The translations under genes were made by a program, and so were the position numbers. The notes under the pieces were generated by a model. It saw only the letters and a program-made list of their open reading frames with translations. It searched no databases and was not told the origin of the DNA. Positions 1 through 48,046 of a stretch of 48,046 bases of DNA are shown here, piece after piece. The DNA is from Burkholderiales bacterium (GTDB lineage: Bacteria; Pseudomonadota; Gammaproteobacteria; Burkholderiales; Casimicrobiaceae). The stretch is from the NCBI GenBank assembly GCA_025981645.1, contig JAICXH010000008.1, positions 1-48,046 of the forward strand. The letters are read 5' to 3'. The stretch's first letter is position 1, and each line of letters begins with the position of its first letter.

Positions 1-1
1 C

Positions 2-1297
2 ATCACCTCGCTGGTGGAGAAGTCGCTGTTGCGGGTGGAGGAGCACGACGACGGCGCGCGCTACCGCATGCTGGAGACCATCCGCGAGTACTCCAACGAG
101 AAGCTCACCCTGAGAGACGAACTCACCGACACCCGCATCGCCCACTGCGAGCATTTCCTGACCTTCGCCAAGGCGTCGCGACGCGGAATGGAAGGCTCCG
201 AGCAGGCCGAGTGGATACGTCGGATCGAGCTGGCCCACGACGATCTTCGCTCGGCCATCGCGCTGACGTTGAGCGGAGGAGCGGATCCCATTCTCGCAGT
301 GAAGTTCGTCGTGGCGCTGATGGGCTTCTGGATCCTGCGCGGCTACGTCACCGAAGGGCGCAACTACGTCCGCGCGTCGCTCGCGCTGCCTGCCGTGCAG
401 GCCTCCGATCTCGCACACGCCCATGCGCTTTACATCGGCGCCACGCTCGCGGATGCGCAGAGCAATTATGCGGAGGCTGCGCAGATGCTCGAGCAGTGCA
501 TCGTGCTTCGCCGAGCGCTGGACTCGCGAATCGATCTCGCTGCCGCGCTGTCGACCGCTTCGATGGTCCGCCTTCATCTCGGAGAGGCCGAGGTCGCGCG
601 CGAGCTCGAGTCCGAGGCAGTAACGATCTTCCGCGAGATCGGGAACCCGATCGGCGAGTCGATCGGCCTGCTGCACCTCGGGCAAATCGACGCCTATGTC
701 GGCAACGACGCGGACGCGAAGGCGAACTTCGAGAAGTCCCTGAAGATCGCTTCCGACCTCGAGTACTTCGAGGTCGAGAGCGAGTGCGAGCGGATGCTGG
801 GCCAGCTTGCTCTGGAGGTGGGTGACGAGGCCGCCTCTCACGCCAGGTTCTCACGCGCTCTCGAAGTCAGCCGCGAGGCGGAGGACAAGCGCAACGAGGC
901 CGCCGCGCTTTGGGGGCTCGGTGCCGTCGACCTTCGTTTCGGCGATCTCGCTGCTGCGCAGGTCCGATTGGGTGCCGCGCTGCATGCGTTCGCCGCGTCG
1001 GAGATGTTCGCCGAGCTTCTCGGCTGCCTCGAAGACCACGCGGCATTGCTCGGCGCGCTCGATCGATCCGACGATGCGGTTCGCGTCTGCGCCGCGGTCG
1101 ATGCCGCGCGCGATCGCCTCGCGTTGCCGCGTTCGCCGCGCGCCGCGCCACGATGGCAGGCTCTGGTTTCCGGACTTCGGGCGGTAGTCGATCCCGACCG
1201 GTTCGCGCAGCAGTGGCGCGACGGGACGAACCTCGAACTCCGCGACGCCGTCGGCTTCGTTCAGGCGCAGCAGGAAGCCGACCTCGTGGCGGCCTGA
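2..1297 (+). CDS. C-terminal part of a TPR-containing ATPase-type transcriptional regulator (partial)
   Basis: The reading frame is open from the left edge, so the 5' part lies outside the window. The first visible residues (SLVEKSLLRVEEHDDGARYR, then MLETIREYSNEKL) match the end of the winged-helix segment that follows the NB-ARC/AAA-type ATPase in AfsR-, LuxR- and cyclase-type signal-transduction ATPases. The remaining roughly 400 residues are helical, with repeated A/L/G/Y spacing typical of tetratricopeptide repeats (LLHLGQIDAYVGNDADAKAN, AALWGLGAVDLRFGDLAAAQ). TPRs in these proteins bind partner proteins or effectors. The missing N-terminus probably carries a DNA-binding or cyclase domain plus the ATPase; which one cannot be told here. 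The gene converges on the PEP-CTERM gene, with a shared hairpin between them. Confidence 0.8.
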   Translation: MTSLVEKSLLRVEEHDDGARYRMLETIREYSNEKLTLRDELTDTRIAHCEHFLTFAKASRRGMEGSEQAEWIRRIELAHDDLRSAIALTLSGGADPILAVKFVVALMGFWILRGYVTEGRNYVRASLALPAVQASDLAHAHALYIGATLADAQSNYAEAAQMLEQCIVLRRALDSRIDLAAALSTASMVRLHLGEAEVARELESEAVTIFREIGNPIGESIGLLHLGQIDAYVGNDADAKANFEKSLKIASDLEYFEVESECERMLGQLALEVGDEAASHARFSRALEVSREAEDKRNEAAALWGLGAVDLRFGDLAAAQVRLGAALHAFAASEMFAELLGCLEDHAALLGALDRSDDAVRVCAAVDAARDRLALPRSPRAAPRWQALVSGLRAVVDPDRFAQQWRDGTNLELRDAVGFVQAQQEADLVAA

Positions 1298-1357
1298 ACT
1301 CGGGCTAGGGCTCCGGACCGGCGGCGCTGCGCGTTACGGAACCGCGCCGCAAACGAA

Positions 1358-1385
1358 AAGCGCCGCGAGAGACCCCGCGGCGCTT
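1358..1385. terminator. bidirectional intrinsic terminator hairpin
   Basis: A perfect 10-bp inverted repeat, AAGCGCCGCG and CGCGGCGCTT, has an 8-base loop. It lies between the stops of two convergent genes. The stem starts with A and ends with T on both strands, and an A-rich tract (aaacgaaaag) lies on the left, giving a short T run for the minus-strand transcript. The placement fits a terminator serving both genes. Confidence 0.75.
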
Positions 1386-1404
1386 CTGACGACGCAGCAG
1401 CGAA

Positions 1405-2124
1405 TCAGCCGCGCGAGCGCCTCCGGCGCACCCACCCCAGCGCGCCGAGCGCAGTCAGCGCGAGGAGGCCCGTGGCCGGCTCGGGCACTCTCGTGAATGT
1501 CACTGTCGCCTGTCCGGTTGAAGTCTGACAGCTCTCGTCTTGAATGTTGTCCGTCGGGCAGATCATCAGGAATACGTTCGGGCTTACAGTGAAACCACCT
1601 ATGAAGTCTTCACTGATTGTGTAAGTGATTGGGCTGTAACCGGATGCGAACCGCATCCAGACGTAGCTGTCGGCGGGCAGCGCCGAAGGGATCGCACTCG
1701 CAAAGATTGCTCCAATGAAGGGAGTGTCGATCCCGACCAGTTGACCGGGGGGGCCGACGACGATCTTGCTCACGATGTCGGTCGCCGACGCACTGAGTGG
1801 CGGAACGAACGAAAGTGTTTCCGGAGTCGTCGCAGGCGGCGGATTGCTGGAATCGTAGAGGTCGAGGGTGAGCGACGTGAAATCCGCAAACTTGCAGCTG
1901 CTTGACGGATTCGGGAAGATCTCCCCAGAGCTAGCGAAACAGCCATTATCTATGTTGATAACGCCCGTGCCGCTGAAGCCAAGATTGTCGAGTGAGCCCG
2001 TTGCGGAGAACTGCGGATCGAAACCGACCCGAAACGCCGCGGCGTCGGCGACACCCGCCGACAGCAAGCCCAGCGAGCCGGCGACGAGGGCGCTGGCCAA
2101 CCAGGCGGAAGTTCTTGTTCTCAT
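1405..2124 (-). CDS. PEP-CTERM sorting domain protein
   Basis: This is a secreted protein of about 239 residues. It begins with a basic, then hydrophobic signal peptide (MRTRTSAWLASALVAGSLGL, cleavage probably after VADA) and ends with the exosortase sorting signal: VPEPATGLLAL, a hydrophobic stretch, then a basic RRRRSRG tail. Exosortase/EpsH systems process such tails and deliver the protein to the cell surface or exopolysaccharide. The middle part is a low-complexity beta-rich domain I cannot assign. The start was chosen at the ATG preceded by GGAG seven bases upstream, rather than the longer frame, because the signal peptide then sits at the N-terminus. No exosortase gene is in the window. 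Confidence 0.85.
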   Translation of the reverse strand: MRTRTSAWLASALVAGSLGLLSAGVADAAAFRVGFDPQFSATGSLDNLGFSGTGVINIDNGCFASSGEIFPNPSSSCKFADFTSLTLDLYDSSNPPPATTPETLSFVPPLSASATDIVSKIVVGPPGQLVGIDTPFIGAIFASAIPSALPADSYVWMRFASGYSPITYTISEDFIGGFTVSPNVFLMICPTDNIQDESCQTSTGQATVTFTRVPEPATGLLALTALGALGWVRRRRSRG

Positions 2125-2207
2125 CGCGTTCTCCAATGGAACGCCGCCACGATCGACGGCGCGTCCGGCCATCGATTCCGCCGGAAAGGACATGGACCTC
2201 CCTCGTA

Positions 2208-2221
2208 GCATGAACTGCGCC
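2208..2221 (-). promoter_or_regulatory. possible sigma-54 (-24/-12) promoter for the PEP-CTERM gene
   Basis: On the minus strand the sequence GGCGCAGTTCATGCT has GG and GC separated by exactly 10 bases, as in the sigma-54 consensus TGGCAC-N5-TTGCW, with one mismatch in each half. It would start transcription about 70 bases before the chosen ATG. Many PEP-CTERM genes are controlled by RpoN with the PrsK/PrsR pair, which makes the match plausible, but single matches of this size occur by chance. Confidence 0.35.
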
Positions 2222-2347
2222 CGGTGTCGCGTTCTGAGTCTATTTCATTGATTCAGCGCAAGTTATTGAGAGCGGAGGCGCGAGGCTAAAGCAGCCATCT
2301 GTAAATTTTCCCGACGAACTGCCGGAGCAGGTGATCGTCGGTTCCGT

Positions 2348-2857
2348 CTAGTCGAGCGTGCCGAGGTAATCCGCCTTCCCGAGCTTCACCCCGTTATGCC
2401 GCAGGATGTCGTACGCGGTGGTGACGTGGAAGAAGACGTTCGGCATCACGAACTGGAGGAGATAGTTGACGTCGGTGAACTTGTGCGGCTTGCCCCGCAC
2501 GGGGCGCACGATCTCGCGCGTCGCCGCGCCGTCGAACGCACGCTCGTCGAGCCCGCGCATGTAGTCCACCGTGCGCTCGACTCGCGCAATCAGCTCGTCG
2601 AACGTCTTCTCGGTGTCCTCGTAACTCGGCGGCTCGGCGCCGGAGAGCCTCGCTGCGCCGCCGCGAGCCTGATCGGTCGCGACCTGCACCTGGCGCGACA
2701 ACGGGAACATATCCGGATACAGCCGCGCGTTGACGAACGCGCCTTCGTCGATCTTGTGCTCCTCGGCGTGGCGCTTGGCCTTCTCGAGGACGGCCTTCAG
2801 GTTGTCGAGCGACCTGGCGAGAACGGGAACAGCGAGTTGATAGAGCGGCAGCGGCAT
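2348..2857 (-). CDS. DUF1993 family protein
   Basis: This 169-residue cytosolic protein starts MPLPLYQLAVPVLARSLDNL and contains the features I associate with DUF1993: an N-terminal helix with a run of charged residues, ARLYPDMFPLSRQVQVATDQ, and a C-terminal NVFFHVTTAYDILRHNGVKL segment. The family has a DinB-like four-helix fold, and its biochemical role is not established. The start was chosen at the ATG with GGAGG seven bases upstream. The gene is the last member of the long minus-strand directon, 65 bases after the LpxO-like gene; whether it belongs functionally to the lipid pathway is unknown. Confidence 0.8.
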   Translation of the reverse strand: MPLPLYQLAVPVLARSLDNLKAVLEKAKRHAEEHKIDEGAFVNARLYPDMFPLSRQVQVATDQARGGAARLSGAEPPSYEDTEKTFDELIARVERTVDYMRGLDERAFDGAATREIVRPVRGKPHKFTDVNYLLQFVMPNVFFHVTTAYDILRHNGVKLGKADYLGTLD

Positions 2858-2922
2858 CGTGGCCTCCGGGTGTCTGCGGATTGCGGGTGAGGCGTCGGCG
2901 GCGACAGCGGCCGGCGCGCGGG

Positions 2923-3840
2923 TCAACGGAAGATAAGGTACAACACTCCGCCGAGGATCAGCCACTTCAGCGCGTAGTGCGCGACGACGCTGCGCTTTTT
3001 GATCGCCTTGCCGACGAGGCGCACGCGGTAGACCGCGTTGAAGACGTGGTTCAGCGCGCCGACGCGGTCACCGGGGGCGTTCTCGGTTTGCGACGCGCGG
3101 ATCAGCGTCATCTCCATCAGGTGATTGAGCATCCGCACGACGCGGCTCCTCAGCGGCCGCTCGACGTCGCAGAACAGGATCAGTCGCTGAACGTCGCTCT
3201 TGTTCTCGGCGGTGTGGATGAACGTCTCGTCGAACATCACCGCCTCGCCATCGCGCCAGAAGTACGGCTCGCCGTCGACGACGATGCGGCACGAGTCGGC
3301 GTTGGGCGTGACGAGCCCGAGGTGATAGCGTAGCGAGCCGGCAAAGGGATCGCGGTGCGCGCCGAGCTTGCTACCGGGCGGGAGCAGCGCGAACATCGCC
3401 GCGTTGACGCCCGGAATCGACTGCACAAGCTCGACCGTCTTCGGACACAGCGCTTGCGCCGACGGCAGCGGCGCGTCGTACCACTTGACGTAGAAGCGCT
3501 TCCACCCGGTCTTGAAGAACGAGTTGAACCCGAGGTCGTTGTAGGTCGCCGCGGCCTTGATGCGCCCCTCGCCGAAGAGTTGCAGCGCCTCGGCACGGAT
3601 CGTCTGCCAGTTCTCGGTGAGCGGTTTCAATTCCGGAAAGCGCGCGACATCGACGTATGGCCGGTTGGGCACCGCCGAGAACAGGTACATCAGCGTGTTG
3701 TACGGCGCCATCAGCGACGAGTGATCGGTGAGCTGGCGGAAGAAGCCGTGCCGCACGCGACCGCGGTGATGCACGTACACGGCAGACGCGATGAACGCGT
3801 AGAGCACGATGAACTTCGGCGCGAGGAGGTTCGCGAGCAT
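2923..3840 (-). CDS. lpxO: LpxO-like Fe(II)/2-oxoglutarate lipid A hydroxylase (aspartyl/asparaginyl beta-hydroxylase fold)
   Basis: The 305-residue protein has an N-terminal membrane anchor (LLAPKFIVLYAFIASAVYVH), the charged segment RGRVRHGFFRQLTDHSS, a cytosolic beta-hydroxylase domain and a C-terminal hydrophobic tail ending ILGGVLYLIFR. Likely metal ligands are the His residues in AHRDPFAGSLRYHLGL and FDETFIHTAEN. LpxO enzymes 2-hydroxylate a secondary acyl chain of lipid A at the inner face of the inner membrane, and length and layout fit that subgroup better than soluble Asp hydroxylases. The start is the ATG giving MLANLLAPKF, which aligns with the paralogue at 42067. It lies 11 bases after the AcpS-LpxL fusion gene, so it probably acts on the chain that enzyme transfers. 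The lipid substrate is inferred. Confidence 0.8.
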   Translation of the reverse strand: MLANLLAPKFIVLYAFIASAVYVHHRGRVRHGFFRQLTDHSSLMAPYNTLMYLFSAVPNRPYVDVARFPELKPLTENWQTIRAEALQLFGEGRIKAAATYNDLGFNSFFKTGWKRFYVKWYDAPLPSAQALCPKTVELVQSIPGVNAAMFALLPPGSKLGAHRDPFAGSLRYHLGLVTPNADSCRIVVDGEPYFWRDGEAVMFDETFIHTAENKSDVQRLILFCDVERPLRSRVVRMLNHLMEMTLIRASQTENAPGDRVGALNHVFNAVYRVRLVGKAIKKRSVVAHYALKWLILGGVLYLIFR

Positions 3841-3851
3841 CTTCGTCGCGG

Positions 3852-5174
3852 TCAGGTCGACCTGACTCTCCTGGCGGGTCGGAAGCGCCGGTGCACCCAC
3901 CACCACTGCTCGGGGTGGCGCAGCACCAGCCGCTCGATCGCCGCGTTGCACGCGCGCGTCGTACGCCGGATCGCTTCGCTGGTGTCGTCGCAGTCGACGG
4001 CGGGAACCGGTTCCTCGAAACGCAGCACGTGCGTGCCGTTCGGCTCCCGCCAGCACGCGGCAGGAACGATCGCCGCGCCGGTCGCGAGCGCGAGAATCGC
4101 CAGGCTCTTGAATGTACCCGCCGGTGTGCCGAAGAACTCGACGTCGATGCCGTCGCTGCCGCCGGCGTACTGATCGAACGGAAACACGACGACGTCGCCC
4201 GCTTCGAGCCGGGCGACGATCCGGTCGAGCGAACCGCGCTTGCCGATGACGCCGAATCCTGCGCGGTGGAAGCGCCGCGTGACGAGCCGGTCGAGCCAGC
4301 GCGGCTTGATCGGTCGGCGAACAAAGTGGAAGCGTCCACGCATCTCGGGGTAATGCTGGATGCCGGCGACGGTTGCCACCTCCCAGTTGCCGAAATGGCC
4401 AGTCAGCACCAGCACGCCGCGTTCGCGCTCGAACGCGCTGACGAAGGCGTCGAGGTTGTCGACGCGGACGAGTGCGCGTCGCGCCTCGGTCGACATCGTG
4501 CGAAAGCGCAGGAACTCGGCGAGAAGTTGCGCGAGATGCGCGTAATGCGCCTGCGCGAGGCGGCGGATCTCGTCATCGGGACTCGCTGAACCGAATACGC
4601 GGCGCAGGTTGCCGACGATCACCTGCCGTCGCACCGGAAGGAAGCGATAGAGAATTCTGCCCGTGAGTGGCACGTCGGTCGCGACCGGACGTGCGAGCGC
4701 AACGGCCGATGCGCTCGTGCGGTCGTGCGTGAGCGAGACTGCGATCGACGACAGGCGCGCCTGATCGAGAAGCGCTTGCGCGCGCCGCGTGCAGACGATC
4801 TTCGGCGCCCCGTAGCCGTCGCGTTCGACCGCGAAGTCGGCTGGCTCGATCCTTCCGGCGGCGAGCTCGCGCGGGAAGAGCTTCGCGCAGGCCTCCTTCG
4901 CAGCGAAGCGTGCAGCGAGGCTTGCAAGCCGACCGGGACCGTCGCCGCTGTCGGCGAGCTCGCGCGAAGAGAAGATCCTGCCGAGCTCGCCGGCAGGCGT
5001 TGCCGCGAGCAGGCGTTCGATCCGCGCGATCTCGACGCTGTCGATTCCGCAGCGCGCGCCGCCTGCGGCAACCGCGACACGAGCGTCCGCTGTCTCCGTT
5101 GTTTCCGCGCTCGGAACGCCTGTCTCGTGCCCCGGACTGCGGGCGGCGATCACCGGAGTCGTTGATGCTGTCAT
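3852..5174 (-). CDS. fusion of AcpS-type phosphopantetheinyl transferase and LpxL-type lipid acyltransferase
   Basis: The 440-residue protein has two domains. Residues about 42-162 are an AcpS-like 4'-phosphopantetheinyl transferase: GIDSVEIARIERLL with the Mg-binding Asp45, ARFAAKEACAKLF with Glu94, and SIAVSLTHDRTSASA. Residues about 168-435 are a lysophospholipid/LpxL-HtrB acyltransferase with the catalytic H-x4-E box HFGNWE (His260, Glu265) and the later block VVVFPFDQYAGG. The usual LpxL N-terminal transmembrane helix is absent and its place is taken by the AcpS domain. The first half would activate the cluster ACP with its prosthetic arm and the second would move the finished acyl chain onto a glycolipid acceptor. 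The ATG overlaps the stop of the upstream ketosynthase-like gene by 4 bp. Both catalytic sets look intact. I know of no standard enzyme with this arrangement. Confidence 0.85.
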   Translation of the reverse strand: MTASTTPVIAARSPGHETGVPSAETTETADARVAVAAGGARCGIDSVEIARIERLLAATPAGELGRIFSSRELADSGDGPGRLASLAARFAAKEACAKLFPRELAAGRIEPADFAVERDGYGAPKIVCTRRAQALLDQARLSSIAVSLTHDRTSASAVALARPVATDVPLTGRILYRFLPVRRQVIVGNLRRVFGSASPDDEIRRLAQAHYAHLAQLLAEFLRFRTMSTEARRALVRVDNLDAFVSAFERERGVLVLTGHFGNWEVATVAGIQHYPEMRGRFHFVRRPIKPRWLDRLVTRRFHRAGFGVIGKRGSLDRIVARLEAGDVVVFPFDQYAGGSDGIDVEFFGTPAGTFKSLAILALATGAAIVPAACWREPNGTHVLRFEEPVPAVDCDDTSEAIRRTTRACNAAIERLVLRHPEQWWWVHRRFRPARRVRST

Positions 5175-6457
5175 GGCCCGAGCGCCCGCACGACGAGCGC
5201 GGCATCGGTACCGGCGAAGCCGCGGCAGAGCACGAGCGCGACGTCCCCGGCGACGGTTCGCGTCTCGCGCGACACCGGCAGCCCGGCGCAGGCGGGGTCG
5301 AGCTCGGTGAGGGTCGCGATGCCCGGCACCACCTTCGCGCGGAGCGCGGCGAGGGCGATCGTCGCTTCGACGATGCCCGCTGCGGCGATCAGGTGGCCGA
5401 TCGCCCACTTGAACGCGGTGACGGGCGGGCACGTGGTGCCGAAGACACGCAGGATGGCGCGCGCCTCTGACGCGTCGGACTGCGGCGTACCGTTGCCGTG
5501 CGCGACGATCATCGCGACGTCGGCGCGGTCGAGCCCGGCATCGGCAAGGGCGAGCTCGATGGCGCGTGCGGTACCGTCGCCGTCGTCGCGGATTGCAAGG
5601 AGACCCTTCGCTTCACAAACGTGCCCGCCGCCCAGCACTTCGCCGCGTGCTACGCCGCCACGTGAGGCGAGCGACGCCGGCGTCTCGAGCGCCAGCGCTC
5701 CGGCGCCTTCGCCGAAGACGCTGCCGCTGCGCGCTTGGTCGAACGGCCGCAGCGCATCGGCGGCGAGGAGTCCGCAGCGGTCGTAGTAGAGCACGTTCTG
5801 CGGCTCGATCGGCGTTTCGTGCCCGATCGCGAGCGCGCGATCGGCTTCGCCCTGGGCGAGCGCCTCGGCGGCCTCGATCACCGCGAGCGAGCCGCCGACG
5901 CTGTGGTTCGTGATGCACGCGTTGCTGCCTTTCAGCCGGTTGCGGATGCCGACGTGGCAGAGCACGTTGTTGGGAAGCGTGCGCAATAGCCACATCGGGT
6001 TGACTGTCTCGGCGAGCTTCGCGCCGAACGCCGGAAGCTCGCCGTGCGCCTCGGCGAGGAGCGGCAGGTAGTCGTACTGGTTCTCGAACGCGCCACCGCC
6101 CGAGCCGACGTAGCAGCCGCTGCGGTCGGCGAAGGCGGCCGCGGCGGCCGAGTCGAGCGACACGCGGTGCGCGTCGAAGCCCGCTTCGGCGGCCGCGCGA
6201 TCTCCCGCGTAGATGCCGAAAAAGTCGGTGCGGCGGATGAACTTGTGCAGCTTGCGGTCGTCGACGAGTTCGCGCGCGTTGAAGTCGGTGATCTCCGCTG
6301 CGATCGTTACTGGCCAGTCGCGCGTGTCCCATCCGCCGATCGCGCCGATCGCCGAGCGGCCGGCGACGATCGCCGCAAGCATCGCGTCGGGATTGCGTCC
6401 GAGCCCGCAGACCGCGCCAGCGCCGGCGATGACTGCACGAGGGCGCGAGGTCGTCAC
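5171..6457 (-). CDS. ketosynthase-like chain-length-factor partner lacking the active-site cysteine
   Basis: This 428-residue thiolase-fold protein is clearly related to FabF ketosynthases (VIAGAGAVCGLGRNP at the start, GSVFGEGAGALALE, VAHGNGTPQSDASEA, KWAIGHLIAAAGIVEA). Aligned on the neighbouring ketosynthase, the nucleophile block TACASGG reads TNHSVGG, so the Cys position is His185. The two other catalytic His blocks are kept. A KS-like protein without the Cys next to a complete KS is the hallmark of chain length factors in type II polyketide and aryl polyene systems, where the pair forms a heterodimer and the inactive partner shapes the chain tunnel. It overlaps both neighbours by 4 bp, which fits 1:1 production with the KS. 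The role is inferred from the missing nucleophile. Confidence 0.8.
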   Translation of the reverse strand: MTTSRPRAVIAGAGAVCGLGRNPDAMLAAIVAGRSAIGAIGGWDTRDWPVTIAAEITDFNARELVDDRKLHKFIRRTDFFGIYAGDRAAAEAGFDAHRVSLDSAAAAAFADRSGCYVGSGGGAFENQYDYLPLLAEAHGELPAFGAKLAETVNPMWLLRTLPNNVLCHVGIRNRLKGSNACITNHSVGGSLAVIEAAEALAQGEADRALAIGHETPIEPQNVLYYDRCGLLAADALRPFDQARSGSVFGEGAGALALETPASLASRGGVARGEVLGGGHVCEAKGLLAIRDDGDGTARAIELALADAGLDRADVAMIVAHGNGTPQSDASEARAILRVFGTTCPPVTAFKWAIGHLIAAAGIVEATIALAALRAKVVPGIATLTELDPACAGLPVSRETRTVAGDVALVLCRGFAGTDAALVVRALGP

Positions 6458-7752
6458 GGCGCGTCGACGTGATCGGGGTGGCGAAGCGCCACGCAGCTAT
6501 TGGAGCCGCCGAACCCGAACGAGTTCGAGAGCGTCATCCGCACAGGTTGTCGGCGGGCGTCGCCAACCACGAGGTTCAGGTCGCAATCGGGATCGGGAAC
6601 GTGGTAATTCGCGTTGACCGGCATCGTCGCGCGCTCGATCGCGAGCGCGCAGATCGCGATCTCGACTGCGCCCGCGGCGGCGATCAGGTGGCCCATCGTG
6701 CTCTTCGTCGAGCTGACCGATATACGGTTCGCGTCGCCGCCGAAGACCGCGCGGATTGCCGCGCTCTCGCTGCGATCGTTCATTCCGGTCGAGGTGCCGT
6801 GGGCGTTGATGTAGTCGATGTCTTCCGGATGCGCGCCTGCATCAGCGAGCGCAGCGCGCATCGACTGGATCGGTCCGTCGCCGTCGGGGGGAGAGTCGGT
6901 GATCCGGTAGCTCGACAGCGAGTTCCCGTCGCCGGCGAGTTCGGCGTACACGTGCGCGCCGCGTGCGCGCGCCGACGACCATTCCTCGAGCACCAGGAAG
7001 CCCGCTCCTTCGCCGAGCACGAAGCCGTTGCGCGTCGCGTCGAACGGCCGGCTCGCGCGCTCGGGTGTGTCGTTGTCGGACGAGACCGCGGAGAGGAGAC
7101 AGAAGCCGGCGAGCCCGACCGGGTTCACCATCGAGTCGAAGCCGCCGGCGAGCACGCGGTCGACCGCGCCGCGGCGGATCAGCTTCAACGCCGTGCCGAG
7201 CGCCTGCCCGCCCGACGCGCATGCAGTGTGCACCGACGTCGCGTAGCCGCGGATGCCGAAGCGCCGGGTGAGGAGCGCGACGCCCGCGGTGCTCTGGCTG
7301 CGGCAGAACGCCACCGGGTCGGCGGCCGTATCGTCGTCAAGGAGCGCGTGGGCATCGAGCTCGCCCGCTGGAGCCGAGTGCCGCTGCAGCGCGGCGAGGT
7401 CGCCGAACGCGACACCCATCATGCCGGTGCCGACCGCGCAGCCCCAGCGTTCACTGTCGCCGGGCGTGGGAGCGATCGCCGCATCACGCATCGCCTCCTC
7501 GGCCGCGGCGAGCGCGAAGCGGTGCGAGCGGTTCGCGTACTTGACGAGCTTGTTCGGCGCGGTGATCACCGCTGGATCGAACCCTTTGACTTCGGCGGCG
7601 ATCCGCGTCGGGAAGCCCGACGCGTCGAACGAGGCGATCGGCGCTGCGCCGCTCGTTCCCGCGCAGACCGCCCGCCAGGTCGACGCGGCATCGTTGCCGA
7701 CAGGAGTGACGAGTCCGATGCCGGTGATCGCGACGCGGCGCCTGCCGGTCAT
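6454..7752 (-). CDS. beta-ketoacyl-ACP synthase, FabF type (KS-alpha of the cluster)
   Basis: The 432-residue protein has all catalytic elements of a decarboxylating condensing enzyme: Cys178 in SVHTACASGGQ, His in INAHGTSTGMND, and Lys/His in STKSTMGHLIAAAGAVE, plus the C-terminal SNSFGFGGSNS loop. It elongates acyl-ACP with malonyl-ACP. The start ATG (MTGRRRVAITGIG) was chosen because the family begins here; the longer upstream frame is arginine-rich shadow sequence. It overlaps the following cysteine-less partner by ATGA. It is probably not the housekeeping FabF, because it sits with its own ACP, ketoreductase, dehydratase and enoyl reductase. Confidence 0.9.
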   Translation of the reverse strand: MTGRRRVAITGIGLVTPVGNDAASTWRAVCAGTSGAAPIASFDASGFPTRIAAEVKGFDPAVITAPNKLVKYANRSHRFALAAAEEAMRDAAIAPTPGDSERWGCAVGTGMMGVAFGDLAALQRHSAPAGELDAHALLDDDTAADPVAFCRSQSTAGVALLTRRFGIRGYATSVHTACASGGQALGTALKLIRRGAVDRVLAGGFDSMVNPVGLAGFCLLSAVSSDNDTPERASRPFDATRNGFVLGEGAGFLVLEEWSSARARGAHVYAELAGDGNSLSSYRITDSPPDGDGPIQSMRAALADAGAHPEDIDYINAHGTSTGMNDRSESAAIRAVFGGDANRISVSSTKSTMGHLIAAAGAVEIAICALAIERATMPVNANYHVPDPDCDLNLVVGDARRQPVRMTLSNSFGFGGSNSCVALRHPDHVDAP

Positions 7753-7780
7753 TGCACATCCTCGCGAAGGGCGAGCGTGC

Positions 7781-8659
7781 TCACTGTGCGGCTCCGATCT
7801 CGACGCGCGCGGTCGCGACGAGGCGCGCGTCGGTACGCGCCGAAAGCATCGCGCGCAACACGGCGCCGCCGGGGGCAGCCTCGGCCACGTCGGGCTTTCC
7901 CTCGGCGGCGATGCCGGCGAGCTCGACATCGAGATCGACGCGCTGACCGGGCTCGATGAACGAGCGCATCTTGACGTGGGTCACCCTGATCGGATGCGGC
8001 GCGGCGCCTGCCAGCTCCGGCGCCCCGGCCGCGCAGTCGAGTGCCAGCCGCAGCTCGGTGTCGAGGAGCAGCGTCGCAGGAAATACCGCACGGCGAGGGA
8101 AATGATCGGCGAAGAAGGGCGCGTCGCACGGCACGGCCAGCGACGCGCTGCGCCTCTTCCCGGGAACGTCGGCAGTGATCGTCACCGGCAGCGCGGCGAT
8201 GCCGCAAAAGCGCCCTTCCGGTGCGCCGCCGTCGCGCAGGAGCGCAAGACGCTCGCGCAGCGCATCGGGTGCGTCGAACTCGGCGACCGGCAGCATCGGC
8301 CCGAGGCAGTCGACGAGCTCGATGACCCGACGCGAACCGACCGACGCGCGTCCGTCGTACGCGACGGCGTCGTCGTCGCACTCGTGGAGCTCTACTTCGA
8401 GCTCCAGGCGATCGCCCGGATGCGCATCGCCGCGAAAGCGCGTTTCCGTTGCGAGCGCTGCGACCGGCCGGCCGCGGAAATCGATCCGATCCATCGCCAC
8501 CCAAGCGGCGAGCTGGCCGACCGCCTCGGCGACGAGACACGACGGAAAGACGTCGACCCCGGCAGGGACGGCAAACGTCGCGTGGGCGCGCTTGCCCGCC
8601 TCGAAGCGGTCGATGCGGTCGACGAACGAGTAGGCGGCGTAGACGGGGTCAGGTCTCAT
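7781..8659 (-). CDS. double-hotdog 3-hydroxyacyl-ACP dehydratase
   Basis: The 292-residue protein looks like two fused FabZ/FabA hotdog folds. In the N-terminal half the segment VFPSCLVAEAVGQLAAW keeps the FabZ acid (Glu45), but the position of the catalytic His is Val31. In the C-terminal half FFADHFPRRAVFPATLLLD keeps the His (His186), while the Glu position is Asp200. FabZ and FabA active sites are built from a His of one subunit and an acid of the other, so the two half sites would make one composite site. It would dehydrate the 3-hydroxyacyl chain on the cluster ACP. The ATG at MRPDPVYAAY is used; its first codons come from an inverted repeat. A TTG 21 bases upstream is an alternative start. 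Confidence 0.75.
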   Translation of the reverse strand: MRPDPVYAAYSFVDRIDRFEAGKRAHATFAVPAGVDVFPSCLVAEAVGQLAAWVAMDRIDFRGRPVAALATETRFRGDAHPGDRLELEVELHECDDDAVAYDGRASVGSRRVIELVDCLGPMLPVAEFDAPDALRERLALLRDGGAPEGRFCGIAALPVTITADVPGKRRSASLAVPCDAPFFADHFPRRAVFPATLLLDTELRLALDCAAGAPELAGAAPHPIRVTHVKMRSFIEPGQRVDLDVELAGIAAEGKPDVAEAAPGGAVLRAMLSARTDARLVATARVEIGAAQ

Positions 8660-8692
8660 CGACTGCCTGGCAAAAGGCAAGACCTGACCCCG
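8644..8692. repeat. REP-like inverted repeat at the acp/dehydratase junction
   Basis: A perfect 13-bp inverted repeat, CGGGGTCAGGTCT and AGACCTGACCCCG, flanks a 23-base centre that itself holds a small TGCC...GGCA pairing. GGGGTCAGGTCT-type arms are, as I remember, common intergenic palindromes in proteobacterial genomes and are often linked to REP-associated transposases. It lies one base beyond the acp stop and supplies the start codon and first codons of the dehydratase gene. Confidence 0.7.
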
Positions 8693-8693
8693 G

Positions 8694-9110
8694 TCAGGCC
8701 TCTTTCTGCGCGCGCACGACGAGCTTGCAGAACGTCGTCGGCGTGAAGAGTCGCGGAATGTCCGCGACCTTCATCGGCGTCTTGAAGCGCGCGGCCGGCA
8801 CCTCGGACAGGTAGGACTTGAGCTGCGCGAGCCCCTTGTCGGTGACGATGCCGCCCTGCTCGAACTCGGCATCGGGAAGGTCACCGCGGGCGTTCTCGAC
8901 GATCTTGCCGCGCGGGATCTTGATCTTGAACGCGCGCTCGAGCCTGAACACCATGTCGAGGAAATCGATCGACTCGGCGTCGAGCCCCTCGATCAGCGAC
9001 ACGTCCGGCTTGATGTCCGTGACGTCGCAGCCGAGCGCGTCGGCCATCGTCTCGGCGACCTTCGGAAACACCGCATCGATCTCCTGCTGGGTCACTGCAA
9101 TCTCGGCCAT
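8694..9110 (-). CDS. acyl carrier protein of the cluster, AcpXL-like with C-terminal extension
   Basis: The 138-residue acidic protein has the phosphopantetheine attachment motif at Ser47 in GLDAESIDFLDMVFRLERAF followed by KIKIP. The DFLD-x-VF...IKIP pattern is closer to my memory of rhizobial AcpXL than to housekeeping AcpP (DSLDTVEL). Standard ACPs have about 80-95 residues; here about 45 extra residues follow the four-helix region (from about residue 90, ending FCKLVVRAQKEA). The ACP carries the growing chain between the cluster enzymes and is probably charged by the AcpS domain of the fusion protein. The ATG at MAEIAVTQ has GGGAG eight bases upstream; a TTG further up overlaps the fabG stop. 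Confidence 0.85.
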   Translation of the reverse strand: MAEIAVTQQEIDAVFPKVAETMADALGCDVTDIKPDVSLIEGLDAESIDFLDMVFRLERAFKIKIPRGKIVENARGDLPDAEFEQGGIVTDKGLAQLKSYLSEVPAARFKTPMKVADIPRLFTPTTFCKLVVRAQKEA

Positions 9111-9124
9111 GGGCACCACTCCCT

Positions 9125-9883
9125 TCAATCGAATTTGAATCCGCCATCGACGTGGAACACCTCGCCGGTGACATAGGAGGCGTAATCCGACGCCAGGAAC
9201 CAGACCGCGTTCGCGACGTCCTCGGCGCTGCCGACGCGCCGCATCAGGATCCTCGCCTTCACCTCGTCGCCGGCGAGGTCGCGCACCGCTTGCGACATCT
9301 CGGTGTCGATGACGCCGGGCGCGACTGCATTGACGCGAATCTTCCGCGGCGCGAGCTCCACGGCGAGCGCACGCGTGAATGCCTCGATGGCGCCCTTGCT
9401 TGCCGCGTAATTGGTCTGTCCGCGGCCGCCCTTGCTGCCGGCCACCGAGCTCAGGTTGACGATCGCACCTGCGCGCTGCATCACCATGTACGGCGCCACG
9501 GCTCGCGTCGTGTTGAACACGCCGCCGACGTTCGTGTCGAGCACCGTCGCCACGTCGTCGTCTGTGAGCGCGGTGAGCGGATTGTCGCGGATCACCCCTG
9601 CGTTGTTGATCAGCACGTCGATGCGCCCTGTCTCGTCGGCGAGCTTTTCGACCGCCTGCACGCAGGCGGCGCTGTCGCGTACGTCGACGCGCTCGGCGTG
9701 CACGTGGTGGCCGGCGGCATGCATCGATTGCACGACCTCCTGCGCGGCTTCGTCGTTGCCGCGATAGAAGAACGCGACGCGTGCACCTTCGCCCGCGAAG
9801 GTCTCGACGATCGCTCGGCCGATTCCGCGGCTGCCCCCGGTCACGAGCACCGATTTGCCGGCGAGCCCCGACGCCGTCTTCAT
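9125..9883 (-). CDS. 3-oxoacyl-ACP reductase, FabG type
   Basis: This 252-residue classical short-chain dehydrogenase has the NADPH loop VLVTGGSRGIGRAIVE, the NNAG motif, catalytic Ser in NLSSVAGSKGG, the Tyr-x3-Lys box NYAASKGAIEAFTRALAVEL, and the C-terminal HVDGGFKFD. It reduces 3-oxoacyl-ACP to 3-hydroxyacyl-ACP in the elongation cycle. The ATG overlaps the stop of the upstream enoyl reductase gene by 4 bp, and the acp ATG follows 14 bases after its stop. Position between acp and the enoyl reductase gives it a clear role in this cluster, although the family also contains many other alcohol dehydrogenases. Confidence 0.88.
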   Translation of the reverse strand: MKTASGLAGKSVLVTGGSRGIGRAIVETFAGEGARVAFFYRGNDEAAQEVVQSMHAAGHHVHAERVDVRDSAACVQAVEKLADETGRIDVLINNAGVIRDNPLTALTDDDVATVLDTNVGGVFNTTRAVAPYMVMQRAGAIVNLSSVAGSKGGRGQTNYAASKGAIEAFTRALAVELAPRKIRVNAVAPGVIDTEMSQAVRDLAGDEVKARILMRRVGSAEDVANAVWFLASDYASYVTGEVFHVDGGFKFD

Positions 9884-10635
9884 CCGGAGATCGCGAAGCC
9901 GCCGTCGACCACCAGCGTGTGGCCGTTGATCATCGCCGCCTCCGGCAGGCACAGGAGGTAGACCGCGCCGGCGACGTCGCCGGGTGTCAGCACCGGACCC
10001 GCCGGCGTGCGTCGCGCGAAGTCGGCGAGGAGCTCCGCGCGATTCGGGAAATACGCGACGGCGTCGGTGTCGACCACTCCGGCGCTCACCGTGTTGACGC
10101 GGATGCCGCGCGGACCGAGCTCCTGCGCGAGCGCACGCACCAGCGCTTCCAGCGCCGCCTTCGATGCGCCGATGAAGCCGTAGTTCGGCATCGCACGCTG
10201 CGCGCCGAGGCTCGACATCGCGATGATCCGTCCGCCGTCCTTCATCATCGGCGCAGCGTGCTGGGCAAGCAGGTCGATCGCGAGGGCATTGGTTTCGAGG
10301 CACCAGCGCCAGTGTTTCAGCCCCATCTCCATGACGGGTTTCAGCACACCAGACGCCGCATTGCTGACGACGATGTCGAGGCGGTCGAAATGCTCGCGCA
10401 GCGCGTCAAACATCTCGTCGACGCTCGCCGGGATGCCGACGCTTCCCTGCACGGCGAGCGCCCGGCGACCATGCTCGCGCAGCTCGGCGCAAAGCGCCTC
10501 GGCCTCGTCGTGGCTGTTGTAATAGTTGACAACGATGTCGGCACCGGCGCTGGCGAGCTTCTTCGCGATCGCACGGCCGATGCCGCGGGCGCCGCCGGTC
10601 ACCAGCGCAACCTGCCCTTCGAGCACACCGGTCAT
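9880..10635 (-). CDS. fabL: enoyl-ACP reductase, FabL type
   Basis: The 251-residue SDR protein starts MTGVLEGQVALVTGGARGIG. It matches Bacillus subtilis FabL, as I remember it, in several diagnostic stretches: NAASGVLKPVMEM, HWRW, NYGFIGASKAALEAL, VDTDAVAYFPNR and TPAGPV. The active site spacing is Tyr152-x6-Lys159, the pattern of enoyl reductases, not the Tyr-x3-Lys of ketoreductases. It should saturate the trans-2-enoyl-ACP each cycle, which separates this cluster from aryl polyene systems. The start is uncertain: ATG codons two codons apart (10641 and 10635) have no clear ribosome binding site. It overlaps fabG by ATGA. Confidence 0.8.
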   Translation of the reverse strand: MTGVLEGQVALVTGGARGIGRAIAKKLASAGADIVVNYYNSHDEAEALCAELREHGRRALAVQGSVGIPASVDEMFDALREHFDRLDIVVSNAASGVLKPVMEMGLKHWRWCLETNALAIDLLAQHAAPMMKDGGRIIAMSSLGAQRAMPNYGFIGASKAALEALVRALAQELGPRGIRVNTVSAGVVDTDAVAYFPNRAELLADFARRTPAGPVLTPGDVAGAVYLLCLPEAAMINGHTLVVDGGFAISG

Positions 10636-10662
10636 GGCCATCGCGCGCAAAAGGACCGTATT

Positions 10663-11772
10663 TTACCCGGCTGGCGACGCGACCGCCGCCGGTGCGTTTT
10701 CGCCGTCGCGCATCCGCGCGGCCCGCACCAGGCGCTGCGCTTCGAGGCACCAGTGGCGCTTGATGCTGTACCAGACGTCGGCCGTCCAGAGCACGTGCCG
10801 CTGCGCCTCTTCGGGAAGCGTCGACGGATCCTCGTGTCCATCCGGGGTCCATGCGTTGATCCACCTGCGCACGGCGAGATCGCGCGGCAGCGACGCCGTC
10901 AGCGGCACGAAGAGGTGGCTGTAGCTGTCGGGAAGCACGATGTTGCGCACGTGCGCCGTCCCCGTGGCGCGATAGCGCTCGCTGTCCCCCGGGAAGTTCC
11001 ACGCGACGAGGTCGACGCCAAGCGAGAAGCCGGTGAAGTCGTCGACGGTGTCCGGAATGTCCTGCAGGCGGTCGATCATCGGCCACTGGTTGGGAAGCAG
11101 GAACGCGGCACCGCCCGCCCCGACCGCGCTCGCGTAGGAGACCGACAGCCCGATCACCGGTCGCGGGTGCCCCGTGTAGGGGTCGACGATCGTCGAGCGC
11201 GCTTCGAACTTGTCCGACCGCGGATCGAACACGTCGAGCGAGCTCCCGAAATCCCCGGCGAGGTCCTGCAGCACGCGCACCGCCTGCATACCTCCCTGGC
11301 TGTGGCCGATGAGCATCGGTCGCAGGCCGCTGCGCTCGTACTCCCACGCGACGATCCCGGCGATCTTCGCGCTTTCGTCATAGGGGCTGTACGACCAATC
11401 GCCGCTTTCAGGATCGCGGATCGCCGACTCGGGGTAACCCATGCGGGTGAGGAAGATCCCGAACGACTTCATCATGAGATAAGCCGGAAAAATACCGCCG
11501 TGCAGGAGAATCACGCGCGGCGCGGGCGCCTTCGCGAGCACGTCGCGCACGTCCGCATCGGAGAGGTGATCGGGATCGAGCGCGAGGAGGCGCTCCTGCA
11601 CGGCCGGTGGCGGCAAGGCGGCGAACGGGTCGACGCGCGCGGACGCCGGCGCCGTCCCGGACTCCGCCGGAAGCCCCGCGCATCCGGCGAGCCCGATCAC
11701 GGCGGCGACGAAGAATGCGGCGACCCGGGTGGCGCGGGCCATCGCTGCGGCGATTCTGCTGGCGGGAGTCAT
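10663..11772 (-). CDS. outer-envelope lipoprotein alpha/beta hydrolase (lipase-like)
   Basis: The 369-residue protein has a lipoprotein signal peptide (RVAAFFVAAVIGLAGCAGLP, lipid-modified Cys31) and an alpha/beta hydrolase core: oxyanion segment VILLHGGIFP, nucleophile elbow MLIGHSQGGMQAV, and a later DSYSHLFVPLT that may contain the catalytic His. It is probably anchored in the outer membrane facing the periplasm and may hydrolyse or transfer an acyl ester. Its ATG overlaps the stop of the acyltransferase gene upstream by 4 bp, and the enoyl reductase gene follows 27 bases later, so it is part of the lipid directon. The substrate cannot be read from sequence. Confidence 0.75.
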   Translation of the reverse strand: MTPASRIAAAMARATRVAAFFVAAVIGLAGCAGLPAESGTAPASARVDPFAALPPPAVQERLLALDPDHLSDADVRDVLAKAPAPRVILLHGGIFPAYLMMKSFGIFLTRMGYPESAIRDPESGDWSYSPYDESAKIAGIVAWEYERSGLRPMLIGHSQGGMQAVRVLQDLAGDFGSSLDVFDPRSDKFEARSTIVDPYTGHPRPVIGLSVSYASAVGAGGAAFLLPNQWPMIDRLQDIPDTVDDFTGFSLGVDLVAWNFPGDSERYRATGTAHVRNIVLPDSYSHLFVPLTASLPRDLAVRRWINAWTPDGHEDPSTLPEEAQRHVLWTADVWYSIKRHWCLEAQRLVRAARMRDGENAPAAVASPAG

Positions 11773-13052
11773 CGCAGCGCGCGGATGCGACCGGCTACCT
11801 CCTCCCACATGGCGTCGACGCTCGATCGCGAGAAGGCTGCACTGCGGAAGGAAATGCCGGCACACGCGGCGCCGCCCGCGGTCGTCGCCGCCAGCACCAT
11901 CGGAGCGAGCGGGCCGGTCGGCACGCCCCGCAGATAGCCTGGCGCCGCCGACCCCGGCGGGCGCCACAGCGCATCGACGTTGAGCGTCGACGTGCCCGCG
12001 TTGACCGGATAGCCCTTCGCGTACACGCTCATCCGCTGGCGAGGAGTCTGGAAGCGGCCGATGACGCGGTCGACGCGCATGGCGAGGAGCCCGGCGAGAT
12101 AGAGATGCTCGCGCTTGATGCGTGCGGTATCGCGATGGAGGTCGCGCGCGAGCGCCTCGAGCGTGATTCCGGGAGGAACCGGATGCGAAACGCGGAACGA
12201 GCCGAGGAATTGACCGAAGGCATCGCGCGCGGCATCGCCGTGGATCTCACGCAGGTTCATGACCGACGCGGCTGCGAGCTCGCGCCTGCGCGAAGCGCCA
12301 AGGCGCTCGCGGGTCTGCGTGTCGCGGGCGAGCAGGAGCAGCGCGAGCAGCAGGTCGTTGAACGTCACGCCCCAGCGTTTTGCGGTGGTCGCGAGCGTGG
12401 CGACGCAGGCCGCATCGATGCGATGCAGCGCGAAGCCATTGTGGCCCTCTTCGATGTCCTGGTAGCGCGGGCGCAACGTTCGCCGGCAGCTTCGCGCCAT
12501 CGCCGGCATCCGCGCGACGGCGCGCGCGGTGCGCAGCGGATGGCGCAGGAACAGCGGAAGATGTGTCGGCGGGTAGAGCTGCGGCGGCGCACTCGGTCGG
12601 GGTGCCCCGGCGAGGCGGTCAACGATGCGGTTCATCAGCCCGACGATCGAGTCGCCGCCGGCGATGAAATGGTCGTACGCGACGCCGAGGAACCCGCCCT
12701 GTGCGTCCGCGACCACGAAGAAGCGGAACGGATCGAGCATTCCGTCCGGCGCGAACGCGGTGTTCATCTGGCGCTCGATCTCGCGCTCGACGCATGCGTC
12801 TCCGCAACCTGCAATCCGCTCGATCGGGGTCTTTCCGGCGTGTGCGCGCCACACGTAGCGGTGCCGTCTTCGGTCGAGTTCGAGGAGCCCGAGGCCCAGC
12901 TCGACTCGCTCGGCGCCGATCGCCGCCGCGAGCGCGTCGTCGTCGGGCACAACCGGAAGGCGCAGCGCATGCACCGCCGTGTAAGGGTGGTGTTCGCGCC
13001 ACTCGAGCATCGTCGACTGGAACACGTTGAGCCGGCCCGGCAGGCGCTTCAT
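11769..13052 (-). CDS. condensation/wax-ester-synthase-like acyltransferase
   Basis: The 427-residue protein begins MKRLPGRLNVFQSTMLEWRE and resembles the CoA-dependent acyltransferase superfamily (condensation domains, wax ester synthases, PapA-type enzymes). The usual HHxxxDG active-site motif appears in altered form as VAYDHFIAGGDSIVGLMNR: the second His is kept, the first is Asp, and the Asp/Gly positions are shifted. A later SVMNLREIHGD and NAGTSTLNVDALW fit the second half of the fold. It may esterify the acyl chain made by the cluster to an alcohol or amine. It overlaps the lipoprotein hydrolase gene by 4 bp. Because the active-site motif deviates, catalytic activity is less certain than the fold. 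Confidence 0.6.
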   Translation of the reverse strand: MKRLPGRLNVFQSTMLEWREHHPYTAVHALRLPVVPDDDALAAAIGAERVELGLGLLELDRRRHRYVWRAHAGKTPIERIAGCGDACVEREIERQMNTAFAPDGMLDPFRFFVVADAQGGFLGVAYDHFIAGGDSIVGLMNRIVDRLAGAPRPSAPPQLYPPTHLPLFLRHPLRTARAVARMPAMARSCRRTLRPRYQDIEEGHNGFALHRIDAACVATLATTAKRWGVTFNDLLLALLLLARDTQTRERLGASRRRELAAASVMNLREIHGDAARDAFGQFLGSFRVSHPVPPGITLEALARDLHRDTARIKREHLYLAGLLAMRVDRVIGRFQTPRQRMSVYAKGYPVNAGTSTLNVDALWRPPGSAAPGYLRGVPTGPLAPMVLAATTAGGAACAGISFRSAAFSRSSVDAMWEEVAGRIRALR

Positions 13053-13116
13053 CGTGCCGGCCCGCGCCGCTGCGCCGGACGAACGAGGCGACTCCCGGCG
13101 CGCAATGCGCGCGCCG

Positions 13117-13725
13117 CTATCTGAATCGCGGCAGGAAACGGCCGGTGTGTGCGGCATAGTCGCGCCAGGCGTCGCCGTGCACCGAGGCGAGCTGCATCTC
13201 CTCGGCACGTGCCTTGTAGTTGATCCAGCCGACGTGCACGACTGCCAGCGCGATCATCGCGGGCGTCGGCAGGACGACCGCCGTCGCGGCCATCATCAGC
13301 ATGCTGCACGCGTAGATCGGGTGCCGGACGCGGCTGAATGGCCCATCGGTGATCAGCGAGGTCTTGCGTGCGCTGATGTCCATTCTCCATTCGGGGCCCA
13401 TGCGGCTCCAGCAGCGCAGCGTCACCGCGAGGCACGCGCCGGCGACGAGCGCGGCGACCCAGCGCAGCAGTATCCAGTTGCCGGACGTTGCAAATTCCGG
13501 AACCGCCAGCGCGCCGCCCGCGCGTCCGATCGCGAGCCACGGCAGCGCACACCATCCGGCGACCACCGGAACGACGACGAGCCACAGCATCCGTTCGGAT
13601 CGCCGTTCGGGGATCAGGCCGACGCTGCGGCGCTGACGGTGGCGGATGCGCACCGCCATCGTGCCGACACGCAGCCAGTACGCGGAGACGATCAGCGCCA
13701 CGGCGACGAGCGGGACATCGCGCAT
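13117..13725 (-). CDS. isoprenylcysteine carboxyl methyltransferase (ICMT/PEMT-like) family membrane protein
   Basis: The 202-residue integral membrane protein has four to five hydrophobic segments and the ICMT/PEMT signature near the C-terminus: LITDGPFSRVRHPIYACSML, then INYKARAEEMQL...YAAHTGRFLPRF. Members transfer a methyl group from S-adenosylmethionine to lipid or prenyl substrates inside the membrane, although many bacterial ones are uncharacterised. It stands 64 bases upstream of the acyltransferase gene and 42 bases downstream of the thiolase, in the same direction. Methylation of the lipid made by this cluster, for example as a methyl ester, is a reasonable guess only. Confidence 0.75.
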   Translation of the reverse strand: MRDVPLVAVALIVSAYWLRVGTMAVRIRHRQRRSVGLIPERRSERMLWLVVVPVVAGWCALPWLAIGRAGGALAVPEFATSGNWILLRWVAALVAGACLAVTLRCWSRMGPEWRMDISARKTSLITDGPFSRVRHPIYACSMLMMAATAVVLPTPAMIALAVVHVGWINYKARAEEMQLASVHGDAWRDYAAHTGRFLPRFR

Positions 13726-13767
13726 CAGCGATCGGCGTGCAGCGAGCGGGTGTGAACGCCTGTGAAG

Positions 13768-14958
13768 TCAGAGCCGCTCGATGATGCCAGCAATCCCCTG
13801 GCCGCCGCCGATGCACATCGTGATGAGCCCGTAGCGTTTGCCGGTTCGGGCGAGCTCGTACATCGCCTTGATCGTGAGGATGCAGCCGGTGGCGCCGATC
13901 GGATGGCCGAGCGCGACCGCGCCTCCGTTCGGATTGACGCGGGCCGGATCCATGCCGAGCTCCTTGCTGACGGCGATCGCCTGCGCAGCGAATGCCTCGT
14001 TCGATTCGATAACGTCGATGTCGGCGAGCTTCAGCCCAGCCTTGGTAAGTGCGCTCTTGACCGCACTGACGGGCCCCAGCCCCATGATCTTCGGATCGAT
14101 GCCGGCGTGCCCGTAGGCGACGAACCGTGCCATTGGCTTTGCACCGGCACGCTTCGCTGCCTCGGCTTCCATCAGCACGACCGCAGCCGCGGCATCGTTG
14201 ATGCCGGAGGCGTTGCCTGCGGTGACCGTGCCGTTCTCCTTCGCGAACACCGCCTTCAGCTTGGCCATCCCTTCGAGCGTCGCATCCGCCCGGACGTGCT
14301 CGTCGGTGTCGAACGATACCGGACCCTTGCGGCTCTTGACCTCGATCGGCAGGATCTGCGACTTGAAGCGGCCCTCCGCGATCGCTGCTGCAGCACGGCG
14401 ATGACTCTCGACGGCAAATGCGTCCTGCTGGTCGCGCGTCACCTCGCACTTCTTCGCGACATTCTCCGCGGTGACGCCCATATGTACCGTGTCGAACGGA
14501 TCGGACAGCGCGCCGACCATCATGTCCAGCACCTTGGCGTCGCCCATCCGGGCGCCCCAGCGTTCGCTGGGGATCGAATAGGACGCCCGGCTCATGCTCT
14601 CGGCGCCGCCGCCGACCGCGGCGTCGATGTCACCGAGCCGGATGTATTGCGCGGCGCTGACGATCGCCTGCATTCCGCTGCCGCAGAGCCGGTTGACGGT
14701 GAGCGCACCGCTCGAGTGCGGGAGCCCGCCGTTGATCGCCGCGACGCGCGAGATGTACATGTCCTTCGGCTCGGAATGGATCACATTGCCGATCACGCAC
14801 TGGCCGATCTGCTGCGGATCGACCTCCGCGCGCGCCACCGCCTCACGGACGACGCGGGCGGCAAGGTCGCTCGGAGCGACGTCCTTCAGCGAACCGCCAT
14901 AGTCTCCGATCGCCGTGCGCACGCCGCTGACGATCACCACTTCGCGCTGACTGGCCAT
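13768..14958 (-). CDS. bktB: acetyl-CoA C-acyltransferase (beta-ketothiolase, BktB-like)
   Basis: The 396-residue thiolase has Cys in NRLCGSGMQAIVSAAQYIRL, His in LGHPIGATGC, and the second Cys in MCIGGGQGIAGI. The sequence follows Cupriavidus BktB as I remember it over its whole length (REVVIVSGVRTAIGDYGGSL, SEPKDMYISRVAAINGG, FDTDEHVRADATLEGMAKL). It condenses or cleaves beta-ketoacyl-CoA; in Cupriavidus it supplies 3-ketoacyl-CoA for polyhydroxyalkanoate. It is first in the minus-strand run of lipid genes, 42 bases before the ICMT-like gene. It could feed a starter unit to the cluster, or simply be a degradation enzyme upstream of it. Confidence 0.92.
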   Translation of the reverse strand: MASQREVVIVSGVRTAIGDYGGSLKDVAPSDLAARVVREAVARAEVDPQQIGQCVIGNVIHSEPKDMYISRVAAINGGLPHSSGALTVNRLCGSGMQAIVSAAQYIRLGDIDAAVGGGAESMSRASYSIPSERWGARMGDAKVLDMMVGALSDPFDTVHMGVTAENVAKKCEVTRDQQDAFAVESHRRAAAAIAEGRFKSQILPIEVKSRKGPVSFDTDEHVRADATLEGMAKLKAVFAKENGTVTAGNASGINDAAAAVVLMEAEAAKRAGAKPMARFVAYGHAGIDPKIMGLGPVSAVKSALTKAGLKLADIDVIESNEAFAAQAIAVSKELGMDPARVNPNGGAVALGHPIGATGCILTIKAMYELARTGKRYGLITMCIGGGQGIAGIIERL

Positions 14959-15030
14959 CTTCGTCTCCTTCCACGTTCGGGGGATCCAGCCATTATCCTA
15001 CTGCAGCGCAGCATCGGGGCGCGGCGACGT

Positions 15031-15147
15031 GCGCTCGTCCGCATCGCGGCTCGCACCGCGCGCGCTCGCCCGCGTCACGGCTCGCGCCCCCTGCGCTCGT
15101 CCGCATCGCGGCTCGCGCCCCCTGCGCTCGTCCGCATCGCGGCTCGC
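15031..15147. repeat. four tandem copies of a 31-bp repeat
   Basis: The core GCGCTCGTCCGCATCGCGGC (followed by TCGC) starts at 15031, 15062, 15093 and 15124, an exact 31-base period. Copies 1, 3 and 4 share the 24-base core; copy 2 differs at three positions. The 7-base linkers are GC-rich and similar (GCCCCCT in two cases). There are no variable spacers, so this is a minisatellite, not a CRISPR array. Confidence 0.9.
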
Positions 15148-15306
15148 GGGCCCTTCCGGAATGCTCGGAGTCGGCAATCGCCTGCCGGGTGGGGACCCGG
15201 CGCGCCATCGCTCGACCAGGCCGGCGGCCCAGCACGGGTTCGGGCTCGCTCGGCGCGCCACCCACCACGGCAGGCGCCTCCACTCGCATTCCGGAAGGGC
15301 CCGCGA
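15144..15306. repeat. 21-bp perfect inverted repeat pair enclosing a nested hairpin
   Basis: The arms TCGCGGGCCCTTCCGGAATG(C) at 15144-15164 and their exact reverse complement at 15286-15306 are 121 bases apart. Inside lies the 7-bp hairpin GCCGGGT-gggg-ACCCGGC. The left arm fuses directly with the last 31-bp tandem copy. The layout resembles the ends of a small non-autonomous element, or a large transcribed stem after gdhB. Confidence 0.85.
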
Positions 15307-15491
15307 TGCGCAATGCGTTCGCGCGCGTACCGCACGCGCCTCCGCGGCCCGAACTCGCGCAAGCGGCTGTGAAGCCGTCGGTTCGACCGCCGAGCGACCG
15401 CGTCACGAGCCGCGAGCGAGTTGCGCCGCTGCGCGCTCGCGCACCGAACGCGACGCGCTCGCGTGCGGAGGCTCCGCCGGAAGCGGGCCGG

Positions 15492-18400
15492 CTACGCGAG
15501 GCTGCGCAGCTCGCGCAGCGCGACGGCGAGCATCGACGTGTCCGCCTCCGGCGCCGCGCGCAGCTCGGCCAGCAGCTGCTCCGTGCGCGCGATCGCGCGG
15601 CGATTGCGCTCGCTCCAGGCGTCGATCAGCCCGGCGGGTTCGGCGATGCCCGCCGCGCCCGTCAGCACTTCGCTGGTGATCGTGCGCTGCAGCCCCGAGA
15701 GGTCGTCCTCCATTGCGCCGCGCGCCAGCATTCGCCAGTGCTGATCGGCCGGCAATGCGGCGATCTTTGCGCGCAGCCACGGCACGCCGAGCCGCGTCGA
15801 GATCGAGAAGTAGATCTCCGCGACGAGCTCGACCGGGCGCGCAGTCGCGTCGGCCACTTCGACGATGTCGAGCGTTGCGTAGAGGCTGTTGAGCGTGACG
15901 ACGCGCGTCGCGAGCGCCTCCGGCACGCCGCGCGAGACATACGACTGCACGATCGCCTCGACGCGCGCGCGATCGGCTGGGTCGGTGAGGGTCGTGAGCC
16001 TGCCGGCGAGTGCCTCGACTCGCGGTGCGACGCGGGCGATCGTTCCCCCCATGTCGTCGGAAAGCCTGCGCGAGCGCAGGAACCAGGTGGTCCCGCGTTC
16101 GAGGAGCCGGCTCGTCTCGATCAGCATGGCGGTCTGCGTTGCGTCGTCGACCTTGTTGTCGAGCGCCTCGACCTGCTGCCAGAGGTCCGGGAAGCCGTAG
16201 ACCTCGCGCGTCAGCAGGTACGCGCGGACGATCTCGGCGGCCTGCGCGCCCGTGGTCTCCATCAGCCGGTGCACCCACGTGCTGCCGACGCGGTTCAGCA
16301 TGCTGTTGATCACGTGCGTGGCGATGATTTCGCGCTTCAGCGGATGGCGCTGCATCGTCGCCGCATCGCGCTTACGCAACGCGGGCGGGAAGTAGCGAAC
16401 GAGCGCCGTCGCGACCCAGCGATCGTCGGGCAGCTTCGAGGCGACGAGCTCGTCGTAGAGCCAGATCTTGCTGTAGGCGAAGAGCACCGCGGCCTCGGGC
16501 GTCGCCAGGCCGCGGCCCTGCGCGCGGCGCTCGGCAATCGCCTCGTCCGACGGCAGGAATTCGATCGCCCGATGCAGCCGCCCGTTCTTTTCGAGGTACT
16601 GGATGAAGCGCTGCTGGGCGTCGAGGAGCTGCGGCGCGATGCGGTTCATCGCCGACAGCGCCTGCGTCTGGAAGTAGTTGTCGCGCAGCACCAGTGCGGC
16701 GACGTCGTCGGTCATCTCGTGCAGCAAGGCGTCTCGCTGCTTGATCGTCAGCTCACCGTCGGCGATCGCGAGGCCGAGCAGGATCTTGATGTTGACCTCG
16801 TGGTCCGACGTATCGACGCCGGCCGAGTTGTCGATCGCGTCGGTATAGATTCGCCCGCCGGCTTGTGCGAACTCGATGCGACCGAGCTGGGTGAAACCGA
16901 GGTTGCCGCCCTCGGCGACGACCTTGCAGCGAAGCTCGCGGCCGTCGACGCGCAGCGCGTCGTTCGCTCTGTCGCCGACCTGCGCGTGCGACTCGGTCGA
17001 CGCCTTGACGTAGGTGCCGATGCCGCCGTTGTAGAGCAGATCCACCGGCGCCTTGAGGATCGCATTGATGAGCTCGAGCGGCGTCATCGCTCCCGGAGCG
17101 ATCGCGAGCGCCTTGGCGGCCTCGGGGCTGACCGCGATCGATTTGGCGCTGCGCGGGAATACTCCACCCCCCGGCGAGATCAGCTTGGCGTCGTAATCCG
17201 CCCACGACGAGCGCGGCAGCCTGAACATCCGCTCGCGCTCGGCGAACGACGTCGCGCCATCGGGATTCGGGTCGACGAAGATGTGGCGATGGTCGAATGC
17301 GGCGACGAGGCGGATGTGCTTCGAGAGCAGCATGCCGTTGCCGAACACGTCACCCGACATGTCGCCGATGCCGACGCAGGTGAAGTCGGTCGACTGGGTG
17401 TCGATGCCCATCTCGCGGAAGTGGCGCTTGACCGACTCCCAGGCGCCGCGCGCGGTGATGCCCATCTCCTTGTGGTCGTACCCGGCCGAGCCTCCCGAGG
17501 CGAAGGCATCGTCGAGCCAGAAGCGGTATTCGGCGCTGATCCCGTTGGCGTAATCGGAGAAAGTCGCCGTGCCCTTATCGGCTGCGACGACGAGGTAGGG
17601 GTCGTCGTCGTCGTGGCGGCGCACGAGCGGCGGCGGTACGACGCGGTCGCCGACGCGGTTATCGGTGAGGTCGAGCAGGCCGCGCAGGAAGTCCTGGTAG
17701 CAGGCGACGCCTTCCTTGAGATACGCATCGCGATCGGCGGGCGACGGCGCGTGCTTCAACACGAAGCCCCCCTTGGAGCCGACCGGGACGATGACGACGT
17801 TCTTCACCATCTGCGCCTTCACGAGCCCGAGCACTTCCGTGCGGAAGTCCTCGGCGCGATCCGACCAGCGCAGTCCGCCGCGTGCGACGCGGCCGCCGCG
17901 CAGATGCACGCCCTCGAAGCGCGTCGAGTACACGAAGATCTCGAACATCGGCTTCGGCTCGGGCAGCTCCGGCACCTTCGACGGATCGAACTTGAACGAC
18001 AGATAGCGCTTCGCGGCTCCGGCCGCGTCGCGACTCCAGTAGTTGGTTCGGGTGGTCGCGAGCACCAGCGCGAGGTAGTGGCGAAGAACGCGGTCCTCGG
18101 AGAGGTTGGCGACGTCGTCGAGCGCATGCTCGATCGCCCGCACGGTCGCCGTCGCGCGCGCATCGGCGTCGGCGCCGGCTGCAGGATCGAAGCGCAGCTT
18201 GAAGAGTTCGACGAGCCGCGCGGCGATCGCCGGGTACGTGGCGAACGTCGCCTCGATGAACGCCTGCGACAGGCCGAAGCCGATCTGGCGCAGGTAGCGG
18301 GCGTAGGCGCGCAGGATCGTGATTTCGACCGCCGGCAGCCGCGCCAGCGTCACCAGCCGGTTGAAGTCGTCGCTCTCGACCTCGCCGCGGAAGACGCGGC

Positions 18401-20315
18401 CGAACGCGTCGTCGAACACCGGGTGCAGCGCGTCGACCTCGATCTCGGTGTCGCCGGCCGCGGCGATGAGCCCGAGGTCGTGGATCCAGATCGGAGCGCG
18501 ACCTTCGGGCGCAATTCGGTACGGCCGCTCGTCCTGTACCTTCATGCCCATCCGCTCGAGCATCGGGAGGCTGTCCGAGAGCACGACCGGAGCGCCCTGC
18601 CGATAGAGCTTGAAGCGCAGGGCGTTCGGCGCGGCCTCGAGGGGCCGGTACAGTGACATGTCGACCGGATCGGCCGGCGTCAGCCGGTCCATCATCTCGA
18701 TGTCGGGAACCGCGGCGCGCCCGGAGAAGTCTTCGCGGTAGCCCGCCGGGAATGCGGCGCCGAAGCTGTTGAAAAGCGCATTGCCGCGCGCTTCGCCGGT
18801 CGCTCCGATCAGCGCCTGGCGCAGCTCGTCGCTCCAGCGCCGCGCGGCGCTCGCGAGGCGCGCCTCGAGCGCGCGCACGTCGAACGGGGGCACCTGGCCC
18901 GGCGTCGTGCGCACGGTCATCAGCACCCGCGCGAGCGGTGATTCGGACAGGCTCACGTTGAAGTCCGAGCTCTGGCCGTTGAACGCCGCGAGCAGCATCG
19001 CCTGCCACTTCTGCCGCACTTCGGTCGTGTAGCTCTCGCGCGGAGCGAACACGAGGCAGGTGATGAAGCGCTCGTACGGGTCGCGGCGCACGAACAGCCT
19101 GAAGCGCTGGCGATCGCCGAGGTGCAGGATTCCCGTCACCGTCTGCAGGAGCTCGTCCTCGGCGGTCTGAAAGAGCTCGTCGCGCGGATAGTTGTCGAGG
19201 ATGTTGATGAGCTTCTTCTCGGCGTGGCCGCCGCGCGGCAGATTGGCGCGGCGGATCACGTTCGCGGTCTTGTGCCGCAACAACGGGATCTCCGACGGGT
19301 TCGCGCTGTACGCGCGATGCGTGAAGAGGCCGAGGAAGCGGTGCTCGCCGCAGACTTGTCCGTCGCCGTCGAAGCGCTTGGCCGCGACGTAGTCGAGATA
19401 GCCCGAGCGGTGCACGGTCGAGCGTGATGTCGACTTGGTGATGATCAGGAGCTCGGGGCGGCGCGCGTAGGCGCGCACCTCTGGGGGCAGCGCCGCGAAG
19501 CTTCCCGCGATGTCACGCCCCGGAGCGTCGCGCAGGATCCCGAGCCCGCTGCCCGGCACGATTTGCAGCGCATCCTCGCCGTTCTTCTTCACGAGGTCGT
19601 GGCAGCGGTAGCCGAGAAACGTGAAGTGGTTGTCGGCGAGCCAGCCGAGAAACGCCGCGCCATCGGCGAGCTGGTCCGCGGCGATCGGCGGGGGGCTCGT
19701 TTCGATCGCGCGGGCGATCTCGCGCGCCTTCGCCTGCATCGCCTTCCAGTCGGCGACGCTCGCACGTACGTCGCCGAGCACGCGAAGCACGTCGGCGGCT
19801 AGGGCCTCCAACGCCCGTGGATCGGAGCTGCGGTCGACCTCGACATGGATGAACGATTCGCGTCGAGGCGAGGCAGTGCCCTCGGGCGCAAGCCCGATCA
19901 GCGTGCCGTCGGATCCGCGCTGCACGGCGAGGATCGGGTGCACGATCAGGTGGATCGTGAGCCCGTGCCGGTTGACTTCGATCGCGACCGAGTCGACGAG
20001 GAAAGGCATGTCGTCGTTGACGATCTCGATGATCGTGTGCTTCGACTGCCAGCCGTGCTCCTCGATCGTCGGATTGAACACGCGCACCCGCGCGTGGCCG
20101 GCCTCGCGCCGGCGCGCGAAGTTCCAATGCGACATCGCGGCACCGTAGAGGTCGGCAGGCAGCCGCTCGGCGAGATCCTCGCCGTCGACCTGCGCGTAGT
20201 AACCGGAGACGAACGCGCGTAGCGTGGACCGCTGCTCGGGAGCGACCTTGGCGTCGACGAGCCGGGCGATCTCGTCGAGACGCTGGGCGCGGATGTCCTG
20301 GGAGACGTCGTTCAT
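15492..20315 (-). CDS. gdhB: NAD-specific glutamate dehydrogenase, large (180-kDa) type
   Basis: The 1607-residue protein has the size and motifs of the large NAD-dependent glutamate dehydrogenases. The N-terminal ACT-like regulatory part contains FNPTIEEHGWQSKHTIIEIV and NDDMPFLVDSV. The catalytic core contains GGRVARGGLRWSDRAEDFRT, VPVGSKGGFVLK, VGIGDMSGDVFGNGMLLS, AAFDHRHIFVDPNPD and YNGGIGTYVKAS. It deaminates glutamate to 2-oxoglutarate and ammonia and is mainly catabolic. The ATG (MNDVSQDIRAQRLDEIARLV) is the family start. It lies 63 bases after the M20 peptidase in the same direction, so peptide and amino-acid breakdown genes are grouped here. No frameshift or missing motif was seen. 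Confidence 0.97.
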   Translation of the reverse strand: MNDVSQDIRAQRLDEIARLVDAKVAPEQRSTLRAFVSGYYAQVDGEDLAERLPADLYGAAMSHWNFARRREAGHARVRVFNPTIEEHGWQSKHTIIEIVNDDMPFLVDSVAIEVNRHGLTIHLIVHPILAVQRGSDGTLIGLAPEGTASPRRESFIHVEVDRSSDPRALEALAADVLRVLGDVRASVADWKAMQAKAREIARAIETSPPPIAADQLADGAAFLGWLADNHFTFLGYRCHDLVKKNGEDALQIVPGSGLGILRDAPGRDIAGSFAALPPEVRAYARRPELLIITKSTSRSTVHRSGYLDYVAAKRFDGDGQVCGEHRFLGLFTHRAYSANPSEIPLLRHKTANVIRRANLPRGGHAEKKLINILDNYPRDELFQTAEDELLQTVTGILHLGDRQRFRLFVRRDPYERFITCLVFAPRESYTTEVRQKWQAMLLAAFNGQSSDFNVSLSESPLARVLMTVRTTPGQVPPFDVRALEARLASAARRWSDELRQALIGATGEARGNALFNSFGAAFPAGYREDFSGRAAVPDIEMMDRLTPADPVDMSLYRPLEAAPNALRFKLYRQGAPVVLSDSLPMLERMGMKVQDERPYRIAPEGRAPIWIHDLGLIAAAGDTEIEVDALHPVFDDAFGRVFRGEVESDDFNRLVTLARLPAVEITILRAYARYLRQIGFGLSQAFIEATFATYPAIAARLVELFKLRFDPAAGADADARATATVRAIEHALDDVANLSEDRVLRHYLALVLATTRTNYWSRDAAGAAKRYLSFKFDPSKVPELPEPKPMFEIFVYSTRFEGVHLRGGRVARGGLRWSDRAEDFRTEVLGLVKAQMVKNVVIVPVGSKGGFVLKHAPSPADRDAYLKEGVACYQDFLRGLLDLTDNRVGDRVVPPPLVRRHDDDDPYLVVAADKGTATFSDYANGISAEYRFWLDDAFASGGSAGYDHKEMGITARGAWESVKRHFREMGIDTQSTDFTCVGIGDMSGDVFGNGMLLSKHIRLVAAFDHRHIFVDPNPDGATSFAERERMFRLPRSSWADYDAKLISPGGGVFPRSAKSIAVSPEAAKALAIAPGAMTPLELINAILKAPVDLLYNGGIGTYVKASTESHAQVGDRANDALRVDGRELRCKVVAEGGNLGFTQLGRIEFAQAGGRIYTDAIDNSAGVDTSDHEVNIKILLGLAIADGELTIKQRDALLHEMTDDVAALVLRDNYFQTQALSAMNRIAPQLLDAQQRFIQYLEKNGRLHRAIEFLPSDEAIAERRAQGRGLATPEAAVLFAYSKIWLYDELVASKLPDDRWVATALVRYFPPALRKRDAATMQRHPLKREIIATHVINSMLNRVGSTWVHRLMETTGAQAAEIVRAYLLTREVYGFPDLWQQVEALDNKVDDATQTAMLIETSRLLERGTTWFLRSRRLSDDMGGTIARVAPRVEALAGRLTTLTDPADRARVEAIVQSYVSRGVPEALATRVVTLNSLYATLDIVEVADATARPVELVAEIYFSISTRLGVPWLRAKIAALPADQHWRMLARGAMEDDLSGLQRTITSEVLTGAAGIAEPAGLIDAWSERNRRAIARTEQLLAELRAAPEADTSMLAVALRELRSLA

Positions 20316-20378
20316 GGCGGCCTTCGATTCGCCGCCACGCAGTCCGTGGCGGGCGAGCGGACGTGGGATGCGCCGAGT

Positions 20379-21779
20379 TTACGCCGCCGAAGAGTCGCCG
20401 AGGTCGTACCAGAGGCCGGCCATGATCGCGAGCGCCTCGCGTGCGACGGGGGCGAGCAGGTGCTCGTCGGGGGCGTGCTGCGAGCACCCCGGATACGAGT
20501 GCGGAATCCACACCGTCGGCAGGCCAAGCACGTCGGCGAAACAGTCGTTCGGCAGCGAGCCGCCGATTCCGGGCAGGACCGCGGGCGCGGCGCCGGTCGT
20601 TCGCTCGATCGACGCTGCCACTCGGCCAACCCATGGATGCGCGGGATCGAGGCGGGTCGCGCGCATCGTTGCGCTCTTTGCCGGGACAACTGCAACGCAT
20701 CCGAATCCGCGCACGTCGAGGTGCGCGCGCAGTGCCGCGACGAACGTCTCGGGCTCGCAGCCGGGGACGAAGCGAACCTGCAAATGAGCGCTGGCGCGTC
20801 CGGGGATCGCATTGACCGGGCGCTCGGGATTGCCCGCACCGATCGCGAGCACCTCGAGCGCGTTCGACGCGAACACGCGCTCGGCAGGCGACCGATCGGG
20901 CTCGCCCCAGTCGCGATCGATCGTCGGGCCTCCGGGTTCGCCCGGCTCGATCGTCGCGAGCGCGGCCGCAACCGACGCCGGGATCTGCGGCGTGCGCAGC
21001 GAATCGATCAGGATACGGCCCCGTGCGTCGACGAGCGAGGCGATCGCGCCGGCGAGAATCGTTGCCGGATTGGCGAGCAGTCCGCCCCAATTGCCCGAAT
21101 GATGCGCACCGCTGCGAAGCTCGACGACGAGGTCGAAATTGAAGGCGCCGCGCGAGCCGAGGAAGAGCGTGGGTTTCGCCGCGGCGAGGCGCGGTCCGTC
21201 GGAGGCGATGAATACGTTCGCGGCGAGTGCCCCACGCTCGCGCTCGCACAATGCGCGCAGGCCCGGCGAACCGAGCTCCTCGCCGGTCTCGATGACGAAC
21301 TTTGCGTTGAATCCGAGCCTGCCGCGTGCGGCGAGAACCTGTTCGAGTGCGGCGAGGTTGACGCTATGCTGTCCCTTGTTGTCTGCGGTGCCGCGCCCGT
21401 ACCAGCGCTCGCCTTCGACGGCGAGTACCCACGGCGACCTTCCGGAACCCCACCGTCCCTCCTGCCCGGCGACTACGTCGCCGTGCCCGTACGAGAGGAC
21501 CGTCGTGAGGGTCGGATCCTCGATGCGCTCGGCGATCACGAACGGCGGCGCCGACTCGCCGTCGTCGACGAGTCGCCAGGAGAAGCCCATCGCGGTGAGC
21601 GCCGGCGCGAGCTCGTCTTCGAGATAGGCGACGAGATCCGGGCGGGAGCCGTCGCGCTGGCTCTCGGTCCGATAGGCGACGCGGCGGGCGAGCGTGTCGA
21701 GGAAGTGGCCGTCGTCGAACCACTCGAGCGCGCGCGCGATCGTCGCCGCGCGCGTCGTCACCGCCTCGCGCGGCGTCAT
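20379..21779 (-). CDS. M20 family metallopeptidase (dipeptidase/deacylase type)
   Basis: The 466-residue zinc hydrolase has the M20 metal and catalytic motifs: LSYGHGDVV (His-x-Asp), WYGRGTADNKGQHSVNL (bridging Asp), IETGEELGSPGL (catalytic Glu pair), a dimerisation domain around NAIPGRASAHLQVRF, and a late metal His in WIPHSYPGCSQHAPDEH. Such enzymes cleave dipeptides or N-acyl amino acids in the cytosol. The ATG (MTPREAVTT) overlaps the stop of the upstream aminotransferase by 4 bp, indicating coupled translation. With gdhB downstream it probably takes part in peptide and amino-acid degradation. The exact substrate is unknown. Confidence 0.9.
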   Translation of the reverse strand: MTPREAVTTRAATIARALEWFDDGHFLDTLARRVAYRTESQRDGSRPDLVAYLEDELAPALTAMGFSWRLVDDGESAPPFVIAERIEDPTLTTVLSYGHGDVVAGQEGRWGSGRSPWVLAVEGERWYGRGTADNKGQHSVNLAALEQVLAARGRLGFNAKFVIETGEELGSPGLRALCERERGALAANVFIASDGPRLAAAKPTLFLGSRGAFNFDLVVELRSGAHHSGNWGGLLANPATILAGAIASLVDARGRILIDSLRTPQIPASVAAALATIEPGEPGGPTIDRDWGEPDRSPAERVFASNALEVLAIGAGNPERPVNAIPGRASAHLQVRFVPGCEPETFVAALRAHLDVRGFGCVAVVPAKSATMRATRLDPAHPWVGRVAASIERTTGAAPAVLPGIGGSLPNDCFADVLGLPTVWIPHSYPGCSQHAPDEHLLAPVAREALAIMAGLWYDLGDSSAA

Positions 21780-22951
21780 CGTGCCTCGCGCGAGCGCAGG
21801 TGCTGCGCGAGGCGAGCAGCACCTTCGTCGAGGCGCTCGTCGCTCGCCGCGAAGCACCACCGGACGAAGCCTTCGCCGTCGGGCCCGAAGGCGCTCCCGG
21901 GCGCGAGGCCGAGCCGCTCGCGGAGCACGAGCTCGCGGCAGAAGGCGAGGCTGTCGGCGACCCCGCGCACGCGGAAGAACGCGTACATCGCACCGGGCGG
22001 CAGCGCCACCGCGACGTCGGGCAGTGCGCCGAGGGCGCCGACCAGGCGATCGCGAGCGTGACGGAAGCGCGCCCGCGTCGCCGCCACCGTCGCTTCGCCG
22101 CCCTCGATCGCGGCCACGCCCGCGCGCTGCACGAACACCGGCGAGCACGACGTGTTGTATTCGATCAGCGTTGCGAGCTCGGGCACGAGGGTCGGCGGCG
22201 CGGCGATCCAGCCCAGCCGGAAGCCCGTCATCAGCCACGCCTTCGAGAAGCTGTTGGTGCTGACGATGCGGGCATCGGCCGGAGCGAAATCGAGGAACGA
22301 CGGCGCGCAGCGCGCATCGCCGCGGTAATAGAGCCGCTCGTAGACATCGTCGGCGACGATCCAGATGCCGTAGCGATGACAGCGCTCGAAGATCGCTCGC
22401 TGTTCGTCGGGGGTTGCCGTCCAGCCGGTCGGATTGTTCGGCGAATTGATCACCAGCACCTGGGTCGCGGGCGTCAACGCGTCGAGCAGACGATCGAGAT
22501 CGAGCGTCCAGCCGCCCGGGCCGAAGCGCAGTGCTACGGGCTCGACCTGCGCCGAAAGGATCTTCGGAATCTCGACGAGGTTCGGCCAGACCGGGGTCAC
22601 CGCAACGACGCGATTGCCGGGGTCGACGAGCGCCTGGAACGCGATCGCGAGCGCCGACATGCCCGACGCGGTGACGGCGATCTCTCCGGTGTCGGTGGGA
22701 CGGTGCAGCCGGCTCAGGTACGCGGCGATCGCCTCGCGGAGCGCGGCGAGTCCGAGATTGTGCGTGTAGAAGGTCTCGCCCGCGGCGAGGGCCGCCGCGG
22801 CGGCTTCGCGGATGAACGCCGGAGTGACCTCGTCCGGTTCGCCGAACCAGAACGCGAGCACATCGCCCGCATCGAGGCCGGCATTGGCGATCTCGCGGAT
22901 CTTCGAAGTGACGAGCGCGGCAACCGCGCGGCGCGCAGTGGCCGGGTGCAT
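21776..22951 (-). CDS. PLP-dependent class I/II aminotransferase
   Basis: The 391-residue protein shows the fold-type I aminotransferase signatures: ASGMSALAIAFQALVDPGN (cofactor phosphate region), NSPNNPTGW (Asn contacting the cofactor), IVADDVYERLYY (Asp to pyridine nitrogen), SFSKAWLMTGFRLGW (Schiff-base Lys), and the carboxylate-binding Arg near VRWCFAASDERL. It resembles aspartate/aromatic aminotransferases that make or use 2-oxo acids. It is the first gene of a short unit with the M20 peptidase (4-bp overlap). Substrate specificity cannot be decided from the sequence. Confidence 0.9.
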   Translation of the reverse strand: MHPATARRAVAALVTSKIREIANAGLDAGDVLAFWFGEPDEVTPAFIREAAAAALAAGETFYTHNLGLAALREAIAAYLSRLHRPTDTGEIAVTASGMSALAIAFQALVDPGNRVVAVTPVWPNLVEIPKILSAQVEPVALRFGPGGWTLDLDRLLDALTPATQVLVINSPNNPTGWTATPDEQRAIFERCHRYGIWIVADDVYERLYYRGDARCAPSFLDFAPADARIVSTNSFSKAWLMTGFRLGWIAAPPTLVPELATLIEYNTSCSPVFVQRAGVAAIEGGEATVAATRARFRHARDRLVGALGALPDVAVALPPGAMYAFFRVRGVADSLAFCRELVLRERLGLAPGSAFGPDGEGFVRWCFAASDERLDEGAARLAQHLRSREAR

Positions 22952-22957
22952 CCCCCT

Positions 22958-23179
22958 TTATACCGGGGCGTTGTCGGCGGCGGCAAGCGTGGCCGGGGCC
23001 GCAGGCGCCGGAGCCGCGGAGGCGGGTACCGCGGCATGGGCCTCGGTCGCCACCACGAAGACGGCGAGCGCCAGCACGATGCTCACCGCCGCCCCGGTCG
23101 CGAGGCTCGCGAGCAGCAGCCGCAAGAGATCGCGCCAGGCTCCGGGGCGTGCCGCAGGGTAGTCGGTGATCGCCTTCAT
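22958..23179 (-). CDS. small single-pass membrane or exported protein, unknown function
   Basis: The predicted product has about 73 residues: a short basic start (MKAITDYPAARPGAWRDLLR), one strong hydrophobic helix (LLLASLATGAAVSIVLALAVFVVATEAHA) and an Ala/Pro-rich tail. The AxA motif after the helix could be a signal-peptidase site. It ends 6 bases before the aminotransferase start and lies divergent to the response regulator. I do not recognise a family. A start four codons upstream is equally possible, and neither has a clear ribosome binding site. Confidence 0.5.
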   Translation of the reverse strand: MKAITDYPAARPGAWRDLLRLLLASLATGAAVSIVLALAVFVVATEAHAAVPASAAPAPAAPATLAAADNAPV

Positions 23180-23289
23180 CGCAGCATGCATTCAATACCG
23201 CGATCGCGGCACTGCGGCGTACGAATCGTGGCGCAGCAGCGATCAAATGTGGCAAACCGGTGGCACGGCGAGCGGCGCACAATCCGCCG

Positions 23290-23988
23290 ATGAGCCGCCG
23301 CATTGCCATCGTCGAGGACGAGCCAGCGCTGCGGGCGAATGTCGCCGATGCGCTGCACCGTCACGGCTACGACGTCGCTGGCTACGCCAACGGCGCGAGC
23401 GCGCTCGACGCCTTCCGCGCACGTCTGCCTGACCTTGCGCTGGTCGACGTCGGCCTTGGCGACGACATCGACGGCGGCTTCGCGCTCTGCCGCGAGCTGC
23501 GCGCGATGTCAGCCGTGGTGCCGATCATCTTCCTGTCGGCGCGTGACTCCGATTTCGACATCGTCGCCGGTCTGCGCCTCGGCGCCGACGACTACGTCAC
23601 CAAGGATACGAGCCTGCCGCAACTCGTCGCACGCATCGCCGCGCTGTTCCGCCGCAGCGAGATCGCGCATTCGGCGAATCCGATCGAGGACGTGCAACAC
23701 CGTGGCGCACTGACGCTCGACTCGAAGCGGCTGACCGCGCACTGGAAGGGCGAGCGCGTCGATCTCACGCTGACCGAATTCTGGATGGTCCACGCGCTCG
23801 CGCGCCATCCGGGGCACGTCAAGGATCGCGACAGCCTGATGCGCGAGGCGAACATCACCGTCGACGACAGCACGATCACCTCGCACGTCAAACGGATCCG
23901 GCGCAAGTTCCAGGCGCTCGATCCGGACTTCGACGCCATCGCGACCGTCTATGGCATCGGTTACCGCTGGAACGTCGGCCCGTCCTGA
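23290..23988 (+). CDS. pdsR: OmpR-family response regulator resembling PdsR (proteobacterial dedicated sortase system)
   Basis: The 232-residue protein has a receiver domain (MSRRIAIVEDEPALRANVAD; phospho-acceptor Asp in LALVDVGLGDDIDGGF; switch Thr/Ser in IIFLSARDSDFDIVAGLRLG; conserved Lys in DYVTKDTSL) and a winged-helix DNA-binding domain (LTLTEFWMVHALARHPGHVK, ITSHVKRIRRKFQALDPDFD). It follows the PdsR model as I remember it, including the acidic GLGDDIDGGF insertion and VYGIGYRW ending. PdsR partners a histidine kinase near a dedicated sortase. The kinase follows 16 bases downstream, but no sortase or target protein is in the window. The start MSRRIA was chosen over an upstream in-frame ATG because receiver domains begin here. 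Confidence 0.8.
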   Translation: MSRRIAIVEDEPALRANVADALHRHGYDVAGYANGASALDAFRARLPDLALVDVGLGDDIDGGFALCRELRAMSAVVPIIFLSARDSDFDIVAGLRLGADDYVTKDTSLPQLVARIAALFRRSEIAHSANPIEDVQHRGALTLDSKRLTAHWKGERVDLTLTEFWMVHALARHPGHVKDRDSLMREANITVDDSTITSHVKRIRRKFQALDPDFDAIATVYGIGYRWNVGPS

Positions 23989-24004
23989 TTCCGCCCGGCG
24001 GACG

Positions 24005-25633
24005 ATGCGTCCCTCGCTCGGCGCGCGCATCGCGCCTTCGCTCGGCATCCGCGCGCAGCTCGTGCTGGTGCTCACAGTGCTGCTGGCGCTCCCCTGGCTC
24101 GGCTGGCAGTACCTGAACGAGATCGAGCGCTTCCTGCTCGCCGCGCAGGATCGCGGACTCGCGGCGACCGCGCAGGCGGTCGCGACTGCGTTGAACGACC
24201 GGCAGCGGATCTTCGACACGCCGCCGGATCCGATCGCCTCGTTCGCCGAGGAGCGCAGCGCCGACGAAGGGGGCATGGCGCTCCCGCCGTCGGCGTCACC
24301 GGAGATCGAGCAGATCATCCGCAGCCTGTCGCGGATCGACGCGAGGATCTGGGTGGTCGGGCACGACTTCACCGTGCTCGCCCACAGCGGGTCACTGCGC
24401 CGGGACCCACCCGCCGAGGCGCCGCCCGCGACCGCACTTGGCGCCGTATGGCGCGCGGTCGAGCGCGCGACGCTCGAGCCGGTCTATCGCCTGATCCTCG
24501 ACCAGCCCAACGAGAACTTTCGTGACGAGGCGGCGACGAAAGGTCCGCCGCGCGGGCGCGACATCGAGGGGGCGCTCGCCGGCATCCTGACCGTCGACCA
24601 CCGGACGACGCTCGACGGCAAGGCGGTGGTGGTCGCCGCGGCAAGTCCGATCTGGATCGGCGACCGCGTCGAGGGCGCCGTCGTCGTCGAGCAGACGACG
24701 AACCGGGTGCTCGCCGAACGCAACGTCGCGTTCGAGCGCCTGTTCGACATCGTGCTGGCGCTGGTTCTCCTCGGCACGGTCGCGCTGACGCTGTTCGCGT
24801 CGAGGCTCTCGTCGCGCATCCGCAGGCTGCGCGACGCTGCCGAGGCGGCGATCGACGCACATGGCCGCGTTCGCGGCGCGTTCGCCGGAAGCAGCGACGG
24901 CGACGAGATCGGCGACCTCTCGCGCAGCTTCGCAAGCGCGCTCGCGCGTCTCGCCGAGTTCGCCGACTACCAGGAGCAGATGGCAGGGCGCCTGTCTCAC
25001 GAATTACGCACGCCGATCGCCGTCGTTCGCTCGTCGCTCGAGAACCTGCAGCAGCAGCCGATCGAGGCCGACGCGCGCGTCTACATCGGGCGCGCTCAGG
25101 AAGGGCTCGCGAGACTGACGGCGATTCTCACCCGCATGACCGAGGCTGCGCGACTCGAGCAGGCGCTGGCCGACGTGCCGCGCGAGCGCTACGACGCGGC
25201 ACCGGTGATCGCCGCGTGCGTCGATGGGTACCGGCTCGCATACCCCGATGTGCCGTTCGAGCTCGCCATGTCCGACGCGCAGCTCGTCGTCGACGGTGCA
25301 CCCGACCTCCTCGCGCAGATGCTCGACAAGCTCATCTCGAATGCCGTGGAGTTTCGTACGTCCGGACCGGTCGTCCTGCGCGCGACGCGCGGGCCGGACG
25401 GGGCCTCGATCGACGTCTCGAACTCCGGGCCGTGTCTCCCGCCGGGGATGGGCCCGCGACTCTTCGATTCGATGGTGTCGTTCCGCACGCCGGGCGGAGG
25501 CGCGCATCTCGGGCTCGGACTGTTCGTCGCGCGGATGATCGCGCGCTATCACGGCGGCTCGATCGAGGCGCGCGATCTGGCCGACCGGACCGGCGTCGTC
25601 GTGTCGGTGCGGCTCCCGCTTGCCGGAGGGTGA
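24005..25633 (+). CDS. pdsS: membrane sensor histidine kinase, partner of the PdsR-like regulator
   Basis: The 542-residue protein has one N-terminal membrane helix (AQLVLVLTVLLALPWLGWQY), a periplasmic sensor domain of about 230 residues, a second helix (FDIVLALVLLGTVALTLFAS), a HAMP linker, and the kinase core: H-box LSHELRTPIAVVRSSLENL, N-box LLAQMLDKLISNAVEF, and a C-terminal ATP lid ending AHLGLGLFVARMIARYHGGS. It should phosphorylate the preceding regulator. PdsS kinases are, as I recall, around 700 residues, so this one is shorter in the sensor part. The upstream in-frame ATG would overlap the regulator gene; the chosen one lies just after its stop. Confidence 0.75.
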   Translation: MRPSLGARIAPSLGIRAQLVLVLTVLLALPWLGWQYLNEIERFLLAAQDRGLAATAQAVATALNDRQRIFDTPPDPIASFAEERSADEGGMALPPSASPEIEQIIRSLSRIDARIWVVGHDFTVLAHSGSLRRDPPAEAPPATALGAVWRAVERATLEPVYRLILDQPNENFRDEAATKGPPRGRDIEGALAGILTVDHRTTLDGKAVVVAAASPIWIGDRVEGAVVVEQTTNRVLAERNVAFERLFDIVLALVLLGTVALTLFASRLSSRIRRLRDAAEAAIDAHGRVRGAFAGSSDGDEIGDLSRSFASALARLAEFADYQEQMAGRLSHELRTPIAVVRSSLENLQQQPIEADARVYIGRAQEGLARLTAILTRMTEAARLEQALADVPRERYDAAPVIAACVDGYRLAYPDVPFELAMSDAQLVVDGAPDLLAQMLDKLISNAVEFRTSGPVVLRATRGPDGASIDVSNSGPCLPPGMGPRLFDSMVSFRTPGGGAHLGLGLFVARMIARYHGGSIEARDLADRTGVVVSVRLPLAGG

Positions 25634-25659
25634 GGCCGCGCACTTCGTGGAGGTGAGGC

Positions 25660-27048
25660 ATGGCAACCTACGACGCGATCGTGATCGGAACCGGGCAGAG
25701 CGGCCCCGCGCTCGCTGCGCGTCTCTCCGGCGCGGGCCAGCGCGTGGCAGTCATCGAGCGCGCCCGCTTCGGGGGCACCTGCGTCAATAACGGCTGCACG
25801 CCGACAAAGACGCTGGTGGCGAGCGCCTTCGTCGCGCAGCTCGCGCGCCGCGCCGGCGAGTACGGCATCGACGTCGGCGGTCCGGTGACCGTCGACATGG
25901 CGCGCGTCAAGGCGCGAAAGGATGCGATCGTCGCGAAGTCGGCGTCCTCGGTCGAGCGCTGGATGCGATCGCTGTCCAACGCGACCGTCGTCATCGGGCA
26001 CGCGCGCTTCGTCGATGCGCACACGGTACGCGTCGGGAACGAAACGCTGGCTGCGGAGCGCGTCTACATCAACGTCGGGGGCCGCCCGCTCGTTCCGCCG
26101 CTCGCCGGCATCGACCGTGTGCCGTTCCTCACCAGCGAAACGGTGATGGACCTCGACATCGTTCCCGAGCACCTGATCATCGTCGGCGGCAGCTACATCG
26201 GACTCGAGTTCGGGCAGATGTACCGGCGCTTCGGCGGCCACGTCACCATCGCGGAGATGACGCCGAGACTGATCGGCCGGGAGGATCCCGACGTTTCCGA
26301 CGCGGTGAAGGACATCCTGGTTCGCGAAGGGGTCGACGTCCGGTTGAACGCGCGCTGCATGGCGTTTACCCGCGCGGATGCGGGAATCTCGGCCCGGCTC
26401 GACTGCACCGACGGAGCCCCGGACGTGCGCGGAACGCACGTGCTGCTCGCAGTCGGGCGGGTGCCGAACACCGATGACCTCGGGCTCGCCGAAGCAGGCA
26501 TCGCGACCGACGCACGCGGCTACATCGTCGTCGACGACGAGCTTCGCACCAGCGCGCCGAACGTCTACGCGCTCGGCGACTGCAACGGTCGCGGTGCGTT
26601 CACCCACACCTCGTACAACGACTACGAGATCGTCGCGGACAATCTGCTCGAAGGCGCCGCGCGCAAGGTCAGCGACCGTGTGCCGATCTACGGACTCTTC
26701 ATCGATCCGCCGCTCGGGCGAGTCGGCATGAACGAAGCCGAGGCGCTGGCGCAGGGCTTCGACGTGCTGGTAGGCAGACGGCCGATGACGCGCGTCTCGC
26801 GCGCGGTCGAGAAGGGCGAAACGCAGGGGTTCATGAAAGTGCTGGTCGATGCGGCGAGCCGGCGCATTCTCGGCGCAGCGGTTCTCGGCACCGGCGGCGA
26901 CGAGGCGGTGCAGACGCTGGTCGACGCGATCGACGCGAAGCTTCCCTGCACCGTCGTACAGCACGGCGTGCGCATCCACCCCACGGTGAGCGAGCTGATC
27001 CCCACCATTCTCGGCGAGCTCGCGCCGCTGCGGCCGGGGAATCGGTGA
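25660..27048 (+). CDS. FAD-dependent pyridine nucleotide-disulfide oxidoreductase (mercuric-reductase/lipoamide-dehydrogenase-like)
   Basis: The 462-residue flavoprotein has the FAD-binding start YDAIVIGTGQSGPALAARLS, the redox-active disulfide GGTCVNNGCTPTKT (Cys-x4-Cys), the NAD(P)H site LIIVGGSYIGLEFGQMYRRF, the second FAD segment VYALGDCNGRGAFTHTSYND, and the dimer-interface end VVQHGVRIHPTVSELIPTIL. The usual lipoamide dehydrogenase active-site HPxxSE is present as HPTVSE, so disulfide chemistry is likely. No mercury-binding N-terminal domain or terminal Cys pair is present. It is probably a general disulfide or quinone reductase. A strong ribosome binding site (GGAGGTGAGG) precedes the ATG, 26 bases after the kinase stop. 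Confidence 0.9.
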   Translation: MATYDAIVIGTGQSGPALAARLSGAGQRVAVIERARFGGTCVNNGCTPTKTLVASAFVAQLARRAGEYGIDVGGPVTVDMARVKARKDAIVAKSASSVERWMRSLSNATVVIGHARFVDAHTVRVGNETLAAERVYINVGGRPLVPPLAGIDRVPFLTSETVMDLDIVPEHLIIVGGSYIGLEFGQMYRRFGGHVTIAEMTPRLIGREDPDVSDAVKDILVREGVDVRLNARCMAFTRADAGISARLDCTDGAPDVRGTHVLLAVGRVPNTDDLGLAEAGIATDARGYIVVDDELRTSAPNVYALGDCNGRGAFTHTSYNDYEIVADNLLEGAARKVSDRVPIYGLFIDPPLGRVGMNEAEALAQGFDVLVGRRPMTRVSRAVEKGETQGFMKVLVDAASRRILGAAVLGTGGDEAVQTLVDAIDAKLPCTVVQHGVRIHPTVSELIPTILGELAPLRPGNR

Positions 27049-27088
27049 CGGCGAACCCGAGGTCAGCGCCGCCCGTCGTCGCGCGAAG

Positions 27089-27256
27089 CTAAGCCGACGC
27101 CGCGTGCGCGGCGATGCCAGGAGGCCCGACCAGATAGTGCGGCCCGCCACCTCCCATCCCGCCGCCGCCCATCGTGGCGCAGCTCGAAACGGTGCCGATT
27201 GCGAAGGTCAGTCCTACCGCGACGATCGCGCGAAGCCTGCGCAGAATCCGATTCAT
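27089..27256 (-). CDS. small putative lipoprotein
   Basis: The predicted product has 55 residues: a basic start (MNRILRRLRAIVAV), a hydrophobic core (GLTFAIGTVSSC) with a possible lipobox Cys, then a glycine-rich stretch MGGGGMGGGG and an Ala-rich end. A good ribosome binding site (GGAGG) is placed five bases before the second of two adjacent ATG codons, which supports real translation. I know of no defined family. It is convergent with the flavoprotein gene. Confidence 0.6.
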   Translation of the reverse strand: MNRILRRLRAIVAVGLTFAIGTVSSCATMGGGGMGGGGPHYLVGPPGIAAHAASA

Positions 27257-27382
27257 CATCGCCTCCGTCGATTGGATGCGATAGGGAAAACAGGCCGATC
27301 GCTCGGATATTCCGGAAATCGACCAGTGAATCGCTTCGCCGCGGCGGGCTTCGCCCGGGCGTCGGGAAGGGCGCACGTGAGA

Positions 27383-28450
27383 TCAGCTTCCGATGCGCTG
27401 ACTCATCGGCGGCAGCGAGCGCTCATCTGCCGCAGCGGCGGCGCGCTCTGCCGGCGTGACGACCGCCATGACGTACGAACTCCGCGTCGGCACGTCCATC
27501 TGCGACAGCGCGCTCCGCGCGAGGAGCAGCGCCACCGCGGCGCTTGCGCTTGCCGCGAACGGGATCGCGACCAGTGCGACGCTCGACGGAATGTGCGTGA
27601 ACACCATCGTGTTGACGAGGCCGAAGCGTCGAGCGAGCGGCGCCGCCACAAGAAAGCACGCCCCGGCAAGGAGACCGGTGGCGAAGAACAGCGTGCCGAG
27701 CTGGGCCGGACCGATGCCGAAGCGCTGCACGAACCAGGGGCCCAGCATCGACTGCACGATCAGTCCGCCTGCGAATGCATCGACGCTGACGAGCGCGGCG
27801 AGGGCAAACACGATGCGGCGCGATTCGCGCAGCGGTGACCGGGGCACCGGGCCGGCGACGTCGGTCGCGCCCACCGGCAAGCGCCGGTACAGACCCTACG
27901 TCGCCAGGCCCAGCACCGCATAGAGCACGAATGTCGACAGGAGCGCAGTCGGCAGCGGCAGACGCAGCCGCTGCGACAGCAGCTCGGGTGCGCCGGCGAG
28001 AAGCGCGCCGACCGCGCCGCAGACGGCACCGACCAGGCTGTAACGCGCGAACGCGTGTGTGCGGCGTTCGGGCGTCACCGCGTCGGAGAGCACGGCGTGC
28101 TCGAGCGGCAGGAACACGCTGACATCGCCGCTCGAAGGATTGAGCGTTCCGACGAACGCGACGACGACGAGCGGCCACAACGCCTGCACGCCGGCAAACG
28201 CAATGCCGGTCGCGAGCATCAGCAGCGCGGCGCCGAGGAGTGCGCGACGGTGCCCGATTCGGGCCGCGCCGACGCCGACCGCAAGGGAAAGCACCGCCGA
28301 GCCGACGAGGGTAGCCGTCGCGATCAGGCCGACGCGCAGCGGCGAATACCCGAGCGCCAGCAGGTACAGCGGCAGCGTCAGGCTGATGCAGCCATCGCCG
28401 AGGGCACGCAGGCCGCGTCCGGCGAGGACGAGCGACACGGTCCGACTCAT
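27383..28450 (-). pseudogene. MFS transporter interrupted by an in-frame amber codon and truncated at the C-terminus
   Basis: One continuous reading frame encodes a major facilitator protein but carries a TAG at 27896-27898. The first 184 residues (MSRTVSLVLAGRGLRALGDG, RALLGAALLMLATGIAF, PERRTHAFARYSLVGAVCGA) are the N-terminal six-helix half. After the TAG the same frame continues GLYRRLPVGATDVAG and resumes with helices ALVSVDAFAGGLIVQSMLG, TLFFATGLLAGACFLVAAP and a DVPTRSSYVMAVVTPAERAA loop. It then ends in a short unrelated tail (SLPPMSQRIGS), about two helices short of a 12-helix MFS protein. Two independent defects suggest decay. A good ribosome binding site (AGGAG) is still present, 36 bases after the cyclase gene. 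Confidence 0.75.
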
Positions 28451-28486
28451 GCGATCTCCTGCTCCGGACGGCAGGCAACTGCAGCG

Positions 28487-30625
28487 TCAGATGGCGATCT
28501 CGAAGCGGTCGCGCCCTTCGCGCTTGGCGGCATAGAGGGCGCTGTCGGCGCGCTTCAAAAGCGCCTCCGACGTTGTCTCGCCGCCCTTGCCGAGTGCGAT
28601 GCCGATGCTCGTCGTGACGCGCACCATCGTGTCGCCGGCGCGGAACTCGCGCCGCATCGACGCGATGATCTTGCGCGCGATGAACCGCGCCTCCTCGCGT
28701 CCGTGCACGCCTTCGAGGACGATGACGAACTCGTCGCCCGCGAGCCTCGCGACGAGATCGGTCGAGCGTACGGCCTGCAGCAGCCGGTGCGCGAACTCGA
28801 GCAGCACGTCGTCGCCGGCGGCATGACCGAGCGTGTCGTTGATCGTTTTGAAGCCATCGATGTCGAGGAACAGCAGCGCCACCGGCGTGTTCGCGCGCTG
28901 CGAGCGCTGCAGTGCCCCAGCAATGCCGTCGTTGAAGCGATGCCGGTTGGCGAGACCGGTGAGAGCGTCGAACTGTGCGAGGCGCTCGAGCTCACGCTCG
29001 GTCTCGCGGATGCGCGTGACGTCGCCGCTCGACGTGAACACGCCGACCACGCTTCCGTCCGGATTGCGATCGGGGATGTAGCTTCCGCGCACGTGGCGGG
29101 GACCGTCGGGACCGGGGATCTCGACGTCGTAGTCGACGCGCTCGCCGGCGAACGCCCGCTCGAGGTTCGGCCCGACGCGGGCATACACCTCGGGTCCAAG
29201 CACCTCGGCGACGGTGTGTCCGGTGATCTCGGCAAGGGGCCGTCCGAACCAGCTTTCGTAATAGCGACTATTGAAGCGATATCGGCGATCGAGGTCGATG
29301 TAACCGACCATCAGCGGAATGTTGTCGGTGATGCGTCGCAGCCGCTCCTCGCTCCCCTCGGCGCGCGCCAGCGCCTCGGCGGTGCGCGTCGCGGAATCGG
29401 CGAGCGCCTGCTCCGCCCGAGTGCGACTCTCGAGCAGGGCATCGAGCTCGCGCGCGGCATGTTCGAGGGCACCCGATCGGTCGACGAGGCTCGTCGTGTG
29501 CTGTTGCAGCGCATCGGCCATCTGGTTCAGTGTGCGCCCGAGCACACCGGCTTCGCTCGCATCGACGACCGTCGTGCGGTGTCCGAGGTCGCCTTCGCCG
29601 AAGCGTGCGGCGTCGCGCGCGAGTTGGCGCATCGGCAAGGCGATGCGGTGGCCGACCGCCCACGCGAGGAGCGCACCGACCGCGAGCGACGCGAATCCGA
29701 GCAGCACCGTCGTCCACGGATGGACGCGCGCCGTCGACAGCGCGTCGCTCGCCGGAGTCTCCACGATGACGCGCCACGGCGCGCGCGTCGCCGTGACCTG
29801 CGCCGCGAAGTGCGTGGTGCCGTCATCGCCGCGGTATTCGGCCGTCGCTTCCGCAGCGTGATCGGCGAACCCGCGCAGCGACGCTTCGGGTGCCTCATCC
29901 GCGTCGGCGCTGCTCACGCCAGCGAGCTCGTCGCTCCGGGCGACCAGCTTGCCGCCGGCGTTGACGATGCTCACGACCGCACGGAACGGGACGGCGCCCT
30001 TCGAGTCGAGCAGCCGCGTCAGCTCGGACAGCCGCGTCGATGCCGTTACCACGCCCGCAATGCGGCCGTCCGCGCCGCGAATCGGGCGTGCGAAAACAAC
30101 GATTTTCCCGCCGGCCGGCGCTTCGATCGGCCCGGCGACGACGAGCGTGCCGCGGGTGAGCGCTTCACGGAAATAGCTGCGGTCGCCGATGTCGAGTTGC
30201 TTGCCGCGCCGAACGCGGTCGAGCGTACCCACATTGCGACCGGTGAGATCCCAGAGGCCGATGTTGTTCATCGACCGCAGGAGGTCGCCGCGTACCCCTT
30301 GCAGCACGCGATCGTTGGCCGTCGTCGACGCGGCGTCGATGGTGACTCCCCTGCTCGCGAGCGCGAGCGTCGATTCCATGTCGCCGATGTAATCGTCGAC
30401 GCGCGCCGCGACAAGCCGCGCGACCGACGCGAGGCGCACGAGCGCTTCTTCGCGGTCGGCGCCAGCCTGGCGCACGGCGCTGACACCGATGTAGACGACA
30501 AAGGGCAGACCAACGGCGACGACCAGCGCAGCGAGCCAGAGGCGGATGCTCGACGCGAACGGGACAGCGGCTGCGGGAAGAGGCGCGGTGCGCGGGGAGG
30601 GCGCCGGCGAGGTGGGTGTCGTCAT
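28487..30625 (-). CDS. membrane diguanylate cyclase with Cache, HAMP, PAS and GGDEF domains
   Basis: The 712-residue protein has an N-terminal membrane helix (IRLWLAALVVAVGLPFVVYI), a periplasmic double-Cache-like sensor (MNNIGLWDLTGRNVGTLDRV, GDRSYFREALTRGTLVVAGP), a second helix (TVLLGFASLAVGALLAWAVG), HAMP and coiled-coil linkers, a PAS domain (ITDNIPLMVGYIDLDRRYRF) and a C-terminal GGDEF domain. The catalytic loop reads AGDEF, an accepted active variant, and the product-inhibition site RxxD (RSTD) lies five residues before it. It makes cyclic di-GMP in response to an external ligand and PAS input. It is first in a unit with the broken MFS gene. Confidence 0.93.
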   Translation of the reverse strand: MTTPTSPAPSPRTAPLPAAAVPFASSIRLWLAALVVAVGLPFVVYIGVSAVRQAGADREEALVRLASVARLVAARVDDYIGDMESTLALASRGVTIDAASTTANDRVLQGVRGDLLRSMNNIGLWDLTGRNVGTLDRVRRGKQLDIGDRSYFREALTRGTLVVAGPIEAPAGGKIVVFARPIRGADGRIAGVVTASTRLSELTRLLDSKGAVPFRAVVSIVNAGGKLVARSDELAGVSSADADEAPEASLRGFADHAAEATAEYRGDDGTTHFAAQVTATRAPWRVIVETPASDALSTARVHPWTTVLLGFASLAVGALLAWAVGHRIALPMRQLARDAARFGEGDLGHRTTVVDASEAGVLGRTLNQMADALQQHTTSLVDRSGALEHAARELDALLESRTRAEQALADSATRTAEALARAEGSEERLRRITDNIPLMVGYIDLDRRYRFNSRYYESWFGRPLAEITGHTVAEVLGPEVYARVGPNLERAFAGERVDYDVEIPGPDGPRHVRGSYIPDRNPDGSVVGVFTSSGDVTRIRETERELERLAQFDALTGLANRHRFNDGIAGALQRSQRANTPVALLFLDIDGFKTINDTLGHAAGDDVLLEFAHRLLQAVRSTDLVARLAGDEFVIVLEGVHGREEARFIARKIIASMRREFRAGDTMVRVTTSIGIALGKGGETTSEALLKRADSALYAAKREGRDRFEIAI

Positions 30626-30716
30626 GAGATTGGAATCATAGACCGCGCAAGCCCCGTACCACTCGCGGACGCGTCGGCGATAATGCGCCGCACTCGAATC
30701 GATCCCGGCGAAAGCG

Positions 30717-32102
30717 ATGCATCTGCACATTCTCGGCATCTGCGGCACGTTCATGGGCGGCATCGCCGCGATCGCGCGCGCGAATGGGCATGCGGTGACC
30801 GGATGCGACGCGGCGGTGTATCCGCCGATGTCGACGCAACTCGAGCGCCTCGGCATCGCGATGGCCGACGGCTACGACGCCGCGCAACTCGATACGCTCG
30901 CCCGCGGGGCGGATCTCTTCGTGATCGGCAACGTCGTCTCGCGTGGCAATTCGCTTATGGAGGCGATCCTCGACCGCGGACTCCCGTATCGCTCGGGACC
31001 GCAGTGGCTGCACGACGAAGTCCTCGCCGGCAAATGGGTGCTCGCCGTTGCAGGAACGCACGGCAAGACCACGACGGCGTCGATGCTCGCGCACGTTCTC
31101 GACGCCGCCGGTTTCGCGCCCGACTTCCTGATCGGCGGCATCCCGGCCAACTTCGGCGTCTCTGCGCGATCGACCGGGAGCCGCTGGTTCGTCGTCGAGG
31201 CCGACGAGTACGACACCGCCTTCTTCGACAAGCGTTCGAAGTTCGTCCACTACAGTCCGACGACGCTGGTCCTCAACAATCTCGAATACGATCATGCCGA
31301 CATCTTCCCGGATCTCGCCGCGATCGAGACCCAGTTTCATCATCTTCTGCGCACCGTACCGGGCAAGGGCAGGATCGTCGTCAGGGCCGGCGACGCCGCT
31401 CTCGAGCGCGTGCTGACGCGCGGGTGCTGGAGTGGCGTCGAGCGTTTCGACTCCGCGGGCCTCGGGTGGGCCGTGTCCGACGCCGGCGAGGTGAGCTTCG
31501 AGGGCGCGCGCCTGGGAGCGCTGCGGCTCGCCCTCCCTGGACGGCACAATCGGCTCAATGCGCTCGCGGCGCTTGCCGCGGCGCATCATGCCGGCGTTCC
31601 GGTGGCGGCCGGTCTTGCCGCCCTCGCAGGCTTTCGCGGCGTGCGCAAGCGCCTCGAACTGCGCGGTGAAGCGGGCGGAGTCGCGGTCTACGACGACTTT
31701 GCGCACCACCCGACGGCAATTGCGAGCACGCTTGCCGCGCTTCGCGAGGCGGGCCCGGATCGGCCGATCGTGGCGGTCGTCGAGCCGCGGTCGAACACGA
31801 TGAAGCTGGGGACGTTGCGGGGCGAGCTCGCCGCGAGTCTCGCCGAGGCCGATCGTGTGCACTGCTATGCGGCAGGGCTCGGTTGGGATGCCGGTGAGGC
31901 GCTCGCGCCGCTCGGATCACGCGCGTCGATCCACGTCGATCTCGCACGTCTGGTCGAAGCGGTCGCGTCCGAGGCGCGATCCGGTGACCGCATTGTCGTG
32001 ATGTCCAACGGCGGCTTCGGCGGTGTTCAGGACCGGTTGCTGGGTGCCCTCGGCGCGCGGTTGGCCGGCGGGGCCGCAGACGCGCTTGCGGCGAAAGCCT
32101 GA
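30717..32102 (+). CDS. mpl: UDP-N-acetylmuramate:L-alanyl-gamma-D-glutamyl-meso-diaminopimelate ligase
   Basis: The 461-residue Mur ligase begins MHLHILGICGTFMGGIAAIA, typical of Mpl, has the ATP loop AGTHGKTTTASMLAHVL, the carbamyl-Lys/metal region VVEADEYDTAFFDKRSKFVH, and C-terminal VYDDFAHHPTAIASTLAALR and VVEPRSNTMKLG. Mpl attaches recycled murein tripeptide to UDP-MurNAc in the cytosol, saving new synthesis of the peptide stem. Length and motifs are normal. It is transcribed divergently from the GGDEF gene, with a GATAAT hexamer 33 bases before the ATG that may be a -10 box. Confidence 0.97.
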   Translation: MHLHILGICGTFMGGIAAIARANGHAVTGCDAAVYPPMSTQLERLGIAMADGYDAAQLDTLARGADLFVIGNVVSRGNSLMEAILDRGLPYRSGPQWLHDEVLAGKWVLAVAGTHGKTTTASMLAHVLDAAGFAPDFLIGGIPANFGVSARSTGSRWFVVEADEYDTAFFDKRSKFVHYSPTTLVLNNLEYDHADIFPDLAAIETQFHHLLRTVPGKGRIVVRAGDAALERVLTRGCWSGVERFDSAGLGWAVSDAGEVSFEGARLGALRLALPGRHNRLNALAALAAAHHAGVPVAAGLAALAGFRGVRKRLELRGEAGGVAVYDDFAHHPTAIASTLAALREAGPDRPIVAVVEPRSNTMKLGTLRGELAASLAEADRVHCYAAGLGWDAGEALAPLGSRASIHVDLARLVEAVASEARSGDRIVVMSNGGFGGVQDRLLGALGARLAGGAADALAAKA

Positions 32103-32436
32103 AGGCGCGCCGCCAGCGGTCGCGTGCCTGTCACCGTTTCGTAGGGAAATCCGACCGTTCGTCAGAAATGGTGCTGCAGACGAGAAAACCTGACGACACC
32201 ATCGCGGGTCCCTGTCGTCGGACGCCTCGACAAAGCATAGGTTTTGTGCAGTGCAACTAGCTGGAACCCAGGTTCCGAGTTATGCTTGCAGCGTGACTTG
32301 GCAGAGTCTTGCTTCGAATCACACCTCAACCCGGCGTCGGGGCCACAAGCCAGCCGATGCCTGCGGGACGCCAGCGCGCGCAAATCTCTGACCGGTTTTC
32401 GCAGCCGTGGCGACTCGCCCTGACGAGGAGTCCGCA
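32103..32436. other. intergenic region between mpl and rocD
   Basis: This 334-bp stretch is less GC-rich than its surroundings and likely carries the rocD promoter. The only clear structure is the short palindrome GGAACC-ca-GGTTCC at 32263-32276, which could be a regulator site. No confident -35/-10 pair was found. A 91-codon opposite-strand frame has no recognisable protein character. Confidence 0.5.
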
Positions 32437-33720
32437 ATGAGCAACGAAACCCGTGCCGGCCGCGAAGCGGCGCCCCGCAGTCCCTTGTTTTCCGATGTCG
32501 CCGCCGACCTCGTCGGCCGCGAGAAGACCTACGGTGCCAACAACTACGATCCGCTTCCTGTCGTGCTGACGCGCGGTCAGGGAAGCTGGGTCTCGGACGT
32601 CGACGGCCGCCGCTACCTCGACCTGATGAGCGCTTACTCGGCCGTCAGCTTCGGTCACAGCCATCCGCGCATCGTCGCCGCGCTGATCGCGCAGGCGCAA
32701 CAGCTCGGAGTCACGTCGCGCGCGTACTTCAACGACGAGTTGCCGTACCTGTTCGAGCGCCTCGTTCGTCTGACCGGTCTGCCGCGCGTGCTGCCCGCAA
32801 ACGGCGGCGCCGAGGCGGTCGAGACCGCATTGAAGGCGGCGCGCAAGTGGGGACACAAGATCAAGGGCATCCCCGAGGGTCGCGCCGAGATCATCGGTTG
32901 CAACGGAAATTTCCATGGCCGCACGATCGCCGTGATCGGCCTGTCGACCGAGCCGCAGTATCGCGACGGTTTCGGGCCGTTCCCGCCGGGGCTGTCGACA
33001 GTCCCCTACGGCGACGCCGATGCGCTGGAGCGCGCGATCACGCCGCGGACCGCGGCGTTCCTCGTCGAGCCGATCCAGGGCGAGGGCGGCATCATCGTGC
33101 CGCCTCCGGGGTACCTCGCGCGCTGCGCGGAGATCTGCCGGCGCCACCGTGTGCTGCTGATCTGCGATGAAATCCAGACCGGGCTCGGTCGTACCGGGCG
33201 TCTTCTCGCCTGCGAGCACGAGGGGATCAAGCCCGATGCGGTGATCCTCGGCAAGGCCCTCGGCGGCGGCCTGCTGCCGGTGTCGGCGGTCGTCGGCACC
33301 GACGATCTGATGCAGGTGTTCAATCCGGGCGACCATGGCAGCACGTTCGGCGGCAATCCCCTCGCGGCGGCCGTTGCGATGGCGGCGCTCGACGTGCTCG
33401 AGGAGGAGAAGCTCGTCGAGCGCTCGGCCGAACTCGGCGCGTGGCTTATCGGTGAGCTCGCCGATCTCAAGAGCGACATCGTGCGCGACGTGCGCGGGCG
33501 CGGCCTCTTCGTCGGCATCGAGGTCGATGCGCGCTACATCAGCGCGCGACCGGTCGTCGATCGCCTGCTCGCCCGCGGGATACTGTCGAAGGACACGCAC
33601 GGGACCGTCGTACGAATCGCGCCGCCGCTCAACATTCCGCGCGACGACCTCGCGTGGGCGGTCACGCAAATCCATGCGCTGTTCCGCGAGCTCGAGATCG
33701 AGCTGAAGCGCGCCGCATGA
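32437..33720 (+). CDS. rocD: ornithine--oxo-acid transaminase
   Basis: The 427-residue class III aminotransferase carries the ornithine transaminase opening (REKTYGANNYDPLPVVLTRG, MSAYSAVSFGHSHPRIVAAL), the glycine loop ANGGAEAVETALKAARKWG, the cofactor Asp in LLICDEIQTGLGRTGRLLA, Schiff-base Lys in VILGKALGGGLLPVSAVVG, and HGSTFGGNPLAAAVAMAALD. It converts ornithine and 2-oxoglutarate to glutamate semialdehyde and glutamate in arginine/ornithine breakdown. The ATG MSNETR was chosen because GAGGAG lies six bases upstream; the longer frame adds sequence without family character. The link to gdhB in the same window fits amino-acid catabolism. Confidence 0.95.
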   Translation: MSNETRAGREAAPRSPLFSDVAADLVGREKTYGANNYDPLPVVLTRGQGSWVSDVDGRRYLDLMSAYSAVSFGHSHPRIVAALIAQAQQLGVTSRAYFNDELPYLFERLVRLTGLPRVLPANGGAEAVETALKAARKWGHKIKGIPEGRAEIIGCNGNFHGRTIAVIGLSTEPQYRDGFGPFPPGLSTVPYGDADALERAITPRTAAFLVEPIQGEGGIIVPPPGYLARCAEICRRHRVLLICDEIQTGLGRTGRLLACEHEGIKPDAVILGKALGGGLLPVSAVVGTDDLMQVFNPGDHGSTFGGNPLAAAVAMAALDVLEEEKLVERSAELGAWLIGELADLKSDIVRDVRGRGLFVGIEVDARYISARPVVDRLLARGILSKDTHGTVVRIAPPLNIPRDDLAWAVTQIHALFRELEIELKRAA

Positions 33721-33741
33721 CGCTTTTGCGGGCGAGGTAGT

Positions 33742-34698
33742 ATGCGCAGGATGACAGCGCCGACACTCGCCGACAAGCTCGTGGTCGCGATCAGCTCGCG
33801 CGCGCTGTTCGACCTCGCCGAGAGCCATCGGATCTACACGGAGGACGGTGTCGAGGCGTACCAGCGCTTCCAGATCGAGCACGAGGACGAGGTGCTCGCA
33901 CCGGGGCCGGCGTTCGGCCTCGTGGTGAAGCTCCTGCGGCTCAATCGGCCGCCGCGGCAGTACGTCGATGTGATTCTGCTGTCGCGCAACAGCGCCGATA
34001 CGGGGCTGCGCGTGTTCAACTCGATCAAGCACCACGGCCTCGCGATTACCCGCGCTGCGTTCACGCGCGGCGAAACGACGTCGCGCTACGTGCCGGCGTT
34101 CGGCGCCCACCTGTTCCTGTCGGCGGATACCGGCGACGTGCGCCGGGCCCTCGAGGAAGGCTACGCGGCGGCGACGATCTTTCCGTCGGCGCCGACGAAC
34201 GACAGCGACGAGCTTCGCATCGCCTTCGACGGCGACGCGGTACTGTTCTCCGACGAGGCCGAGCGCGTCTATCAGGCCGGCGGGCTCGCCGCGTTCAGCG
34301 AGAGCGAGCGCGAAGCGGCAGCGACGCCGCTCTCCGGCGGACCGTTCAAGGATTTCCTCGCCGCGCTGCATCGGATCCAGGCCGAGTTCCCCGACGAGAG
34401 GAGCCCGATCCGCACGGCGCTCGTCACCGCGCGGGGTGCGCCGGCACACGAGCGGGTCATCCGCACGCTGCGGGCGTGGAACATCAGGATCGACGAGGCG
34501 CTGTTTCTGGGTGGCCTCGACAAGGGCGAGTTTTTGCGCGCGTTCGGCGCCGACATCTACTTCGACGACCAGGCGCGCCATGTCGAGGCGGCCGCGGCGC
34601 ACGTCCCGTCCGGCCACGTTCCGCACGGGGTGGCGAACGAGGCGGTCAGCGCGGGAACCGGTGCGGCCGCGAATCCGCTTCGCGTGGTGAACCGATGA
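33742..34698 (+). CDS. cytosolic 5'-nucleotidase (NT5C1-like, 5-nucleotidase family)
   Basis: The 318-residue protein matches the bacterial relatives of cytosolic 5'-nucleotidase I: TLADKLVVAISSRALFDLAE with the N-terminal segment, then FGLVVKLLRLN, VDVILLSRNSADTGLRVFNS, ITRAAFTRGETTSRYVPAFG, AHLFLSADTGDVRRALEEGY, FDGDAVLFSDEAERVYQAGG, and ALFLGGLDKGEFLRAFGADI. The FDGDAVLFSDE block is HAD-like, and such enzymes release phosphate from nucleoside monophosphates. GAGG lies five bases before the chosen ATG. It follows rocD by 21 bases, and its stop overlaps the Skp-like gene start by ATGA, so the three are probably co-transcribed, an unusual grouping. Confidence 0.88.
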   Translation: MRRMTAPTLADKLVVAISSRALFDLAESHRIYTEDGVEAYQRFQIEHEDEVLAPGPAFGLVVKLLRLNRPPRQYVDVILLSRNSADTGLRVFNSIKHHGLAITRAAFTRGETTSRYVPAFGAHLFLSADTGDVRRALEEGYAAATIFPSAPTNDSDELRIAFDGDAVLFSDEAERVYQAGGLAAFSESEREAAATPLSGGPFKDFLAALHRIQAEFPDERSPIRTALVTARGAPAHERVIRTLRAWNIRIDEALFLGGLDKGEFLRAFGADIYFDDQARHVEAAAAHVPSGHVPHGVANEAVSAGTGAAANPLRVVNR

Positions 34699-35288
34699 AT
34701 CCGGCAACCGGTCGAAGCGCGGTGCGCAGTCGATCGTCGCGTCCATGGTCCGCGCTGGCCGTGGCAGCAGCCACGGTGCTGGTCGCGCTGGCTCTTGCGT
34801 CCCCGGCGCGCGCCGATACCTACAAAATCGGCGTGCTTCACGTCGACCGCATCCTGCAGCAGTCGCAGGCCGCGAAGGCGGCGCACGACCGCATCGAGCG
34901 CGAATTCAAGCCGCGCGACGTCGCGATCGGCAAGCAGGAGCAGACGCTGCGCGACGCGCAGGCCGCCTACGAGCGCGACCGCCCGACGCTGTCGGACGAG
35001 GAGCGGACGGCGCGCGAGCGAACGCTCGACCTGCAGAGCCGCGACGTGCAGCGGCTGCGCGAACAGTTCAACGAGGACCTGCGCGCGCGCCAGTTCGAGG
35101 AACTCGACAAGTTGAAGGGCCGCCTCGACAGGATCATCACCGACTACGCGAAGGCCAACCACTACGATCTCATCCTGCAGGATGCGCTGTGGGTCGGCAG
35201 CTCGGTGGACATCACGGGCGACATCATCAAGGCGCTCGATGCGTCGGGCGCCGCGCAGGCCGCCACCGGCAGCGGGAAGACCCGTTAA
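34695..35288 (+). CDS. Skp/OmpH-family periplasmic chaperone
   Basis: The 197-residue protein has a long signal peptide (hydrophobic SALAVAAATVLVALALASPA, cleavage after ARA) and a mature region that starts DTYKIGVLHVDRILQQSQAA, the Skp/OmpH opening, followed by long charged coiled-coil arms. Skp trimers hold unfolded outer-membrane proteins in the periplasm. The start overlaps the nucleotidase stop by 4 bp; the canonical skp neighbours (bamA, lpxD) are absent, so this may be a second OmpH-like copy. Its TAA stop lies inside the left end of the palindromic element downstream. Confidence 0.85.
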   Translation: MNPATGRSAVRSRSSRPWSALAVAAATVLVALALASPARADTYKIGVLHVDRILQQSQAAKAAHDRIEREFKPRDVAIGKQEQTLRDAQAAYERDRPTLSDEERTARERTLDLQSRDVQRLREQFNEDLRARQFEELDKLKGRLDRIITDYAKANHYDLILQDALWVGSSVDITGDIIKALDASGAAQAATGSGKTR

Positions 35289-35572
35289 GGAAGCTCTGCG
35301 AAACCGCAACGGTGACTCCGTTTCAGGCGCGTGCCGCGCTGGGAAGCGCTGGGAATACTGCGGCGCGCTCTACACCGACCGTGGAGGCAGGGAGTGGGGT
35401 ACCGGGACGCGCGAGTTCGGCTGCGGAACGCAGCCGGTGTTTGAGCCCGTCACGGTACCCCACTCCCTCGGCCTCCGCGGTCGAACTCGCGCGCCGGAGC
35501 ATCTCCACCGCTACCCGGCGCGGCCGATCGCTGAGACAGCGTCCGTTCCCGTTTCGCAGAGCTTCCTTAACG
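35283..35572. repeat. palindromic intergenic element, copy A
   Basis: The ends are a perfect 22-bp inverted repeat (CGTTAAGGAAGCTCTGCGAA AC and its complement). The core at 35361-35512 matches copy B (44960-45111, reversed) with 9 differences in 152 bases by hand count and no gaps. Within the core are a long stem (AGGGAGTGGGGTACCG with CGGTACCCCACTCCCT) and the central hairpin GGCTGCG-gaa-CGCAGCC. The stop codons of both flanking convergent genes are TAA codons inside the terminal repeats. Frames on either strand are probably not genes. It may be a non-autonomous mobile element, a structured RNA or a bidirectional terminator. Confidence 0.9.
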
Positions 35573-36589
35573 TTCGCTACGCCGCTGGCGGCCGTAGAAC
35601 GGATACGCGGGGTCGTTGTAGCCGGGAGTCGACGGATGCCCGGGGGTCACCAGCGAATCGACGAGCGCCTCGTCGTCGCCGGTCCACGAGGTGCCGACGG
35701 CGTCGACGTACTGACGCCATTGCTCGAGCGTACGCGGTCCGGCGATCACCGACGAAACGATCGGGTTCGCCCACAGCCACGCCAGCGCGAACTGCACCGC
35801 GGTCCGGCCGGTCGCGCCGGCGTGCTCGGCGAGGCGCGTCGCGATGGCGAAGGATTCGCTGCGGAACTCGGTCTGCATCATCCTGCGGTCGTTGCGCGCC
35901 GCACGCGAGCCATCGGGCACCATCGCATCGGAGTACTTTCCCGTCAGCACTCCGCGCGCGATCGGCGAATAGCTCGCAACACCGATTTCGAAGTGATCGC
36001 AGGCGGGAAGGATCTCGACCTCGGGCATCCGGTTGAGGAGGTTGTAGTACGGCTGGCACACGACGGGCCGCGGCACCGACAGCCGGTCGCACCAGCGGAC
36101 GACCTCGGCGATCCGCCAGCCGCGATAGTTGGAGACGCCGAAATACCTGATCCTGCCGCTCCTGACGAGGTCGCCGATTGCGCCGACGGTCTCGGCGATC
36201 GGCGTCGCCGGATCGTCGCGGTGCAGGTAGTAGACGTCGATCCAGTCGCACGAAAGGCGCGCGAGGCTCGCATCGCACGCCTGGAACAACCAGCGCCGCG
36301 ACAGGCCCCCCGTGTGGGGCGGCGCGTTCATCTCGCCCGCCATCGGATTGCCGACCTTGGTGGCGACGATCCAGCGCGCGCGCTCATTGCGGATCGCCGC
36401 TCCGGCGATCGTCTCCGCGGTGCCGTCGGCGTAGACGTCGGCCGTGTCGATGAAGTTGACGCCGGCGTCCCGTGCCGCGGCGACGATCTCGCGCGCATCG
36501 GCCTCGCCGGTGCGATCTCCGAACATCATCGTTCCGAGGCAGACGATCGATACCTCGAGTCCACTCGTCCCCAATCGACGGAATTGCAC
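35567..36589 (-). CDS. aldo/keto reductase
   Basis: The 340-residue TIM-barrel oxidoreductase has the family set: GTSGLEVSIVCLGTMMFG, catalytic Asp and Tyr in NFIDTADVYADG, Lys in RWIVATKVGNP, His in DVYYLHRDDP, and the cofactor loop SSVIAGPRTLEQWRQYV. It reduces carbonyls with NADPH and resembles the YajO/Tas-type subgroup. The GTG start was chosen because GGAGGAG lies five bases upstream; an ATG eight codons earlier would put this site inside the gene. Its stop lies within the palindromic element, and it is divergent to the RNB exonuclease gene. Confidence 0.92.
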   Translation of the reverse strand: MQFRRLGTSGLEVSIVCLGTMMFGDRTGEADAREIVAAARDAGVNFIDTADVYADGTAETIAGAAIRNERARWIVATKVGNPMAGEMNAPPHTGGLSRRWLFQACDASLARLSCDWIDVYYLHRDDPATPIAETVGAIGDLVRSGRIRYFGVSNYRGWRIAEVVRWCDRLSVPRPVVCQPYYNLLNRMPEVEILPACDHFEIGVASYSPIARGVLTGKYSDAMVPDGSRAARNDRRMMQTEFRSESFAIATRLAEHAGATGRTAVQFALAWLWANPIVSSVIAGPRTLEQWRQYVDAVGTSWTGDDEALVDSLVTPGHPSTPGYNDPAYPFYGRQRRSER

Positions 36590-36685
36590 AGTCTCTCCTC
36601 CTCGCCGATGCACCGGCTCCGCGCGGCGACGGCCTCCGGCGACGCGACGGCGCCTCAGGGAAGGATTCTAGGCGCATGTCGCGGC

Positions 36686-36691
36686 TATAAT
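36686..36691 (+). promoter_or_regulatory. -10 box (TATAAT) upstream of the RNB exonuclease gene
   Basis: A perfect TATAAT hexamer in otherwise GC-rich DNA lies 32 bases before the ATG. No good -35 sequence is found 16-18 bases upstream. The position in a divergent intergenic region supports a sigma-70 promoter. Confidence 0.55.
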
Positions 36692-36723
36692 CGGCGCCCC
36701 CTGCACGAGCGACCGCGATCGAC

Positions 36724-38589
36724 ATGAACGTGCTGTTCGAGGATGACGGCCAGCTGAAGGCGGGGACGCTGATCGCCGAGAACGACATGTCGCTGCACGT
36801 CGAGGCCGTGTCCGGCAAGCGGCACAAGGTGAAGACGGCGCACGTGCTGCTCCGCTTCGCGTCTCCGTCGGCAGCGGAGGCGATCGCACGCGCGCACGAA
36901 CTCGCGCGGGAGATCGACGCGGGCTTCCTGTGGGAGGTGTCGGGTGACGACGAGTTCGGCTTCGACGTGCTCGCGCGCGACTATTACGGGCACGTTCCGG
37001 CGGCGCCCGAGGCCGCGTCGATCGCGCAGGTGCTCGCGGCGCACCCGATGTATTTCTATCGGAAAGGGCGCGGACGCTACCGCAAGGCGCCGCCCGATGC
37101 GCTGAAGGCTGCGCTCGCCTCGGTCGCCCGCAAGGAGCGCGAGGCGCGCGACATCGCGGCCTGGGCTGCCGAGCTCGCGGCGAAACGTCTTCCGGACGCG
37201 CTCGCCGCGAAGCTCGACATGCTGCTTCATCGTCCGGATCGCAACGCACCGGAATGGAGGGCGCTGGCGGCGGCCAGCGATGCGGCACGAACGAGCCCGC
37301 TCGCGATGCTCGCCGCCTGCGGTGCGATTCCGTCGAGCTTCGATTATCACTTCAGGCGCTTCGAGCTCGAGGTCTTTCCCGACGGAACGTCATTCCCGCC
37401 GTGGGGCGCGCTTGGCGACATCGCCGAGCTTCCCGTCGCGCCCGTCGCCGCGCTGTCGATCGACGAGGCGGCGACGACCGAGATCGACGACGCCTTCTCG
37501 GTGCGCGCGCTTGCCGCGGGCGGCTTCGAGATCGGCATCCACATCGCCTGCCCGGCCCTCGCGATCGCGGAGGGCTCGGCGCTCGACGCGATCGCGCGAC
37601 GACGCCTGTCCACCGTCTATCTGCCCGGGCACAAGCTCACGATGCTGCCCGACGAGGTGGTCGGAGTCTTCACGCTCGCAGCGGGCCGTTCGCCGCCCGC
37701 ACTCTCGCTCTACGTCGAGATCGATCCTTCGGGCGCCGTGATCGGGGAGCGTACGGCGCTCGAGCGCGTGCCGATCGCCGCGAACCTTCGCCTCGAGGCG
37801 ATCGACGGTTCATTCACCGATCCTGCGCCGGATGCGCCGCAGGTTCAGCGCGAACTCGCGACCTTGTGGCGCTTCGCGAGCCGGCTGTACGAAGCGCGCG
37901 GCAAGGCCGATGCCGATCGCATCGATTACAGCTTCGCGGTCGACTGGGATGCGCAGGGCGCCGGCGAACGCGGACGCGTGACGATCGTTCCGCGACCGCG
38001 CGGCAGTCCGGTCGACCGTCTCGTCGCCGAGCTGATGATTCACGTCAACCACGCCTGGGGCCGCGCGCTCGCCGAGGCCGACTATCCGGCGATGTTCCGC
38101 GTGCAGTCGGCCGGCAAGGTGAAGATGAGCACGCGCTCCGGCGAGCATCAGGGGCTCGGCCTCTCGCACTACCTCTGGGCGAGCTCGCCGCTGCGGCGCT
38201 ACTGCGATCTCGTCAACCAACGCCAGCTGATCGCGTGGTTGCGCGGCGAACCCCCGCCGTACGCCGTCGCCGATGGCGCGTTCCAGGCTGCGCTCGTCGA
38301 CTTCGAGGCGACCTACTCGCAGTACGCCGAGTTTCAGGACCGGATGGAGCACTACTGGACACTGCGCTGGATGCTGCAGCAGGGCGTCGACGAATGCACG
38401 GCGACGGTGCTCCGCGACACGCTCGTTCGCATCGACGGACTGCCGCTCGTCCTGCGCCTGCCGGATGCGTCCGGGACGCCGGGGTCGAAACTGCGCGTCG
38501 CCGTGCTGCGCATCGACCTGCTGCAGCCGGCGATCGAATGCCGCTCGCTGGGGCCGGTCGGCGGACCGGCGGCGGCAGTCGCCCCATGA
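36724..38589 (+). CDS. RNB-domain exoribonuclease (RNase II/R family)
   Basis: The 621-residue protein has an N-terminal cold-shock-like part (MNVLFEDDGQLKAGTLIAEN, SLHVEAVSGKRHKVK), then an RNB catalytic domain. The metal-binding Asp cluster is in SIDEAATTEIDDAFSVRAL, followed by YLPGHKLTMLPDEVVGVFTL, LVAELMIHVNHAWGRAL and the catalytic Arg region LWASSPLRRYCDLVNQRQLI. It degrades RNA 3' to 5' in the cytosol. The C-terminal S1 domain is short or degenerate, as in many betaproteobacterial members placed beside tonB and mtgA. Housekeeping RNase R would be longer. Confidence 0.9.
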   Translation: MNVLFEDDGQLKAGTLIAENDMSLHVEAVSGKRHKVKTAHVLLRFASPSAAEAIARAHELAREIDAGFLWEVSGDDEFGFDVLARDYYGHVPAAPEAASIAQVLAAHPMYFYRKGRGRYRKAPPDALKAALASVARKEREARDIAAWAAELAAKRLPDALAAKLDMLLHRPDRNAPEWRALAAASDAARTSPLAMLAACGAIPSSFDYHFRRFELEVFPDGTSFPPWGALGDIAELPVAPVAALSIDEAATTEIDDAFSVRALAAGGFEIGIHIACPALAIAEGSALDAIARRRLSTVYLPGHKLTMLPDEVVGVFTLAAGRSPPALSLYVEIDPSGAVIGERTALERVPIAANLRLEAIDGSFTDPAPDAPQVQRELATLWRFASRLYEARGKADADRIDYSFAVDWDAQGAGERGRVTIVPRPRGSPVDRLVAELMIHVNHAWGRALAEADYPAMFRVQSAGKVKMSTRSGEHQGLGLSHYLWASSPLRRYCDLVNQRQLIAWLRGEPPPYAVADGAFQAALVDFEATYSQYAEFQDRMEHYWTLRWMLQQGVDECTATVLRDTLVRIDGLPLVLRLPDASGTPGSKLRVAVLRIDLLQPAIECRSLGPVGGPAAAVAP

Positions 38590-38613
38590 CGGCGGCATAG
38601 AAAGGGCTACAAT
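38586..38613 (+). promoter_or_regulatory. possible sigma-70 promoter for tonB
   Basis: ATGACG (-35-like) and TACAAT (-10) lie 16 bases apart, overlapping the end of the exonuclease gene. Transcription would begin near 38620. The match is moderate. Confidence 0.4.
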
Positions 38614-38776
38614 CGGGCGCAGCCGAACGCCGCGCGCTCCGAACGCCTTGCCCGACCGCCTTCGCTCCGTCGCCCCGCCCAAGCGCGCCCGCCCGCTCGC
38701 CGCGCCCAAGCGGGCTCGCCCCGCCGCTGCGACAGCAGTTCCGTCGGCGGCGGACGCGCCGAAGGGTCGTCTCGTC

Positions 38777-39694
38777 ATGGCGGCGGCCCTCCCGCCGGCG
38801 CGCATCCCCGCGGCGGCGCTCGCGCCGTTTCCGCATCTTCGTGTCGCCGCGGCCGCGCTCGCCGCATCGATCGCGATCCACGCGGCGCTGCTTGCGCTGC
38901 ACTTCAGCCTGCCTGCCTTCAAGCTGCAGCACGACCGCGCACCGCCCCTCGAAATCGCCCTGGTGAATGCGAAGACCAGACTCGCGCCGGCGAAGGCCGA
39001 CATCCTCGCGCAGGCGAACCTCGACGGCGGCGGCAACACCGATGAAGAGCGCCGCGCGAAATCGCCGCTGCCACCGTCGCCCGACGAGCCGCCCGCGCGG
39101 CGGATCGCGGTTCGCGAGACGCCGCCGCCCCGGGTCGATCGTCCGGCGAAGGAGCGCCTGACGCAGCCGACGTCGACGGTCACGCTTCCGCTGCCGTCGC
39201 CGCAGTCGGTCGACGATGCCGAAGCGACGCCGTCACCGACCGCCAACGAGCTGATGCATCAGACGCTCGACGCCTTTCGTCTCGAGGCGCAGATCGCGCG
39301 CGACCAGGACGCGTATCAGAAGATGCCGAGAAAGAAGCATATCGGCGCGCGCGCCACCGAGTACCGCTACGCCCGCTACGTCGAGGACTGGCGAATGAAG
39401 GTCGAGCGTATCGGCAATCTCAACTATCCCGAGGCCGCGCGTGAGCGCAAGCTGTACGGAAGCCTCGTGCTGACCGTCGGCATCCGCGCCGACGGAAGCC
39501 TCGACAGCGTTGTCGTCAACCACCCGTCTCCGTCGCGCATTCTCGACGCGGCAGCGAAGCACATCGTCGAGATGTCGGCGCCGTTCGCGCCATTTCCGGC
39601 GGATATCCGCAAGGACACCGACATCCTCTACGTGACGCGCACCTGGACCTTCGCACCCGGCGATCAGATGAGCTCGTCTTCGGGCGAGCCCTGA
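38777..39694 (+). CDS. tonB: TonB-family energy transducer
   Basis: The protein (305 residues from this ATG) has a short cytosolic start, one membrane helix (AAAALAASIAIHAALLALHF), a proline-rich periplasmic spacer (SPLPPSPDEPPARRIAV, ETPPPRVD) and a C-terminal TonB domain with LNYPEAARERKLYGSLVLTV and SRILDAAAKHIVEMSAPFAP. TonB passes the energy of ExbB/ExbD to outer-membrane receptors. No exbB or exbD is in the window. The start is uncertain: an in-frame TTG at 38648 would add 43 mostly Pro/Arg/Ala residues; the ATG has GAAGGG ten bases upstream and places the helix near residue 20. mtgA follows 21 bases later. Confidence 0.85.
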   Translation: MAAALPPARIPAAALAPFPHLRVAAAALAASIAIHAALLALHFSLPAFKLQHDRAPPLEIALVNAKTRLAPAKADILAQANLDGGGNTDEERRAKSPLPPSPDEPPARRIAVRETPPPRVDRPAKERLTQPTSTVTLPLPSPQSVDDAEATPSPTANELMHQTLDAFRLEAQIARDQDAYQKMPRKKHIGARATEYRYARYVEDWRMKVERIGNLNYPEAARERKLYGSLVLTVGIRADGSLDSVVVNHPSPSRILDAAAKHIVEMSAPFAPFPADIRKDTDILYVTRTWTFAPGDQMSSSSGEP

Positions 39695-39715
39695 CAGGCG
39701 CAGCGGTCGCAGGTG

Positions 39716-40408
39716 ATGGGCGTTCGCCGCGTCGTCGTGACGATTCTGTGGACCGCAGTCGCGGCCGTCGTCGCCCTTCATCTCTATTACGCGGCGATGA
39801 TCGGGTGGTGGCGCGACCATCCGCCTCGCGAGACGGCGTTCATGGCCGAGCGGCTCGCCGTGCTGCGCGCGCGCGATCCGCACGCGACGATCCACTACCG
39901 GTTCGTTCCCTACGCGCGAATCTCACTGGAGCTGAAGCGCGCGATGATCGCTGCCGAGGACGCGAAGTTCGTCGAGCACGAAGGCTTCGACTGGGACGGA
40001 ATCGCCCTCGCGCTGGAGAAGAACGAGAAGCGCGGCCGCATCGTCGCCGGCGGCTCGACGATCTCGCAGCAGCTCGCGAAGAATCTGTTCCTCTCGGGAT
40101 CGCGCACCTGGCTGCGCAAGGGGGAGGAGGCGGTGATCACCGTCATGCTCGAGTCGATCCTCGACAAGCGCAGGATCTTCGAGCTCTACCTCAACGTGAT
40201 CGAATGGGGCAACGGCATCTTCGGCGCCGAGGCGGCGTCCGAATACTACTTCCACGTTCCGGCATCGCGAATCGACTCCGTCGAGGCAGCCCGCCTCGCC
40301 GCGATGGCGCCCAATCCCCGCTACTACGAGCGCCACCCGGGGGCGCCGGGCCTGCGCCGCAAGATCGGCATCATCCTCGCCCGCATGCCCGCCGCCGATC
40401 TCCCTTAG
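39716..40408 (+). CDS. mtgA: monofunctional biosynthetic peptidoglycan transglycosylase
   Basis: The 230-residue protein has an N-terminal membrane helix (VTILWTAVAAVVALHLYYAA) and a GT51 glycosyltransferase domain: AMIAAEDAKFVEHEGFDWDG with the catalytic Glu, AGGSTISQQLAKNLFLSGSR, ESILDKRRIFELYLNVIEWG with the second Glu, and MAPNPRYYERHP. It polymerises lipid II into glycan strands at the outer face of the inner membrane. A GTG directly before the ATG is an alternative start. Length and motifs are normal for MtgA. Confidence 0.96.
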   Translation: MGVRRVVVTILWTAVAAVVALHLYYAAMIGWWRDHPPRETAFMAERLAVLRARDPHATIHYRFVPYARISLELKRAMIAAEDAKFVEHEGFDWDGIALALEKNEKRGRIVAGGSTISQQLAKNLFLSGSRTWLRKGEEAVITVMLESILDKRRIFELYLNVIEWGNGIFGAEAASEYYFHVPASRIDSVEAARLAAMAPNPRYYERHPGAPGLRRKIGIILARMPAADLP

Positions 40409-40645
40409 GCGGGGTGTCACCGGCGACCCGTCTGCGCCGGAGCCAGCGCCGAGGAATGCGCCGCCGCCAGCGGCTGTTTACCGATGTTGCCGCAAACTAT
40501 TTCGCAGGGAGCGTTTCGTGAACAGGCGAACGGGGCCGTCATGGCCCGCGATGTGACCGCGACGGTGCTCGATCGTGTAGCATCCGGAACAGCGGGCGCG
40601 CCGGTCGTCGGCGCGCAGCGGCGTGCGCGTGGGGTCTCCCCGTCG

Positions 40646-41200
40646 ATGGCCGATGCACCGCTTCCCGAGGACGATCTCGTCGCCGCGATTCCGCGGCTGC
40701 GCCGCTATGCGCGCGTGCTCACCGGCGACCCGACGCGGGCCGACGACCTCGTCCAGGAGACGCTCGCGCGGGCGTGGGAGAAGCGCCGGTTGTGGGCGGC
40801 GGGAAGCGATCTGCGCGCCTGGATGTTCACGATCATGCACAACCTGTTCGTGAACCAGCGCGCGCAGGCGGCGCGCGACGCGCGCAACGTGTCAATCGAC
40901 GACGACGGCGATGGTACCGGGGCGCTGCAACTCCCGGTGGCGGCCTCGCAGCACGTGCGCGTCGAGTTGATCGAGGTGCTGCGCGAGCTCGCGCGGTTGC
41001 CCGCCGAGCAGCGCGAGGTACTGGTGCTCGCCGGTGTCGAGGAAATGCGCTACGAGGAGATTGCGCAGGTGCTGGCGATTCCGGTCGGCACCGTGATGTC
41101 GAGGCTGTCGCGCGCACGCGAAAAGCTGCGGCGTTCGATGGCGGAGACGGCCGGTGCCCCGCGAGCGACATCGAACGGGACGCTGCAAAGGCTGCGCTGA
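40646..41200 (+). CDS. ECF RNA polymerase sigma factor
   Basis: The 184-residue protein has sigma region 2 (RYARVLTGDPTRADDLVQET, LARAWEKRRLW, DLRAWMFTIMHNLFVNQRAQ) and region 4 (LPAEQREVLVLAGVEEMRYE, EIAQVLAIPVGTVMSRLSRA). The linker is short, as in ECF factors. It is followed 9 bases later by an anti-sigma factor gene, so activity is probably controlled by sequestration at the membrane. The ATG MADAPLPEDD was chosen because region 2 begins soon after; the longer frame upstream adds low-complexity sequence. The stimulus and target promoters are unknown. Confidence 0.93.
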   Translation: MADAPLPEDDLVAAIPRLRRYARVLTGDPTRADDLVQETLARAWEKRRLWAAGSDLRAWMFTIMHNLFVNQRAQAARDARNVSIDDDGDGTGALQLPVAASQHVRVELIEVLRELARLPAEQREVLVLAGVEEMRYEEIAQVLAIPVGTVMSRLSRAREKLRRSMAETAGAPRATSNGTLQRLR

Positions 41201-41209
41201 GGGAGCGCC

Positions 41210-42022
41210 ATGACTCGTACACCGATCACCGAAGCCGACCTCCACGCTCGCGCCGATGGACAGCTCGTGCCCGAGCGCGCCGCCGAGGTCGACGATGAGG
41301 CGCGGCGCGACCCGGCGCTGGCCGGGCGCCTCGCCGAAATCCGCAGTCAGAATGCGTGGCTTCGCAGCGGGCTCGATTCGCTCCTCGACGACTCGCCTCC
41401 GCAACGGTTGCGCGAAGCGGCGAGGGGTCCCGGCAACCGTCTGCGGCGCCTGGCATCGCGCCTCACGTCGGTGCGCGCGGTGCGCTACGCCCCGGCGTGG
41501 ACGGCCGCGGCGACGCTGGTGATCGGCATCGCGGCCGGCTGGTACGGGCGCGACGCCGTGCTCGCCCGGGCCGGAATGCCGATCACCTTCGCGCAGCAGA
41601 TGGCCTATGCGCACGTGCTCTACGCGTCGGATCCGAACCGGCCGGTCGAGATGTGGGCGCCCGACGAGAAGCGTCTCGTCGCGTGGCTCTCGAAGCGCCT
41701 CGACTACCCGCTGCGCGCACCCGACCTCGAAAGCGCGGGCTACGCGCTCGTCGGCGGACGCCTGGTCGCCGGCAACGCGCGCCCGACCGCGATGTTCGTC
41801 TACGAGAACGCCGCGAAGGAGCGCCTGACCCTGCAGGCACGCAAGAGCACGAGCGCCGACGAAGCGGCGTTCCGCTACGCGGTCGCCGACGGTGTCGGCG
41901 TGTTCTACTGGATCGACGACCATTGCGCCTACGCGCTGGCCGGCGACCTCGATCGTTCGCAGCTCCTCACCATCGGCGAGCTCGTCTACAAGCAGCTTGC
42001 CGAGGCGGGCGGGAAAGGCTGA
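41210..42022 (+). CDS. transmembrane anti-sigma factor
   Basis: The 270-residue protein has an N-terminal cytosolic segment (ITEADLHARADGQLVPERAA) typical of proteobacterial anti-sigma factors of the RsiW/ChrR-like group without a zinc motif, a single membrane helix (YAPAWTAAATLVIGIAAGWY), and a periplasmic domain with AYAHVLYASDPNRPVEMWAP, LVGGRLVAGNARPTAMFVYE and DGVGVFYWIDDHCAYALAG. It should hold the upstream sigma factor inactive at the membrane. GGGAG lies in front of the ATG. The LpxO-like gene starts 44 bases after its stop. Confidence 0.9.
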   Translation: MTRTPITEADLHARADGQLVPERAAEVDDEARRDPALAGRLAEIRSQNAWLRSGLDSLLDDSPPQRLREAARGPGNRLRRLASRLTSVRAVRYAPAWTAAATLVIGIAAGWYGRDAVLARAGMPITFAQQMAYAHVLYASDPNRPVEMWAPDEKRLVAWLSKRLDYPLRAPDLESAGYALVGGRLVAGNARPTAMFVYENAAKERLTLQARKSTSADEAAFRYAVADGVGVFYWIDDHCAYALAGDLDRSQLLTIGELVYKQLAEAGGKG

Positions 42023-42066
42023 GCGGCGTAGAATTCGCGCTCTTGCTGCATCTCTGCGCCGCCACC

Positions 42067-42987
42067 GTGATCGGCACACTCCTCGCGCCCAAGTTCATCG
42101 TCCTGTACGTCTTCGTGGCGTCGGCGCTCTTCGTCCATTACCGCGGCCGCGTGCGGCACAAGCTGACGAAGCAGCTCGCCGATCACTCGACGATCATGGC
42201 GCCGTACAACTCGCTGATGTACCTGTTTTCGGCGGTGCCCGCAAAGCCGATCCTCGACCCGCGGATGCTTCCCGAGCTCGACGCCCTGCGCGACAACTGG
42301 CAGGTGATCCGCGACGAGGCCGTCGCGCTGATGGACGATGGGCAGATCCGCGCCGCGACCGGTCACAACGACCTCGGCTTCAACTCGTTCTTCAAGAACG
42401 GCTGGAAGCGCTTCTACGTCAAGTGGTACGCCGAGCCACTGCCGTCGGCGCAGGCGGCCTGCCCGAAGACCGTTGCGCTGGTCGAGTCGCTGTCGAGCGT
42501 CAACGCCGCGATGTTCGCGTTGCTGCCCCCGGGAGCCAAGCTCAACCGGCACCGCGACCCGTTCGCGGGCTCGCTGCGCTACCACCTCGGGCTGGTGACG
42601 CCGAACTCCGATGCCTGCCGGATCTATGTCGACGGGCAGATGTACTCGTGGCGCGACGGGCAGGACCTGCTGTTCGACGAGACGTACATCCACTCGGCCG
42701 AGAACGCGACCGACACGACGCGAATCATCCTGTTCTGCGACGTCGAGCGGCCGCTGCGCACGCCGGTGATGCGTGCGTTCAACCGGTGGATGAGCCGTAC
42801 GGTCATCCGCGCGGCGTCGACGCAGAACACGCCGACCGAGCCGGTTGGTGTGTTGAACCGGATCTATGCGCTGTTCGGCAGGGGGAGCGACCTGCTGACG
42901 CGGCTCAAGCGGCGCAATCGCACGGTGTTCCGCGCGGTCAAGTACGCGCTGGTCGCGTTGATCCTGTACGGGATCTTCATTTACTGA
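42067..42987 (+). CDS. lpxO: second LpxO-like Fe(II)/2-oxoglutarate lipid hydroxylase
   Basis: The 306-residue protein is a close paralogue of the one at 2923-3840: N-terminal anchor LLAPKFIVLYVFVASALFVH, RGRVRHKLTKQLADHSTIMA, metal-binding NRHRDPFAGSLRYHLGLVTP and FDETYIHSAENATDTTRIIL, and a C-terminal helix ending LVALILYGIFIY. It presumably hydroxylates an acyl chain of lipid A. No ATG is available; the GTG gives VIGTLLAPKF, aligning residue for residue with MLANLLAPKF of the paralogue. A TTG at 42043 is an alternative start. It stands between the anti-sigma and GNAT genes, so it may be under ECF control. Confidence 0.85.
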   Translation: MIGTLLAPKFIVLYVFVASALFVHYRGRVRHKLTKQLADHSTIMAPYNSLMYLFSAVPAKPILDPRMLPELDALRDNWQVIRDEAVALMDDGQIRAATGHNDLGFNSFFKNGWKRFYVKWYAEPLPSAQAACPKTVALVESLSSVNAAMFALLPPGAKLNRHRDPFAGSLRYHLGLVTPNSDACRIYVDGQMYSWRDGQDLLFDETYIHSAENATDTTRIILFCDVERPLRTPVMRAFNRWMSRTVIRAASTQNTPTEPVGVLNRIYALFGRGSDLLTRLKRRNRTVFRAVKYALVALILYGIFIY

Positions 42988-42989
42988 GC

Positions 42990-43676
42990 GTGCCTTTCGA
43001 CGGGCTGGACAATCCGTTCTGGTCGTGCCTCGCGACGCGGCACGCACACCTCGCGCTGGGCGGCGCGCGCGCTCGCCGCTATCCTCCGGAGGTCTCGCCG
43101 ATCGCCGCGCTGTCGGGAGAGGCTCCCGCCCATGTCGCGGCGCTCGAAGCCCTCGTCGACGTCGGCGATGACTTCGGAGTCCTCGGCCCGTACGTGCCGA
43201 AGCTTGGGCGTGGATGGGAGACCGTGCTCGACGCCGAGGCGACCCAGATGCTGCGCGTCGACCGCTCGCCGTTGCCCGAGCGCGAGGCCGACATCGTCGA
43301 TCTCGGGCCCGACGACGTTGGCGAGATGCTCGCGCTCGTCGAGCTGACGCGCCCGGGTCCGTTCCGCAGGCGCACGATCGAACTGGGTCGCTTCGTCGGA
43401 ATCCGGGAGCGCGGACGCCTCGTCTCGATGGCTGGCGAGCGGAGCTGGATCGGCCATTGTCGCGAGGTGAGCGGCGTCTGCACGCATCCTGACGCGCGGG
43501 GGCGCGGTCACGCGCCTGCGCTGATCGCGCGCGTCGTCAACCGGATGCTCCGCAACGGAGAAACGCCGTACCTGCACGCGGAGACGGTCAACACGCGTGC
43601 GATCCGTCTCTACGAGCGGCTCGGCTTCGTCGAGCGAGCGCGCTTCCCGCTGTTCGTCGCGAAGCGCGTCGCATAG
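42990..43676 (+). CDS. GNAT family N-acetyltransferase
   Basis: The 228-residue protein has a C-terminal FR47/GNAT fold: GRFVGIRERGRLVSMAGERS, the acetyl-CoA loop VCTHPDARGRGHAPALIARV, and HAETVNTRAIRLYERLGFVE. The N-terminal about 110 residues (FDGLDNPFWSCLATRHAHLA, PIAALSGEAPAHVAALEALV) are a second, degenerate domain found in this subgroup. The GTG start lies two bases after the stop of the LpxO-like gene, so translation is coupled. The acetyl acceptor is unknown. Confidence 0.88.
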   Translation: MPFDGLDNPFWSCLATRHAHLALGGARARRYPPEVSPIAALSGEAPAHVAALEALVDVGDDFGVLGPYVPKLGRGWETVLDAEATQMLRVDRSPLPEREADIVDLGPDDVGEMLALVELTRPGPFRRRTIELGRFVGIRERGRLVSMAGERSWIGHCREVSGVCTHPDARGRGHAPALIARVVNRMLRNGETPYLHAETVNTRAIRLYERLGFVERARFPLFVAKRVA

Positions 43677-43796
43677 CGCGGTCTCGAGGAGCCCGGCCTC
43701 GGCTCCCGCGTTCTCCCACAGCGCGGTCTTCCACAGCGCAACCGTCGATCGGACACCGAGCCTGTCTGGGCGATCCGGGTTGCGCTAGAGTGGCTG

Positions 43797-44906
43797 ATGC
43801 AGCGCATTCCAGCCAAGGTCGGCGATCGCGTCGACGCGATCGAGACGCCTGCGCTCGTCGTCGATCTCGACGCCTTCGAGCGCAACCTCGATCGGATGGC
43901 CGAGGCGACGCGCGACATACGCCTGCGTCCCCACGCGAAGGCCCACAAGTGCGTGGCGATCGCTCGCGCCCAGCTCGACCGCGGGGCGGTGGGAGTCTGC
44001 TGCCAGAAGACCGACGAGGCTGCCGCGTTCGTCGAGGCCGGCGTGCGCGACGTGCTCGTCACCAACGAAGTGGTCGATCTGCCGAAGCTGGCGCGGCTCG
44101 CGGAGCTCGCGCGCGCCGCGCGCATCGGCGTACTCGTCGATGCGCTGCCATGCGTTGCTGCGCTGTCGCGGGCGGCCGTCGGCGCCGGCGCGCGCGTCGA
44201 CGTCTACGTCGAGATCGACGTCGGCGCGCATCGCTGCGGGGTGGCGCCCGGAGCGCCCGCGGTGGACCTCGCGCGGGCCATTTGCAGCGCCCCCGCGCTG
44301 CACTTTCGCGGGCTGCACGCCTACCACGGCGGTGCGCAGCACCTGCGCGAGCCTGCGGCACGGCGCGAGGCCATCGCTTCCGCGGTCGTCGCGGCGCGCA
44401 CGACGCGCGGGCTCATCGAAGAGGCGGGCATCGCGTGCGAGATCGTCACCGGGGCCGGGACCGGCACGTGGGCGCTCGAACGCGATTCGCGGGTCTACAA
44501 CGAATTGCAACCCGGGTCGTATGTGTTCATGGACGTCGATTACGGCAGGAATGCGACGGATCCGACGGACATCCGCTTCGAGCAGAGCCTCTACGTGCTC
44601 GCGGCCGTGATGAGCGTTCCCGCACAGGGGTGGGCGATCGTCGACGCCGGGTTGAAGGCGTTCTCGTTCGATTCCGGGCTGCCGCTCGTCCAGGGCCGCG
44701 ACGGCGCAACCTACGCGAAGGCGTCGGACGAGCACGGTGTGCTCGACGTCGCGGCCGATGGCGCGCCGATGGCGCTCGGCGAACGCGTGCGTCTCGTTCC
44801 CGGGCACTGCGATCCGACCGTCAATCTGTACGATTGGATCGTTGCGCTACGCGGCGAACGCGTCGAGGCGGTGTGGCCGATCGAGGCGCGCGGCGCTCTC
44901 GGTTGA
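43797..44906 (+). CDS. DSD1-family PLP enzyme (D-threonine / 3-hydroxy-D-aspartate aldolase-like)
   Basis: The 369-residue protein has an alanine-racemase-type barrel (ETPALVVDLDAFERNLDRMA, RPHAKAHKCVAIARAQLDRG containing the Schiff-base Lys, VEIDVGAHRCGV, GLHAYHGGAQHL, VTGAGTGTW, ELQPGSYVFMDVDYG) and a C-terminal domain with the metal-binding PGHCDPTVN. The last motif marks D-threonine/hydroxy-D-aspartate aldolases and D-serine dehydratases, as opposed to alanine racemase. It probably cleaves a beta-hydroxy D-amino acid to glycine or a dehydrated product. Its TGA stop ends on the first base of the palindromic element. Confidence 0.9.
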   Translation: MQRIPAKVGDRVDAIETPALVVDLDAFERNLDRMAEATRDIRLRPHAKAHKCVAIARAQLDRGAVGVCCQKTDEAAAFVEAGVRDVLVTNEVVDLPKLARLAELARAARIGVLVDALPCVAALSRAAVGAGARVDVYVEIDVGAHRCGVAPGAPAVDLARAICSAPALHFRGLHAYHGGAQHLREPAARREAIASAVVAARTTRGLIEEAGIACEIVTGAGTGTWALERDSRVYNELQPGSYVFMDVDYGRNATDPTDIRFEQSLYVLAAVMSVPAQGWAIVDAGLKAFSFDSGLPLVQGRDGATYAKASDEHGVLDVAADGAPMALGERVRLVPGHCDPTVNLYDWIVALRGERVEAVWPIEARGALG

Positions 44907-45183
44907 GGACGCTCTGCAAAGACGGGACGGCCCCGGTTCGGGAGGCCGCCCTGCCGGGGAGCGGTGGGGATGCTGCGGCGCGCGAGTTCGACCGCGGAGG
45001 CCGACGGAGCGGGGTACCGTGACGGGCTCAAACACCGGCCGCGTTCCGCGGCCGAACTCGCGCGTCACGGTACCCCACTCCCTGCCTCCGCGGTCGGTGT
45101 AGAGCGCGGCGTAGCATCCCCACCGCCAGCCCCGGCAAGCGGGTCGTCTGAGCCGGGGCCGTCCCGTCTTTGCAGAGCGTCCT
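44906..45183. repeat. palindromic intergenic element, copy B (inverted relative to copy A)
   Basis: The ends are a perfect 31-bp inverted repeat beginning AGGACGCTCTGCAAAGACGG. The core at 44960-45111 is copy A reversed. The central hairpin is GGCCGCG-gaa-CGCGGCC on the strand matching copy A, where copy A has GGCTGCG-gaa-CGCAGCC, a paired T-A to C-G change. The terminal arms show two more paired changes relative to copy A (A-T to C-G, and G-C to A-T). The element fills the space between two convergent genes, ending 10 bases before the second stop. Confidence 0.9.
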
Positions 45184-45193
45184 GAGGAAGGGG

Positions 45194-45853
45194 TCAGAGC
45201 GTCATGGTGCCGCGAGGCGTGGCGAACATCGCGGCGAGCCGCGGTGTGCGGCCGTAGCTGACCTTGAGCGCGTCGGCGAGTCCGAGTGCTGCGAGCGCGT
45301 CGCGGATCGGCGCGGGCTCTGGGTGCTCGCCGGCGAGCGCGACGAGGCGCAGGCCGCTCGCGGGTAGCGAATCGGCGGGATGCCGCGCCGGGTCGGACCA
45401 CTCGATCAGCGTCGGGACGAGGCCCGCTCCCGGCCGATGGCCGTCGTCCGGCACGGTGATTCGCCAGGAATACTCGCCGCGCTGCATCGGCATCGGCGGA
45501 CCGAGCTCGGGCAGGCGCGCCGCATCGGCATCGATCCGCTGCGTCCGCGCGACCCAATGGATGAGTGCCGGCCCTTCGGCGAGACGGGCGCGCAGCGCCG
45601 GGTCGTCGAGATCGAACCAACGCGGGCGCGCCGGGGCGGCGCTCTCCGGATCGATCGCGATGACTTCGAGGTAGACGCGCCGTCCGAGCGAGACCAGCGC
45701 GTTGTGCGTGCCCATCGCGGCGTGGCATCCTCCGGGTCGGGCGCGTACGCCAAGGCCGCTCTCGATCCAGTCGACGCCGCTCGCGAGCGACGCCGCCGCG
45801 ACGACGAGGTGGTCGGGCTCGATCGCGGCCTGCGTCGTTCTGCGCACGGTCAT
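45194..45853 (-). CDS. VOC-fold (glyoxalase-like) domain protein
   Basis: The 219-residue protein has two halves with vicinal-oxygen-chelate character. It opens IEPDHLVVAAASLASGVDWI with the conserved His, followed by GGCHAAMGTHNALVSLGRRV and YLEVIAIDPES with the conserved Glu. This pattern matches the Glyoxalase_3-type family (PF13468). Such proteins bind a divalent metal through His/Glu residues and catalyse varied reactions, so no reaction is assigned. It converges on the DSD1-family gene across the palindromic element; rng lies 46 bases upstream in the same direction. Confidence 0.85.
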   Translation of the reverse strand: MTVRRTTQAAIEPDHLVVAAASLASGVDWIESGLGVRARPGGCHAAMGTHNALVSLGRRVYLEVIAIDPESAAPARPRWFDLDDPALRARLAEGPALIHWVARTQRIDADAARLPELGPPMPMQRGEYSWRITVPDDGHRPGAGLVPTLIEWSDPARHPADSLPASGLRLVALAGEHPEPAPIRDALAALGLADALKVSYGRTPRLAAMFATPRGTMTL

Positions 45854-45899
45854 GGCAATGACGAGGCGGCTGGCTGCATCGCGTCAGCGGACGAGGGCG

Positions 45900-47357
45900 T
45901 TAGATCAGCACGACGTCGTACTGCTCCTGCGTGTAGAGCGACTCGACCTGCAGCGAGATCGGTTTGCCGATGAAATCGCCGAGTTGCGCGAGGCCCTGCG
46001 ATTCCTCGTCGAGGAACATGTCGATCACTGACTGCGAGGCGAGGATCCTGAACTCGCGCGCGTTGAACTGCCGCGACTCGCGCAGGATCTCCCTCAGGAT
46101 TTCGTAACAGACCGTCTGCGCGGTCTTCAACTCGCCGCGGCCGGTGCAGGTCGGGCAGGGCTCGCAGAGCACGTGTGCGAGCGACTCGCGGGTGCGCTTC
46201 CTCGTCATCTCGACGAGACCGAGCTGGGTGAAGCCGTTGACCGACAGCCGCGTGCGGTCCTTCTCGAGCGCCTTGCCGAGCTCGGTGAGGACCGCGGCCT
46301 TGTGGTCGGCGTTCTCCATGTCGATGAAGTCGATGACGATGATGCCGCCGAGATTGCGGATACGAAGCTGGCGCGCGATCACCTGGGCGGCTTCGAGGTT
46401 GGTCTTGAAGATGGTGTCGTCGAAACTGCGCCCGCCGACGAAACCGCCGGTGTTGACGTCGACCGTGGTCATCGCCTCGGTCTGGTCGAAGATCAGATAG
46501 CCGCCCGACTTCAGGTTGACCCGCCGCGCCAGCGCGCGCTCGATCTCGTCCTCGACGCCGTGAAGGTCGAACAGCGGCCGCTCGCCAGCGTAGTGCTCGA
46601 TGCGCTCGACGAGCGCCGGCGTGTACTCGCTCGCGAACTCCCGCATGCGCACGAAGGTCTCGCGCGAGTCGACCTGGATGCGGACAGTGTCGTCGGTTGT
46701 CATGTCGCGCAGCACGCGCTGTGCAAGATTCAGATCCTGGTAGAGAACGGTGGGGGCCGGCGTATCGAGCGAGCGTCCGCTGAGGTCGCGCCACAGCTTG
46801 GTGAGGTAGGCGATGTCGTTCTGCATCTCGCGCTCGCTCGCCGATTCGGCCATGGTGCGGATGATGAAGCCCCCGGACAACCCCTCGGGGAGCAGCGTCT
46901 GCAGCCGCCCGCGGAGCAGCTCACGCTCCTGCTCGTCCTCGATACGCTGCGAGATACCGATGTGCGAGTCCTGCGGCAGGTAGACGAGCAGCCGGCCAGC
47001 GAGCGAGAGTTGCGTCGAAAGCCGTGCACCCTTGGTACCGATCGGATCCTTGATCACCTGCACCAGCAGCGTCTGTCCGCCGTTCAGCATGCGCTCGATC
47101 GGCCGGTGCTCGCCATACCCGTCCTGGCGGTGCTCCCAGATGTCGGCGATGTGGAGAAATGCGGCACGCTCGAGGCCGATGTCGATGAATGCGCTCTGCA
47201 TCCCGGGGAGCACGCGCGCCACACGGCCGAGGTAGATGTTGCCGACGAGCCCGCGCGCGCTCGCACGCTCGACGTGCAACTCCTGCACGGCGCCCTGCTC
47301 GAGCATCGCCACGCGCGTCTCCTGCGGCGTGACGTTGATCAGGATCTCCTGTGCCAT
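45900..47357 (-). CDS. rng: ribonuclease G
   Basis: The 485-residue protein is a full-length RNase G: MAQEILINVTPQETRVAMLE at the start, an S1-like RNA-binding domain (GNIYLGRVARVLPGMQSAFI, DIGLERAAFLHIADI), the metal-binding catalytic region (IFDQTEAMTTVDVNTGGFVG, IIVIDFIDMENADHKAAVL) and the zinc-link Cys pair CEPCPTC. It cleaves single-stranded RNA 5' of AU-rich sites, matures the 5' end of 16S rRNA and takes part in mRNA decay. It starts 3 bases after the maf stop, the standard betaproteobacterial order. Confidence 0.97.
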   Translation of the reverse strand: MAQEILINVTPQETRVAMLEQGAVQELHVERASARGLVGNIYLGRVARVLPGMQSAFIDIGLERAAFLHIADIWEHRQDGYGEHRPIERMLNGGQTLLVQVIKDPIGTKGARLSTQLSLAGRLLVYLPQDSHIGISQRIEDEQERELLRGRLQTLLPEGLSGGFIIRTMAESASEREMQNDIAYLTKLWRDLSGRSLDTPAPTVLYQDLNLAQRVLRDMTTDDTVRIQVDSRETFVRMREFASEYTPALVERIEHYAGERPLFDLHGVEDEIERALARRVNLKSGGYLIFDQTEAMTTVDVNTGGFVGGRSFDDTIFKTNLEAAQVIARQLRIRNLGGIIVIDFIDMENADHKAAVLTELGKALEKDRTRLSVNGFTQLGLVEMTRKRTRESLAHVLCEPCPTCTGRGELKTAQTVCYEILREILRESRQFNAREFRILASQSVIDMFLDEESQGLAQLGDFIGKPISLQVESLYTQEQYDVVLI

Positions 47358-47360
47358 CGA

Positions 47361-48032
47361 TCACGGTACCGCGATGCCGGCGCGGCCGAGCAGCGCCGCC
47401 GTTTCGGCGAGCGGCAGCCCGACGACGCCGCTGTAGCTTCCCTCGATACGCGTGACGAATGCCGCGGCGAGCCCCTGGATCGCGTATCCACCCGCCTTGT
47501 CCATCGGCTCCCCGCTCGCCACGTAGCGCTCGATCTCGGCGGCGGCGAGCCTCTTCAGCGTCACCTTCGAGATCGAGATCTCGAACTCGGTCCCGGCCGC
47601 CGCGCGCAGCGCCACGGCCGACAGGACCTGGTGCGTGCGTCCCGAGAGCCGCTTCAGCATGCGCGCTGCATCATCGAGGTCCCTCGGCTTGCCGAATATC
47701 TCGCCGTCGAGAACGACCTCGGTGTCCGCGCCGAGCGTCGGGCGCTCGGCGAGCTTGCGGTTCTGCACGCGCAACCAGCCGATCTGCGCCTTGGTGCGCG
47801 CCATGCGTTCGACGTAATGGGCTGCGGGCTCGGCGTCGAGCGTTTCCTCGACGACGTCGCGATCTCGACCGGGTGCCTCGCGCAGCAGCAGCGGCTCGAA
47901 TTCGATCGCGATCTGGCGCAGCAGCGCATGGCGCCGCGCGCTGCGAGTTGCGCGAAAGTCAAGCCGAGCGGCACTGCGGCGATCACGGTCGATTAGAGCG
48001 GTGGCGGGACGGCTGGCGAGCGGGGCGGTCAT
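47361..48032 (-). CDS. maf: Maf-family nucleoside triphosphate pyrophosphatase (start near window edge)
   Basis: About 223 residues are visible from the ATG used. The core shows Maf motifs: RSARRHALLRQIAIEFEPLL (normally SxSPRRxELL), ARTKAQ, LGADTEVVLDGEIFGKPRDL with the catalytic Asp, SGRTHQVLSAVAL, and KAGGYAIQGLAAAFVTRIEG. Maf proteins hydrolyse non-canonical or pyrimidine nucleoside triphosphates and may act as house-cleaning enzymes. The usual LASxSPRR signature is weak (RATRSARR), and about 25 Arg/Ala-rich residues precede it, so the true start may differ. No in-frame stop is seen before the window edge. Confidence 0.88.
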   Translation of the reverse strand: MTAPLASRPATALIDRDRRSAARLDFRATRSARRHALLRQIAIEFEPLLLREAPGRDRDVVEETLDAEPAAHYVERMARTKAQIGWLRVQNRKLAERPTLGADTEVVLDGEIFGKPRDLDDAARMLKRLSGRTHQVLSAVALRAAAGTEFEISISKVTLKRLAAAEIERYVASGEPMDKAGGYAIQGLAAAFVTRIEGSYSGVVGLPLAETAALLGRAGIAVP

Positions 48033-48046
48033 GCTGAGCGGCAACG

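What the first reader, a model, noticed from the sequence alone, without database searches (positions are those of the whole stretch)
2348..14958. Complete dedicated type II fatty-acid and lipid-assembly cluster, possibly undescribed
The sequence shows thirteen same-strand genes with gaps of 65 bp or less and five 4-bp ATGA overlaps. They encode thiolase, methyltransferase, acyltransferase, lipoprotein hydrolase, enoyl reductase, ketoreductase, ACP, dehydratase, KS, KS-like partner, AcpS-LpxL fusion, LpxO-like hydroxylase and DUF1993. Established: rhizobial acpXL-fabZXL-fabF-lpxXL clusters make very long acyl chains for lipid A; aryl polyene clusters use KS/CLF, DH, KR, ACP and LpxL-like enzymes. 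This cluster differs by having an enoyl reductase, an AcpS-LpxL fusion and an LpxO-like enzyme. Inference: it builds a saturated special acyl chain, transfers it to a glycolipid and 2-hydroxylates it.
Basis: partly seen in the sequence, partly recalled or inferred. Interest (0 to 1): 0.88.

Follow-up and report, generated by a model that had tools for sequence, protein, structure and literature searches.

The report
Probable lipid A acyl-chain factory
This gene cluster looks like a self-contained assembly line that builds a special, probably very long, saturated fatty acid and hangs it on the outer-membrane lipid; the same line, whole or in part, turns up in several bacterial phyla and in most Legionella relatives examined.

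Summary
The thirteen genes are real. A seven-gene core is the likely unit: FabL-FabG-ACP(138 aa)-double-hotdog dehydratase-KS-KS-like-AcpS/LpxL. Core genes keep their order in all 80 named loci kept, from Betaproteobacteria, Legionellales, other Gammaproteobacteria, Verrucomicrobia, NC10, Sulfomarinibacter and Synechococcus assemblies; of 42 loci with full flanks 19 have all seven, 18 lack only FabG, 5 lack more. 135 of 143 genomes of the Legionella family carry the ACP. [quoted passage not shown] 10 of 10 genomes of that family tested lack rhizobial AcpXL. LpxK is in 35 of 36 carriers. Best reading: a dedicated fatty-acid synthase whose product, probably a very long saturated chain, goes to lipid A. 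It works like the rhizobial acpXL-lpxXL cluster but is not a member: ACP, both KSs and acyltransferase miss those family cut-offs and trees separate them. Thiolase and DUF1993 are bystanders; LpxO and WS/hydrolase/ICMT are lineage accessories. Chain length and acceptor are unproven. Listings of six paper searches showed no description.

The parts
9880..10635 (-). Core 1: enoyl-ACP reductase FabL (SDR, Y-x6-K)
   Evidence: NCBIfam NF005975 FabL 344.2 bits, cut-off 328; in 20 of 20 fetched relatives; missing beside the core in 4 of 42 named loci with full flanks (L119, L123, L126, L128)
9125..9883 (-). Core 2: 3-ketoacyl-ACP reductase FabG-like; 4-bp overlap with FabL; not found in the Legionella clusters
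   Evidence: NCBIfam FabG subfamily NF009466 253.7 bits, cut-off 222; absent in 21 of 51 named loci with both core ends seen, 19 of them Legionellales by title
8694..9110 (-). Core 3: long acyl carrier protein (138 aa) with a conserved helical C-terminal extension; Ser47 invariant
   Evidence: PF00550 34.2 bits; Ser47 12 of 12; model pLDDT 88.8, helices 91-100, 115-121, 124-137
7781..8659 (-). Core 4: double-hotdog, probable 3-hydroxyacyl-ACP dehydratase, one composite FabZ-type site (Glu in N half, His in C half)
   Evidence: PF07977 56.0 bits, two stretches; Glu 98% and DHFP 100% of 103 ORFs; model pLDDT 87.5 with two hotdogs; most top fold matches are double-hotdog thioesterases
6454..7752 (-). 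Core 5: beta-ketoacyl-ACP synthase (KS), Cys-His-Lys-His complete
   Evidence: NF005589 413.2 bits, cut-off 387; TIGR03150 433.1, below its 493.75; catalytic residues 22 of 22
5171..6457 (-). Core 6: KS-like partner; nucleophile Cys replaced by Ser, His/Lys/His kept
   Evidence: own clade, SH-aLRT 98*
3852..5174 (-). Core 7: AcpS-LpxL fusion, holo-ACP synthase (about residues 42-160) + lipid A-type acyltransferase (172-432, H-x4-E)
   Evidence: PF01648 37.5 bits and PF03279 150.3 bits in one frame; both sites conserved in 81 fusion ORFs, overlapping loci included
2923..3840 (-). Accessory: LpxO-type dioxygenase
   Evidence: NF033391 451.2 bits, cut-off 500; PF05118 164.3 bits; near the core in 10 of 19 same-family loci
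10663..11772 (-). Accessory: putative lipoprotein alpha/beta hydrolase (GHSQGG)
   Evidence: 19 of 19 same-family loci; G-x-S-x-G in 52 of 52 ORFs; no family match
11769..13052 (-). Accessory: WS/DGAT-PapA-like acyltransferase
   Evidence: PF16911 19.5 bits (cut-off 30), TIGR02946 20 bits (cut-off 309.95); 19 of 19 same-family loci, plus Verrucomicrobia L121 and L139
13117..13725 (-). Accessory: ICMT/PEMT-family membrane methyltransferase
   Evidence: PF04191, PF04140; 17 of 19 same-family loci, the other two ending at the contig edge
13768..14958 (-). Probable bystander: BktB-type thiolase
   Evidence: NF006552 685.5 bits, cut-off 565; 3 of 19 same-family loci, three of which end before it could appear
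2348..2857 (-). Probable bystander: DUF1993 protein
   Evidence: PF09351 206.6 bits; 3 of 19 same-family loci

Best explanation
A dedicated type II fatty-acid synthase with its own carrier and its own off-loading enzyme. The AcpS half of the fusion arms the long ACP; KS with its mostly non-condensing KS-like partner elongates a chain on it; FabG, the double-hotdog dehydratase and FabL carry out the full reductive cycle, so the product is saturated; the LpxL half moves the finished acyl group from the ACP to lipid A as a secondary acyl chain. The chain is most likely very long (C26-C30 class), as in Legionella. In the window's family LpxO may 2-hydroxylate it and the WS/hydrolase/ICMT set may trim or cap it. 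Shown: gene content, catalytic residues, conservation, clade structure, co-occurrence with lipid A genes. Inferred: enzyme activities, chain length, acceptor.
For: The activities of a FAS elongation cycle are encoded with their catalytic residues kept; starter and malonyl loading are not encoded. That family lacks rhizobial AcpXL (0 of 10 genomes over cut-off, 8 of them named Legionella). In L. tucsonensis all three LpxL-family matches lie on the cluster side of the 100* branch that sets off E. coli LpxL/LpxM and rhizobial LpxXL. LpxK is present in 35 of 36 searched carriers, and in 3 of 3 searched relatives without the fusion. The fusion is the only LpxL-family match in four genomes: G1076 (NC10), G1074 (Synechococcus assembly) and the draft bins G001 and G042. 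LpxO adjoins the fusion in the window and lies near it in 10 of 19 relatives. All 19 searched genomes with the fusion have at least one further AcpS, so the fused one looks dedicated.
Against: No lipid analysis of the window organism or its relatives. Chain length cannot be read from sequence. Most host genomes also keep another LpxL-family gene, so the fusion could have another acceptor. The link to very long chains rests on Legionella, whose version is unfused, lacks the cluster FabG, and in L119, L123 and L126 lacks FabL too although about 10 kb upstream are held; Verrucomicrobia L090 and L128 have only part of the core. Three near-complete genomes of the Legionella family (G1095, G1136, G1184) lack the ACP. 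The fusion was rare in even draws: 3 of 300 in the order, 8 of 369 in the class (most of these LpxL part only), 1 of 398 in the phylum, own genome counted each time. PF01648 did not register the AcpS part of the G369 fusion. The DH model's best fold matches are mostly thioesterases. No enzyme was tested.
Confidence: 0.64

Rival explanations
1. The cluster makes a special acyl chain of ordinary length (about C14-C20, perhaps branched) for lipid A, not a very long one.
For: KS belongs to the general FabF family and nothing in the sequence fixes chain length; Legionella pneumophila lipid A also has eight non-hydroxylated acids of 14 to 20 carbons (PMC7867332, passages).
Against: A separate FAS with its own ACP, dehydratase and reductases is hard to explain for a length that housekeeping FAS supplies; the functional analogue in rhizobia makes C26-C34 (PMC11901934, passages).
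Confidence: 0.14
2. The product goes to another lipid (wax ester, glycerolipid or hydrophobic ester), with the WS-like acyltransferase as main off-loader or the LpxL-like domain acting on a non-LPS glycolipid.
For: WS-like gene and hydrolase in 19 of 19 and ICMT in 17 of 19 same-family loci, and the trio also in two Verrucomicrobia (L121, L139); the best PDB sequence match of the fusion is phosphatidylinositol mannoside acyltransferase, ahead of a lipid A acyltransferase.
Against: Outside the window's family the trio was found beside the core only in those two loci, whereas LpxL was found in 40 of 42 named loci with full flanks; four genomes have the fusion as only LpxL-family match, with LpxK present in each.
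Confidence: 0.15
3. An aryl-polyene- or pigment-like polyene cluster.
For: KS pair, ACP, DH, KR and an acyltransferase are shared ingredients; FabG also scores on the flexirubin SDR model (227 bits, below its cut-off of 340).
Against: An enoyl reductase, which would destroy a polyene, is part of the cluster in 20 of 20 fetched relatives and in 38 of 42 named loci with full flanks; the CFT073 aryl polyene locus has acyl-CoA synthetase, MMPL transporter, LolA-type protein and glycosyltransferase, none of which is among the 13 genes; ApeO and ApeR fall outside both KS clades (long branches).
Confidence: 0.03
4. A redundant second copy of ordinary fatty-acid synthesis without a special product.
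For: Single genes resemble Fab enzymes.
Against: KS, KS-like and LpxL form distinct clades, the ACP has its own conserved extension, and the genes keep one order across phyla.
Confidence: 0.04

Closest known systems
Orthologous cluster in Legionella and other Legionellales (PMC13200437 names lpg0359 as an ACP and lpg0361/lpg0362 as FabB; that these three are this cluster is my recall, not a call)
   Same: FabL, long ACP, double-hotdog DH, KS, KS-like and LpxL in the same order and strand; ACP 49-63% identical to the window's in 30 loci
   Different: FabG not found in the cluster; LpxL without AcpS in 25 of 25; FabL not beside the core in L119, L123, L126; KS-like has Ala for Cys in the 3 sampled. 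No paper seen here gives the cluster a function.
Rhizobial acpXL-fabZXL-fabF2XL-fabF1XL-adhA2XL-lpxXL cluster
   Same: Same logic: special ACP, dehydratase, KS pair, dehydrogenase, LpxL-family transferase; needed for very long chains on lipid A (PMC11901934, PMC5613085, passages); 4 of 8 fetched loci also have a FabG-like gene
   Different: ACP, KS pair and transferase belong to other families and other clades; the rhizobial partner KS lost Cys, His303 and Lys in 8 of 8 while this one keeps His/Lys/His in 22 of 22; FabL instead of adhA2XL; DH is a fused double hotdog; AcpS fused to LpxL
Aryl polyene cluster (E. coli CFT073 locus)
   Same: KS, chain-length-factor partner, ACP, DH, KR, acyltransferase
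   Different: Enoyl reductase here; no acyl-CoA synthetase, MMPL, LolA or glycosyltransferase genes; one ACP instead of two
LpxL/LpxM lipid A secondary acyltransferases
   Same: PF03279, H-x4-E motif
   Different: Set apart by a 100* branch; N-terminal AcpS domain

Membership tests
Rhizobial VLCFA (acpXL-lpxXL) cluster | ACP of the AcpXL family (NF005079, cut-off 83 bits) | tested here: not met
   Window ACP 40.6 bits; 0 of 29 non-rhizobial genomes over the cut-off, 2 of 2 rhizobial controls over it
Rhizobial VLCFA (acpXL-lpxXL) cluster | KS pair of the fabF2XL/fabF1XL families (rhizobial genes over cut-off on PRK06519 and PRK06501) | tested here: not met
   Window KS 337 vs cut-off 629 on PRK06501 and 55 vs 320 on PRK06519; KS-like 123.9 on PRK06501 and no PRK06519 match at E 0.01; separate clades
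Rhizobial VLCFA (acpXL-lpxXL) cluster | Acyltransferase of the LpxXL family (rhizobial gene 477 bits on PRK06553, cut-off 273) | tested here: not met
   Fusion 103.2 bits; tree split
Rhizobial VLCFA (acpXL-lpxXL) cluster | Gene set ACP + DH + two KS-type proteins + LpxL-family transferase, co-directional | tested here: met
   compare rhizobial loci
Rhizobial VLCFA (acpXL-lpxXL) cluster | Very long acyl chain on lipid A | not testable with these tools
   Needs lipid analysis
Legionellales-type core | FabL-ACP(long)-double-hotdog DH-KS-KS-like-LpxL collinear and orthologous | tested here: met
   KS clade 100*, KS-like clade 98*
Aryl polyene cluster | Acyl-CoA synthetase, MMPL transporter, LolA-type and glycosyltransferase genes as in CFT073 | tested here: not met
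   None among the 13 genes
Aryl polyene cluster | ApeO/ApeC-type KS/CLF | tested here: inconclusive
   ApeO and ApeR outside both KS clades but on long branches; ApeC too divergent
FabL | NCBIfam equivalog NF005975 cut-off 328 | tested here: met
   344.2 bits
LpxO | NCBIfam equivalog NF033391 cut-off 500 | tested here: not met
   451.2 bits over positions 1-296 of 297, best family by far but below cut-off
AcpS domain | TIGR00556 cut-off 45.35 and Pfam ACPS cut-off 25 | tested here: met
   51.8 and 37.5 bits; the stricter TIGR00516 is not reached (47.2 vs 59.8)
LpxL family (PF03279) | Pfam cut-off 22.3 bits and H-x4-D/E | tested here: met
   150.3 bits; His 81 of 81, Glu 79 of 81 fusion ORFs

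The most novel reading that the evidence does not exclude
A second, separately evolved pathway for very long acyl chains on lipid A, spread by descent and transfer through several phyla, is the missing source of the 28-carbon oxo acids of Legionella and gives many Verrucomicrobia, Betaproteobacteria, NC10 and freshwater Synechococcus membrane-spanning lipid A anchors. Its KS-like subunit is a new kind of partner that has mostly lost the nucleophile but keeps the His/Lys/His set, and its AcpS-LpxL protein arms the carrier at one end and unloads it at the other.
Probability: 0.5. Interest if true: 0.82.

Novelty: new variant of a known kind. Interest (0 to 1): 0.68.

Why it matters
[quoted passage not shown] The genomes of the Legionella family tested here lack the AcpXL family (10 of 10) and most carry this other set. 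If right, a long-used chemical marker of Legionella gets candidate genes, and unusual lipid A becomes a testable prediction for uncultured freshwater and soil bacteria. The AcpS-LpxL fusion also ties carrier activation to off-loading in one protein.

Tried and rejected
Considered and rejected: thirteen-gene operon as the functional unit (thiolase and DUF1993 in 3 of 19 relatives each); membership in the rhizobial cluster; aryl polyene; an enoyl reductase gene as the feature that sets it apart from rhizobia (their cluster has adhA2XL); the idea that the KS-like protein might match known malonyl-ACP decarboxylases of the Mad family (PMC8666670, passages: those are hotdog proteins, so no support).

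Led nowhere: plasmid search with the ACP (no match at E 1e-20); PDB sequence searches with hydrolase and WS-like protein (no match); flank annotation in other phyla (aldehyde dehydrogenase, QueC, MFS, methyltransferase, sulfatase and others in 10 proteins, no shared theme); structure search with the ACP gave ACP folds only, none at E 0.001 or better. Paper searches saw listings only: 20 of 47 papers, 1, 7, 15 of 48, 0 and 6, in a library of open-licence PubMed Central papers; no listed title described the cluster, and many LPS papers are not held.

Full report
What is there. The window is contig C28 of a 2.76-Mb, 154-contig assembly, 87% complete. Thirteen genes between 2348 and 14958 run on the minus strand with gaps of 65 bp or less and four 4-bp overlaps. 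Family searches give thiolase (BktB), ICMT/PEMT, a weak WS/DGAT-PapA-like acyltransferase, a hydrolase without family match, FabL (344 bits, cut-off 328), FabG, ACP, FabA/FabZ-like hotdogs, KS, KS-like, ACPS plus Lip_A_acyltrans in one frame, LpxO-like (451 bits, cut-off 500) and DUF1993.

Which genes belong together. Among 119 genomes (own included) the fusion was found at full strength in 20 of 21 congeners (two of them split over contigs), 7 of 7 genomes of genus g3 and 3 of 4 of g5, in none of the other genera of the family in the sample, and in one genome of another family (my reading of the rows). I fetched 20 of these loci, 19 of the family and one of family f11. The seven core genes are present in 20 of 20; hydrolase and WS-like genes in 19 of 19 family loci (the WS gene broken into pieces in L039); ICMT in 17 of 19, the other two ending at a contig edge; LpxO in 10 of 19; thiolase and DUF1993 in 3 of 19 each, with some loci ending too early to tell. 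In f11 the core stands without the WS/hydrolase/ICMT set.

How far it spreads. Drawn evenly, 3 of 300 genomes of the order, 8 of 369 of the class and 1 of 398 of the phylum matched the fusion at strict cut-offs, own genome counted in each; of the seven others in the class, one (G369) matched over the whole fusion and the rest over the LpxL part. By my grouping of record titles these are 30 Legionellales, 24 Betaproteobacteria (one titled Bordetella parapertussis and one Methylopumilus, both metagenome bins), 16 Verrucomicrobia, 3 Gammaproteobacteria, 3 'Proteobacteria', 2 Synechococcus, 1 NC10 and 1 Sulfomarinibacter. In 80 of 80 the core genes present are in one order; 68 of 80 hold five or more. 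Both ends (FabL and LpxL) are visible in 51: 30 have all seven genes and 21 lack only FabG (19 Legionellales, L085 and L097). In the 42 loci with at least 4 kb upstream and 7.5 kb downstream of the ACP, 19 have all seven, 18 lack FabG only, three Legionellales (L119, L123, L126) lack FabL and FabG, and two Verrucomicrobia lack most of the rest (L090 without DH, KS, KS-like and LpxL; L128 without FabL, KS, KS-like and LpxL). LpxL is visible in 60: 30 are fused to AcpS (15 of 15 Betaproteobacteria, one of them, L133, with only part of AcpS matched; 8 of 10 Verrucomicrobia; 2 of 2 Synechococcus; NC10; 2 of 3 Gammaproteobacteria; 2 of 3 Proteobacteria), 30 are not (25 of 25 Legionellales and 5 others). 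In the order of G395 all 143 genomes listed belong to family f92, which I take as Legionellaceae because contig C1 of its member G535 has the length of the L. tucsonensis contig; 135 carry the ACP. The 8 without are two 0.5-Mb genomes, three assemblies 67-75% complete, and G1095, G1136 and G1184 at 93-99%.

Anatomy. KS has Cys-His-Lys-His in 22 of 22 sampled; KS-like keeps His, Lys and His in 22 of 22, but Cys in only 5 of 22, all five from Verrucomicrobia; the window has Ser. The rhizobial first KS instead has Glu for Cys, and has lost His303 and Lys, in 8 of 8. The dehydratase is a double hotdog (model pLDDT 87.5) with Glu 98% in the first half and DHFP 100% in the second half of 103 ORFs, one a locus and some the same gene twice, i.e. 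one FabZ-type site made from two halves (the FabZ His/Glu rule is recalled). Its top fold matches are mostly double-hotdog thioesterases, with a mycobacterial dehydratase (4v12) further down, so dehydratase rests on the FabA/FabZ sequence match and the motif. The ACP has an invariant Ser47 (12 of 12) and an extension of predicted helices; its second-best PDB match by sequence is the specialised ACP 2kw2, RPA2022 of Rhodopseudomonas palustris. Fusion ORFs (81, some the same gene in overlapping loci) keep the AcpS Asp (81 of 81), KE (78 and 79 of 81) and the LpxL His (81 of 81) and Glu (79 of 81). ORF sets of 31 (WS), 52 (hydrolase) and 27 (ICMT) likewise include overlapping loci.

Relation to known systems. 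A tree of 66 KS-type proteins puts KS (100*), KS-like (98*), rhizobial KSb (100*) and rhizobial KSa (100*) on separate branches; ApeC, ApeO, ApeR and FabB are long branches whose places are unsure (quick method, SH-aLRT only). A tree of 48 LpxL-type proteins sets E. coli LpxL/LpxM, other ordinary LpxL-type genes and rhizobial LpxXL apart by a 100* branch; the cluster proteins, the two other LpxL proteins of L. tucsonensis and the long-branched aryl polyene transferase lie on the other side, and the cluster label is not one clade there because those two mix in (root unknown, many open forks). NCBIfam agrees: window ACP, KS, KS-like and LpxL fall below the AcpXL, PRK06501, PRK06519 and PRK06553 cut-offs that rhizobial genes pass. 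AcpXL itself is over cut-off in 0 of 29 non-rhizobial genomes, 10 of them of the Legionella family (G395, G641 and eight named Legionella, G1084-G1091), and in 2 of 2 rhizobial controls; sub-threshold matches in those genomes include the cluster ACP.

Why lipid A. LpxK is found in 38 of 39 genomes: 35 of 36 carriers (missing in draft G029) and 3 of 3 relatives without the fusion (G011, G022, G024); L076 was not held and not searched. LpxL-family matches range from 1 to 4; the fusion is the only one in G1076 (NC10), G1074 (Synechococcus assembly) and the draft bins G001 and G042. Against strict replacement: most carriers keep one or two other LpxL-family genes, and G011 without the fusion has one. 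In Legionella, the hydroxy fatty acids of lipid A carry long-chain acids such as 28:0(27-oxo), and 27-oxo-octacosanoic acid is said to be generally present in all species studied (PMC7867332, passages). PMC13200437 lists lpg0359 among three ACPs and lpg0361/lpg0362 as FabB, without a special role (passages). PMC5613085 states that a five-gene cluster of the rhizobial type is found in all bacteria with such lipid A (passage); the present data do not fit that for the Legionella family as far as AcpXL is concerned.

Mechanism. The fusion arms the ACP through its AcpS part: 19 of 19 searched genomes with the fusion have a further AcpS, while the three searched genomes of the Legionella family have one in all; in G369 the Pfam model did not register the fused AcpS. 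KS elongates; KS-like is most likely a partner subunit of KS, in most lineages unable to condense (inference). FabG, DH and FabL reduce fully. The LpxL part transfers the chain to lipid A. Starter supply is not encoded. Accessory WS/hydrolase/ICMT genes, found next to the core in the window's family and two Verrucomicrobia, may modify or cap the chain; this is a guess.

Verdict. A real, conserved core, best read as a separately evolved analogue of the rhizobial very-long-chain lipid A pathway. Papers were seen as passages or listings only; the listings of six searches showed no description of the cluster, in a library limited to open-licence PubMed Central papers.

Noticed in passing
L093 and L102 (Synechococcus sp. 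CS-1331 and GFB01): GC falls to 0.54-0.64 over the core against mostly 0.68-0.75 around it (some flank windows are lower too), and the flanks are syntenic between the two assemblies; this points to transfer into picocyanobacteria rather than contamination, but flank taxonomy was not checked.
   Followed up: partly
G000:C30 and congeners: An AcpS lies next to and divergent from another LpxL-family gene in the window genome (C30 26325-26555 minus, 27084-27908 plus) and in G002, G005, G007, G014, G018, G019 and G025; in G008 they are neighbours but convergent. A second AcpS/LpxL association without fusion.
   Followed up: no
KS-like proteins of L076, L121, L131, L135, L139: The five sampled Verrucomicrobia keep Cys at the nucleophile position; the 17 others have Ser, Ala, Thr or Gly.
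   Followed up: partly
L090 and L128 (Verrucomicrobia): Long ACP with only one to three other core genes although 10 kb downstream are held: a broken, rearranged or different arrangement.
   Followed up: no
window 10663-11772: Putative lipoprotein hydrolase, often in two copies around the WS-like gene in relatives, with no Pfam, NCBIfam or PDB sequence match.
   Followed up: partly
window 1405-2211: PEP-CTERM protein gene directly beyond the cluster.
   Followed up: no
window 15492-20315: Large NAD-dependent glutamate dehydrogenase upstream; also upstream of the thiolase in near relatives L037 and L038.
   Followed up: no
L100 and L068: In some Legionella-family loci FabL is parted from the ACP by 2 to 3.5 kb holding long ORFs, mostly on the other strand.
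   Followed up: no
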